A stretch of DNA of 38,093 nt from a virus, in the IMG/VR virus record IMGVR_UViG_3300047299_000054, positions 1 through 38,093 of that record; one strand, written 5' to 3'. Position numbers and translations under genes: made by a program. The notes under the pieces are model-generated. The model made no database searches. It had not been told where the DNA came from and was given only the letters and a program-made list of their open reading frames with translations. Positions 1 through 38,093 of the stretch are shown piece by piece (position 1 is the stretch's first letter; each line of letters opens with the position of its first letter).

Positions 1-191
1 GGTGTTGAAAGGCTGTAAAATCCTCTTGACATATAATCTTCAAATTTCTTTGCGAAACCTTCTACTTTAAGGTATTTTTCAGCTTTATTGGCAATATCTT
101 TAATCCTTTGCTCTGGAGTCTCTGTAATATAACCTCTTGATAAAAATGTACGACTCTCCTCGTTTAACCAATAATATTTCTTATAATCCAT
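1..191 (-). CDS. nrdA: Class I ribonucleotide reductase large subunit, N-terminal fragment
   Basis: Translation from the ATG at 191 gives 63 complete codons before the window ends. The fragment ends with FYSLSTP, which matches the conserved start of the R1 barrel region (family form FYSLSTPVWANFG). NrdA with NrdB reduces ribonucleoside diphosphates to deoxyribonucleotides for phage DNA synthesis. It starts 22 bases after the nrdB stop, so the two are probably co-transcribed. The rest of the gene, including the active-site cysteines, lies outside the window. The family call rests on this short N-terminus plus the adjacent nrdB. Confidence 0.8.
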   Translation of the reverse strand, partial: MDYKKYYWLNEESRTFLSRGYITETPEQRIKDIANKAEKYLKVEGFAKKFEDYMSRGFYSLST

Positions 192-213
192 TTAAATTTT
201 GTGTGTGTTTTGT

Positions 214-1194
214 TTAGAATAAATCGTCTTCAGTAATACTCTTACTTTTCTTATTATAGTCGATTTGTTTCTTGTAAAAGAAATCACCTTCTTTAGTTGA
301 AAGTATTTCTACATCAAACCATAACGTCTTTTCAATCTCTTGAAAATCTACATCAAATACAGGTTTCATACCAATTCTTTGAAGGGAATTGTTAAATCTG
401 TTTTGAATAAAATGTTGAATTGTGTTTTTTGATAGGAAGCTTAATTCACCCTTTTCAAAGATCCAGTCTAATATTTTACATTCGGCAGCATAAGCTTTCT
501 TACATGCGGAATCAATTAATTGTTCGAACTCTTCGTCAAACCATTCTGGGTTTTCTGCTTTGATAATGTTAATAAGTTCCGAGCCAAAATTACCATGAAT
601 TTCTTCTTCCTTTGAAGTGGCTTCGACAACATTAGAAATACCTTTAAAAAGATTCTTTTCTTTGTTGAACGACATCATGATTAAGAATTGGCTAAATAAA
701 CTTACATGTTCAATAAATAAAGAGAATAGCAACACTGATTTAGTGTACATTTTGTCATCTTTACTTCTTGTTCCATCCAAGTATTTACTTAAATATGCGA
801 TTCTGTCTTTGATCGCCGGAATTTCGACAACGTGTTGAAACTCTTCTTCTAGACCTAAAACTCTCAGTAATTGCGCATAAGCGTCCTTATGTCTTACTTC
901 TGATTCTGCGAAAGTCATTCCAACGTCACCAATTTCTGTGATAGGCATTCTTTTATAAAGATCTGCCCAAAAAGTTTTAACGTTGACTTCAATTTGTGCG
1001 ATTGCTAGCATTGCACGTTTAATGACTTCTCGTTCCTCTGCTGAGATTTTAGTTTTAAAATCGTCTATGTCTGTTGTGAAATTGAATTCGGTATGAATCC
1101 AATAAGAGTGCCTAATTGCATCCTTATATGCTAAAAGAGATGGATATTCATAAGGCAAAATATTTACTCTTTTTTGAAAAATATTATTATTCAT
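214..1194 (-). CDS. nrdB: Class Ia ribonucleotide reductase small subunit (R2)
   Basis: A 326-aa ferritin-like R2 protein that would carry the diiron-tyrosyl radical cofactor and partner NrdA. Iron ligands are visible: FAESEVRHKDAY has the E-x-x-H pair with tyrosine four residues after the histidine (the position of the E. coli Tyr122 radical), FIEHVSLFSQF supplies the third glutamate, and EEEIHGNFG is the last E-x-x-H motif. It is therefore a tyrosyl-radical subclass rather than a Tyr-less one. An in-frame TTG at 1218 would extend it by eight residues; I chose the ATG at 1194 because MNNNIFQKR is a normal R2-like start. An AATATATAA element lies about 31 bases upstream. It separates the polymerase fragment from nrdA. 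Confidence 0.9.
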   Translation of the reverse strand: MNNNIFQKRVNILPYEYPSLLAYKDAIRHSYWIHTEFNFTTDIDDFKTKISAEEREVIKRAMLAIAQIEVNVKTFWADLYKRMPITEIGDVGMTFAESEVRHKDAYAQLLRVLGLEEEFQHVVEIPAIKDRIAYLSKYLDGTRSKDDKMYTKSVLLFSLFIEHVSLFSQFLIMMSFNKEKNLFKGISNVVEATSKEEEIHGNFGSELINIIKAENPEWFDEEFEQLIDSACKKAYAAECKILDWIFEKGELSFLSKNTIQHFIQNRFNNSLQRIGMKPVFDVDFQEIEKTLWFDVEILSTKEGDFFYKKQIDYNKKSKSITEDDLF

Positions 1195-1274
1195 AAGAAA
1201 TTTAGTTTGATCTTGCAATTGTTTTTTATATATTTAAGATGGTGAAAAAAGTCCCAAAAAAAGTTGATAATTTA

Positions 1275-2684
1275 TTAACTTTCTAGTGACAAAATTTTCT
1301 TTTTGAGAGCTTCTGCCTTTGAATAATATTCATAGGATGCTTTCTTGTACACTTTTCTCTGATTGTATAAGTCAGATAATATTTTTTTCAAAATAGAATC
1401 TTCCTTCTTATACACTACACCGTTTTCACAAACAATTACATTTTTATCTTTGCGTTTTTCTGCAACTTTATTAGGAGTTACCTTTTCTATAAAGGCATCT
1501 GGCGAAATGTTAAACTGTCTCATAATAGAAGGGTACAGCGATGCATAGTCAAATGCAGAAACTCCTTCATAGAAACCAACCATTGGCTCTTTAACAAATG
1601 CACCGGCATATTGTGTATCTTTCTTGTTATCTTCGCGTGGTTCAGTACCAATTCTTTTATTTTCTTCAACCAACTTACGAGCAATTAACGCTTCAGTTAC
1701 TGCAACAGGAGAAGCTGCTTTATATAACGGCATTTTTGTGATTGAAGCTAACGTTAATAATACTTCCATTGATTTTAATTTTTTATCAATGTAATAAACT
1801 AACACGGAGTCGACTACGTTATAGTACACATACTTTTGAAAGTTGTCTCTATATAAATCTTGCAATGAACCGTTATACTTAATTTTATTCATTCCAAGAA
1901 CTTGGCCTGACACGTAATCTAATGCATTCGATTCTTTAACTTTAACTGATTTATCATATTTGTCGTACAGCTGCATGTAGTCAAGAATTCCCATGTGAAG
2001 TGGGCGTGAATCTTCTTGATCTAAAGCTGAAGTCATTGCAGCTTCTTTAATATCAATCTGTAAATGTTTGCAACGATTTACAATATATTGCCAGTCATAG
2101 TTAATAAAGTTCCAACCTGTCATCATTGGAAATTTAGGCATTAACTTCATTAAAAACGTATACAACATATCGTATTCAGTATTGAATTTCATATACTGAA
2201 ACGTCCATTCTGGATCAAACTTTTTAAAGTATTCATTTGTATCATCTTCAATCTTTTGAATTTGTTTTGGAGTCAAATCTTCAAGACCTAATACAATTGC
2301 CTTTTTATTAGGTGTAATGATTGAAAATGTAAGAATGCGTGATTTAGCTTCTTCAGCTCTTGGAAAACCATCTACGATTTCAGTTTCAATATCGACGAAA
2401 TATGTTTTAGGCATATTATATTCATAGATTTCTGCTTTGTCTTTTTCAGGTAAGCCATCCATGAAATAAACTAAAGAAAACTTATTGAACTGACGAGACT
2501 GCGAAAGTTTTACAGATTTACCATCCCAGTTTTTATATTCTCTATGAGCACTTCTATCTTTTGGATCGCACACATACCAATTTTTAAATTCGTTAATTGG
2601 ATAACGTTTGAAAGACACTTCACCTTCTTTGTTGTAATAGGAAACAATTACTTCCTTCTCCCTTTGCTCAATATCTAATAGCAT
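1275..2684 (-). CDS. 43: Family B DNA polymerase, N-terminal part of a split gp43-like enzyme
   Basis: A 469-aa protein aligning with the N-terminal half of T4-type DNA polymerase (about 900 aa). Visible motifs are Exo I (DIETE, D98/E100), Exo II (TGWNFINYDWQYI), Exo III (YYNVVDSVLVYYIDKK) and polymerase motif A (FDYASLYPSIMRQFNISPDAF, abbreviated FDYASLYPSIM). It stops after an NQRKVYKK helix, before motif B (K-x3-NSxYG) and motif C (YGDTDS). No C-terminal part exists between here and position 1; nrdB and nrdA follow instead. The exonuclease set is intact, so it could retain proofreading architecture, but polymerisation would need the missing half. Split gp43 genes are known in some T4-like phages. 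A homing endonuclease lies immediately upstream. A truncated pseudogene is the alternative. Confidence 0.88.
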   Translation of the reverse strand: MLLDIEQREKEVIVSYYNKEGEVSFKRYPINEFKNWYVCDPKDRSAHREYKNWDGKSVKLSQSRQFNKFSLVYFMDGLPEKDKAEIYEYNMPKTYFVDIETEIVDGFPRAEEAKSRILTFSIITPNKKAIVLGLEDLTPKQIQKIEDDTNEYFKKFDPEWTFQYMKFNTEYDMLYTFLMKLMPKFPMMTGWNFINYDWQYIVNRCKHLQIDIKEAAMTSALDQEDSRPLHMGILDYMQLYDKYDKSVKVKESNALDYVSGQVLGMNKIKYNGSLQDLYRDNFQKYVYYNVVDSVLVYYIDKKLKSMEVLLTLASITKMPLYKAASPVAVTEALIARKLVEENKRIGTEPREDNKKDTQYAGAFVKEPMVGFYEGVSAFDYASLYPSIMRQFNISPDAFIEKVTPNKVAEKRKDKNVIVCENGVVYKKEDSILKKILSDLYNQRKVYKKASYEYYSKAEALKKKILSLES

Positions 2685-2705
2685 TTATGCGTTGTTTAAA
2701 TTATG

Positions 2706-3608
2706 TTAGTTATATACAATGATTGATATTTGTTTACCCTTTTTCCATATAAATCCTGCATATTCACCTTCTTTACTATCATTTCTTTTAAATCTACCAT
2801 TAACTATATGGTTTATCATCTGCGAACTTATTCCTAGGTTAGATTGAATTTCTTCTCTATTATTCCAAACATGTATTTCGTTTCCATTTAAATCGCACTG
2901 TATTATTTGCCTATAATTTTTAACAATATGTTTAGATGGATTTTTTTGAGTTCCAGTTTTTTTATAAATCCTAGGTTTAGATTGAATTAATTGATTTACG
3001 ATTTCATTAAAAGACCATCTAAATCCTGCGGCATAGTTTCTATTACCGGAAGCCGCGGAATGTATGTTTCCAACTGAAGAATAATTTAATGCTTCGTTTG
3101 CGGCATATACGCTTTGAAAGGATTGAATATACTCCCCTTCCTTATTAAACATATAAACTGGAACTCTTCCCTTTAATCCAGTTTTAGGATTGTCATGTTG
3201 TACACAATATTCTTTGATTTCTTTTTTTGATAATAATCTATAATTAACCGCATTAGATTTTATAGGTTCTGCCAAAGAATCTCGTATTTCATTATATTTA
3301 GTTTGAATATCATTATCTAAAATATTTGCCATTTTATTAAAATACTCTTTATGCAATAATTTCCTAAGTTCTATCCCTTCTTCATATCTTCCAGAACGCA
3401 TATACCATACTAATTTGTCTTGAAAATTACCATAAATTTTCCATAACAACCAATGCGCAATTTTATGTTGTCTGATGTCTAATTCTACTAAATTATCTTT
3501 TTCATCTAAACCACCTAAATATTTAGGAATAATATGATGTATTTCGGTGTGCTTTGATTTTATTTTATATTTACCTGAACAAAGATTTTCATATATTACA
3601 GAGTACAT
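2706..3608 (-). CDS. HNH homing endonuclease with NUMOD1 repeats
   Basis: A 300-aa free-standing homing endonuclease. The nuclease core is at residues 22-60: EIHHIIPKYLGG with H24/H25, then N39 and H48/H52. Two NUMOD1-like DNA-binding repeats follow, at about 153-205 (VYMFNKEGEYIQSF...) and 238-292 (IQCDLNGNEIHVW...), each with an N-x-x-I-H or N-x-I-V-N helix pattern. It lies between the dUTPase-like gene and the split polymerase gene, 21 bases before the latter. Such enzymes cut a homologous cognate site and spread their own gene; adjacency suggests gene 43 or its flank as target, which is inference. A hairpin with an embedded promoter-like motif precedes its start codon (3617-3643). Confidence 0.88.
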   Translation of the reverse strand: MYSVIYENLCSGKYKIKSKHTEIHHIIPKYLGGLDEKDNLVELDIRQHKIAHWLLWKIYGNFQDKLVWYMRSGRYEEGIELRKLLHKEYFNKMANILDNDIQTKYNEIRDSLAEPIKSNAVNYRLLSKKEIKEYCVQHDNPKTGLKGRVPVYMFNKEGEYIQSFQSVYAANEALNYSSVGNIHSAASGNRNYAAGFRWSFNEIVNQLIQSKPRIYKKTGTQKNPSKHIVKNYRQIIQCDLNGNEIHVWNNREEIQSNLGISSQMINHIVNGRFKRNDSKEGEYAGFIWKKGKQISIIVYN

Positions 3609-3616
3609 ACGATAAT

Positions 3617-3643
3617 AGGGATATATTTTTATTATATATCCCT
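3617..3643 (-). promoter_or_regulatory. Hairpin with embedded promoter-like motif before the HNH gene
   Basis: A perfect 10-bp inverted repeat (3617-3626 with 3634-3643, 7-nt loop) ends eight bases upstream of the HNH start codon. On the minus strand, GGATATATAATAAAAA (3626-3641) runs across stem and loop and looks like a phage -10/late-promoter element. The same 16 bases occur before the GIY-YIG endonuclease. Read-through RNA would fold and hide the ribosome-binding region; RNA started at the embedded motif would lack the 5' arm and be open. This mirrors T4 I-TevI control; function here is inferred. Confidence 0.6.
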
Positions 3644-3669
3644 AAGTTAAATGAAAATTTGATTGATTA

Positions 3670-4137
3670 TTAATATCCGTCTCTTTGCCTTTGCTTATTG
3701 GCTTCAGCCTTTGCAAAATAGTAATTATAAGCTGTTTTAGCATCTAAGCCAATTGAAGCTGCATAATTAATAAAGAAGTGGAGAATATCAACCCATTCCA
3801 TATACAATTCTTTCTTATCATTTTCAGATAGGTCAGATATTTTTAGGGTTTCATACTTTGAAAAGTCTTTTTTCCAGTATTTCCAAACTGCATTGCCAGA
3901 ACCATCTTTAATTCCTCCTAAAGCATCTGTCATTTCATGAATCTCATCAACTACAGCATGTGTATTAACATGCCAGAAGTTCATAATTTCACGAATTGTC
4001 ATGTTTTCAAAATTAAACCCGTAAGTTTTTTCTTGCATCTCTTTCTGATGTTCCATAATATCAGCTAGATGTGTTGTAGATTTGTCATAAAAATCCTGGA
4101 CTTCTAAGTCCTTGCATTCATTGTCTATATTTGCCAT
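3670..4137 (-). CDS. dUTPase-like all-alpha NTP pyrophosphohydrolase (MazG/dimeric dUTPase superfamily)
   Basis: A 155-aa all-helical protein with the metal-binding pattern of dimeric dUTPases: an acidic helix (AVVDEIHEMTDALGG), a following WKYWKKD segment, an ExxD helix (EWVDILHFFINYAA) and the C-terminal block YYFAKAEANKQRQRDGY, where K, N and R residues contact nucleotide in the family. It probably hydrolyses dUTP to dUMP and pyrophosphate, keeping uracil out of phage DNA and feeding dTMP synthesis. This fits its position near the nrd genes. A broader MazG-like dNTP specificity cannot be excluded. The HNH gene downstream separates it from the polymerase. Confidence 0.78.
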   Translation of the reverse strand: MANIDNECKDLEVQDFYDKSTTHLADIMEHQKEMQEKTYGFNFENMTIREIMNFWHVNTHAVVDEIHEMTDALGGIKDGSGNAVWKYWKKDFSKYETLKISDLSENDKKELYMEWVDILHFFINYAASIGLDAKTAYNYYFAKAEANKQRQRDGY

Positions 4138-4196
4138 AATGTTATTTTTTCATTATATGTGATTAGGTCACTTTGTTTCTGGAAACTTGTTACCTA

Positions 4197-4316
4197 TTAA
4201 GAATTTTTTATCAGGTCGACGGTGTTAACATAAACACCTTCCATGATAAAGTTCACAGCCTCTTCCACGGATGGAGAGGCTGGAGCCGTTTGTTGATTGT
4301 TTGTTTCTTGACTCAT
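4197..4316 (-). CDS. Small 39-aa protein coupled to the glucosyltransferase gene
   Basis: A short ORF reading MSQETNNQQTAP... and ending VNTVDLIKNS. Its ATG overlaps the glucosyltransferase stop codon as TAATG, the same coupling seen at other junctions here (for example 5548 and 12446), which is the main evidence that it is translated. The N-terminus is Gln/Asn/Pro-rich and likely disordered; residues 17-38 could form a helix. No family is recognised. Confidence 0.55.
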   Translation of the reverse strand: MSQETNNQQTAPASPSVEEAVNFIMEGVYVNTVDLIKNS

Positions 4317-5548
4317 TAAAATAAAGCGGTTGGTTTTTGTGGTTCAACAACTTTGTTTGGATTTCTCTTAATAGTTTTAAGAGCATCTGCATGCATTTGA
4401 CGATATACTACATCGTTACCGCAATGTTCTTTAGCAATTTCAAAGCATCTTTGACGACGAGCTTCTCTTGCTTCATTATCATTTGCTAATGCAGCTAATT
4501 GATCTGCAGTATCTGCTAAATTAGAACGATCACTGTACACTGCAAAGTCTTTCATTTTTGCAAATAAGGTTCCATTAAGATGTGTACAGTTATCTGCCCA
4601 ATGTTTATCGAAAACTGGAATAGTTCCGCACGCTATAATTTCGCACATTGCAAATTCCATGTTATTGCCATAAGCTTCAGCATCTAAATTATAGAAGTCT
4701 GCACCGAACATAGAAGTTGAAAGTTCTTCAATTCCTTCTAGTCTATTATAAGGTCCATAGATCCAAACCTTATCTGGAGTTTGCTGCGCAGGCTCTGGGT
4801 TCTTATTGTTTACCTCATAAATATTTGGACGATAAGAATTTTGACGATCTTCTAGATCTGAATAAAATAGATCTAATGAACCAATAGAACGTTCAATTCC
4901 TCTCATTTCACCGACAATACCAACTCTTTCAAGTTCTGGTTGCATATCGACAATCCGCTGAGGATCTTTAAATCCAGCAAATCTACCAAAATAAGAAATA
5001 CGCTTCTTTTGAGTTTCAATTGGTTTCCAATATTGCTTTAAAGAATCAAAGTCAAATCCCAATCCCATTTTAATTAATGGTACCTGTGGATTAAACTCTC
5101 TCATCTTCTTTGCAAATGGTGATGATAGGGAGTGCGTGAATGAAGCGTCCATTTGACCCATAGTTTCCCATATCATTGAGTTTCGAATTAAGGACTGGGC
5201 CTTGTGGTCATTCTGGTGTGAAAGTTTAATTGGCTTGGTAACTCCGCAAACTAAGTGGTCATAAAAGGCTTTTTGATAAGCTTCAGAATGTCCTTTCTTT
5301 GCAGGCAAAGATTGGTAATATACGATTGAGTATTCTTCATTTAACTTTTTAGTTAAAGCCTCAATCTCATTATTACCGAATTCAATGATGTCATTTTCTT
5401 GGGCATCTTTACGACCCCATTTTTTATCAGCTCCTGCATAAATGTCGCATTGCATTTCATTGTTTTGATACCACTTCTGTTCTTCAAGTGCGTATCTAGT
5501 TACGCCGCATCCTTCGATACCACGACCTAAAATAATTGCTACTTTCAT
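4316..5548 (-). CDS. agt: T4-like alpha-glucosyltransferase (GT-B fold)
   Basis: A 410-aa protein close in length to T4 AGT (about 400 aa). The N-terminus IILGRGIEGCGVTRYALEEQ matches the T4 AGT start (ARGLEGCGVTKFSLEQ), followed by a YYQSLPA block and a QNDHKAQSLIRN block equivalent to the T4 QHDHSVLSLRRN region. The C-terminal half has MCEIIACGTIPVFDKHW, matching ELGACGTIPVFWKS, the sugar-nucleotide binding half. T4 AGT transfers glucose from UDP-glucose to 5-hydroxymethylcytosine in DNA and protects it from restriction. A glucosylated or otherwise glycosylated base in this phage is inferred; no hydroxymethylase is in the window. It overlaps both neighbours by one base and is probably translationally coupled to them. 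Confidence 0.85.
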   Translation of the reverse strand: MKVAIILGRGIEGCGVTRYALEEQKWYQNNEMQCDIYAGADKKWGRKDAQENDIIEFGNNEIEALTKKLNEEYSIVYYQSLPAKKGHSEAYQKAFYDHLVCGVTKPIKLSHQNDHKAQSLIRNSMIWETMGQMDASFTHSLSSPFAKKMREFNPQVPLIKMGLGFDFDSLKQYWKPIETQKKRISYFGRFAGFKDPQRIVDMQPELERVGIVGEMRGIERSIGSLDLFYSDLEDRQNSYRPNIYEVNNKNPEPAQQTPDKVWIYGPYNRLEGIEELSTSMFGADFYNLDAEAYGNNMEFAMCEIIACGTIPVFDKHWADNCTHLNGTLFAKMKDFAVYSDRSNLADTADQLAALANDNEAREARRQRCFEIAKEHCGNDVVYRQMHADALKTIKRNPNKVVEPQKPTALF

Positions 5549-5817
5549 TATGATTGTTTTTCGTTTATGTAGTTTTCTAAACCTTGAATGTATGCAACTG
5601 CATCTAACAAATTATCTCGCTTGTGATTATAACTTTCTCGAGAAAACTTAAGAGCTACTAAAGCCATGAACATTTCACGACCAGTAACATTTAAACCCGT
5701 CATGCCATTAAAAATCATGGCTGCTCTATCCATTCCTTCTGAGAAAGGACCATACTGACGATCTGCTTCTTCAGATCGATTGTTAACTATTGAATTTGCT
5801 TCTTCTAAAATTGTCAT
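5548..5817 (-). CDS. Small phage protein resembling DUF6378
   Basis: An 89-aa protein. It has the pattern of a small phage family with an R/YG motif near the N-terminus (ADRQYGPFSEGMDRAAMIFNG, here RQYG), a MALVALKFSRE helix and a C-terminal H-x-x-x-DNLLDAVAYIQGLENYI helix. I recall this family as DUF6378, of unknown function. Its compact helical form with conserved H/D residues recalls small all-alpha NTP-PPases, but that is only an impression. The stop overlaps the agt start (TAATG). Confidence 0.6.
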   Translation of the reverse strand: MTILEEANSIVNNRSEEADRQYGPFSEGMDRAAMIFNGMTGLNVTGREMFMALVALKFSRESYNHKRDNLLDAVAYIQGLENYINEKQS

Positions 5818-5834
5818 ACGAATGTGTTTAAAAC

Positions 5835-6206
5835 TTATACTCTATATATGTGTTTTGTTTCCAGATATTTTTTAATAGAATCCATTGTTTTTATCTCTGT
5901 TGTAGAATCATTCCATATTCTATTTAGGCCACTGGGATGAGGAACCTTTAAGTGAGATATGTTATTTCTAGCTAGCCAAACGCTTGCCATGTTTCCTAAC
6001 GCTATTATTTTATCATAGCCTATCACATCTCTTGAAGTGAGCGTAATTTCATTGAACTTTAAAGATGGTGCGTGATAATTTACCAGATTAATCCAATCAT
6101 ATTCTTCGACGTTTGCAGCTTGCAACCAGGCCTTCACTCTATTCCTGGTAATAGATTTAGACTGCTGAACTTTTCCAGGTGAATGTCCTACTATTAATAC
6201 TCTCAT
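5835..6206 (-). CDS. Uracil-DNA glycosylase-superfamily-like protein
   Basis: A 123-aa protein with the two hallmark segments of the UDG fold: GHSPGK (residues 7-12) near the N-terminus and HPSGLNRIWN near the C-terminus, with a central KIIALGNMASVWLA strand-helix. Family members remove uracil or related bases or, in phages, have unknown roles. It is shorter than typical UDGs (about 200 aa), so it may be a minimal phage variant and activity is uncertain. If this phage uses a modified base, a base-handling role is conceivable. Its ATG overlaps the previous stop by four bases (ATGA). Confidence 0.6.
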   Translation of the reverse strand: MRVLIVGHSPGKVQQSKSITRNRVKAWLQAANVEEYDWINLVNYHAPSLKFNEITLTSRDVIGYDKIIALGNMASVWLARNNISHLKVPHPSGLNRIWNDSTTEIKTMDSIKKYLETKHIYRV

Positions 6207-6427
6207 AATGGTGCTTCTTCATTAACCCATTCTTCTTTTCCTGTCGCAACTCCCATGATCTTGATAAAACTATCGTTGTCTTTAGTTGCAATCTTCTTGG
6301 TTTTTTCAATGGCTTGATCCATATCTTTTGCCATCACACAACATGAAAAGTCCTGCTTTTTATTCCAGTATGGAAGTCTAAGCTCTGCATCTTTGTACTG
6401 TAAATAATAAATTATAAATGGTTGCAT
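6203..6427 (-). CDS. Hypothetical protein, 74 aa
   Basis: A small protein of mixed beta/alpha character starting MQPFIIYYLQYKDAELRLPY and carrying a CCVMAKDMDQAIEKTKKIA segment that resembles a compact ferredoxin-like beta-alpha-beta unit. The stop overlaps the start of the UDG-like gene (ATGA), suggesting coupled translation. No family recognised. Confidence 0.6.
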   Translation of the reverse strand: MQPFIIYYLQYKDAELRLPYWNKKQDFSCCVMAKDMDQAIEKTKKIATKDNDSFIKIMGVATGKEEWVNEEAPL

Positions 6428-6439
6428 GTCTAAAATTTT

Positions 6440-6925
6440 TTATCTTAATCCTCTTGTATTTTTTCTGCCTAATTGAATTGCTATTTCGGATGGTGTTTGT
6501 CCTAAACCCGTTTCTTTTTTGTACCACCAGTATAGATCTTCTATTGTCCCTTTTCCTAGTAGTTCTGAATCCATGGCTTTATCCCATAAACACATACCAA
6601 ATTCGATGGCTAATTCTGCTTTTAAATGTGCTAGAATTTTAAGTTCATCCTCATGGGCTTTTTCCATTAATTTCAGAGCTTTAATTCTTTTCATTCTAGC
6701 AGCTTCTTCAGCTGCGTTCAATCTATTTAATTCATCAGTTCCTAGATAATTCTTATATGCATCTTCATACGCCTGAACTGATTCGGCTCTAGTAATTTCA
6801 GCCTCAGCAAACATATATGAATAGTCAAAATCACCATGCATTATCTTAAGAAGGAGTGGAGCGTGTGATGGCAGTGGTTTTTTAGGTCTGCCTTTGGTGT
6901 ACCATCTGTATTTGTTGTATGCCAT
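6440..6925 (-). CDS. Hypothetical helical protein, 161 aa
   Basis: The reading frame stays open to 7135, but the upstream part is hydrophobic, crosses the divergent regulatory region and overlaps the plus-strand gene, so I place the start at the ATG at 6925 (MAYNKYRWYTKGRPKKPLPS). The protein is mostly charged helix from about residue 45 to 130, with a C-terminal GLGQTPSEIAIQLGRKN segment that could be a small helix-turn-helix-like unit. Function unknown. It is the first minus-strand gene after the divergent region and the plausible head of the small-gene operon running down to 4197. Confidence 0.65.
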   Translation of the reverse strand: MAYNKYRWYTKGRPKKPLPSHAPLLLKIMHGDFDYSYMFAEAEITRAESVQAYEDAYKNYLGTDELNRLNAAEEAARMKRIKALKLMEKAHEDELKILAHLKAELAIEFGMCLWDKAMDSELLGKGTIEDLYWWYKKETGLGQTPSEIAIQLGRKNTRGLR

Positions 6926-7049
6926 ATCAATTTGTTTAGGTAAATATAACAATATTTGCCGAAATAAAAAAATATTTAGGCAATTATTTTCAAACTTTTT
7001 TAATAAATATAGTGTCGAATAACCGACTTTTAAAATAGTTTTTGATAAA
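6926..7049. promoter_or_regulatory. Divergent intergenic region with likely promoters in both directions
   Basis: About 124 very AT-rich bases between a minus-strand gene (from 6925) and the only plus-strand gene (from 7050). On the minus strand, TTGTTATATTTACC lies near the gene and resembles the Bacteroidota-type TAnnTTTG element imperfectly. On the plus strand, AATAAATATAG lies about 35 bases before the ATG. No element is strong enough to assign exactly; promoter presence follows mainly from divergent gene order. Confidence 0.4.
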
Positions 7050-7181
7050 ATGGCAAAAGCTGCACCTTCTAACGGTGGCGCCTTCAAAAAGACTAAGAAA
7101 AGGGGTAAAGCTGCAAAAAAGAATTCTAACAACAAGAATTCTAAGCACTACAAAAAAGCTTACCGTGGTCAAGGCCGCTAA
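7050..7181 (+). CDS. Tiny, highly basic protein (43 aa), only plus-strand gene
   Basis: ATG at 7050 to TAA at 7179-7181. The product starts MAKAAPSNGGAFKKTKKRGK and ends KKAYRGQGR. It has 12 Lys and 3 Arg in 43 residues and no acidic residue, so it should bind nucleic acid or another polyanion. Support for a real gene comes from its divergent position, a rho-independent terminator five bases after the stop, and a composition unlike random translation. Overlapping longer frames on either strand run through the terminator and look like shadows. I do not recognise a family; a DNA-condensing, ribosome- or polymerase-binding role would be guesswork. Confidence 0.65.
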   Translation: MAKAAPSNGGAFKKTKKRGKAAKKNSNNKNSKHYKKAYRGQGR

Positions 7182-7185
7182 AAAG

Positions 7186-7212
7186 AAAAAGAGAGCCAAA
7201 GCTCTCTTTTTT
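7186..7212. terminator. Bidirectional rho-independent terminator
   Basis: AGAGAGC-CAAA-GCTCTCT hairpin (7190-7196 with 7201-7207), extended by an A run on one side and a T run on the other. It therefore has a T tract after the stem on both strands and can end the plus-strand 43-aa gene and the converging minus-strand gene that stops at 7241. Confidence 0.88.
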
Positions 7213-7240
7213 AGTTTAATTCGATGATACGCGTTTAAAC

Positions 7241-7672
7241 TTATTGATTTCCGTATTTTTCAGTAATGAAAGATTCGTAAGTTTTAATTTTCTGAAGTAA
7301 CTTTTTACGCTTCTTTTTTTCTTTCTTATATTCTTCTTCGGCATCTCCTTGACCGGCAGGTTTATCTCCAGAACCAACAGCTCCAGTTGACATGTCTGGA
7401 AGAGCGATCTTTCCCATTCCAGCGCCTGGCATAGCAGCTCCTTGAGGAGCATTGTAATTTGCAGCGAATGACATACCTTCTTCAGTTCTTTCAGGTAAAC
7501 CTTCGTGTTCAGTAGAAGCAAAATCTTTCAATTGTTCTTTAGACATTGAATTAGAAAGTTCTTTTACCTTGTCAACATATTCTGGCGCAACATCTGTTAA
7601 TTTCATGTAGCCCATTTTAACAGCGTATGCTATTCCCATTAATCTTTGTTGTGCTTTTGATGTTGCTGGCAT
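7241..7672 (-). CDS. Hypothetical protein, DUF3008-like N-terminus and C-terminal capsid-targeting-like motif
   Basis: A 143-aa protein. The N-terminus PATSKAQQRLMGIAYAVKMG resembles a short motif found in many phage proteins (DUF3008-like, PAKSKAQQR). A Gly/Ala/Pro-rich central region (about 68-110) is followed by a lysine-rich coiled-coil-like stretch. The C-terminus IKTYESFITEK closely resembles the T4 internal-protein capsid-targeting sequence (MKTYQEFIAEA), but at the wrong end. It is last in the 17.9-7.2 kb block and is followed by the bidirectional terminator. Function unknown; an association with the prohead is inferred. Confidence 0.65.
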   Translation of the reverse strand: MPATSKAQQRLMGIAYAVKMGYMKLTDVAPEYVDKVKELSNSMSKEQLKDFASTEHEGLPERTEEGMSFAANYNAPQGAAMPGAGMGKIALPDMSTGAVGSGDKPAGQGDAEEEYKKEKKKRKKLLQKIKTYESFITEKYGNQ

Positions 7673-7681
7673 AGTTTTAAA

Positions 7682-8230
7682 TTATTTTGCGTCTATTGAT
7701 AAAAATAAACTTGCTCTGATTTCAATATTGTTACCATCAACCTGAGAGTCAAATGTACCATAAATATCTGAACTTCCAACTAAACGTATTGGGGTATTCA
7801 TCATGCCTCCAACTTTTTTAGCAAATTTAGAACCATCTGCATCATCATAAAAGCCGATATTAATTACAAAATCATTTGCGTAACTAACATATAATTCTGA
7901 AGCTCCTGGGCGGTTAATACGATTAACTGTATCTGCTATCCACTCGTCTCCTAGATTTACATTTACGAACAACACAATATCTTTAAAATCTTTAATAGAG
8001 TGATATAGTTCTCTTAAAATAATATCCTCTGCTGATTTTTTAACAAATTTGGTCCATTCGCTGTTTAACTGATCTAAAACAACATCAGCATCACCTTCAA
8101 ATTTAATCTTTTCTACTTCTTTCTTAAAAGCAAATAAGACTTTTCCAGGAATACCTTTGGCTCCATAGATGCCTGTCATTTGATAGGCTTTTTCATTTAT
8201 AAATTGCTCAAATAATTGAATATGTTTCAT
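7682..8230 (-). CDS. Hypothetical protein with capsid-targeting-like N-terminus
   Basis: A 182-aa protein starting MKHIQLFEQFINEKA, which follows the pattern of the T4 internal-protein targeting peptide (aromatic-x-E-F-I-x-E). The remainder is mixed alpha/beta with a charged N-terminal helix (KKEVEKIKFEGDADVVLDQL), a central IVLFVNVNLGDEWI strand and a C-terminal beta region ending SLFLSIDAK. No family recognised. It lies 18 bases after the 873-aa gene and 9 bases before the 143-aa gene. Packaging into the head is inference from the N-terminus. Confidence 0.65.
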   Translation of the reverse strand: MKHIQLFEQFINEKAYQMTGIYGAKGIPGKVLFAFKKEVEKIKFEGDADVVLDQLNSEWTKFVKKSAEDIILRELYHSIKDFKDIVLFVNVNLGDEWIADTVNRINRPGASELYVSYANDFVINIGFYDDADGSKFAKKVGGMMNTPIRLVGSSDIYGTFDSQVDGNNIEIRASLFLSIDAK

Positions 8231-8248
8231 GTTTTATATTTTTTTTAA

Positions 8249-10870
8249 TTACCAAGCAATGTTTAAGTTATCTAACTTAGCGATTCTTTCTTTAATATAG
8301 ATTGCTTTTTGTTTAGCTTGTTTTTCATAATAACCTCCACCTTCTTGTTCACCTTCATTTTTATATCTAGCGTATTCGGTGTAATCTGATATTAGATTAT
8401 TCATAAAGTTAGTAGCATCTCTTAAAGTAACTTCTCTACCGTCTGGTGCATTACCTAATTTCATTTCACCATACTTTGTAAATTGTTTACCTTGAACTGC
8501 CTTAGAAATTAAATCTGAACATTTTAAGATTGCTTTTTCTACTTTACCATCTAAATCATCATTCATGATTCTAGTAGCTAAAATACTTTTGTATCTTGCA
8601 ATGTTTTCTTCTTTGAATGATTTAGCATCTTTTAATGCAGTAGCTCCGGCCTGTGCAGCAGCTCTTGCAGCTCTAATACCTTCGGTGCTATATTTTTGTC
8701 TTACAACTTCTAAAGGTAAAACGTAAGCTACGTCAGATACTTCAGAAATTCTTTTTACGTTTGAAAGACCAGTTGCATCCCAGCTTCTGTATTTCTTACC
8801 GATACCTGCGGTATCAACGACATTACCATCTTTACCTACATTCTTTAAAGTATATCCTTTAGATGTTGAGTATCTACCCATCCAAGAAACTCCAAAGAAT
8901 TCATTTTGACCATTTGCGATTGCTAATAAAGAATTAGCTGGAATAGTTTTATTTGAATAGTACGCATCTGCTGGCGCATGAGGATTTGCTTTCTCGTTTC
9001 TAGAAACATAGAATACAATAGCTGAACCCAAATCTTTAGATTTATATGCAGCGCTAGGCGACATTTCAATAAAATCAGCATCTTCAATTTTATCTAAAGC
9101 AACTTTAGTATAGTTATAGAACGCTTTAAATAAATCTTTAGGTGCAAATCTTAAATCAATGAAACCCGATAAGATTGATGAAGTTAACGCCTCAGCTACG
9201 AACTCGTTGCTTTCGTTTAATTTAAATTCAACGAATTCAACAAATGATTCGTAGATAAATTTGTTCTCCATTGTTATATTATTATTTTTAATACTTTCTG
9301 ATACATGTGTGATTGACTTTAGGATTCTCTGACCATTTTTAGAAAGAGCAACTTTATCTTCACCAATATTAAAGAATTCAGCGTTTCTTCTTAACCATCT
9401 CTTAGAGTCTTCAGTTAAACCAGAAACTAATTGATCGAAATCTTCTTTAGTTAATTCACCATCTTTTAATGCTTCGATGATTTTATTTCTAATTGCGGCG
9501 TGTTTTCCAACAGTTCTAGCTGGATAATTATTAGTGTATTGTCTTTTTAAAGTGATTTTAGATTCATTAATTTCAACCGATTCTTTAATACCTAATTCTT
9601 TTAAAGACTTAACTTGCTTACCTTTTTCTTCTCCATCATTTTCATCTGTATGCCATAAAAGACCTGCTTTAATTAATCTTTTATAAATTTCAGCTTTAAC
9701 CAAATCAAAATCAATTGAATCACTTGAATTTTCCCATGTTTCTTCAACGTACTCTGGATCAATCCATCCAAATCCTTGCTTAATGTTCTTAACCATATCT
9801 GCAAAATCTTTCTCGAATTGTTTTACGGCAGCTTCGTTAAGTTCTAAAGATTCTTTAATAGGTTTTTTTAATCCCTTAATGAAATCTTCTACAGATGAAT
9901 GGCTTTTACCATAAATTTCATTTGGAGTTACTGCATGATTTACAACAGAACCATCATCATAAATATTATATGAACCGCCGTCATACTCTTCACCATCATA
10001 ATCCAAATCAAATGAATCTTCTGCCAAAGTTTTTAAATTAACTGTAACTTTTGCGCCTTCGGCTTTAGACATTGCTTTTGCTAGTGTCTCAGCTACTTTT
10101 TTAGTTTGAGCTTTTGTTAAACCGGCTGGAGCACCAAATTTAGAAGCTTCTGAAACTTCTTCAGATTCATTAAATTGTTGAATGTCAGAATATTTGAATT
10201 CAAATTCATCACCATCTGAATTTAAAGCTTTGATCGTATCTTTTCCCCACATTGCAGCATTATCATCGTTGTTGCTGTCAGGATTATAAATGATGTACTG
10301 TTTACCCTTTACAATGATTTCAGCATCATCTAACTTAGAAATTAATTTAAGTAATTGATCTTTTGAATACTTACCTTCTAAAACTTCTTCGACTGATTCT
10401 TTAACTAAATCTGAAAGATACATTCCGTTTTCTTCTCCAGTTTTAGTGTCTTCTAATTTAGCTTTACCACCAGAGATGCTAATAACTTTCCAGGTTTGTG
10501 TTGGGTCTTCACCTACAAATTTTCTAGAAACAATATCTCCAACTTTAATGCTACCTTCTGAAACTTCTTCAACTGATTCTTCAATTTTCTTAGCAGCTAA
10601 TTTAGGATCTTTCTTAGCAACGTTGTCTGTGTAAGAACCATCACCCCAAAACGCAACAATAGCATCAGTATCTGCGGTTGAATGGAATCCAGAACCAGCA
10701 TTAAAAACGTCTACGAACTGTAAACTTTTTTTGTTTTTAATCAAATCCTTAGCAAAATCAATAGCTTGCTTTTGGTTATTAAACTTTTTAGAAGCTCTTA
10801 CTCCATCAGAATAATGAACCTCGAAAGCTTCGTTTAGATTTTTTTCATTTAAGAACTCGTTAAAATTCAT
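8249..10870 (-). CDS. Modular polyprotein-like protein with repeated protease-site-like linkers
   Basis: An 873-aa protein. It opens with a capsid-targeting-like MNFNEFLNEKNLNEA and contains several small acidic alpha/beta modules separated by near-repeats: ESVEEVSEG (98-106), ESVEEVLEG (158-166), ESEEVSEA (235-242), ESLELNEA (340-346) and ESVEINES (430-437), with further LNES (551-554) and VAEA (558-561). Each linker ends in (I/L/V)-x-E before A, G or S, the cleavage signature of T4 gp21-type prohead proteases. At residue 534 a second targeting-like start occurs (MENKFIYESF...). The C-terminal 300 residues form a larger unrecognised domain. Likely a head-internal or scaffold-related polyprotein; activity of any module is unknown. 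Confidence 0.72.
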   Translation of the reverse strand: MNFNEFLNEKNLNEAFEVHYSDGVRASKKFNNQKQAIDFAKDLIKNKKSLQFVDVFNAGSGFHSTADTDAIVAFWGDGSYTDNVAKKDPKLAAKKIEESVEEVSEGSIKVGDIVSRKFVGEDPTQTWKVISISGGKAKLEDTKTGEENGMYLSDLVKESVEEVLEGKYSKDQLLKLISKLDDAEIIVKGKQYIIYNPDSNNDDNAAMWGKDTIKALNSDGDEFEFKYSDIQQFNESEEVSEASKFGAPAGLTKAQTKKVAETLAKAMSKAEGAKVTVNLKTLAEDSFDLDYDGEEYDGGSYNIYDDGSVVNHAVTPNEIYGKSHSSVEDFIKGLKKPIKESLELNEAAVKQFEKDFADMVKNIKQGFGWIDPEYVEETWENSSDSIDFDLVKAEIYKRLIKAGLLWHTDENDGEEKGKQVKSLKELGIKESVEINESKITLKRQYTNNYPARTVGKHAAIRNKIIEALKDGELTKEDFDQLVSGLTEDSKRWLRRNAEFFNIGEDKVALSKNGQRILKSITHVSESIKNNNITMENKFIYESFVEFVEFKLNESNEFVAEALTSSILSGFIDLRFAPKDLFKAFYNYTKVALDKIEDADFIEMSPSAAYKSKDLGSAIVFYVSRNEKANPHAPADAYYSNKTIPANSLLAIANGQNEFFGVSWMGRYSTSKGYTLKNVGKDGNVVDTAGIGKKYRSWDATGLSNVKRISEVSDVAYVLPLEVVRQKYSTEGIRAARAAAQAGATALKDAKSFKEENIARYKSILATRIMNDDLDGKVEKAILKCSDLISKAVQGKQFTKYGEMKLGNAPDGREVTLRDATNFMNNLISDYTEYARYKNEGEQEGGGYYEKQAKQKAIYIKERIAKLDNLNIAW

Positions 10871-10907
10871 ATCTTATCTTTATTTGTTTTTACTATATAT
10901 TATCGTA

Positions 10908-12446
10908 TTATAGGGATTCGATTGCAATATTCTTATTTAATGGCGTTGGGGCGCTTGCTCCAGCCACAAATTTAAAGTTTGCAGTATCAAAACTCTTAAT
11001 CTTAAATTTCACGTATGTTGCTTTTGGTGCGGTAATTAAGTACAATTGCTGTACAGTTGACACCTGATTTACTAGGGTAGAAAGATCTCTAGAATATCTT
11101 GCATTTAATTCTTCTACAACCTCTTTAGTTAAAGGATAGAATATAATTCCAAATCTGTTATCATCTTTTAAAATATTACCATAAGTTTTCATGGCATTAT
11201 TTTCATTTTCAAAACCCCTTGGAACAGTGTTAGTCTTTTTAAAGTATTCTGATAAAACCGGCCAAAGCGTTCCATCATTATATGCTTTATCTAAGAAAGA
11301 ACAAACTGAAGCTCTTGTGAATGTGGCTCCATTTAATCCGCTTGCGCTTAAAAAGAAATCATAACCTGATTTTGTGTTTGCTACATAATTATTAGCTAAT
11401 GCAACGAAAGTAGAATAAACATCTGAACTTCTCTTTGCATCTGATTCTTTAAAATGTTTAGTTGGATTTTCTAAAACTTCAAATACATTTTGAATTAATT
11501 CTAATTCAGTATTTGTTACACTAATGTCGCCTTGTCTATGTGCATGTAAAACTGCATGTGCTAAAGCTCCAATACTTGGAACTCCACCTCTTTTTCCAGC
11601 TTTAGAAGAAACCTTCCAACCATCGAACATAAAGTCTACTAAGGCCGCGTTTGATTGTGTAGGATATGAAACTCCAACTCCTGCATTTTTAACCATGCTG
11701 AATAAGAAAACTCCACCTAAAATTTCACCAAAGTCATTAGCAATATTATTCATTGATACCGAATCAATAGAATATTTAGCAACCAAATCTTCTCCTAAAT
11801 TAACTGTAAAATCAGTTGAATTACTTTCAACTAATTTAGTCATACTGTCATATTTAGCATAACTTGTTTGAGATGCAATTTTTGTCATTAATTCATTTAA
11901 AAATTGCTTATAATTATCGGGCAATGAAGTTCTAGAAACGGCTCCATTTGCTAAACTAATTAATTGACTTACAGTTGTATATTCATTTTTAGTTAATCCT
12001 AATTTATCAGGTGAAAGATCTTTTTTACCAACGGCTGCTTTAACACCTCCTTTAATTGAAGCTCTGTTTACAATATAGTAAGCTTCTCCTCTTTTAAAAT
12101 TAGCGTTACCAATAACTTGATCTTTCTGTATTAATAATTCTAATGTAGAAAATTGACCTGATTTAGAACCAGCTTCTCCAGGAGAAATAAGATTAACTAC
12201 AAATGCATCCGGGCTCATACCCGCATCGATCATCATATTAGCGAACATTTGTGCAGGATCTTCTCCAAAGTCAGCTCTTAGTGATTCACCTGTTTTAGCT
12301 TTAATTATAGTACCGCTATATCTAATTTGACGAATGTACGCATTGTATGTATTTTCAAACCATGGTCTGTAAAATTCTCTGGCTGCTTCGTAAAGTGCCA
12401 TTGCTGTTTCAAATCTTGCTCTAATGTCTCCGGGTGTAATTGCCAT
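10908..12446 (-). CDS. Hypothetical protein, possible PD-(D/E)XK-like nuclease fold
   Basis: A 512-aa protein with an N-terminal helical segment (ARFETAMALYEAAREFYRPW) and a central block, E241 in NDFGEILGGVF then YPTQSNAALVDFMFDGWKVSSKAG (D271, K282). The order E...D...x-x-K, with strands before D271 and K282, recalls PD-(D/E)XK nucleases, although the expected acidic residue two before the lysine is serine. This is a weak fold guess. It overlaps the ligase-adenylyltransferase gene by one base (TAATG), so the two are likely translated together. No capsid-targeting-like start is visible, unlike several neighbours. Confidence 0.55.
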   Translation of the reverse strand: MAITPGDIRARFETAMALYEAAREFYRPWFENTYNAYIRQIRYSGTIIKAKTGESLRADFGEDPAQMFANMMIDAGMSPDAFVVNLISPGEAGSKSGQFSTLELLIQKDQVIGNANFKRGEAYYIVNRASIKGGVKAAVGKKDLSPDKLGLTKNEYTTVSQLISLANGAVSRTSLPDNYKQFLNELMTKIASQTSYAKYDSMTKLVESNSTDFTVNLGEDLVAKYSIDSVSMNNIANDFGEILGGVFLFSMVKNAGVGVSYPTQSNAALVDFMFDGWKVSSKAGKRGGVPSIGALAHAVLHAHRQGDISVTNTELELIQNVFEVLENPTKHFKESDAKRSSDVYSTFVALANNYVANTKSGYDFFLSASGLNGATFTRASVCSFLDKAYNDGTLWPVLSEYFKKTNTVPRGFENENNAMKTYGNILKDDNRFGIIFYPLTKEVVEELNARYSRDLSTLVNQVSTVQQLYLITAPKATYVKFKIKSFDTANFKFVAGASAPTPLNKNIAIESL

Positions 12447-14302
12447 TATTTACTAATATTTAGTTTAAACTGCTCGAATGTCATAAATTCGTGTTCAGTT
12501 TCTACTGATTCAACGGTTGCAAGTGATTGCTCTAATTTTTTCTTTAAGTCGCCAAACATTGAATGCAATGCCTTCGGAGTTAATTTTTCAAATTCTTTCT
12601 TATTATCATCAGCTAAAGCTTCTCTAACTTTAGTTGCTGAAATATCTTCATCATCTCTCTTGATTTCATAAAGACTAAATTCAGGAAGAACTCCAAGTGC
12701 TTCTCTATATTTATCGTTATTAACCTGATAGCCATACGTTTTAAATCTGTCTGTGCCTGTTCCCCATAATACTGGTTCGTATTTAGGTCTCATTTCATTA
12801 AACATCAAATCGATACCAGCTGATGGAATTACAAAGATTTCTTTTAAGAAAGGATACTGTTTTTTAACAGCTTCAAACATTTGAATTTGAGTGTTAGTAT
12901 CGTATGGTCTTTTAACAGCATCATCCTTCTGTGCTTTAGCTGCTTTAACTAAGAACACAACAACTGGATAACCATTTTGTTTATGTATTGTTTCTAAAAC
13001 TTTAGCATGACCTAGCGTAAATGGTTGGAATCTACCAACAAACATATTTACTTTTTCTTTACCTTGTTCAGGATAGTCAATTTTTAAAGCTTCATTTAAA
13101 TTTGTTTTTGTTGACACAATTTTATTGTGCATTAAGAAATTATTAAAGTTATAGATTGAATGTTCATCTGCATTTTCTACAAATACTTTTTGTTCAATCG
13201 CTTCAATAATTTGATTCATTTGTTCGATCATTTCTTTATTTAAAAGAGAAGATTCTTTCTCTCTCTTTTTATTGAAAGAACCTAACATGATTTTAAATAG
13301 TTCAGATAGAACTGGATTCTCAACATATTTTAATGTTTTCTCTGAATCAATCCATTTAGTATTTAATTTGAATAGATCTGATTTTGCAAACTCAGCTTTA
13401 CCAAAATCAACGCCAACATACTTTGTAGCGTTTTCTTTAACATACTGATTGTACATTGCGCAAATCATTTCTAAATATCTTTTATCTGATGCTGTTTCAG
13501 TTAATTCGATCTGTGATAAATCATAGCTTGTAAAGAATTCAAGAATGTCTACGATCGATAACTGATACATGTGACTAGATTCTCTTTGTGATGGAACTTC
13601 TCCCTGTTCAGAAACTTCTTTATGTTCTTCTAATTTATAAGATTTAATTTGAGTACCATCTACAAAACTAACTACGAATCCATCGATAGGTTTTTCTAAA
13701 CTTTCGTTCAATACGCTTTTATAAACCGATGGATTAAATATTTTATACATTTGTTGAGCAAATGATTCATTGCCTCTTCCAGACGTAGTCAGCCAATTAG
13801 TTAATTCCCTTCTTTGTTCTTCATTTAAAACTCCGTTAAATACGATTGAAGGTCCTTGTACTTCTAATTTAGAAGCCCACTCTTGTAAAATTTTAGGATC
13901 TGTTAAAACCTTTTTAGTTTTACCATTCTCACCTATAACTTGTATGTGAGTTAAGATCATAAAATTAAATGGAGTTGAATCGTATTGAACATCAGAAATA
14001 CTTGTTTCTGGTAAATATTCAAACCCAAATTTCCAATCACTTGGCATTGCTTCTTTAACGTCAGTCACTAAACTTTGAAAGTGTTTAATACCTATTTCAT
14101 AAAGGCTTGACATTGTTCTATCAACCATGTTCATTGCTTCTGATTTACCTGACTTAAAATATTCTAAACCAGATAAACCTCTTCTAACGTGAAAAGAAGG
14201 TGCTGAAATTTTTTCAGTCACAACAACTTTCAATTTCAATAAATCACTAAACGTATTAGTGTTTGTTGATTGATATAAGTCTGTTAGTTTTTGTAATGCC
14301 AT
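12446..14302 (-). CDS. Fusion of ATP-dependent-ligase-like domain and NMN-adenylyltransferase-like domain
   Basis: A 618-aa protein. The N-terminal half has nucleotidyltransferase (DNA/RNA ligase superfamily) motifs: motif I EKISAPSF (candidate lysine K31), motif III FGFEYLP (92-98), motif IV KPIDGFVVSF (204-213) and motif V IKSYKLEE (219-226). A helical linker follows. Residues 418-560 form a cytidylyltransferase/NadM-like domain with GRFQPFTLGH (423-432) and the ISATKVR signature (554-560). The linker contains LNEA (402-405), a prohead-protease-like site that could separate the domains. The C-terminus MTFEQFKLN resembles a capsid-targeting motif. Possible roles are nucleic-acid end joining or repair and NAD metabolism; substrates are unknown. 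Confidence 0.75.
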   Translation of the reverse strand: MALQKLTDLYQSTNTNTFSDLLKLKVVVTEKISAPSFHVRRGLSGLEYFKSGKSEAMNMVDRTMSSLYEIGIKHFQSLVTDVKEAMPSDWKFGFEYLPETSISDVQYDSTPFNFMILTHIQVIGENGKTKKVLTDPKILQEWASKLEVQGPSIVFNGVLNEEQRRELTNWLTTSGRGNESFAQQMYKIFNPSVYKSVLNESLEKPIDGFVVSFVDGTQIKSYKLEEHKEVSEQGEVPSQRESSHMYQLSIVDILEFFTSYDLSQIELTETASDKRYLEMICAMYNQYVKENATKYVGVDFGKAEFAKSDLFKLNTKWIDSEKTLKYVENPVLSELFKIMLGSFNKKREKESSLLNKEMIEQMNQIIEAIEQKVFVENADEHSIYNFNNFLMHNKIVSTKTNLNEALKIDYPEQGKEKVNMFVGRFQPFTLGHAKVLETIHKQNGYPVVVFLVKAAKAQKDDAVKRPYDTNTQIQMFEAVKKQYPFLKEIFVIPSAGIDLMFNEMRPKYEPVLWGTGTDRFKTYGYQVNNDKYREALGVLPEFSLYEIKRDDEDISATKVREALADDNKKEFEKLTPKALHSMFGDLKKKLEQSLATVESVETEHEFMTFEQFKLNISK

Positions 14303-14340
14303 TTTAATTTTCTTTGTTATATGAATATTAATGAGTTTGT

Positions 14341-15621
14341 TTATCTTCCGTATTTAATAATTCCCATTAATTGATTAATTGCTGCAAAGGTTCCAGTTAA
14401 TTTAAATAACTTTCCTTTGTATTGAAACACTAAGCCTTCAGAAGGAACAATTGATTCAATACCGCCGATTGAATTTAATCTTGCTAATTCTTTTTCAACT
14501 TTAGCAAGCTGTTTTAGATCTCCGTTCTGTTTAATTTTATCTGATTCAGATTTAATCTGTGCGTGTAATCTTTGTGCTTCTTGGCTCGGATTTGCAACTA
14601 ATAAATTTGAAACATTTTTTAATACTACTGAACCTAATTCTAAGAATAGATTTTCAAATGGTAAGATGTTCTCTTTATATTTTTTAGCAGCGTCTTCTTT
14701 GTCAAATTTTTGAAATGCAACATATTCGTCTTTAGACATTTTCTTTTTTAAATCATTTAAATTTAAAGCTTTTTTATCTGCAAATGCCCATCTCTGAACA
14801 AGACCCGCTCTATCAATTGCATCAATATGTGGAAAAGTTTTCTCTATTAATTCAGTCCACCACATTTCATGATATTTAGATACGGGATCAGCGTCCTGTA
14901 ATTTATACTTGTTTTCTAAAGTTTGTATCTTATTTAAGAAATAACCTTTCTTCTCTTCGAAATCGATTGACTTTCCGATTTGTAATTGTTGTGGTGGAAT
15001 AATTTCAAATGTTTTTTGAACATGTTTATTAACGTCCTTTAACGCGTTTGCGATTTTACCAGCTATCTTATTATCAGAACCCGTTTGATTTCCCTGACCA
15101 TCGGTGTGAACAATACCGTGAAATTGAATTACATCTTTGCCATATACAATTACGTTAGAATTGCCGGAATAGATTAACTCCATATTCATAAATGAAGTTC
15201 CATTATTGAATTCGGCCTGATCTTTAGCTGGTAGTGATTGTAGGGCTGTTGCTAGATCATTTGCAGCAAACGTAAATGTATCTCTTACTCCATCGGATGG
15301 ATGATCTTGGAACATCTGTGTGATTTCTGATAAACCAATAGGTTGTTTCATCTGCCCTTTATTTCTAGCAAATAAAACTTGACCATTCTGCATGGTTACG
15401 AAAAGATTTTGGCCATCAGTCTTTTCGGTTGGGGCCTCTTCAAAATCTAATCTACCTTCCAAGGCGCCATCAATAATATGCTTGATTTCTCCAAACGTTA
15501 AGGTTTCATCGTCAAAGGGGTGCATCATGTGACCGGCTGCGCCACCTTCTAGAATGATAGTAGCATTCTTTTCGTTCCATTTTTCTATAAGGAACTCCGT
15601 AAAGTTAAGTAGTTTCTTCAT
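14341..15621 (-). CDS. Ligase-superfamily protein with capsid-targeting-like N-terminus
   Basis: A 426-aa protein; the ATG at 15621 is preferred over an in-frame TTG at 15627. It starts MKKLLNFTEFLIEK, resembling a capsid-targeting peptide, then has IILEGGAAGHMMHPFD (22-37), where ILE-G is a protease-like site. Ligase motifs follow: motif I EKTDGQN (66-72, K67), motif III FMNMELIY (144-151), motif IV EGLVF (395-399) and motif V KGKLFKLTG (402-410). About 240 residues of mostly helical sequence sit between motifs III and IV, unusually far apart. Similar proteins with an EGGAAGHM segment occur, to my recollection, in T4-like marine phages. Substrate unknown. A strong terminator hairpin ends just before its start codon. 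Confidence 0.72.
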   Translation of the reverse strand: MKKLLNFTEFLIEKWNEKNATIILEGGAAGHMMHPFDDETLTFGEIKHIIDGALEGRLDFEEAPTEKTDGQNLFVTMQNGQVLFARNKGQMKQPIGLSEITQMFQDHPSDGVRDTFTFAANDLATALQSLPAKDQAEFNNGTSFMNMELIYSGNSNVIVYGKDVIQFHGIVHTDGQGNQTGSDNKIAGKIANALKDVNKHVQKTFEIIPPQQLQIGKSIDFEEKKGYFLNKIQTLENKYKLQDADPVSKYHEMWWTELIEKTFPHIDAIDRAGLVQRWAFADKKALNLNDLKKKMSKDEYVAFQKFDKEDAAKKYKENILPFENLFLELGSVVLKNVSNLLVANPSQEAQRLHAQIKSESDKIKQNGDLKQLAKVEKELARLNSIGGIESIVPSEGLVFQYKGKLFKLTGTFAAINQLMGIIKYGR

Positions 15622-15625
15622 AATC

Positions 15626-15655
15626 AAAAAAGACCTGAGTGGTATTCTCAGGTCT
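15626..15655 (-). terminator. Rho-independent terminator after the 730-aa gene
   Basis: Perfect 9-bp stem AGACCTGAG/CTCAGGTCT (15631-15639 with 15647-15655) with a 7-nt loop, followed on the minus strand by six T residues. It lies 18 bases after the stop at 15674, and its T tract ends only four bases before the ATG of the next gene (15621). It may thus act both as terminator and as leader structure for the ligase-like gene. Confidence 0.85.
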
Positions 15656-15673
15656 ATTATTTATCTTTATTAA

Positions 15674-17866
15674 TTAGCCTAAGCTAGATGTTAACATTCC
15701 AACAGCAGCACCGTAATCGCCATCACATTTCTTAAGAATGCCATCAACTACTTCTTTTGCTTTAGCTTCATCGAATTCATCTTTGAAAGCATCTTTTAAT
15801 ACAGTCATTGCGTATTCTGTAAATTGCTCGTCAGATTTGATGTCTTCTTCATTAAGCTCAATTGCTTCGAAAGCTTTATCTTTTTTAGGAGCTGGAAGAA
15901 TATCTCCAACCTTTGGTAATTTGTCGTATTGCTTTAACCAATTTTCTTCAAGCATCATACCAAACATTCCATGGAATCTTTTGTCAGGTACGTTAGACAT
16001 TGTTGGAAAGCTTGAATGTAAAACTTTTTCAACACTAATCACATAAATCTCATCAGCTCTAGTATCTACTGCGTACGTTACTAAAGTCTTATCGAAGTCT
16101 TTAGATTTAAACATTGCTTCAGAAACTTCTTCATCTTCAGTAAGAGCATGTTTCTTTAAAGTAACTTTGTATTTTTTACCGTTTACTTCAAATTCATCTT
16201 TACCTTCTTGTTTAGCTTTAGCAGCTGCGTATACAAATGCATTGCCTTCTGAAACTACTAATTCTAAATCTTTATCTTTATCTGAAATAGCATCGTTTAA
16301 TTCTACTTCCAACGCGTTTTTCTTAGCAGTTAATTCTTTTAATTTAGCTAATAAAGGCGCTTTAGCATCTCCTTCAGCTTTCTTCCAAGCATCAACTGTA
16401 GATTTCATTTCAGCCGTAACTTTAGTCCATTCGTTTTGGATCTTATTAATAGATCTTGCTTCATATAAATCAGCTTGAACTTTTTCAGCGTCAGTTTGAT
16501 CTTCTTTTTCTACTTCACCTAAATCATTGATGTCAGCTTCAATTTCTTCAGCTTTATCCTCTTCAACTTTATAAGTTTTACCGTCAAATTCAAATTCTTT
16601 CTCACCAGCTTCTTTAGCTTTTTTAACAGCTAAACTAAACTCATTGCCTTCTTCAACTTCAACAGATTCTTTAACTGAATCCTTTAAAGATTTTAATTCA
16701 TCCTTTAATTTAGGATCTAAACCTCTTTCAATTCCCCAGTTAAATGATGCTTTAACTAACATCGCTAATGGTAAATTACCATTTTTCTTTCCGTATGGAG
16801 ATGTTCTGATCCAATCAATAAAATGCTGAGCTAATTCTTTTGACATTTTAAAATCTTCAGCCTTTGAAGAATCGCCATTAACAATTCCTTGAAGTAATTT
16901 AGTTGCCATACCATGTGCACCTTCATTTACGTCTAATGATTCACCAAATAAATCATATAATTCGAATGCTAACCATTCAATAACCTCGTCAGCTTCAAAT
17001 CCATCATCTGTTAAATCATTAATCATATCTTCAGCAGACTTCTTGAAAGTTTTCATAGATGCAGTTTTAACTAAGCCATTAGCTCTTGACATAAATGAGC
17101 TGCTTGGTTTTGAAAAACCTTCAACTAATAAAGATTCAGAAACTGGCTTCAATTCTTTATCTTCATAAGTATCTGCCATGTACCATTTACCATCTCTTTC
17201 ATCAAATAAGTATGCGTATTCTGCACCACTGTTATTTGCAACTTGCTTTAAGTATTTAGCTACGCTTTTAACGTCTGCTTTGGTAGTCATATCTCTTTTT
17301 TCGTTTCTATCTCTACCGTAGAATAAAGTAACGCCTTTATCAGGATTATTAAAGTCCATTGGTTGTTCACCGATTTTCTTATCTAAGTATGAAATACCAA
17401 ATTTACCTAAAGTAACTAATTGGTCTACTGTTTTCGCGTTCTTATAGTTCTTTAACAATGGTACCATGTTTTCAGGATAACCATCATAATGTACATATAC
17501 TGATGTGATTTTACCATCTTTACCAATTTTACCAATTTGAGAACGAGTTCCTTCGGTGATTAAAGATTCATTAGCAGCTTGAACTTTTTCAGCGTCTTTT
17601 TCGTCTTCTTTCTTAGGTTCGCCTAAGTCGTTAATATCTTTTTCAATCTCTTCGGCTTCATCTTCAAAAATAGTTGCAATTAACGTATTTCTTTTTTCTT
17701 CATCTAATTCTTTTAATGAAGTAACACCCATTTCTTCTAGGGCTGCTCCAATTTTAGATACGATTTCAGCTCTTTTAGATTTACCTTCTTCATGTAACTT
17801 AGCAGCATGTTGCTGTCCCTTAAGCTCAGTAAAGGTTTTAAATGATGAAATTCTTTGTACTGACAT
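15674..17866 (-). CDS. Modular, internally repeated protein with prohead-protease-site-like linkers
   Basis: A 730-aa acidic protein beginning MSVQRISSFKTFTELKGQQH. Small modules are separated by NESLITEG (99-106), SESLLVEG (243-250), ESLDVNEG (309-316), ESVEVEEG (400-407), LVVSEG (536-541) and EEVSEA (579-584). Two internal duplications are visible: EEIEKDINDLGE...DAEKVQA (72-97) repeated as EEIEADINDLGE...DAEKVQA (440-465), and EGNEFSLAVKKAKEAG...DGKTYKV (406-434) repeated as EGNAFVYAAAKAKQEG...NGKKYKV (540-568). The linkers fit (I/L/V)-x-E-(A/G/S) cleavage. It may be a scaffold-like or head-internal polyprotein; no enzyme motif is seen. A GATATATAA element lies about 34 bases upstream. Confidence 0.72.
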   Translation of the reverse strand: MSVQRISSFKTFTELKGQQHAAKLHEEGKSKRAEIVSKIGAALEEMGVTSLKELDEEKRNTLIATIFEDEAEEIEKDINDLGEPKKEDEKDAEKVQAANESLITEGTRSQIGKIGKDGKITSVYVHYDGYPENMVPLLKNYKNAKTVDQLVTLGKFGISYLDKKIGEQPMDFNNPDKGVTLFYGRDRNEKRDMTTKADVKSVAKYLKQVANNSGAEYAYLFDERDGKWYMADTYEDKELKPVSESLLVEGFSKPSSSFMSRANGLVKTASMKTFKKSAEDMINDLTDDGFEADEVIEWLAFELYDLFGESLDVNEGAHGMATKLLQGIVNGDSSKAEDFKMSKELAQHFIDWIRTSPYGKKNGNLPLAMLVKASFNWGIERGLDPKLKDELKSLKDSVKESVEVEEGNEFSLAVKKAKEAGEKEFEFDGKTYKVEEDKAEEIEADINDLGEVEKEDQTDAEKVQADLYEARSINKIQNEWTKVTAEMKSTVDAWKKAEGDAKAPLLAKLKELTAKKNALEVELNDAISDKDKDLELVVSEGNAFVYAAAKAKQEGKDEFEVNGKKYKVTLKKHALTEDEEVSEAMFKSKDFDKTLVTYAVDTRADEIYVISVEKVLHSSFPTMSNVPDKRFHGMFGMMLEENWLKQYDKLPKVGDILPAPKKDKAFEAIELNEEDIKSDEQFTEYAMTVLKDAFKDEFDEAKAKEVVDGILKKCDGDYGAAVGMLTSSLG

Positions 17867-17900
17867 AATTTTATATTTTATTTTATATGTTTATTCTCAA

Positions 17901-17909
17901 TTATATATC
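17901..17909 (-). promoter_or_regulatory. Candidate phage promoter element before the 730-aa gene
   Basis: GATATATAA on the minus strand, about 34 bases before the ATG at 17866 and overlapping the uvsW stop codon. It matches elements upstream of several other genes here and resembles T4-type late promoters (TATAAATA). The role is inferred from recurrence in an AT-rich genome. Confidence 0.4.
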
Positions 17910-19409
17910 TCCGTCAAAACAGACTTTCTTAATCTGATACTCAAATTGCTCTTGTCTATAGATTCGTTGTCTCTCTTGAGCATGCTTGAATAGATAGTTT
18001 TCCCATTCTGGAGTACATAAATTATCCACAAAGTCTACTATTAATACAGAGCTTTTAGATTCATGCTGTCTTAAACCTCTACCAATAGACTGTCTAATAA
18101 TAACCTCGGACTTAAAAGATTCCGTAAAAAAGATATTGTGAATCTTCTTAACAGAAATACCGGTTGAGAAAGTACCATAAGATGCTACTATTACAATCTC
18201 GTCGCCAGCCTCCATCTTCTTTTTATGTTCTTCTCTAATATCGGTATCGGTTCCGCCATCTACGTAATAAACTTTCTTACTACTTTTAGCTCTTAAGGCA
18301 TCATATATCTTTTTGCCGTGTTCAATTCTATGAAATAGAACCAATGAATTGCGAGGAACTCTTGAAATAACGTCAACTATAAAATCTAAACGTGCTTGAT
18401 TATTAACTACAAAATTTTGTTCTAATTGAAATACATCTTTGCTTTCATATCTATTTTGAGCTAATTCTTGAAAAGCTATTTTTGTTGATTCCGGAGCATA
18501 GTCCATTTCAATTACCTTTACTTTACAACCAGCAATGTGACCTTCTTTTTGTAAGAAAGCGGCTTTGACTTCTGTAATTACAGGTCCTGTTTGACTCATT
18601 AAAGTTAGCTTATCCAATGTACCATCTTTTGGAAGTGTACCTGAAAGGCCAAACTTATATTGCGCACTTCTACATTTTGCTAAAATATCTTTAATAGAAG
18701 CTGATTTGGCTTTATGTGTTTCATCTACTATTACAGCATCGAATTCGTCAAAGTACGCAGCTTCTTTTTTAACAAGTGATTGATATGTACCTATTACTAC
18801 GTTAGCGTTAGGCTTCAATTTTTGACCAGCATAAATTTGCTGTATTTTAATCTTAACTCTATTCTGCCAATTATAATCTAAGAAATCTTCTGAGGCTTGT
18901 ACCACTAGTGATACGTTAGGTACAATAAATAGAATCTTTTTAGCTTTTTGTTTTTCTAGCATATATGCAACCGTTAAGAACGAAATCATTGTCTTACCGG
19001 CTGAAGTTGCTAATTCAGCTAAGCATCTTCTAAATTTAAGTATATTGAAAGCTGCTTCTATTTGATAGTCATGTGGTGTTAATTTATAACCATCAAAAAA
19101 GCTTAGCGCCCACTCTTCAAATGATTCAATACTAATGTTTGGATCAAACAATCTAGTAACACCATTTATTTTTAATTCAAATCTATATTCTTTGCACAGC
19201 AGCATTACGTATCTCCATAATCCCACTGGAATCCATTTGTCATCTTTTATGTATGATACATAACCATCCCACACACCTCTCTTAACAAGTGGATTAAAGC
19301 GCCAAGAATCGATTCTCTTCGTTAAACTAATGTTCAACTGTTCGAGCTCGAGTTCTGTCGCTTCATCGATTCTTAAGAATCTATTATCATCGGTTAATGT
19401 TAATACCAA
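17901..19409 (-). CDS. uvsW: UvsW-like superfamily 2 recombination helicase
   Basis: A 502-aa protein, essentially the length of T4 UvsW (503 aa) and collinear with it. The N-terminal domain has WRFNPLVKRGVWDGY, matching the T4 YRFNPRFRYGNWDGR block. Helicase motifs: Walker A LATSAGKT, DEAH-box variant VDETHK, motif III FGLSGTLPKDG, motif V VASYGTFSTGISVK and motif VI QSIGRGLRQHESK. UvsW unwinds branched DNA, promotes regression and branch migration, and shifts origin- to recombination-dependent replication. An in-frame stop lies upstream and no ATG occurs before about residue 69, so it appears to start at the TTG at 19409. It follows uvsY by 15 bases. Confidence 0.9.
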   Translation of the reverse strand: MVLTLTDDNRFLRIDEATELELEQLNISLTKRIDSWRFNPLVKRGVWDGYVSYIKDDKWIPVGLWRYVMLLCKEYRFELKINGVTRLFDPNISIESFEEWALSFFDGYKLTPHDYQIEAAFNILKFRRCLAELATSAGKTMISFLTVAYMLEKQKAKKILFIVPNVSLVVQASEDFLDYNWQNRVKIKIQQIYAGQKLKPNANVVIGTYQSLVKKEAAYFDEFDAVIVDETHKAKSASIKDILAKCRSAQYKFGLSGTLPKDGTLDKLTLMSQTGPVITEVKAAFLQKEGHIAGCKVKVIEMDYAPESTKIAFQELAQNRYESKDVFQLEQNFVVNNQARLDFIVDVISRVPRNSLVLFHRIEHGKKIYDALRAKSSKKVYYVDGGTDTDIREEHKKKMEAGDEIVIVASYGTFSTGISVKKIHNIFFTESFKSEVIIRQSIGRGLRQHESKSSVLIVDFVDNLCTPEWENYLFKHAQERQRIYRQEQFEYQIKKVCFDGDI

Positions 19410-19424
19410 AACGTTTTATTCTTT

Positions 19425-19865
19425 TTACAATTGCTTCATATCCATTCTTTGCTTTATTGCAAAGCTTAGATTATCAAGTGTTTTAATGGTACCTTGTGTA
19501 AATTCACGTTGCGTTTCCAATAAATCTTGAATTTGAAGCTCTTCAGACAAATCAGCCTTAATGAATTTTTCACGCTGAGTGTCTGTCAATTTATAATCAT
19601 ATTGAAAATATCTGATCCACGCTTCTTTAAAAGCTTTATCGATCTTGGCTTTTTGTGCTCTAATTTTAGAGGACAAAGAAGCTAAATTTTCAACTAATAT
19701 CTGTCTATAACTTAATGTGTATGAAGCAACCTCAGGTAAATTAGTACCTATTCGTAATTCTTCCGCAAGATCTTTGATTTTTTTAGTCCATTCTAGGCGG
19801 TGATTGCCAAAGGATTCATCTAACTTAACGATCTTATTTGTCGTTTTTTCTTGAGATTCGCTCAT
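19425..19865 (-). CDS. uvsY: UvsY-like recombination mediator
   Basis: A 146-aa helical protein compared with 137 aa for T4 UvsY. The pattern TLSYRQILVENLASLSSKIRAQ resembles the T4 LYSKWLNKHSSIKKEMLRIEAQ helix, followed by a Y-x-Y/lysine-rich segment and a C-terminal TIKTLDNLSFAIKQRMDM helix aligning with the T4 AIKSRGFAIKHIQDMRAF end. UvsY helps load UvsX recombinase on gp32-covered ssDNA. Position beside uvsW and near the gp32 gene supports the call. It has about nine more N-terminal residues than T4. Sequence similarity is modest. Confidence 0.72.
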   Translation of the reverse strand: MSESQEKTTNKIVKLDESFGNHRLEWTKKIKDLAEELRIGTNLPEVASYTLSYRQILVENLASLSSKIRAQKAKIDKAFKEAWIRYFQYDYKLTDTQREKFIKADLSEELQIQDLLETQREFTQGTIKTLDNLSFAIKQRMDMKQL

Positions 19866-19876
19866 TTATTTTATTT

Positions 19877-20092
19877 TTAAAAAAGTTGACCTTTATTATT
19901 ATCTGTTTTAACATAAACAGAAGCCTTTAATTTCTTTTTAAATTTAGGCTCTGTTTTAATTTCAAATGTTGCACCCTCATATCCTTCGATTTGCGTATCG
20001 AAATCCATTAGGGTTTTTAAACCTTTATGCTTTTGACTTTCCTTGTCAAAATCTTCAAATTCTTGTTCAACCATGGCTAATAAACTTATCAT
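19877..20092 (-). CDS. Hypothetical protein, 71 aa
   Basis: A small protein whose ATG overlaps the primase stop by four bases (ATGA); an in-frame ATG at 20074 is an alternative start. An acidic helix (MVEQEFEDFDKE) is followed by a beta-rich, lysine-rich C-terminus (KFKKKLKASVYVK). It sits between primase and uvsY, so a replication accessory role is possible but unproven. No family recognised. Confidence 0.6.
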   Translation of the reverse strand: MISLLAMVEQEFEDFDKESQKHKGLKTLMDFDTQIEGYEGATFEIKTEPKFKKKLKASVYVKTDNNKGQLF

Positions 20093-21156
20093 AGATAATA
20101 CGCATCTAATTGTGAAGTACTGAAATAATTTTCAATTGACTTTAAACAATTACTTTTGGTTTCCCATGCTGCAATTACCAGATCATTTAAGTCTTTTATC
20201 TGTTTAGGATATGTATCCATTTTAGTTTCTTTCAGATATTTGTCCCATGTGAAAACGCTTTTATTACGTTTCATCTTTTCCATCATCTTTTTCTTACCTG
20301 GTTCATCATTATCAAACATATATCTGATGGTTGGAATTTGATCTAATTCAGTAGTGTCTCTGTGAACTGAAGCTAACGCAATTGAATTATGCATAAACAT
20401 CATATCCATAGGACCTTCAAATACTGTAACTGATCTTGTCATATCTACTAACATGATGCCAAACATAGTTGACATTTTATTAATAGAATTTGCAAGAGCT
20501 TCATCTAATTCAACTGGTTCTTCTAACCATTCTTTAATTTTTAATAAGTCATACGTTAAATATCTTGAACTTTTGGTTTTAACTAAAGCTCTTGATTGCA
20601 TACCTATTACTTTATCATCCGGTCCTAAATTTAGAACATACAGTCTTTTATCTTTTGGCGAATACATGAAATGATTTGCCTTATTAGTCAATAATCTTCC
20701 ACGTAAATAGAAGAATCCTGGATCTCCGGGTTCAATATCTTTAAAGCCTAATTTTTCTTTGAGAGTTTGTTTTGTTGGAGCCAATTCTAATACTGTTGCA
20801 AATATTCCAGTATGAACAACGTCAGCATAATTAGATTCAACCCTGTTTTCTTTTACATAATCAATTACTTCAATTGTATCATCGGCATTTAATCTAATGC
20901 CATGGTCTTTTAATAATTTATATGCATCGCTATGTTCGCCACAGTTAAAACAGTGATACTGTAAAGTATCCCAATAAAGATTGCCTCGTTTCTTAGACTC
21001 ATCTCTACTGGAATCTCCACAATAAGGACATGCAATAGTTATACGTCCAGGCATATCTTTAATTTTTTGCTTAGATATAGCTTGATGTTCTTTTTCTAAA
21101 ACTCTTTTAATAAGAACTCTTATTTTTGATTTAAGAGATTCATTTATTTTTTCCAT
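20089..21156 (-). CDS. 61: DNA primase (T4 gp61-like)
   Basis: A 355-aa protein near T4 gp61 length (342 aa). A zinc-binding domain shows CPYCGDSS and YHCFNCGEHSD (about residues 43-80), a Cys4 ribbon for template recognition. The TOPRIM-like catalytic region includes the VFEGPMDMMFMHN glutamate motif and YMFDNDEPGKKKM aspartate pair. Primase would make RNA primers on the lagging strand with a replicative helicase, not present in the window. It lies with gp32-, UvsY- and UvsW-like genes. The start overlaps the 3' end of the GIY-YIG endonuclease gene by 17 bases. Confidence 0.88.
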   Translation of the reverse strand: MEKINESLKSKIRVLIKRVLEKEHQAISKQKIKDMPGRITIACPYCGDSSRDESKKRGNLYWDTLQYHCFNCGEHSDAYKLLKDHGIRLNADDTIEVIDYVKENRVESNYADVVHTGIFATVLELAPTKQTLKEKLGFKDIEPGDPGFFYLRGRLLTNKANHFMYSPKDKRLYVLNLGPDDKVIGMQSRALVKTKSSRYLTYDLLKIKEWLEEPVELDEALANSINKMSTMFGIMLVDMTRSVTVFEGPMDMMFMHNSIALASVHRDTTELDQIPTIRYMFDNDEPGKKKMMEKMKRNKSVFTWDKYLKETKMDTYPKQIKDLNDLVIAAWETKSNCLKSIENYFSTSQLDAYYL

Positions 21157-21760
21157 TGTGCTTACAATTATCGAAATGATAACGCTTCATATTCTGTTTA
21201 CCTATTTTATCGCAATGTGGACACTTTGTTTCTTCATAAAATCTATTCTTAGCTGAATCTGACATTAATGATTTTGTTAAATCATTTCTTTTAATACCTG
21301 TTAGCTTCTTTGAAATTTTATCTCGATTTTCGTCACTTATCATTTTACCGAAATTAGGATTGTTCGAACCTATTTTGGCAGTTGACATTTTTTGTTTGGA
21401 TTCTGTATTATGTGTTCTACCATAAAAAGGATTTTTTTCACCTGACATTGATTTTTTCATAGTGTCTTTAAATTCTTTATTATATAAAGAACTATTTCCT
21501 CCGTATCTTAAGTTATATCCTATTTCTGGATTGGCTGAATCGTAATATTGAATCCAATAAGCTTCTCTTAAATCTAATTCCTCAATCGTATTGCATTCTT
21601 CTATTAAATCTTTTACAAAATTTTCTTTGCCATATATGTATATTTCTCCTACAATTTTCTTACCTGAACCCATATATGATTTGGATTCGTTAAATGATTT
21701 TTTAGATTGACCTATGTAAATCATTCCGTTTACTTTATTAGTTATTTTGTAGATGTACAT
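21140..21760 (-). CDS. GIY-YIG homing endonuclease with NUMOD3 motifs
   Basis: A 206-aa protein. The GIY-YIG core begins MYIYKITNKVNGMIYIGQS, with YIY (2-4) and YIG (15-17) in family positions, then the catalytic glutamate in LREAYWIQYYDS and GYNLRYGG. Two NUMOD3-type repeats follow (GEKNPFYGRTHN and GSNNPNFGKMIS), then a C-terminal C-x2-C...H-x4-C zinc finger (CPHCDK...YHFDNCKHNG). It is inserted between the gp32 and primase genes, its 3' end overlapping the primase start by 17 bases. A hairpin with an embedded promoter-like motif precedes it. The recognition site may lie in gp32 or primase alleles lacking it. Confidence 0.9.
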   Translation of the reverse strand: MYIYKITNKVNGMIYIGQSKKSFNESKSYMGSGKKIVGEIYIYGKENFVKDLIEECNTIEELDLREAYWIQYYDSANPEIGYNLRYGGNSSLYNKEFKDTMKKSMSGEKNPFYGRTHNTESKQKMSTAKIGSNNPNFGKMISDENRDKISKKLTGIKRNDLTKSLMSDSAKNRFYEETKCPHCDKIGKQNMKRYHFDNCKHNGKNK

Positions 21761-21764
21761 ACGC

Positions 21765-21795
21765 TTTATGTGTTTTTATTATATATCCACATAAA
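21765..21795 (-). promoter_or_regulatory. Hairpin with embedded promoter-like motif before the GIY-YIG gene
   Basis: Perfect 8-bp stem (TTTATGTG at 21765-21772 with CACATAAA at 21788-21795) with a 15-nt loop. On the minus strand the loop and stem edge carry GGATATATAATAAAAA (21773-21788), identical to the motif before the HNH gene. The stem ends four bases before the ATG. The layout fits RNA-structure blocking of translation in read-through transcripts and open RNA from the internal promoter. Confidence 0.6.
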
Positions 21796-21800
21796 AATAG

Positions 21801-21834
21801 AATTGAACCTATTGTGGTAATAATAGGTTCAATT
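21801..21834 (-). terminator. Terminator after the gp32-like gene
   Basis: Perfect 13-bp inverted repeat (AATTGAACCTATT with its complement) around an 8-nt loop, followed on the minus strand by CTATTTTTATG. It lies 28 bases beyond the gp32-like stop codon. It should separate abundant gp32 mRNA from the endonuclease-primase genes downstream. The T tract is interrupted, so efficiency is uncertain. Confidence 0.75.
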
Positions 21835-21862
21835 TCATTAAAATTAATATTGCTCAGATATT

Positions 21863-22816
21863 TTAGAGGTCAAGGTCATTCAAAAATGCATCTAAATCGT
21901 CACCTGAATCTGAATCTATGCTAACTGAAGCTGAAGCAGCTGGAGCTGAACTTTCATTTGTACCGAAATCCATATCGAAATCATCGCTTGCAGCAGGAGC
22001 TGGGGCTTTAGCAGTAGCTTTGGCGCTTGAAGCTTTTTTAGTGTTTACAATTTCGTCCATTGCTGAACCTGGATTTAAGTACTGACGTAAGATTGAATTA
22101 ACGAAATCTCTTGCTTCATCATCCCATGCTTTGAACTCGTATGGTTCTAATGATGGTGCTTTCTCTAATTCTTCTTTGATAACAGTCATGTTTTCTTTAG
22201 TTTTTTCAGCTGGTTTGCCGTTAACTAATACCGCACTCTTAGAAGCAGAGAATTTAGATTTATCGTAATTGTTGAAGTCACCTTGACGAGTGATAATTAA
22301 CTCAAAGTTTTTACCTTCAAAAAGATCGAAGATTTGAGTTGGTTCACCGAATGCCGGTTTTAATTCTTCATCAATTTTTTCTTTGATTTTGTAACCAAAT
22401 TTGAATACTTTATATGTACCTTCGAATTCAGGGAATTGAGGGTCTTTAATAACTTTCACTAGAGCGTAGTATTGCTCACGTCTCTTAAGTTTTTCGCTCA
22501 TCTTACGATCCACTGCTGAATCAGATTTACGTAACTTAAAGAAAGCATCTGCAATTGGGCACTTTTCACCGATTGAAGCTGGCGAGTCAACTAACTTACC
22601 TTCTCCACTGGCATCTGTTAACCAATGTACATACTTTTTAACTAGTGAATTACGGGGATTTGCTGGGTTTGGAACGAAACGAATAAGTGCTTTGTAAGTT
22701 CCATCTTTGCCTTGATCGGCGGTTGGTTTGTAAACATCATTACTAGAAGAGGATGCTTGTGTTTCATGAGTGTCAACATCATTGACCCCAAGATTAAAAA
22801 TGTCAAAATCTGCCAT
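21863..22816 (-). CDS. 32: T4 gp32-like single-stranded DNA-binding protein
   Basis: A 317-aa protein (T4 gp32 is 301 aa). The core aligns through LIRFVPNP, EKCPIADAFFKL (T4 DSCPVCQYISK region), REQYYALVKVIKDP (T4 TSYWANILVVKDP), KVFKFGYKIKEKI and FNNYDKSKF. The C-terminal tail is Ser/Ala/Asp-rich and ends DDLDAFLNDLDL, the acidic protein-interaction tail typical of gp32. It coats ssDNA and coordinates primase, polymerase and UvsY. Two differences: the T4 zinc ligand cysteines are largely absent (one Cys remains), and the N-terminal KRKST cooperativity motif is not seen. A strong terminator follows. Confidence 0.9.
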   Translation of the reverse strand: MADFDIFNLGVNDVDTHETQASSSSNDVYKPTADQGKDGTYKALIRFVPNPANPRNSLVKKYVHWLTDASGEGKLVDSPASIGEKCPIADAFFKLRKSDSAVDRKMSEKLKRREQYYALVKVIKDPQFPEFEGTYKVFKFGYKIKEKIDEELKPAFGEPTQIFDLFEGKNFELIITRQGDFNNYDKSKFSASKSAVLVNGKPAEKTKENMTVIKEELEKAPSLEPYEFKAWDDEARDFVNSILRQYLNPGSAMDEIVNTKKASSAKATAKAPAPAASDDFDMDFGTNESSAPAASASVSIDSDSGDDLDAFLNDLDL

Positions 22817-22910
22817 GTCTTTAATACTTTAATTTTCTTTAAATTGTTAATACTGTTAAATCGTTTAGGCCTTAAACTTTCAATAACTGTTAATTATATA
22901 GGGTAATTCA

Positions 22911-23123
22911 TTATTGTTTCACATTAAACTTCAATACTGCTCCGTTAGCGTCCTTATATTGATCTGCCTTAATTTTAGTTAGGCCAGATTTCGATAAGAG
23001 GCTTTCTTTTTCTGTTTCAGAGATTTGCCCGTATGAAACCATTTTAGACAATAGATCAAATAGTTCAATATGTTCTGCCGTACAGAGAGTGTTTTCAGTA
23101 TGTGATTCTTTATGATTTACCAT
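22911..23123 (-). CDS. Hypothetical protein, 70 aa
   Basis: A small helical protein starting MVNHKESHTENTLCTAEH with a central ELFDLLSKMVSYGQIS helix and a basic/beta C-terminus ending LKFNVKQ. It precedes the gp32-like gene with a 94-base gap. GATATATAAAT lies only five bases before its ATG, unusually close if it is a promoter. No family recognised. Confidence 0.6.
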   Translation of the reverse strand: MVNHKESHTENTLCTAEHIELFDLLSKMVSYGQISETEKESLLSKSGLTKIKADQYKDANGAVLKFNVKQ

Positions 23124-23128
23124 ATACT

Positions 23129-23139
23129 ATTTATATATC
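23129..23139 (-). promoter_or_regulatory. Candidate phage promoter element near the 70-aa gene
   Basis: GATATATAAAT on the minus strand, identical to the element before the 1585-aa gene. It ends five bases before the ATG at 23123, so an mRNA begun from it would be almost leaderless, or it may drive the gp32-like gene beyond. Role inferred from recurrence. Confidence 0.4.
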
Positions 23140-23149
23140 TGAAAAAAAG

Positions 23150-23215
23150 TTTGTTTATTGTGAAACCTTTTCTGGCCCGGAGTATATAAGGTTTGTTCTT
23201 CCGGTGGTGAAAGGT
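23150..23215 (-). other. GC-richer structured intergenic segment
   Basis: The gap between the RuvC-like gene and the 70-aa gene has nested inverted repeats: AAACCTT with AAGGTTT (minus-strand reading, about 18-nt loop) and CCGGA with TCCGG partly overlapping it. It is clearly richer in G/C than its surroundings. It could be an RNA structure, a weak terminator or a small RNA; no T tract directly follows the best stem. Confidence 0.3.
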
Positions 23216-23218
23216 TAC

Positions 23219-23878
23219 TTAGGAGGGTTGAATGCTTAAAAGATATTGAGCTAAAAAGTAAGCATCTACTAAGTCATCAAAGGGCTTTGGAACCTTCGCA
23301 CCAACTTCTAGATTATTTGCAAACGCCCACACATCATTTTCATTAAGAGAAGAGTCTTCAAGTTGATTTTCACAAAAAATATCCCAAAGCTCACGCTTCT
23401 TCAATTTTCCATTTCCAGCATGTTTCTTAATCGTAGTTGGAGCAACTGTAAGGATGTTGTTATTAACATTAATAAAATCCGTAGTTAATCTGTATTTAAA
23501 GATTGCAGCAGCGGCAGCTAAATCAATTAAATTATTGGTTCCTCCACCACCACTTCCATAAGAAACCCCTTCAAATGCAAAAAGAGTCTGATCTTCAGAT
23601 TTTACATGGGTTTTAATTAAAGCGATCATGTCATTTGTCATTGTAACAAATCTTTTAATCTTTAAGATCTCTTTATCTGAAAAGTCCTTCGATGTTTTAA
23701 ATTCGGGTTGAAACTTAAGTGTTGCATCCCTTAACAGGGCAAGTTCTTCTTGCATTTTAGTTTCGGCCTTAGTACCGATACCTGCTTTAATATAAGAAAT
23801 AAATTTGATTTCTTTCTTTGGAGTTATGATAACAATACCAGGAGAATTAAGAGAAAAGTCAATAGCGACAATATGCAT
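23219..23878 (-). CDS. RuvC-like Holliday junction resolvase family nuclease
   Basis: A 219-aa protein; the ATG at 23878 is chosen over an upstream TTG because MHIVAIDFSLNSPG begins exactly with the RNase H-fold first strand. Catalytic acids in RuvC order: D7 in AIDFS, E103 in FEGVSYGSGG, and D201/D202/D205 in DDLVDAYFLAQYL. The segment APTTIKKHAGNGKLKK (146-161) matches the RuvC P-x-x-x-K...GNG...K DNA-binding loop. It probably resolves branched recombination intermediates before packaging, a job done by unrelated endonuclease VII (gp49) in T4. It starts one base after the stop of the glycine-zipper gene, implying coupling. Confidence 0.78.
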   Translation of the reverse strand: MHIVAIDFSLNSPGIVIITPKKEIKFISYIKAGIGTKAETKMQEELALLRDATLKFQPEFKTSKDFSDKEILKIKRFVTMTNDMIALIKTHVKSEDQTLFAFEGVSYGSGGGGTNNLIDLAAAAAIFKYRLTTDFINVNNNILTVAPTTIKKHAGNGKLKKRELWDIFCENQLEDSSLNENDVWAFANNLEVGAKVPKPFDDLVDAYFLAQYLLSIQPS

Positions 23879-23879
23879 A

Positions 23880-24248
23880 TTAGATTCTTTTACCAAGTGA
23901 AGCACCAACTGCAGCGCCAACCAATCTTGAAGTTAATAAATCGTAAAGAAGTCCTGACTGAACTCCTAAAGCTCTAGCTACAATTTTACCAACTGTATTT
24001 CCAAGAGCAAAACCAGTAAGACCGCCAATAATAGAACCGATTAAACCTTCATTAGTTAATTCATCGTTAAATCTATCAATGTCAATTAAACCATTGTGAT
24101 CTTCGTAATTAGACATAAATTCATCAATAGCAATATCTATCTTTTCTTCTAGCTCTGGCGTTAATTCAGAAGTTAAAGATTCCTGTAACATATCCCATTC
24201 TTGGTTTGTTACGTTTTGTTCTGACAAATATTCTAAAAATGTTTTCAT
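23880..24248 (-). CDS. Small head-targeted-like protein with C-terminal glycine-zipper membrane-like segment
   Basis: A 122-aa protein in two parts. The N-terminus MKTFLEYLSEQ resembles the T4 capsid-targeting peptide, followed by an acidic helical region. Then LTNEG (about 64-68) is a candidate prohead-protease-like site, and the last 55 residues are glycine/alanine-rich and hydrophobic: GLIGSIIGGLTGFALG and LVGAAVGASLGKRI, a glycine-zipper pattern of two possible membrane segments. Cleavage after E67 would release a basic amphipathic or membrane-inserting peptide. Function unknown; an ejected or membrane-active head peptide is an inference. Confidence 0.65.
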   Translation of the reverse strand: MKTFLEYLSEQNVTNQEWDMLQESLTSELTPELEEKIDIAIDEFMSNYEDHNGLIDIDRFNDELTNEGLIGSIIGGLTGFALGNTVGKIVARALGVQSGLLYDLLTSRLVGAAVGASLGKRI

Positions 24249-24262
24249 ATTAGTATATATCT

Positions 24263-24814
24263 TTAATCTATTTCTAACTGTATGCTAAACTTGTTATAAT
24301 AGAAATTCATTGTGAAAGTATTAAATTCAGCGATGTTCTGGCTCATGTTTAATTCTAACTCAGCGATGCTATTTAAGATAGGTTTTTCAAATACAACAGA
24401 AACTACATGAATTCCTTCTGCATCTAAGATTTGTAACTTAATATCGTCAATAGAATTTTCCTTTACCTTTTTAGAATAGTAATACAATAAAGTGTCTTGC
24501 AAGATCCAATAGTTAATGAAACCATCTAAAAGTTGCATAGTAACCGTGAATTCACGTTGTATCAAATTTTGAATAGGTAGTGAACCTCTTTTATATGTCA
24601 ATGTACCATCGTTTGGAGCTTGTGTAATTGGATCAAACGAAATACCAGGAATTGAAATACCTTGAATTGAATAATTAATAAAATCAATTGGCTCTGTGAT
24701 AATATTACCCGGCATTCTATTCAAGTATTTTTTATACTTGTCAGCAACTTCAGCGGGAATAAAAGTTCTCGGAAATTGAAAATTAAAAAGATTATTTCTA
24801 CTATTTAAAACCAT
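24263..24814 (-). CDS. Tail-tube-like protein (T4 gp19/gp54 fold suspected)
   Basis: A 183-aa protein, close to T4 gp19 (163 aa). The order of features fits a tail tube subunit: an early IQGISIPGISFDPITQ strand-loop, REFTVTMQLLDGFINYWILQDTL (the D-x-x-x-NYW-x-x-x helix typical of gp19 family members) and a C-terminal INSIAELELNMSQ...FNTFTMNFYYNKF beta region. Tail tube subunits stack on the baseplate hub to form the DNA channel. A gp54-like initiator or other tube paralogue is equally possible. It overlaps the 684-aa gene by one base. Confidence 0.5.
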   Translation of the reverse strand: MVLNSRNNLFNFQFPRTFIPAEVADKYKKYLNRMPGNIITEPIDFINYSIQGISIPGISFDPITQAPNDGTLTYKRGSLPIQNLIQREFTVTMQLLDGFINYWILQDTLLYYYSKKVKENSIDDIKLQILDAEGIHVVSVVFEKPILNSIAELELNMSQNIAEFNTFTMNFYYNKFSIQLEID

Positions 24815-26868
24815 TATACAATATTAACTTTTCCGTAATATAATAGAGAGCTGGTTCCACCATTCGTTAAATTTATATAGAATTTATCAGCTTCTAAATT
24901 AGCATCAGCCTGATCAAATCTAATAGCAACAGCTTTATTTATTTTGAATAAAACTTCGCCTTTACCCATATCGATATCCGGGAAAGTAACGTCAGCCGAA
25001 ATAACTTGTTCTACGTTTCCGCTCTTAATTAATAAATCAACTGAATCTGCATTAACTAATGAAATTTCTTTCATGTTAGTTCCATCGTTTTGAACAATTT
25101 TGAATTTAACAAAATTATCTGAAACTTTAGAAAGAGTCATAACGCCTTCTCCTTCTGGCTTATAAACCAAAGAATTAGTTGTTGTAATGTTAGTTCCATT
25201 TAGTACAACTTGAGAATTACCTGCCATTACGTTTACAGTATCGATTGCAACTGGAACATATTTAGTTTCTCCAACTGTTGGTCTAATTGAATTAACAAAA
25301 TTCTCACCCATATTTTTTGCAGTTGAATTTGCAATTTTGTTATAAACTTTGTTAACTACATTATTGCCAATATTCAATGCCATCATTTTCTTGCCATACT
25401 TAGAAGGCTTTTTATATAATAACGAAGCCTGCTTTAAAATTTGAGTATTATCAGTTTCATTATAGATTCTTAAATTAAGATTAATAATAAATGAAGCTGA
25501 AATATTTGCATTCTTAATAATTGGTCTAAATGAAATAGGCTGATCAAAATTTTGAGTTTGAACATAAGAACCAGTAAATGTAGTTCCGTATGATAAACCA
25601 ATTTGCTCTAACACTTCAATATCGTAAAATACTGTAATATCGTCATTAGACGTTTTTAATCTATTTAAAACGTATTGTCCAAATATAGAAATTGAACCGT
25701 CTTTAGTTCCATACAAATTAAAGTAATCTCCATCTGCCGCTTCTTCAATCACGGCAGCAATATCTTGGTATTCGTCTTCTTGCGCTAAAACTGCCTCTTT
25801 TTCATGACCAGCATCAATATACTTAACACCATTGATTTCTGTAATTTTATCAATCAATTTAAAAACAACTTCGTAATTCGCGCTAGAATTAAAAGCAGCT
25901 TGAGAACCCTGAACACCAAAGAAAGCTTCTTCAAAATCTAAGTTGATCTGCGGATCAAACATATCATTTAGAGAAGGAACTTTGATTTCTATAAATTTAG
26001 AGAATGCTACTCCACTTAAAACAAATGGAACAGGATTCTGAACTTCGTAGTTAGAATAATTTAGATATGCTAAAGAAGTTAAAATGTTATAGATTCCAGA
26101 ATTTCTTTTAGCTTTTACTTGAAATACAAAACCTTGGTATCCATCTGCTGAAAAAGAGAAACCAGTTCTTAAGTGCAATCTAATAGTATTATAATTTACT
26201 TTATTCGATGCAATTGTGGCTGGCGCTAAATTAGCAACAGGTGTACCTCCCCAAGTTGGAAGTTGTAAATAGGTTAATGGATTGTCTAATAACGCGTATC
26301 GGGTTTCATCAGTATTATGTACAATCGCATAATATCTACCAATTTCACCAGTCCCAGTTTTAATTGTGTTACCGGTTTCTTGTTCAGGCGTTGCATAATA
26401 AGGGTTAACTTTATCTCTTACTTGAATTACACCTGATTTTAAATTAGGATATTGATATTGATACGTTCCATTTGTGTTAGGAATATAAGTTGCTTTCCAT
26501 GTAGAACCTGCGTTTGTAAGCGTAAAGCTACCACCACCAGAAATACTAAATTGAGATGGATTGCTTAATGCTGAAATATCAAAAATGTATGTTTTACCAT
26601 TTTGAAGTTGAAGTTCTCTAGATGCAAAATCATTTACAACAATATAAGCACCTTGTGAAGCAACTGTAAAATTAACAACGTCAGTTCCTAATTCATGAAT
26701 TAAATATCTTGTTTTGGAATTATCTCCGTCAACAGTATTTAAAAATTTAACATGGCTACCTGTATTATCAGTCGCTATTTCAGATGCGCTCAAATTGCTC
26801 TGATCATGGTAAATAAATTCCATCAGAACATTGTTGTCTAACCTTAAAAATTTTGACGATTTAGCCAT
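24814..26868 (-). CDS. Virion-type structural protein, 684 aa, unrecognised
   Basis: A beta-rich, Ser/Thr/Asn-rich protein starting MAKSSKFLRLDNNVLMEFIY. Residues about 70-155 form an Ig-like or cupredoxin-like strand pattern (YIFDISALSNPSQFSI followed by SWKATYIPNTNGTYQY). A long central beta region and a helical KMMALNIGNNVVNKVYNKIAN segment (about 495-515) follow. No signal peptide or catalytic motif is seen. Its place among tail and fibre genes suggests a baseplate or neck-associated virion protein. It overlaps the tail-tube-like gene (TAATG). Confidence 0.6.
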   Translation of the reverse strand: MAKSSKFLRLDNNVLMEFIYHDQSNLSASEIATDNTGSHVKFLNTVDGDNSKTRYLIHELGTDVVNFTVASQGAYIVVNDFASRELQLQNGKTYIFDISALSNPSQFSISGGGSFTLTNAGSTWKATYIPNTNGTYQYQYPNLKSGVIQVRDKVNPYYATPEQETGNTIKTGTGEIGRYYAIVHNTDETRYALLDNPLTYLQLPTWGGTPVANLAPATIASNKVNYNTIRLHLRTGFSFSADGYQGFVFQVKAKRNSGIYNILTSLAYLNYSNYEVQNPVPFVLSGVAFSKFIEIKVPSLNDMFDPQINLDFEEAFFGVQGSQAAFNSSANYEVVFKLIDKITEINGVKYIDAGHEKEAVLAQEDEYQDIAAVIEEAADGDYFNLYGTKDGSISIFGQYVLNRLKTSNDDITVFYDIEVLEQIGLSYGTTFTGSYVQTQNFDQPISFRPIIKNANISASFIINLNLRIYNETDNTQILKQASLLYKKPSKYGKKMMALNIGNNVVNKVYNKIANSTAKNMGENFVNSIRPTVGETKYVPVAIDTVNVMAGNSQVVLNGTNITTTNSLVYKPEGEGVMTLSKVSDNFVKFKIVQNDGTNMKEISLVNADSVDLLIKSGNVEQVISADVTFPDIDMGKGEVLFKINKAVAIRFDQADANLEADKFYINLTNGGTSSLLYYGKVNIV

Positions 26869-26877
26869 TATACTTTT

Positions 26878-27699
26878 TTATTTTCCAAATTGTAAAAACG
26901 AAGGACTCCAAAGTAATCCTACACCAATATTAGGACCAAATTGTATTGTTTGTCCATTTACTAGTGAAACACCATATCCGATTCCAAACCCAATAGACCA
27001 TCTGTCTCTCTTTGGAGTTTTTTCGTTTAGTTTATTATTTATCAAATTTATATTTTCAATCCCGTCAACATTTAAACCAGGATATGTAGAAGCTATTCTA
27101 ACTTGCTTATATCCGTTAACTTCTTCGATCGCTGCATACAAATTAATGTTTTGAGAAACATCAAATTTTGATTCTTCAATCTTATAGGTTTTATTCTCTG
27201 GTTTAAATCTAACTAATCCTGTAAATTTTCTACTATTTCCATTTCCAAAATCATCAAATTTATTAAATGTGAATGTAGTTGCAGTATCCGTTACGACAAC
27301 AGCTGGATCTACCTGAATAGAAGATTGTAAACTTAATTCAGCCTTTAATAAAGCATTAGTCTTATTTAAATTACCATTTAGATCAAGTTGTTTAGAATAT
27401 TCCTTTGCTAAATTTGCATATTTAGTTTCGAACTCTTTAATATCGTATATGAAACTTCTTTTTTCAGCAATTAAATTACCGTTTTCAGTTCTATAATATC
27501 TAACACTGTCATGAGACGCTAATAAATTATTATAGTGTACTTCTGCCTCTTTTTTGGTAGATGCTATTTCTCTTTTTAAAGAATCAATCTGATTACATTG
27601 TTTTAAAAATAAGAGCATAAATAAAGCTCCTAAAATAAAAATAATAGCATTCTTATTTAGACCTTTAAAAAAATTATAAATTGCAGTTAATATATTCAT
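26878..27699 (-). CDS. Membrane-anchored coiled-coil protein, spanin-like (DUF6808-like C-terminus)
   Basis: A 273-aa protein with one N-terminal transmembrane helix (about 18-34, AIIFILGALFMLLFLKQ), then a long coiled coil (35-125) and a C-terminal glycine/aromatic beta segment (SIGFGIGYGVSLVNG and PNIGVGLLWSPSF). The topology, N-in with a periplasmic coiled coil, is like inner-membrane spanins (Rz). The C-terminal WxIGFGIGYG...IGVG pattern recalls DUF6808, a family I associate with Bacteroidota phages. A role in outer-membrane disruption at lysis is plausible; no holin or endolysin is in the window. Confidence 0.55.
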   Translation of the reverse strand: MNILTAIYNFFKGLNKNAIIFILGALFMLLFLKQCNQIDSLKREIASTKKEAEVHYNNLLASHDSVRYYRTENGNLIAEKRSFIYDIKEFETKYANLAKEYSKQLDLNGNLNKTNALLKAELSLQSSIQVDPAVVVTDTATTFTFNKFDDFGNGNSRKFTGLVRFKPENKTYKIEESKFDVSQNINLYAAIEEVNGYKQVRIASTYPGLNVDGIENINLINNKLNEKTPKRDRWSIGFGIGYGVSLVNGQTIQFGPNIGVGLLWSPSFLQFGK

Positions 27700-27709
27700 C
27701 TTTACTATA

Positions 27710-29983
27710 TTATGATAATGTTACACTCCATGGAGATAAGGTTCCTACTGAATAATTTGCACTGTAAGAAGGTATATCTAATGAGTAATTAAACGTTCCG
27801 TTTTGGCTTATTGTAACTGAAACAGTTTTACTGTTTCCGTTAGATGCAAAGTCTGACCAGTAGTTTGTACCTGATAAAGAAGGAATTGATAAAGAAGCAG
27901 ATGTGTAATCTCCACTTCCAACTCCACCTTGAATTACCATTGATAAAGTAACTGGCGCATTATTTACTACAATCTGGCCCGATGCAGTACTATTAATTCC
28001 ATTAGGATCTGCGTATGCGTTTGTGTCAGATCCACTTGAGAAATAATAAGATGCAGTTGTTGTTAACGTTAAAGTATCTCCAACAAACCAAGGTCCAATT
28101 CCAGAAGAATCATTAATTCTTGCGCTAGATCTAAAGCTTCTAGTTCCAGACGCGTTAGGTGTTACATTTGCGTTTTGTCCAGTTCCAAATGAAGTCCAAG
28201 TTCCTCCAATGTTTTCTTCCCATTTATATTCTACTGTTGTGCCTGTTCTCCAAGAAGGAAGAGTTGATGCTGCGTACATTGCAACAAATGTATTAGGCGT
28301 AACTGTTTTTGTAGTTGTAGAAACTGAACTACCGTATTGGAAGAAACCAGAATGAGATTCAATACAAGTAAATGCGTTACCGCCTTCCCATACTCCAGTT
28401 GCGTTAGATAAAGGCATACCGGAATTTACGTATCTTGCATATTTATCAATTGCGTAGTATGCATTTGGCGCATTAGTTGAAGTTCCATTTACTTTTAAAG
28501 AAACGGCACCATTACCACTAGTTCCCATCGTATTAAGATTAGGATCTCTCCATGCTCCGGTTAAATTATTACCCCAAGATTGCCATGCTGAGAAAGTTGA
28601 ATTTGTTGGTGGAATAATTACATCACCAGTAAAACTAACTCCAGCGTAAGACACTCCTTGTGGAGTAGATGATGTAGCAAATCCTCCTGTTAGAGTGATA
28701 GAACTTCCTCCACCGCCGGTAGAACCCTGAGAACCGGCATCAACCCAGAATAAATCATTCACACCTAAATATACAATGTGAATCATTTTATACAAGTTAT
28801 ATTGAGTTCCCGATGCAGCGGTGTATAATGGATCTATTGATGTATCTACAACCGGAGTCGTAACGTCATACGTGGTAGTTGTACTGTTATACGTTGCGTC
28901 CATTTCAATGTTAGCACCACCTGGAATAGCAACGATATTATTAGTATGCGACGCAGTTCCTTGTCCTACACCGCTTGTTCTTGGTGGAACTGGTGTTGCA
29001 TCAATCTGATAAGTAAACGAAGATAAATCCGGAACATCATAATAGTTTGTTCCATCTGTCCATGATTTACCATTACATAAATACCAGCCAGTATACGTAT
29101 TAATACCTCTACCAAAATTAATCTTTAAAGGATCGTTAACTGAAGAAACTGTTTCGTAACCTTTTTCAAAATTGTTATCGTCAACAAAAATTGGAGTTAA
29201 AATAGAAATAACAGTACCTACTGGAACTGAACCTCCAATTTCTGAAATATTTTTCCAAACGGCGTTACCTGCAGTATTAGTAGAAACTAAAAGATCTCCA
29301 GCATGTGGAGTACCGATTTGAATTTCTAATGGACCACCATTTACTTTAACACCTGCATTAAAGTTTGCAGGTACATTCACTTTAAATAAACTACCGTCTA
29401 TGGTTACTAAATCTGAAGTGCCATCAGAAAAAACGTGTCTGCTTGCTATTTTCTTGTTAACTGTATCATAAGCACTATCAAAACCTTCTGTCTTAATTAC
29501 CTTTCCAGCAATTAATTCTAATTTAGAATATGCAAAGTTACCGCTGATTGCAGAAACAGTGTCATCTAATAACTGATAATTATAAGGAAATGCCGTAGAC
29601 TTTCTATTGATTAACATAACCGAATCCGTAATTACGTTTCCGTATATAGGATTAGCCATGTCAATACCTATCATGATGGTTGGCGGATTTGGCTTAGTTC
29701 CATCGTGTTTAGGAACTATCGTATCGTTATTTGTTCCAGGATTTAAATTCCAGCGATCTATACCTGGGTCACCTTGTTCACCTTGAGGACCTTGTATACC
29801 CTGAGCTCCTTGTGGTCCAGTATCTCCAGTCAGTCCAGTAAAACCCTGAGGACCTTGAGAACCTTGAGCTCCCATGGGTCCGCCACCGTTAGACATGATT
29901 TGATCGAAATTATAATTAATTTTATCAAACTTCTGTATATCAGTGTCAGTGATTAATATTTCTTTTAGGTTTAATGATGACAT
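27710..29983 (-). CDS. Collagen-like tail fibre protein with tail-collar domain
   Basis: A 757-aa protein. N-terminus KEILITDTDIQKFDKINYNFDQI (6-28) matches the paralogue upstream and is probably the virion attachment region. Residues about 33-75 are G-x-y collagen-like triplets (GPMGAQGSQGPQG...). A phage tail-collar-like domain at about 255-330 includes GWYLCNGKSWTDG and DVPDLSSF. The C-terminal 330 residues are beta-rich with Thr/Ser/Gly and aromatic residues, and include Ig-like strands, probably the receptor-contacting end. A GATAAATATAC element lies about 25-30 bases upstream. Receptor unknown. Confidence 0.8.
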   Translation of the reverse strand: MSSLNLKEILITDTDIQKFDKINYNFDQIMSNGGGPMGAQGSQGPQGFTGLTGDTGPQGAQGIQGPQGEQGDPGIDRWNLNPGTNNDTIVPKHDGTKPNPPTIMIGIDMANPIYGNVITDSVMLINRKSTAFPYNYQLLDDTVSAISGNFAYSKLELIAGKVIKTEGFDSAYDTVNKKIASRHVFSDGTSDLVTIDGSLFKVNVPANFNAGVKVNGGPLEIQIGTPHAGDLLVSTNTAGNAVWKNISEIGGSVPVGTVISILTPIFVDDNNFEKGYETVSSVNDPLKINFGRGINTYTGWYLCNGKSWTDGTNYYDVPDLSSFTYQIDATPVPPRTSGVGQGTASHTNNIVAIPGGANIEMDATYNSTTTTYDVTTPVVDTSIDPLYTAASGTQYNLYKMIHIVYLGVNDLFWVDAGSQGSTGGGGSSITLTGGFATSSTPQGVSYAGVSFTGDVIIPPTNSTFSAWQSWGNNLTGAWRDPNLNTMGTSGNGAVSLKVNGTSTNAPNAYYAIDKYARYVNSGMPLSNATGVWEGGNAFTCIESHSGFFQYGSSVSTTTKTVTPNTFVAMYAASTLPSWRTGTTVEYKWEENIGGTWTSFGTGQNANVTPNASGTRSFRSSARINDSSGIGPWFVGDTLTLTTTASYYFSSGSDTNAYADPNGINSTASGQIVVNNAPVTLSMVIQGGVGSGDYTSASLSIPSLSGTNYWSDFASNGNSKTVSVTISQNGTFNYSLDIPSYSANYSVGTLSPWSVTLS

Positions 29984-30026
29984 TCTTAATCTAGATTTTT
30001 TCTATTAGTATATTTATCTACTTTTT

Positions 30027-32105
30027 TTAACAACTATTCTTAGGACCCAATTCACCAGGTTGAGTTGCATATCTTTTCCAGTTTCCATCTCCATGCCAAT
30101 AGTCCATATTTGCTAAAACTAAAGGTTCACTTGATTCATTCAATCCGTCATTCCACATATTCTTGTATGCTATTAGCGTACTTGAAGCAGAATCAAACCC
30201 GTTTGTTTCAGTATATATGTATGTTGCAACTGTTGAAATAGCATTACACACATTCCATGCCGTAGTACCGACTGCAATTAAACCGTTTGTAATTAAATAA
30301 TCTACTGTAATACTTTCACCTAAGAATTGTCCACTACTTGCGCTCCAGAATCTTCTAAGACTATTATATCTATACCATCCAGTTGCAGCGTATACTGTTG
30401 CTGCTGAATTTGAATATAGATTAGTTGCTGTTCCAAAATTACTTGAATCCATGTAAACTGACGAGTTACTACCGCCAGTACTTGGCCATGCTCCATTCAG
30501 AGCAGTCACGTATTGTGAATATGATAATGTTATTTGAGACAATGTAGGACACTGATTCACATTACTAAAAGTAGATCCATTCCAATACCTTGAAATTCCA
30601 TTATAACTATACCATCCTGCAATCGCTAAAGAACTTCCGTTGGAATTATATAAAAGATGAGAACCTGTTACAAATGAAATATTAGTCCATTCAGCTAATG
30701 TGAAATCTATTTTATATGAACTAGTATTTGAAATGTTGCAGGCTTCAGTGCTATTGTTTGAGCTATATGATAACAAAATATCTATCAAAGAAGGGGCACT
30801 ATATGCTTCAGTTTGCCATGTAAAGTTAGGTCCTAAATAAACTAAGTGTGCCATCTTTGTATTATCATATTGATATGAATATGAATATACATTAGGACTA
30901 AACATAGCAGTAGGTTCTGCAGAATACGCATAATTTCCATAATTACCAATTCCCATTGCTCCTTCATACGTAATCATATCAAACGCTAATTCATGGCTTG
31001 CCGTTGTAGGGTTGTAAACTAAATGTAAATGCATATCGGCACCGGCTACAATAGATTTTACATTATCTCCGTAATCTGCAGTTGGCTGATTTCCATGATT
31101 AGATGGAATATGAAAATTAAATGAATTTAAGTTTGGAGTAACGTATGATAAATTACCATTCTTCCATTTTTGGCCATTACAAAGATACCATCCATCGTAT
31201 TTGGTTCCTGGCTTTCCAGCTCCCATTTTATTAATTAACACATCTTGGCTTCCATTTTGATTAACAGTATCTTGTAAAAAGAAATTAGTTGAATTAAATT
31301 CATCTAAATCTATTGAAATAATTGAACCAATTGGAAATAAAACTAACATATCAGATAGTTTTCTCCAGCCTAATCTACCATTGGTATCTTCAGATGTTGC
31401 AACCCAATTTTCTTGAGGTAAATAACTTAATTGGCTTGCAACGTAAAATTCAGCTGCCGTTTTAATAACTATTTTATCAGTAAATTCTGAATCTAGTATG
31501 GTATAAAATTGATCAGATGCTGCTGCAACAGTTTCATTCCATACGTGCAATTGTGCAATATTAACTAAAACACCATCGTTTACGTTGTCAAAATCTTCTT
31601 CTAAAACATCTAAATTTAACGAAGTATCTCTATATAAGTTAAGTCTATTTGTTTGAGTTAAATCTCCATCAAGAGATTGAATTAAATTGTAATCGGTTGG
31701 ACTAATACTTCTGAATCTCCATAAAGATGTTGGATCTACCGCAGAATATTCTGCGTCAGTATCTATAAAACCAGCCGTTAAAGAAGTTGGATTAGGCTTA
31801 GTTTGTCTGGGCTTAATCGTAATATTTCCAATTGCTGCATAACTATTTGCTAACCATAAAGAATCTCCAGTTGGACCTTTGGCACCTTGTGGACCGTCAG
31901 CACCAACAGGACCTTGTGCACCCTGTGGACCTTGATCTCCGTCAGCGCCGGCTTCTCCTGGCCATCCAGTTGGTCCAGCTGGACCACCTCCAGCTAAGTC
32001 GATTTGATTAAAATTAAAATTAATCTTTTCAACTTTAGGTGGAGCCCAGAAATTACCAGTTGAATCTAGGTCCGATAAAAATAATTCTTTAATAATTATA
32101 GACAT
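30027..32105 (-). CDS. Collagen-like tail fibre protein, paralogue of the 757-aa fibre
   Basis: A 692-aa protein. It shares the N-terminal KINFNFNQID block and the same domain order: collagen-like triplets (about 40-83, GPAGPTGWPGEAGADG...), a linker, and a tail-collar-like domain with GWYLCNGQKWKNG and TPNLNSF. The C-terminal third differs and contains two related repeats: LLYNSNGSSLAIAGWYSYNG...RYWNG and LYSNSAATVYAATGWYRYN...RFWSA, each about 80 residues with C/Y/W-rich turns. These probably form the distal receptor-binding part. It follows the 1585-aa gene with a two-base gap. Confidence 0.8.
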   Translation of the reverse strand: MSIIIKELFLSDLDSTGNFWAPPKVEKINFNFNQIDLAGGGPAGPTGWPGEAGADGDQGPQGAQGPVGADGPQGAKGPTGDSLWLANSYAAIGNITIKPRQTKPNPTSLTAGFIDTDAEYSAVDPTSLWRFRSISPTDYNLIQSLDGDLTQTNRLNLYRDTSLNLDVLEEDFDNVNDGVLVNIAQLHVWNETVAAASDQFYTILDSEFTDKIVIKTAAEFYVASQLSYLPQENWVATSEDTNGRLGWRKLSDMLVLFPIGSIISIDLDEFNSTNFFLQDTVNQNGSQDVLINKMGAGKPGTKYDGWYLCNGQKWKNGNLSYVTPNLNSFNFHIPSNHGNQPTADYGDNVKSIVAGADMHLHLVYNPTTASHELAFDMITYEGAMGIGNYGNYAYSAEPTAMFSPNVYSYSYQYDNTKMAHLVYLGPNFTWQTEAYSAPSLIDILLSYSSNNSTEACNISNTSSYKIDFTLAEWTNISFVTGSHLLYNSNGSSLAIAGWYSYNGISRYWNGSTFSNVNQCPTLSQITLSYSQYVTALNGAWPSTGGSNSSVYMDSSNFGTATNLYSNSAATVYAATGWYRYNSLRRFWSASSGQFLGESITVDYLITNGLIAVGTTAWNVCNAISTVATYIYTETNGFDSASSTLIAYKNMWNDGLNESSEPLVLANMDYWHGDGNWKRYATQPGELGPKNSC

Positions 32106-32107
32106 TC

Positions 32108-35100
32108 TTATGCTATTATTTTAGTAACGACATAACACATATAGTTATAGCCATATCTCTTGTTATATATTAATCTAAATCCTAGGCGGTCTGTGACAAA
32201 CGGTTCAATTTGAAAATTGCTCTGTTTAGTAAAGACTGTTAAATCAATTTGACCTGGGTTGTCAATGTTTAAAAACTCAGAAGATTGCTGTTTAGTTTCT
32301 TTGGTGTAAACGTCAATCTGATTTATAATAAATCTTGGAACAACATTCCAATCAACATATTGTTTTAAATCATCCTCGGTTGTTGTTAAATCTCCATAGG
32401 AATGAGCTGCATCGACATATTTGTCAAAAATAGGTTTAATTCCCTGATCTAACAATTCTTGTAAAACTGCTTGTTTAATATAAAAATCAGCATACAACTT
32501 ATCTTCAGTTTCAAACCAAACTATAGATGTATTTGCAATTTGATTAATTCTCGTGTTATTTAATTCTTCTAAAGATTTAACGCTAATCGAATTGTATTTT
32601 GCAATCTGATATGAATCTTCAACTTTCATAATGGTTGAAGCCAAGAAACTTTTGTGTTCAATTGGATTCAAGGTACCGTACACCGATTCACGTGAATTGT
32701 TAGCGTTATACTTAGTGTAATATGTTGTTGAATATTTAGAATCAAATACGTTTATATCTTTTTTGTCTATTGCAACTTCTCCAATCTTTGGATACAACGG
32801 AGCTTTATCAGTTGAACTAGACAATTTAAGAGTAGAGTCTGGCGCGTTTGGATTTACTTTATGATAGAACATATTTTTAATAATTCCATAGTTTGTGCCA
32901 AGAAATGGAGCGTATGTGTTAAACGCTATTCCAGTTCTATTAAATTTATCGTAGATCTTTTTATTTCTTAAACTTACGACTGTATCTACCGATTTGTATT
33001 CACTATAAATATCGGTGAAGTCTACGATATCATTTACAATCGGGTTATAATATTCGTTAATTCTTCTAAGTTGTACGTAATATGCGTCATCTCTGGTTAC
33101 AACTATTTTACCAACCTCACCAGATGTAATCTTGTAAGACAGTGGCTTATCTGGGTCAACTGCATATTTTAAAACTGATGGCTTTATAACAGGAGTACCA
33201 TCATCTAAATGTAAACTAAATTCATTTATAGCATGTGTTCCATCAGATTTAATCGTAGTATACGTTACTTCAGGCGAATACTTTTCAAAAAGTTTTTTGA
33301 AATTAGGAGCCTTGATATTTTCTATCAATTCTTTTAAGCCATTATAACCACCATCTAAATATGTGTAATCAATATTTATTTGTTGAAATGAACTAATAGA
33401 AGTAACGCCAGTCCACTGTAAACCAGGACCGTATGTTGAATCCCATTCTACAGGATAGCCAGCAACTGAAATACTAGAATCTCCATGAACTCCTAATACT
33501 TTTAATGCTTTTTTGTCATATTGACCAGAAACCGGATTTAACCAATCAAATAATAAATATGAGTAGCTACCATTTTGTGTAATGGTCAATTGCTTCATAA
33601 ATTCCGGAGAGTTTCCATCATTATCTAAAATACCATTTATATAAACAGTTCCAGTTGACCAGTTTGCATTTCTTAAATCTAATGCACCATTAATTTTAAC
33701 ATCAATGTAATTTTGATTCAATCTTGCATGCACTAACTCATACAGAACTTTTCTAGAAAGTTCTTTAACATCATTTTCTTGAAGTTTTAAATTAATATAA
33801 ATGCAAACAAATTTAAATGCATCATTTTTAATAACTTCAATTTCAACCGTGTTTTTATTTGCATTATTTTGCAAGTTTATAACGCTTGCAAATTTATAAC
33901 CGTTAACTGAAGTGTCAAAATTAAAATCAGTTGGATTTAATCTAACAGTTTCTTTTCTAGATTTATATGTGTATTTAATACCTCTAAACGTGGTGGTTGC
34001 AAAATCATGCGTGCTTCCGCCATCAAATCTGGTATATAGTTTTCTTGTTTTATGCTTTACAAATTCTTTAGACTCTCTAACGAATAAATCATTTACGTTT
34101 AAAGTTGGGTTTCCGCTAGGTATACTAGATAAATTACCAACAAATTGTAAAATCAATCCATTTGTTAAAATTGGAGTATTCGGTAAAGTAACTACAGTTC
34201 CATCTAATTTAGTGATCGTATTACCAGAAATCAGAGATGATGGAATAGGATTAGTAAAATAAATAAGAGTGTTATCATATCCTGGCGTATTATCAACCAC
34301 AATGGCTTTAATAGCAGATATGTCCGAATACATACCGTCCCACACGAAAAACTTATCAAAATAGTTTTCTGTCGTACTCTTTAAATTAGCAGCGGTTAAA
34401 TTTCCTTGGTTTTCATAATCAATATACCCGTTTAAAGTATGTGTATTTTCCGGAAAAGCTCTAAACACCGAAGGAATTCCATTAATATGAAAGTGTTCCA
34501 TGTTATATTCTAATGGATCTCTTCCTCTACCATCTTGTAAAACCGGAGACATGTTATCAGAGCCAAAGGCTTCATTAACATTTAATGTGTAAGGTTTCAT
34601 TCTTGCATTAAAAGAATCTTTAATTGCAAATTTATTAATGTGAGGTACTAACCTACTATAAAGAGCTGTTTCTTTTAATTCGTTTTCAGCTAATCTATCG
34701 TATTCTGAGTTAATTTTAAGGTCTTTAATAACTAAATCTGCATCTTCATTTAAGTTAGTGATGCTAGCTCTTTTATTAACAATCTCTGACTCTAACACTG
34801 GGAAGAGAGTTGGATAATATTCTTCAGAAATTTCATAGAATCTAGATCCGCATGCTTCAGCGTATTTTGCATAATACGGTATACCACTAATAAAGTTTTC
34901 AAACGCTAATTCATTTAATTCTGAATTTGAAGTGTTATAAAAATCAAAATCAAAATCCTTTAATGAGTATGCACTAAATTTACCATATTGCACTAAATAA
35001 TCTTTAAAAATATTTACAGTTTTAGAATTAGGAATGTTTAATGGTTTTTCTAAAACAATACGATAAACTGAATTATCGTAAGGTTCTTCTAGAATCTGCT

Positions 35101-36865
35101 TTATCTTAACAAATTCTTTTGATGTATTGCTTTGTAAATATTTACCGACCAGGTCGATTCCGTTTTTAAGTTCAGTTTTCTTAACAATTAAAACTTCGTT
35201 CTTATTTCCTCCACCGGTAGATGTCCAAATAGACCACTCTGTAAAATCGGTATTTACGCCAGCCGGAACCAATGAATTATCTAATCCAACGTTATTATGA
35301 ATGGCTATGTTAAATTGAACAAAATCTGAAATATTATTAGTTAAAACGCCAAAGGCGGTTAATTTCCTAGTGTTACCGTATGCGTAATCTTCAATAATAA
35401 CTCTTTCACCAATGGATTTTGCAGTGTAAGGTATGTCTGAATGGTCAATTGCACCGGCTAAAGCTCCTGCAATATCTTGTAAATTGCCGACAGCTGAATA
35501 TAAATTGCCATTAAATTTACCCTTAGGTAATGAAATATCTGCTACAAATTCAAATTCATGTAATTTATATGAATGAGCTTTTAATTCAGACAACGGCGCT
35601 AAAAATAATTTATCTGCATTATGTGGTGCAACGCTGATTGTAAAATCAATTACGTCCTTTATGTTAACCGTAAATTCTTCTAATGTAATTGAACCTTCTT
35701 TAACCTTTTCTGTAAAAATAGATGCTTTGAATTTATTCAAAGATACCGGTAATTCAGACGTATTATCGAAAATAGAATTATTTCTAATATGAAAGAATTG
35801 ATTATCATTGGATTTAATCCAGTTAAGTGTAGGAAGCTTTAAATCTTCTACGTTAATGAACATATCTTGGTGAGTTAAACCGCCCGAAAGATCATAGGAT
35901 GTGATGATAGTGTCTTTTTCAATCTTAATCAATTCAGCATTATCATTGTTAACAATATCATGCACCCCAAATTGGCCTTCTTCGATTGCATCTACATAAA
36001 GTCCAAAATATCTATAAATTTTATAATTATCTGCAGACTTATCATCGAATAAAAATTCTAAATTAATTAAATTAGCAGACGCAACCTGGTTTCTTTTAAA
36101 ACCATCGGTGATTAACGTATTGTTTAAAATTTCAATTTTATCTTTAAATAAATCAGGATTAATAAATTCTTTTTTGCTAACAAATCCACCTTTTATAACG
36201 TCGATCCCGTTGTATATTGTTCCTTGATCACTTGCGTAGTTTTGGAAAATAGATGCTTTTGGAAAATTATCATCATTTACATGAGATCTTAAATATTTTC
36301 CAAGATTAGAATCTTTAGTTAAATCAAACGTTTTAATTAGAGTTGCTGAATTTAATAATTCCAACACTCTAGAATTTTGACCAGCATTTGAAGAATCATA
36401 AGACTTTTTATAATCAGTTTCTTTAACTCTATAAATTACAAAATAAGAAGGAATATTCTTTTCTAACCAAATCGGAGCAAAGAACTTGTATTGCTCATCA
36501 TACATTTTAGTAGAATTAAATGAAGCCCCGTAATGATATTGATCTTCAAATTGCAAAGAATAATCTCCATACACTGAAATATCTGAACTTTTTCTAGCAA
36601 CATCAAATGTTATGTCACTTGATAATTGACCAAAAAATCTGGCAACATCATGTGAATACGCACCGTTTGCGTTGATTGGAAATTTCTTATAATTAGACGT
36701 AGAAAGTGTATTGTTTGCTGGAATAGCATCCATAAACAATGAACCCTGTGAATCAACCACTAATTTAATATTAGTGCTTAATTTTGGGTTGGTTCTTAAT
36801 AAACCAAATGAAATGTCATCAATTTTGTTTTCGACTAAATCGAAATTGGGTGTTAATAAGCTCAT
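32108..36865 (-). CDS. Very large virion structural protein, 1585 aa
   Basis: The largest gene here. It starts MSLLTPNFDLVENKIDDISF and has a notable FFAPIWLEKNIPSYFVIYRV block (about 134-153), then many beta-rich stretches with aromatic residues and regular Asn/Asp/Lys loops. No catalytic, membrane or signal motif is visible. It sits directly before the two fibre genes, in the place of a large baseplate wedge or fibre-attachment protein; I cannot align it with T4 gp7, gp10 or gp34. A GATATATAAAT element lies 25 bases upstream, and a GAAGGA sequence before the ATG may be a weak ribosome-binding site. Confidence 0.7.
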   Translation of the reverse strand: MSLLTPNFDLVENKIDDISFGLLRTNPKLSTNIKLVVDSQGSLFMDAIPANNTLSTSNYKKFPINANGAYSHDVARFFGQLSSDITFDVARKSSDISVYGDYSLQFEDQYHYGASFNSTKMYDEQYKFFAPIWLEKNIPSYFVIYRVKETDYKKSYDSSNAGQNSRVLELLNSATLIKTFDLTKDSNLGKYLRSHVNDDNFPKASIFQNYASDQGTIYNGIDVIKGGFVSKKEFINPDLFKDKIEILNNTLITDGFKRNQVASANLINLEFLFDDKSADNYKIYRYFGLYVDAIEEGQFGVHDIVNNDNAELIKIEKDTIITSYDLSGGLTHQDMFINVEDLKLPTLNWIKSNDNQFFHIRNNSIFDNTSELPVSLNKFKASIFTEKVKEGSITLEEFTVNIKDVIDFTISVAPHNADKLFLAPLSELKAHSYKLHEFEFVADISLPKGKFNGNLYSAVGNLQDIAGALAGAIDHSDIPYTAKSIGERVIIEDYAYGNTRKLTAFGVLTNNISDFVQFNIAIHNNVGLDNSLVPAGVNTDFTEWSIWTSTGGGNKNEVLIVKKTELKNGIDLVGKYLQSNTSKEFVKIKQILEEPYDNSVYRIVLEKPLNIPNSKTVNIFKDYLVQYGKFSAYSLKDFDFDFYNTSNSELNELAFENFISGIPYYAKYAEACGSRFYEISEEYYPTLFPVLESEIVNKRASITNLNEDADLVIKDLKINSEYDRLAENELKETALYSRLVPHINKFAIKDSFNARMKPYTLNVNEAFGSDNMSPVLQDGRGRDPLEYNMEHFHINGIPSVFRAFPENTHTLNGYIDYENQGNLTAANLKSTTENYFDKFFVWDGMYSDISAIKAIVVDNTPGYDNTLIYFTNPIPSSLISGNTITKLDGTVVTLPNTPILTNGLILQFVGNLSSIPSGNPTLNVNDLFVRESKEFVKHKTRKLYTRFDGGSTHDFATTTFRGIKYTYKSRKETVRLNPTDFNFDTSVNGYKFASVINLQNNANKNTVEIEVIKNDAFKFVCIYINLKLQENDVKELSRKVLYELVHARLNQNYIDVKINGALDLRNANWSTGTVYINGILDNDGNSPEFMKQLTITQNGSYSYLLFDWLNPVSGQYDKKALKVLGVHGDSSISVAGYPVEWDSTYGPGLQWTGVTSISSFQQINIDYTYLDGGYNGLKELIENIKAPNFKKLFEKYSPEVTYTTIKSDGTHAINEFSLHLDDGTPVIKPSVLKYAVDPDKPLSYKITSGEVGKIVVTRDDAYYVQLRRINEYYNPIVNDIVDFTDIYSEYKSVDTVVSLRNKKIYDKFNRTGIAFNTYAPFLGTNYGIIKNMFYHKVNPNAPDSTLKLSSSTDKAPLYPKIGEVAIDKKDINVFDSKYSTTYYTKYNANNSRESVYGTLNPIEHKSFLASTIMKVEDSYQIAKYNSISVKSLEELNNTRINQIANTSIVWFETEDKLYADFYIKQAVLQELLDQGIKPIFDKYVDAAHSYGDLTTTEDDLKQYVDWNVVPRFIINQIDVYTKETKQQSSEFLNIDNPGQIDLTVFTKQSNFQIEPFVTDRLGFRLIYNKRYGYNYMCYVVTKIIA

Positions 36866-36890
36866 TAAACGTTTCCTTCTATTTGTTGTT

Positions 36891-36901
36891 ATTTATATAT
36901 C
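36891..36901 (-). promoter_or_regulatory. Candidate phage late-type promoter element
   Basis: GATATATAAATA on the minus strand, containing TATAAATA (the T4 late-promoter consensus), 25 bases before the ATG of the 1585-aa structural gene. The spacing suits a late promoter with a short leader. No -35-like element is required for T4-type late promoters. Confidence 0.5.
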
Positions 36902-36920
36902 ACAAATAGTAAGGAACATC

Positions 36921-38093
36921 TTACAAGTATCTCAATGATGAAATATCACCAGGGGTAGAGAAATCATTACTATCTACAAACATGTGACCACCTCCACCAC
37001 CGCCACCGCCGGTGTTAAAGTTTGTAATCATGTCATTTGTGATATTAGTAGCAGATGAACCTTCTTGTTTGTATTTAGCGTATACTTCAACGTCAAACGT
37101 AAATTTATCGCCTCCGTTTTCTAATATATCTAAACCTATTTTCTTAGAATATGTGATATTAGTTAATGTATTGCTAACAATTCCACCAATTCTACCAGTA
37201 TTATTTGCAGTGTTGCCTGCTACTGAAGTAGTATCTGCAACTCCATAATAGTCAGTCATACGATATTGGAAAATTAAATCAATTGAAATTGAATTCGTAG
37301 CACCTTGTTTAATTTTCTTAACACCTGCTTTATTATCAGCGTCTACGATTAAGCTTGTTTTTTCAAGAGGAGCTAAATATAAGTAAGCACCACAAGAATG
37401 ACCACCTAATAAATACTGATCATTTGCGTCAAACGTAGTTTTTAAAGTTCTATTAACAACAACATTAGCGTTATTAGTCCATGTTGTAAATTTATATGGA
37501 TTTTGGAAATCACCTTCTGCCATGTTTGCTCTTCTCGGAGCATTCTTTGACATTGAAACTAAACCATTTGCCTGAATTGCTAACGGATTAATAATACCAT
37601 TATTTAAAATAGGATGATCTTTGTGTAAGAAGATTCCATTATCATAATCATTCTTTGTAATTGGATTTGAAGCGCCCGCTAATTCAACAACGGTTGCCAT
37701 TGGAGTAGTTGCGTTGTACCATCCAGTCCAAATAAAAGAACTTGAATCGTTATAATATGTGTAAGCATTACCTGCGCTAAAAGAAGCGCTGTGGTAATCT
37801 CTATATCTTGTGGTTGGGTTTAAAGAAACACCTTGGAAATCGTATGAAATACCATATTCAAAATCATCAACACCAGTCGTTACGTTAAGATCAGGCGCAG
37901 TTACTGAATAAAGATCAGCATCATTTGCAAGATTACGGAATCTGGAATAAATGAATTGACCTCTAAGTTGTCCAGATTGGTATGGAATAGTGTTATAGTA
38001 CGTACCTGAATTAACTGTGTTTTGATCTAAGTTTTGGTATACTACTGGAACCAAATCATATTTACCTTCTGTTGTGTAATATGTGTCAGCTGC
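36921..38093 (-). CDS. Virion structural protein, C-terminal part (start outside window)
   Basis: The frame is open to the window edge, so the start lies beyond 38093; a TTG at 38054 is only an internal codon. The 390 visible residues are rich in Asn, Thr, Tyr and Gly with repeated beta segments (GVDDFEYGISYDFQGVSL) and end in a run of eight glycines followed by HMFVDSNDFSTPG. The stretch ISIDLIFQYRMTDYYG...KIGLDI may be a C-terminal beta-sandwich. A tail, baseplate or decoration protein is likely from context; no family recognised. Confidence 0.6.
   Translation of the reverse strand, partial: AADTYYTTEGKYDLVPVVYQNLDQNTVNSGTYYNTIPYQSGQLRGQFIYSRFRNLANDADLYSVTAPDLNVTTGVDDFEYGISYDFQGVSLNPTTRYRDYHSASFSAGNAYTYYNDSSSFIWTGWYNATTPMATVVELAGASNPITKNDYDNGIFLHKDHPILNNGIINPLAIQANGLVSMSKNAPRRANMAEGDFQNPYKFTTWTNNANVVVNRTLKTTFDANDQYLLGGHSCGAYLYLAPLEKTSLIVDADNKAGVKKIKQGATNSISIDLIFQYRMTDYYGVADTTSVAGNTANNTGRIGGIVSNTLTNITYSKKIGLDILENGGDKFTFDVEVYAKYKQEGSSATNITNDMITNFNTGGGGGGGGHMFVDSNDFSTPGDISSLRYL

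Follow-up and report, generated by a model that had tools for sequence, protein, structure and literature searches.

Putative late promoters inside start-site hairpins before homing endonuclease genes of an uncultured T4-like phage group

Why should two unrelated homing endonuclease genes of one phage carry the same 16 bases, set in a hairpin directly before the start codon? In the window (the whole stretch of 38,093 nt analysed here), GGATATATAATAAAAA is present in two exact copies, one before an HNH gene and one before a GIY-YIG gene (Table 1), and no further match with 0–2 mismatches was found elsewhere in it. As the original prediction had stated, both copies lie in hairpins that end a few bases before the ATG. 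We place the ends 7 nt before the ATG at 3608 for the HNH gene and 4 nt before that at 21760 for the GIY-YIG gene, and find the two stems to be unrelated in sequence. The prediction had also proposed a control logic like that of I-TevI in T4, obtained by convergence or by shared capture of a regulatory cassette. We consider it probable (roughly 70%) that the timing is indeed I-TevI-like, with a late promoter in the 5' half of a blocking hairpin, so that early read-through RNA would be silenced and late RNA translated.

Table 1. Positions of the genes, promoter elements, hairpins and predicted leaders in the window.
Feature	Position	Strand	Remarks
N-terminal DNA polymerase gene	1275..2684	-	lies 3' of the HNH insert
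Free-standing HNH homing endonuclease gene, 300 aa	2706..3608	-	HNH + NUMOD1; between mazG-like and DNA polymerase genes
Predicted 20-nt late-transcript leader, HNH gene	3609..3628	-	contains the 3' arm only; deduced from the 12-nt leaderless promoters and folding
HNH-gene hairpin, 11-bp stem, loop 7	~3616..3644	-	putative late promoter in 5' arm and loop
Putative late-promoter element GGATATATAATAAAAA before HNH gene	3626..3641	-	GATATATA begins 32 nt 5' of ATG, the distance peak in relatives
MazG/dUTPase-like gene	3670..4137	-	stop abuts polymerase start in insert-free relatives
Free-standing GIY-YIG homing endonuclease gene, 206 aa	21140..21760	-	GIY-YIG + NUMOD3; between gp32 and primase
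Predicted 15-nt late-transcript leader, GIY-YIG gene	21761..21775	-	
GIY-YIG-gene hairpin, 8-bp stem	~21765..21795	-	putative late promoter in loop
Putative late-promoter element GGATATATAATAAAAA before GIY-YIG gene	21773..21788	-	GATATATA begins 27 nt 5' of ATG
Terminator-like hairpin after gp32	21801..21834	-	lies 5' of the GIY-YIG-gene hairpin
gp32 single-strand DNA-binding protein gene	21863..22816	-	Pfam gp32, 70 bits
1585-aa non-endonuclease gene	32108..36865	-	late-promoter-in-hairpin leader CTATTTGT-GATATATAAATAAC-ACAAATAG at ~36875-36912

The HNH product matches Pfam HNH with 21.4 bits (at the cut-off), NUMOD1 with 31 bits and PHROG homing endonucleases with 7e-18; the GIY-YIG product matches Pfam GIY-YIG with 25.4 bits (cut-off 22.6), NUMOD3 with 56.5 bits and PHROG with 9e-37. 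Each thus joins a nuclease domain to a NUMOD domain and sits between genes that adjoin in relatives, as do free-standing mob-like HNH and seg-like GIY-YIG homing endonucleases, respectively; cutting and inheritance as homing endonucleases are predicted for both. In three relatives without the HNH gene (L090, L311 and L323), the mazG stop lies 0–2 nt from the polymerase start, overlapping or abutting it, and the promoter and hairpin therefore belong to the insert. Many relatives likewise have no insert between gp32 and primase, and L215 has a different GIY-YIG gene there, whose start codon falls within the loop of a 9-bp hairpin and which has no visible late promoter.

Two further observations concern the mazG/polymerase locus. 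In L124 and L125-L127 (~2570-3440), the junction is occupied by an endonuclease with a GIY-YIG-type N-terminus, whose C-terminal half is 49–57% related to the HNH enzyme of the window, an apparent swap of the catalytic domain at one insertion site. The polymerase gene of the window encodes 469 aa, ends early in the polymerase domain and is followed by nrdB; as far as the fragment shows, the DNA polymerase seems to be encoded by two separate genes.

The shared 16 bases are not peculiar to endonucleases. An exact search recovered the 16-mer in at least 119 stretches of viral contigs, and among the matches listed many lie 25–37 nt 5' of the ATG of unrelated genes, without a strong hairpin. Its core GATATATA is the top enriched 8-mer upstream of genes in ~0.8 Mb of relatives, with 94 occurrences observed versus 0.5 expected (an expectation derived from coding sequence), whereas only 2 occur in antisense orientation. 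The distance from GATATATA to the ATG is bimodal in these relatives: it is either exactly 12 nt (about 15–20 genes) or falls within 24–50 nt, most often at 32. At +12, counted from the G of GATATATA, 84% of sites have an A. The 12-nt class suggests that some late mRNAs of this group are leaderless and, because it is best read in this way, we place the probable transcription start ~12 nt past the G of GATATATA. With distances of 32 and 27 nt, the elements before the HNH and GIY-YIG genes are therefore ordinary promoters of the group, and the same core precedes the window genes starting at 10870, 17866, 23123, 24248 and 36865. The 16-mer can be read as a copy of the general late promoter of a T4-like phage group. 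We call it late on account of its form, which is like T4 TATAAATA, and its position before structural-type genes; this timing is presumptive, and searching the literature for such promoters in Bacteroidota phages yielded none. A striking identity of 16 bases can, in other words, be mere promoter consensus.

This bears directly on the cassette part of the original prediction, which was not supported: a general late promoter stands at equal distance before ordinary genes that have no hairpin. Copying of one promoter-plus-hairpin unit between the two endonuclease genes could draw on the exact 16-mer and the CGTATGTAC common to both, and on GATATATAATAAAAA, which is somewhat commoner before endonucleases (3/26) than before other promoter-bearing genes (2/223). 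Yet the two leaders agree neither in their stems nor in any flanking base, unrelated genes that have no hairpin are preceded by the exact 16-mer as well, and the HNH orthologues keep the promoter but have ACATG where the window genes have CGTATG, which leaves such copying scarcely credible. As a common signal, CGTATGTAC was rejected, since it occurs at the start codon of only 2 of 26 promoter-bearing endonuclease genes (the two in the window) and is absent from the HNH orthologues; the Met-Tyr start that ATGTAY encodes is conserved in GIY-YIG endonucleases, and we therefore treat the identity as probably due to chance.

What distinguishes the endonuclease leaders, then, is the hairpin. The HNH stem TAGGGATATAT/ATATATCCCTA is a perfect 11 bp, with the promoter motif forming most of the 5' arm and the loop; its RNA folds with a minimum free energy of -13.1 kcal/mol (z -2.7), 3 of 200 shuffles were equally good, and a perfect stem of at least 11 bp is expected in 50 nt of like composition with a chance of ~0.0005. 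The hairpin is conserved, and longer, in the HNH orthologues L122 and L123 (~62% identical, same site), where stems of 14 and 17 bp with G-U pairs have folding energies of -14 and -17 kcal/mol (z -3.7 and -5.3), equalled by 0–1 of 200 shuffles. The GIY-YIG stem TTTATGTG/CACATAAA comprises 8 bp, with the promoter motif mostly in the loop; at -7.5 kcal/mol (z -1.6) and with 15 of 200 shuffles equally good, it is weak when taken alone (the chance of a perfect stem of at least 8 bp in 50 nt of like composition is ~0.026), and relatives at 36–44% identity have not kept its arms. A wider GIY-YIG search contributed a single further instance of GATATATA, in L449 (shuffle p 0.025), a thin independent replication, the other matches coming mostly from other phage groups without GATATATA. 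Near-identity DNA searches with both regions matched no named phage, and scanning the window for Rfam families and tRNAs gave no matches. As candidates for intrinsic terminators, both hairpins were set aside, being absent from the terminator scan list.

Could these inverted repeats have arisen by chance, given how AT-rich the DNA is, around late promoters of the ordinary kind, with only the promoter being of consequence? Pairing comes easily to AT-rich sequence, 15 of 200 shuffles equal the GIY-YIG stem, and about half of the promoter-bearing endonuclease genes have no significant pairing. We scored, for every promoter-bearing gene, the pairing of the segment before the putative RNA start with the leader to +15. 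Across 14 related contigs (1.58 Mb), the promoter precedes 26 of 34 homing-endonuclease genes, a set defined by phmmer similarity in which a false member or two is possible, versus 223 of 1526 others (odds ratio 19); after clustering at 60% identity, which corrects only partly for kinship, the figures are 18/23 and 111/703. Among promoter-bearing genes of the 14 contigs, the median pairing was -10.5 kcal/mol for endonucleases versus -4.8 for others (p 1.4e-6), and in the non-redundant set -10.0 versus -5.6 kcal/mol (p 0.0013), where pairing with shuffle p<0.05 was seen in 10 of 18 endonucleases and 19 of 111 others. An earlier, smaller contig set gave the same picture. This enrichment over ordinary promoter-bearing genes, the rarity of the HNH and orthologue stems among shuffles and the independent long stems at other endonucleases (L320, L299 and L123) make chance pairing unlikely. 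As for the counter-evidence that the original prediction had named, the motif does stand before ordinary genes without a hairpin, whereas the hairpin is not equally common there.

Several of the stems are long, and between different endonucleases they are unrelated in sequence. In G006 (L320), for instance, the complement of the long stem CTTTCCATGGATAT runs through the start codon, and in G042 (L299) a long stem is formed by GAGTTTGGGTTTTATTC and its complement. Since the stems are unrelated yet long, they point to a repeated origin of the structure and not to capture of one cassette; the best reading is that each probably arose separately around a standard promoter.

An inverted repeat that overlaps a promoter may also work as DNA, namely as an operator bound by the endonuclease itself (autorepression) or by another regulator. 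There is a precedent in I-TevI, which represses its own late promoter by way of an operator similar to its homing site (PMC2988022). Here, local alignment of the upstream regions with the ends of the flanking genes, the expected location of homing sites, found no similarity, and different endonucleases have unrelated stems. Relative to the window, the orthologues L122 and L123 leave the 5' arm (that is, the promoter) unchanged, and their 3'-arm changes produce G-U pairs, preserving the pairing only as sense-strand RNA. We thus regard a DNA operator as quite improbable.

I-TevI-like timing by an RNA hairpin, the preferred reading, could work as follows. The late promoter would occupy the 5' half of the inverted repeat and the leader before the ATG its 3' half. 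Read-through RNA arriving from the mazG or the gp32 side would carry both arms, fold and bury the leader or the 30S site, giving no early endonuclease, while RNA from the late promoter would start beyond the 5' arm, could not fold and would be translated. As in I-TevI-type leaders, the promoter sequence occupies the 5' arm or the loop and so precedes the 3' arm next to the start codon. The HNH gene is co-directional with mazG and polymerase. Opening the region -18..+6 at the HNH start is predicted to cost 14.5 kcal/mol in read-through RNA versus 3.7 in late RNA; the corresponding values are 4.9 versus 2.1 kcal/mol at the GIY-YIG start and 3.0 versus 2.5 kcal/mol for an ordinary gene. Early repression by the hairpin is a prediction from sequence, and we are less certain of it for the GIY-YIG gene, which is co-directional with gp32 and primase but has a weak hairpin and is preceded by a terminator-like one; such hairpins follow gp32 in several relatives, too. 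With these limits, the enrichment in relatives and the conservation in HNH orthologues support the I-TevI-like logic in two families that had been predicted.

Neither leader (AAATATATCCCTATTATCGT, AAACACATAAAGCGT) contains a GGAG-like sequence, and no Shine-Dalgarno k-mer is among the top upstream signals of the phage group (~0.8 Mb of relatives). The hairpin would therefore have to block initiation in some other way, possibly by burying a start region that is A-rich and would otherwise be open.

The 1585-aa gene in the window, located near tail-fibre genes, also has the promoter in a hairpin, with a pairing of -19.2 and an opening cost of 15.0 versus 2.1 in late RNA; its homologues in G006, G033, G034 and G027 also pair, some of them more weakly. 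The promoter-in-hairpin arrangement is not endonuclease-specific. Whether this T4-like group, translating without Shine-Dalgarno sequences, uses hairpin-buried late promoters as a general timing switch, evolved repeatedly at homing endonucleases and governing several structural-type genes as well, is, in our judgement, an even bet. Separately, a 127–134-aa gene in four relatives (L317, L331, L321 and L518) has a promoter-in-hairpin leader that is among the strongest, reaching up to -29 kcal/mol, with a long stem around the promoter and at least one C-G to G-C exchange.

As to the host, gp32 and polymerase have their closest named relatives in huge uncultured phages, followed at a greater distance by Prevotella Lak phages. 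Another strong motif upstream of genes consists of a TTTT box ~17–20 nt 5' of TATATTTAC; it was observed in G006, G033, G034, G040, G047 and G049, and was not seen upstream of window genes; we take it to resemble Bacteroidota housekeeping promoters, and it is probably the early promoter of these relatives. From this motif and the gp32 and polymerase relatives, a Bacteroidota-like host is likely.

If these readings are correct, a T4 design described for a handful of endonucleases extends to a distant group that has no Shine-Dalgarno sequence to hide, a late promoter with its start site can be deduced for uncultured phages, and the independently built hairpins offer a set in which the effect of structure on start-codon use can be tested where there is no Shine-Dalgarno pairing.

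The combination of a late promoter and a sequestering hairpin has been reviewed for I-TevI, I-TevII, I-TevIII, segB and Aeh1 mobE (PMC2988022). As in the I-TevI-type leaders, a late (or middle) promoter is placed so that early read-through RNA would fold over the initiation region and promoter-proximal RNA could not, and the design serves both GIY-YIG and HNH enzymes. Unlike the intron-borne I-TevI-type genes, which reside in group I introns, the window genes are free-standing; the hairpin of the former hides a Shine-Dalgarno sequence, which the window leaders do not have, and the promoter core is GATATATA instead of TATAAATA. T4 segB and mobE of Aeromonas phage Aeh1 (PMC2988022, PMC3014915) are likewise free-standing GIY-YIG or HNH genes with a late promoter and hairpin among phage genes, but they belong to another phage group, whereas the window genes are inserted at mazG/polymerase and gp32/primase and have no ribosome-binding sequence to hide. 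The 1585-aa gene has its counterparts in T4 gene e, with late promoters in the 5' strand of an inhibitory hairpin, and in soc, with hairpin sequestration (PMC3014915, PMC2988022): all are non-endonuclease genes with hairpin leaders, although e encodes lysozyme and soc a capsid protein, while the window gene is large and lies near tail-fibre genes. In conclusion, what we describe appears to be a known T4 regulatory design in a distant phage group, with a different promoter core, different insertion sites and no Shine-Dalgarno sequence.

What the first reader, a model, noticed from the sequence alone, without database searches (positions are those of the whole stretch)
7241..17866. Possible capsid-cargo island: several neighbouring proteins carry T4-like capsid-targeting and prohead-protease-like signals
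Starts such as MNFNEFLNEKNLNEA (10870), MKHIQLFEQFINEK (8230), MKKLLNFTEFLIEK (15621), plus C-termini IKTYESFITEK (143-aa protein) and MTFEQFKLN (618-aa protein), resemble the T4 internal-protein targeting peptide MKTYQEFIAEA. Candidate (I/L/V)-x-E-(A/G/S) sites follow many of them. T4 uses this peptide to load internal proteins, which gp21 then trims. Here the candidate cargo includes ligase-like and adenylyltransferase-like enzymes, implying enzymes delivered with the DNA to act at once on host or phage nucleic acids or NAD. The motif is short, and the enzyme-delivery idea is inference.
Basis: partly seen in the sequence, partly recalled or inferred. Interest (0 to 1): 0.85.

Follow-up and report, generated by a model that had tools for sequence, protein, structure and literature searches.

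The report
Capsid-targeted, protease-cut phage cargo proteins
A widespread group of large T4-like phages appears to load its head with dozens of small proteins, several of them known blockers of bacterial immunity, and some strung together as chains that the head-maturation protease should cut apart, so that they can be injected with the DNA.

Summary
The motif is a true relative of the T4 capsid-targeting sequence (CTS): a scoring matrix built only from relatives of this window ranks ipIII and ipII first in the whole T4 genome. Relatives encode the T4-type prohead protease and gp23. A GATATATA element, shared with structural genes and nearly absent from metabolic genes, heads the island.

Small domains are joined by 'ES..[ILV]xE|[AGS]' linkers, and the same domains recur in relatives in other orders, in the other polyprotein, or alone directly behind a CTS; the junctions coincide with the cleavage motif. 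CTS cargo elsewhere in these phages includes Tad3 (anti-Thoeris) and Acb1 (anti-CBASS) homologs. The island's own enzymes are ligase-like and NMN-adenylyltransferase-like; their substrates are unknown.

Best reading: late-made head cargo, tagged by CTS, cut by the prohead protease, injected for counter-defence and host takeover. Packaging, cutting and injection are inferred, not shown.

The parts
17902..17909 (-). GATATATA late-promoter-like element heading the island (overlaps the end of the uvsW-like gene, 36-43 nt before the 730-aa start)
   Evidence: Same 8-mer within 100 nt upstream of 25/96 CTS, 10/18 polyprotein, 11/46 structural and 1/129 metabolic genes in 9 relatives. Function inferred.
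15674..17866 (-). 730-aa polyprotein: divergent CTS-like start (ISSFKTFTEL) and at least 6 cleavage-type linkers
   Evidence: Linker enrichment; cassettes shuffled in relatives
17120..17551 (-). 730 cassette 1 (aa 106-249), phrog_1987 domain between LITE|G and LLVE|G; free-standing gene in cyanophages P-SSM2 and S-SSM4
16922..17119 (-). 730 cassette 2 (aa 250-315), ends DVNE|G
16649..16921 (-). 730 cassette 3 (aa 316-406), ends VEVEE|G
   Evidence: found after six different upstream neighbours in relatives
16118..16648 (-). 730 cassettes 4-5 (aa 407-583), containing two 'GNxF..A..KA..G..EFE..GK.YKV' mini-repeats, ends VSE|A
15677..16117 (-). 730 C-terminal cassette(s) (aa 584-730)
   Evidence: partly at 74% identity in the middle of the L002 873-type polyprotein
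14341..15621 (-). Ligase-like covalent nucleotidyltransferase (428 aa from the TTG at 15627, 426 aa from the ATG at 15621): CTS MKKLLNFTEFLIEK (15580-15621), candidate cut ILE|GG at about 15547/15546, motifs KTDG, MNMELIY, EGLVF, KLTG
   Evidence: Alignment with E|GG and motifs invariant; AlphaFold pLDDT 81 with disordered residues 21-30 at the candidate cut; best Foldseek hits RNA/DNA ligases but E>0.05
12446..14302 (-). 618-aa protein: N-terminal region with a ligase-like motif, C-terminal NMN adenylyltransferase/cytidylyltransferase domain, C-terminal CTS MTFEQFKLNISK (12449-12484)
   Evidence: Pfam PF01467, NMNAT models; C-terminal TFEQF-type motif conserved in 34 of 39 homologs; at the domain junction in fused homologs
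10908..12446 (-). 512-aa protein of unknown function, no terminal CTS; homolog fused behind the 618-type protein in L037/L038/L056
8249..10870 (-). 873-aa polyprotein: N-terminal CTS MNFNEFLNEKNLNE|A and at least 7 internal cleavage-type sites
   Evidence: AlphaFold shows several confident domains separated by low-confidence linkers
10556..10828 (-). 873 cassette 1 (aa 15-105)
   Evidence: 90% identical cassette in the other polyprotein gene of L005/L007, there preceded by SVDE|G
10376..10555 (-). 873 cassette 2 (aa 106-165), SH3/KOW-like by weak fold matches
10148..10375 (-). 873 cassette 3 (aa 166-241)
   Evidence: 60% identical in the 730-type polyprotein of L066/G009
9833..10147 (-). 873 cassette 4 (aa 242-346)
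   Evidence: 94% identical at another position in L007; directly behind the N-terminal CTS in L058
9563..9832 (-). 873 cassette 5 (aa 347-436)
   Evidence: In the 730-type polyprotein of several relatives at 70-76% identity
9296..9562 (-). 873 cassette 6 (aa 437-525)
   Evidence: 56 homologs; directly behind the CTS (MNFDDFLNE|SKITLKRQ) in L012, similarly in L018, L019
9191..9295 (-). 873 internal CTS-like stretch IYESFVEFVEFKLNE..VAE (aa 526-560)
8252..9190 (-). 873 C-terminal domain (aa 561-873)
   Evidence: Conserved C-terminal domain in 48 homologs; a relative of it appears free-standing behind its own CTS in G006 82859-83908
7682..8230 (-). 182-aa CTS protein (MKHIQLFEQFINEK at 8189-8230); fused as the last segment of the L011 polyprotein
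   Evidence: CTS score 27.8
7241..7672 (-). 143-aa DUF3008 protein with C-terminal CTS (KTYESFITEK within 7244-7288)
   Evidence: PF11450; score 19.7; C-terminal CTS also in the likely DUF3008 counterpart of the 462-kb phage LR756500.1
23880..24248 (-). 122-aa CTS protein outside the island (glycine-zipper-like), with GATATATA at 24254-24261
   Evidence: CTS start conserved in relatives; score 12.0

Best explanation
The block is a late operon of head-cargo proteins. Most products carry a T4-type capsid-targeting sequence (N-terminal, internal or C-terminal) that should dock them on the prohead core. The phage's gp21-type protease would then cut at [ILV]xE|[AGS] sites, removing tags and cutting the two large polyproteins into separately folded cassettes. 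The cassettes would stay in the head with the DNA and be injected at infection for counter-defence and host takeover. SHOWN by sequence: CTS on many unrelated proteins, protease and gp23 in relatives, linkers and their coincidence with shuffled-domain borders, shared upstream element with structural genes, CTS on Tad3 and Acb1 homologs. INFERRED: packaging, cleavage, retention in the head, injection, and the function of the cassettes.
For: CTS: T4 cross-check 94; absent from 129 metabolic homologs. Protease and gp23 present; gp20 - CTS-tagged gp67-like protein - protease - gp23 order; protease motifs GELDHP/SSRAAG and gp23 start LINE|AEIR. Linkers. Domain shuffling: of 187 boundary contexts with a different upstream neighbour, 89% have [ILVMF]xE within 3 residues (22.5% expected) and 74% have the strict motif (9.5% expected); 17 of 21 cassette families with >=4 members have >=3 different upstream neighbours, and the same domain sits behind a free-standing CTS. 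Beads-on-a-string model. Late-type expression. Cargo: Tad3 77.5 bits vs cut-off 27, Acb1 31.4 and 28.3 vs 27, GNAT, R2K ATP-grasp, AAA; all 6 distinct Tad3 and 11 distinct Acb1 copies retrieved carry the CTS, and the Acb1 copies keep two HxT motifs. Precedent: T4 Ip1-3 are signal-bearing, injected and block GmrSD enzymes (PMC12373910).
Against: No virion proteomics, cleavage assay or injection data exist for this lineage. The window itself is a fragment in which no protease or capsid gene was seen; those come from relatives. Some cassette borders lack the strict motif (26%), and 730 cassette 4 scores only 43-50%, partly from imperfect segmentation. T4 gp22, gp67 and gp68 are also cut repeatedly but into short fragments, so fragments need not be retained. 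The patterns used to fetch Tad3/Acb1 loci included the CTS peptide, which favours CTS-bearing copies. No cassette has a known function. The GATATATA element was found post hoc.
Confidence: 0.77

Rival explanations
1. Core/scaffold reading: the polyproteins and CTS proteins form the transient prohead core (like T4 gp22, gp67, gp68); the protease cuts them to bits that leave the head, and nothing is injected.
For: Repeated cleavage sites also occur in the protease-scaffold fusion of the relatives and a gp67-like protein carries the CTS; T4 gp22/67/68 are cut into short fragments (PMC5694885).
Against: Fragments are mostly 60-140-aa conserved cassettes, several with confident fold predictions, moved between genes or positions at up to 90-94% identity, and some exist as free-standing CTS proteins; CTS cargo includes enzymes and known anti-defence families, unlike a scaffold.
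Confidence: 0.12
2. Linkers are only flexible, rapidly recombining joints of multidomain 'polyvalent' proteins that are packaged and injected uncut.
For: Polyvalent proteins with 2-15 domains are a known injected class, some packaged unprocessed (PMC5512222).
Against: A flexible joint needs no fixed [ILV]xE|[AGS] sequence; the same motif ends the CTS and starts the same cassette in free-standing copies, and the right protease family is encoded by relatives.
Confidence: 0.08
3. The CTS-like start is a shared regulatory or ancestral N-terminus (paralogy or a translation-start preference), not a targeting signal.
For: A few CTS proteins within one genome are paralogs.
Against: About 50 sequence clusters share only the first ~12 residues; a matrix trained on two genomes finds it on proteins without homologs in training; C-terminal and internal placements exist; T4's functionally tested CTS proteins are the top hits.
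Confidence: 0.03

Closest known systems
T4 internal proteins IPI, IPII, IPIII and Alt with capsid-targeting sequence, processed by gp21 (PMC9026906, PMC12373910)
   Same: Short F..F...E N-terminal peptide, cut after E, many unrelated small proteins, protease of family S77, anti-defence cargo
   Different: Up to about two dozen CTS proteins per genome; multi-cassette polyproteins; C-terminal and internal CTS; cargo includes Tad3 and Acb1 homologs. T4's own Acb1 (57B) has no CTS
Polyvalent proteins of phages and conjugative elements (Iyer et al. 2017, PMC5512222)
   Same: Multidomain, modular, predicted to be packaged and injected for conflict with the host
   Different: There, embedded peptidase domains are proposed to release the parts; here no embedded peptidase was found, and the head-maturation protease is predicted to cut short repeated linkers in trans; no cassette of the polyproteins scanned reached a Pfam cut-off
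phiKZ/SPN3US inner-body and ejection proteins with multiply cut propeptides (PMC10052503, PMC5694885)
   Same: Large ejected protein load; several cleavage sites per protein, always after E
   Different: There mainly N-terminal propeptides are removed; here the sites separate domains that are shuffled as units
P1 DarA/Hdf/DdrB/DarB head-packaged anti-restriction proteins (PMC5512222)
   Same: Head-packaged anti-defence cargo, partly proteolytically processed
   Different: No T4-type CTS array or cassette linkers described in the passages read; other targets
'Moraphages' and other large aquatic Bacteroidota T4-like phages (PMC12619734)
   Same: Large metagenomic T4-like phages with prohead core protease; possibly the same broad lineage
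   Different: The word polyprotein does not occur in that paper; membership of this window was not tested

Membership tests
T4-type CTS-bearing internal head protein | N-terminal (about 10 aa) peptide like MKTYQEFIAE ending in a gp21-type site | tested here: met
   Matrix from relatives ranks T4 ipIII/ipII first of all T4 ORFs; window 182-, 873- and 428-aa proteins score 27.8, 14.9, 13.6
T4-type CTS-bearing internal head protein | gp21-family (S77) prohead protease encoded by the phage | tested here: met
   PF03420 over cut-off in 12 of 16 relatives' contigs, with GELDHP and SSRAAG motifs; not in the window itself, which is a fragment
T4-type CTS-bearing internal head protein | Late expression together with head genes | tested here: inconclusive
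   GATATATA shared with structural genes suggests it; no transcript data; T4's TATAAATA is not enriched
T4-type CTS-bearing internal head protein | Present in the virion and trimmed at the site | not testable with these tools
   Needs mass spectrometry
Polyvalent protein (Iyer 2017) | Several conflict-related domains in one polypeptide, packaged and injected | tested here: inconclusive
   Several cassettes in one polypeptide: yes; recognised conflict domains: none over cut-off in Pfam; packaging untested
Polyvalent protein (Iyer 2017) | Embedded peptidase domain (common, not universal) | tested here: not met
   No peptidase match in the window's 873/730-aa proteins or ten related proteins
ATP-dependent nucleic-acid ligase / covalent nucleotidyltransferase (428-aa protein) | KxDG nucleotidylation motif and downstream motifs III, IV, V | tested here: met
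   KTDG, E[LI]IY, EG.VF and KLTG conserved in 23 homologs; KLDG in LR756500.1
ATP-dependent nucleic-acid ligase / covalent nucleotidyltransferase (428-aa protein) | Fold match | tested here: inconclusive
   Top 20 PDB matches are RNA/DNA ligases but E>=0.05; no PDB relative by sequence
NMN adenylyltransferase (618-aa C-terminal domain) | GRFQPFTLGH and ISATxxR motifs, NMNAT profile over equivalog cut-off | tested here: inconclusive
   Motifs conserved; domain-level TIGR00125 over cut-off, NMNAT equivalog models below cut-off

The most novel reading that the evidence does not exclude
These phages make modular cargo polyproteins: capsid-targeted strings of interchangeable small effector domains joined by prohead-protease linkers, so that head maturation itself releases a mixed set of effectors for injection. 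A new effector is acquired by dropping a domain between two linkers or behind a CTS, giving a fast-evolving, virion-borne counter-defence arsenal that already includes anti-CBASS and anti-Thoeris proteins able to act before any phage gene is expressed.
Probability: 0.62. Interest if true: 0.9.

Novelty: new variant of a known kind. Interest (0 to 1): 0.78.

Why it matters
T4 internal proteins show that injected, capsid-targeted proteins defeat host defences, but only a handful have a known target. Here the same zip code marks about 50 protein clusters in nine related uncultivated phages, so a simple sequence rule could reveal injected counter-defence proteins across environmental phages. The polyprotein design would be a new way for a DNA phage to package many effectors with few targeting signals, and would mean that anti-CBASS and anti-Thoeris factors can arrive ready-made. 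It also makes every cassette a testable candidate immune inhibitor.

Tried and rejected
T4 late promoter TATAAATA was not enriched upstream of CTS or structural genes; GATATATA emerged instead. No relative in the 'phages' collection by DNA, and none by protein for the 873-aa protein. A Pfam scan of ten related proteins (mostly polyproteins) identified no cassette function, and 32 further CTS proteins matched no Pfam family. PDB sequence search with the ligase-like alignment gave only chance matches; Foldseek of the 873-aa model gave nothing significant. T4 nrdC.10/nrdC.11 were tested as counterparts of the 428/618 pair: no meaningful profile match. An internal CTS-like match in the 512-aa protein (score 13.7) is not conserved in its homologs, so it is treated as chance. 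Sub-threshold hits such as RVT_3 and QatB were not followed.
Full report
WHAT THE WINDOW IS. The 38,093-base window is a virus record and a fragment. All principal genes lie on the minus strand and are T4-like: UvsW-, UvsY-, primase- and gp32-like genes upstream of the island, and DNA polymerase and nrdB downstream (names from reading the sequence; homologs of T4 uvsW, gene 61, gene 32 and gene 43 in the relatives). The gp32-like protein is closest to LR756500.1 (462-kb uncultured phage), with other huge phages and the Prevotella Lak phages next among annotated phages. The island 7241-17866 is syntenic in about 80 IMG/VR contigs, with the ligase-like protein 56-84% identical.

THE OBSERVATION. 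The quoted termini are present. Using a matrix made from N-termini of relatives, 89 of 1520 proteins in nine related contigs score >=10 at their start, against 2 internal windows and 0 shuffled starts. Trained on two genomes and applied to proteins of the others that have no homolog in training, it finds 20 of 246 at >=12 against none in either control. Applied to T4, the two best ORFs of the whole genome are ipIII and ipII. The CTS on the 428-aa protein is retained even in a homolog only 34% identical in LR756500.1, again followed by LILE|GG.

THE CLEAVAGE-TYPE SITES. [ILV]xE[AGS] is not generally enriched in the island, only in the 873-aa (15 vs 3.5 expected) and 730-aa (9 vs 3.3) proteins. 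In extended form, ES followed within five residues by the site, there are 6 and 4 against 0.16 and 0.15 expected, and none in the remaining 30 window proteins. The sites divide both proteins into segments of roughly 35-150 residues plus a longer C-terminal domain.

THE SEGMENTS ARE CASSETTES. Cassette 1 of the 873-aa protein is 90% identical to a segment in the other polyprotein gene of L005/L007; cassette 4 is 94% identical at another position in L007; cassette 6 follows the CTS directly in L012, L018 and L019 (e.g. MNFDDFLNE|SKITLKRQ) but follows internal linkers elsewhere. In 187 distinct contexts where the upstream neighbour differs, 89% have [ILVMF]xE within three residues of the cassette start (22.5% expected) and 74% the strict motif (9.5% expected). 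Ninety-two non-identical polyproteins gave 460 segments in 123 clusters; 17 of 21 clusters with at least four members have three or more different upstream neighbours, and several cassettes recur as free-standing CTS proteins in other genomes. The phrog_1987 cassette is a stand-alone gene in cyanophages P-SSM2 and S-SSM4. AlphaFold of the 873-aa protein gives confident domains around residues 16-57, 253-310 and 770-870, moderate ones around 120-150 and 455-520, and confidence below 50 over most linkers (shallow, composite alignment, mean pLDDT 58).

TAG POSITION. The tag can be at the start, at the end or inside. The end of the 618-aa protein, TFEQF, is kept as a TF..F motif in 34 of 39 homologs. 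In fused 1114-1122-aa homologs the same motif sits between the adenylyltransferase domain and the next domain and is followed by [ILV]xE-type sites, so in these lineages a C-terminal tag and an internal tag are related by gene fusion or fission. The DUF3008 protein carries it at the C-terminus here, in several relatives and in the apparent counterpart in LR756500.1.

THE PROTEASE. Twelve of sixteen large relatives' contigs encode a PF03420 (S77) protease and ten encode gp23. The gene order is portal-like, CTS-tagged gp67-like protein, protease, gp23. The protease is fused to a long repetitive scaffold-like tail. GELDHP and SSRAAG motifs are present, and gp23 begins with a conserved LINE|AEI. 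The targeting and cutting machinery is therefore present in the lineage, though outside this fragment.

EXPRESSION. The 8-mer most enriched upstream of CTS genes, GATATATA, is also the top one upstream of structural genes. It precedes 25/96 CTS, 10/18 polyprotein and 11/46 structural genes but 1/129 metabolic genes (CTS vs metabolic p=1.3e-9; CTS vs other p=2.9e-9; found post hoc, survives correction for all 65,536 8-mers). In the window it lies at 17902-17909, in front of the 730-aa gene, and at 24254-24261, in front of the 122-aa CTS gene. I read it as a late promoter element; this is inference.

CARGO. CTS-tagged proteins of relatives include a Tad3-family Thoeris inhibitor (PF25185, 77.5 bits, cut-off 27; G003 180681-181439, with a homolog in G001 whose start I corrected), Acb1/2H-phosphoesterase proteins (PF23474, 31.4 and 28.3 bits, cut-off 27; a third below it), a GNAT acetyltransferase, an R2K ATP-grasp enzyme and an AAA ATPase. 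All 6 distinct Tad3 and 11 distinct Acb1 sequences retrieved carry the CTS, and the Acb1 ones keep two HxT motifs (retrieval patterns included CTS letters). In Vibrio phage phi50-12 the match to the Tad3 homolog begins at query residue 40, after the tag region. T4's own Acb1 (57B) has no CTS. In G001 the Acb1 and Tad3 genes lie two genes apart in a run of about a dozen small genes, most of them CTS-tagged.

THE ISLAND ENZYMES. The 428-aa protein has the KxDG and companion motifs of covalent nucleotidyltransferases, conserved in 23 homologs. Its model (pLDDT 81, with residues 21-30 around the candidate cut disordered) finds RNA and DNA ligases as its top 20 PDB matches, but with E-values of 0.05 or worse. 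The 618-aa protein ends in an NMN-adenylyltransferase-like domain. In Microcystis phage Mel-JY01 the ligase-like region lies in one protein annotated as cytidylyltransferase-like, in the same region as terminase, prohead protease and capsid genes. Nucleic-acid repair or NAD restoration are both possible; I do not choose between them.

MECHANISM. Most likely: late transcription; docking of tagged proteins to the prohead core; cutting by the gp21-type protease at tags and linkers during maturation; retention with DNA; injection; immediate action on host defences and metabolism. Late transcription and docking are supported by sequence signals; cutting by motif, shuffling and presence of the enzyme; retention and injection rest on analogy with T4 internal proteins, three of which are injected inhibitors of GmrSD enzymes (PMC12373910).

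KNOWN OR NEW. CTS-bearing internal proteins are known (PMC9026906). Multidomain injected 'polyvalent' proteins are known, with embedded peptidases proposed to release the domains (PMC5512222). Multiply cut propeptides are known in SPN3US (PMC10052503). I found no description, in the held literature, of shuffled cassette polyproteins joined by prohead-protease linkers, nor of CTS-tagged Tad3 or Acb1 (most subscription papers are missing from that library). I therefore file it as a new variant of a known kind.

Noticed in passing
relatives G001 51569-53383, G009 104769-106973 and five others: Prohead protease is fused to a long repetitive coiled-coil-like tail (YSEHVAEKADQGIQ repeats) with many cleavage-type sites: a protease-scaffold fusion where T4 has separate gp21 and gp22.
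   Followed up: partly
G001 193196-200271 (L113/L114) and G003 176127-182703 (L161/L162): Runs of small genes, most starting MKHIKLFEQFVNEA-like; they include the Acb1-, GNAT- and Tad3-like genes. Most members match no Pfam family.
   Followed up: partly
window 5548-5817: 89-aa protein ends QGLENYINEK (CTS score 12.6 at its C-terminus), conserved in close relatives; could be chance or another C-terminal tag.
   Followed up: no
window 27710-29983 and 30027-32105: Two large proteins with collagen-like GPQGxQG repeats near their N-termini, probably fibre or tail proteins.
   Followed up: no
window 2706-3608 and 21140-21760: HNH-like and GIY-YIG-like homing endonuclease-type genes next to the DNA polymerase and primase genes; the polymerase ORF is only 469 aa, as in relative G007 (467 aa), so gene 43 appears to be split.
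   Followed up: no
L012 4544-7257: The uvsW-like gene of this relative is interrupted by a 316-aa ORF, suggesting an intron or homing-element insertion.
   Followed up: no
window 23880-24248: 122-aa CTS protein with glycine-zipper-like C-terminal half, conserved in relatives; an ejected membrane-active protein is possible.
   Followed up: partly
L008, L076, L060 polyproteins: A ~28-aa mini-module GNAFxxAxxKAxxxGKxEFExxGKxYKV recurs many times within and between polyproteins.
   Followed up: no
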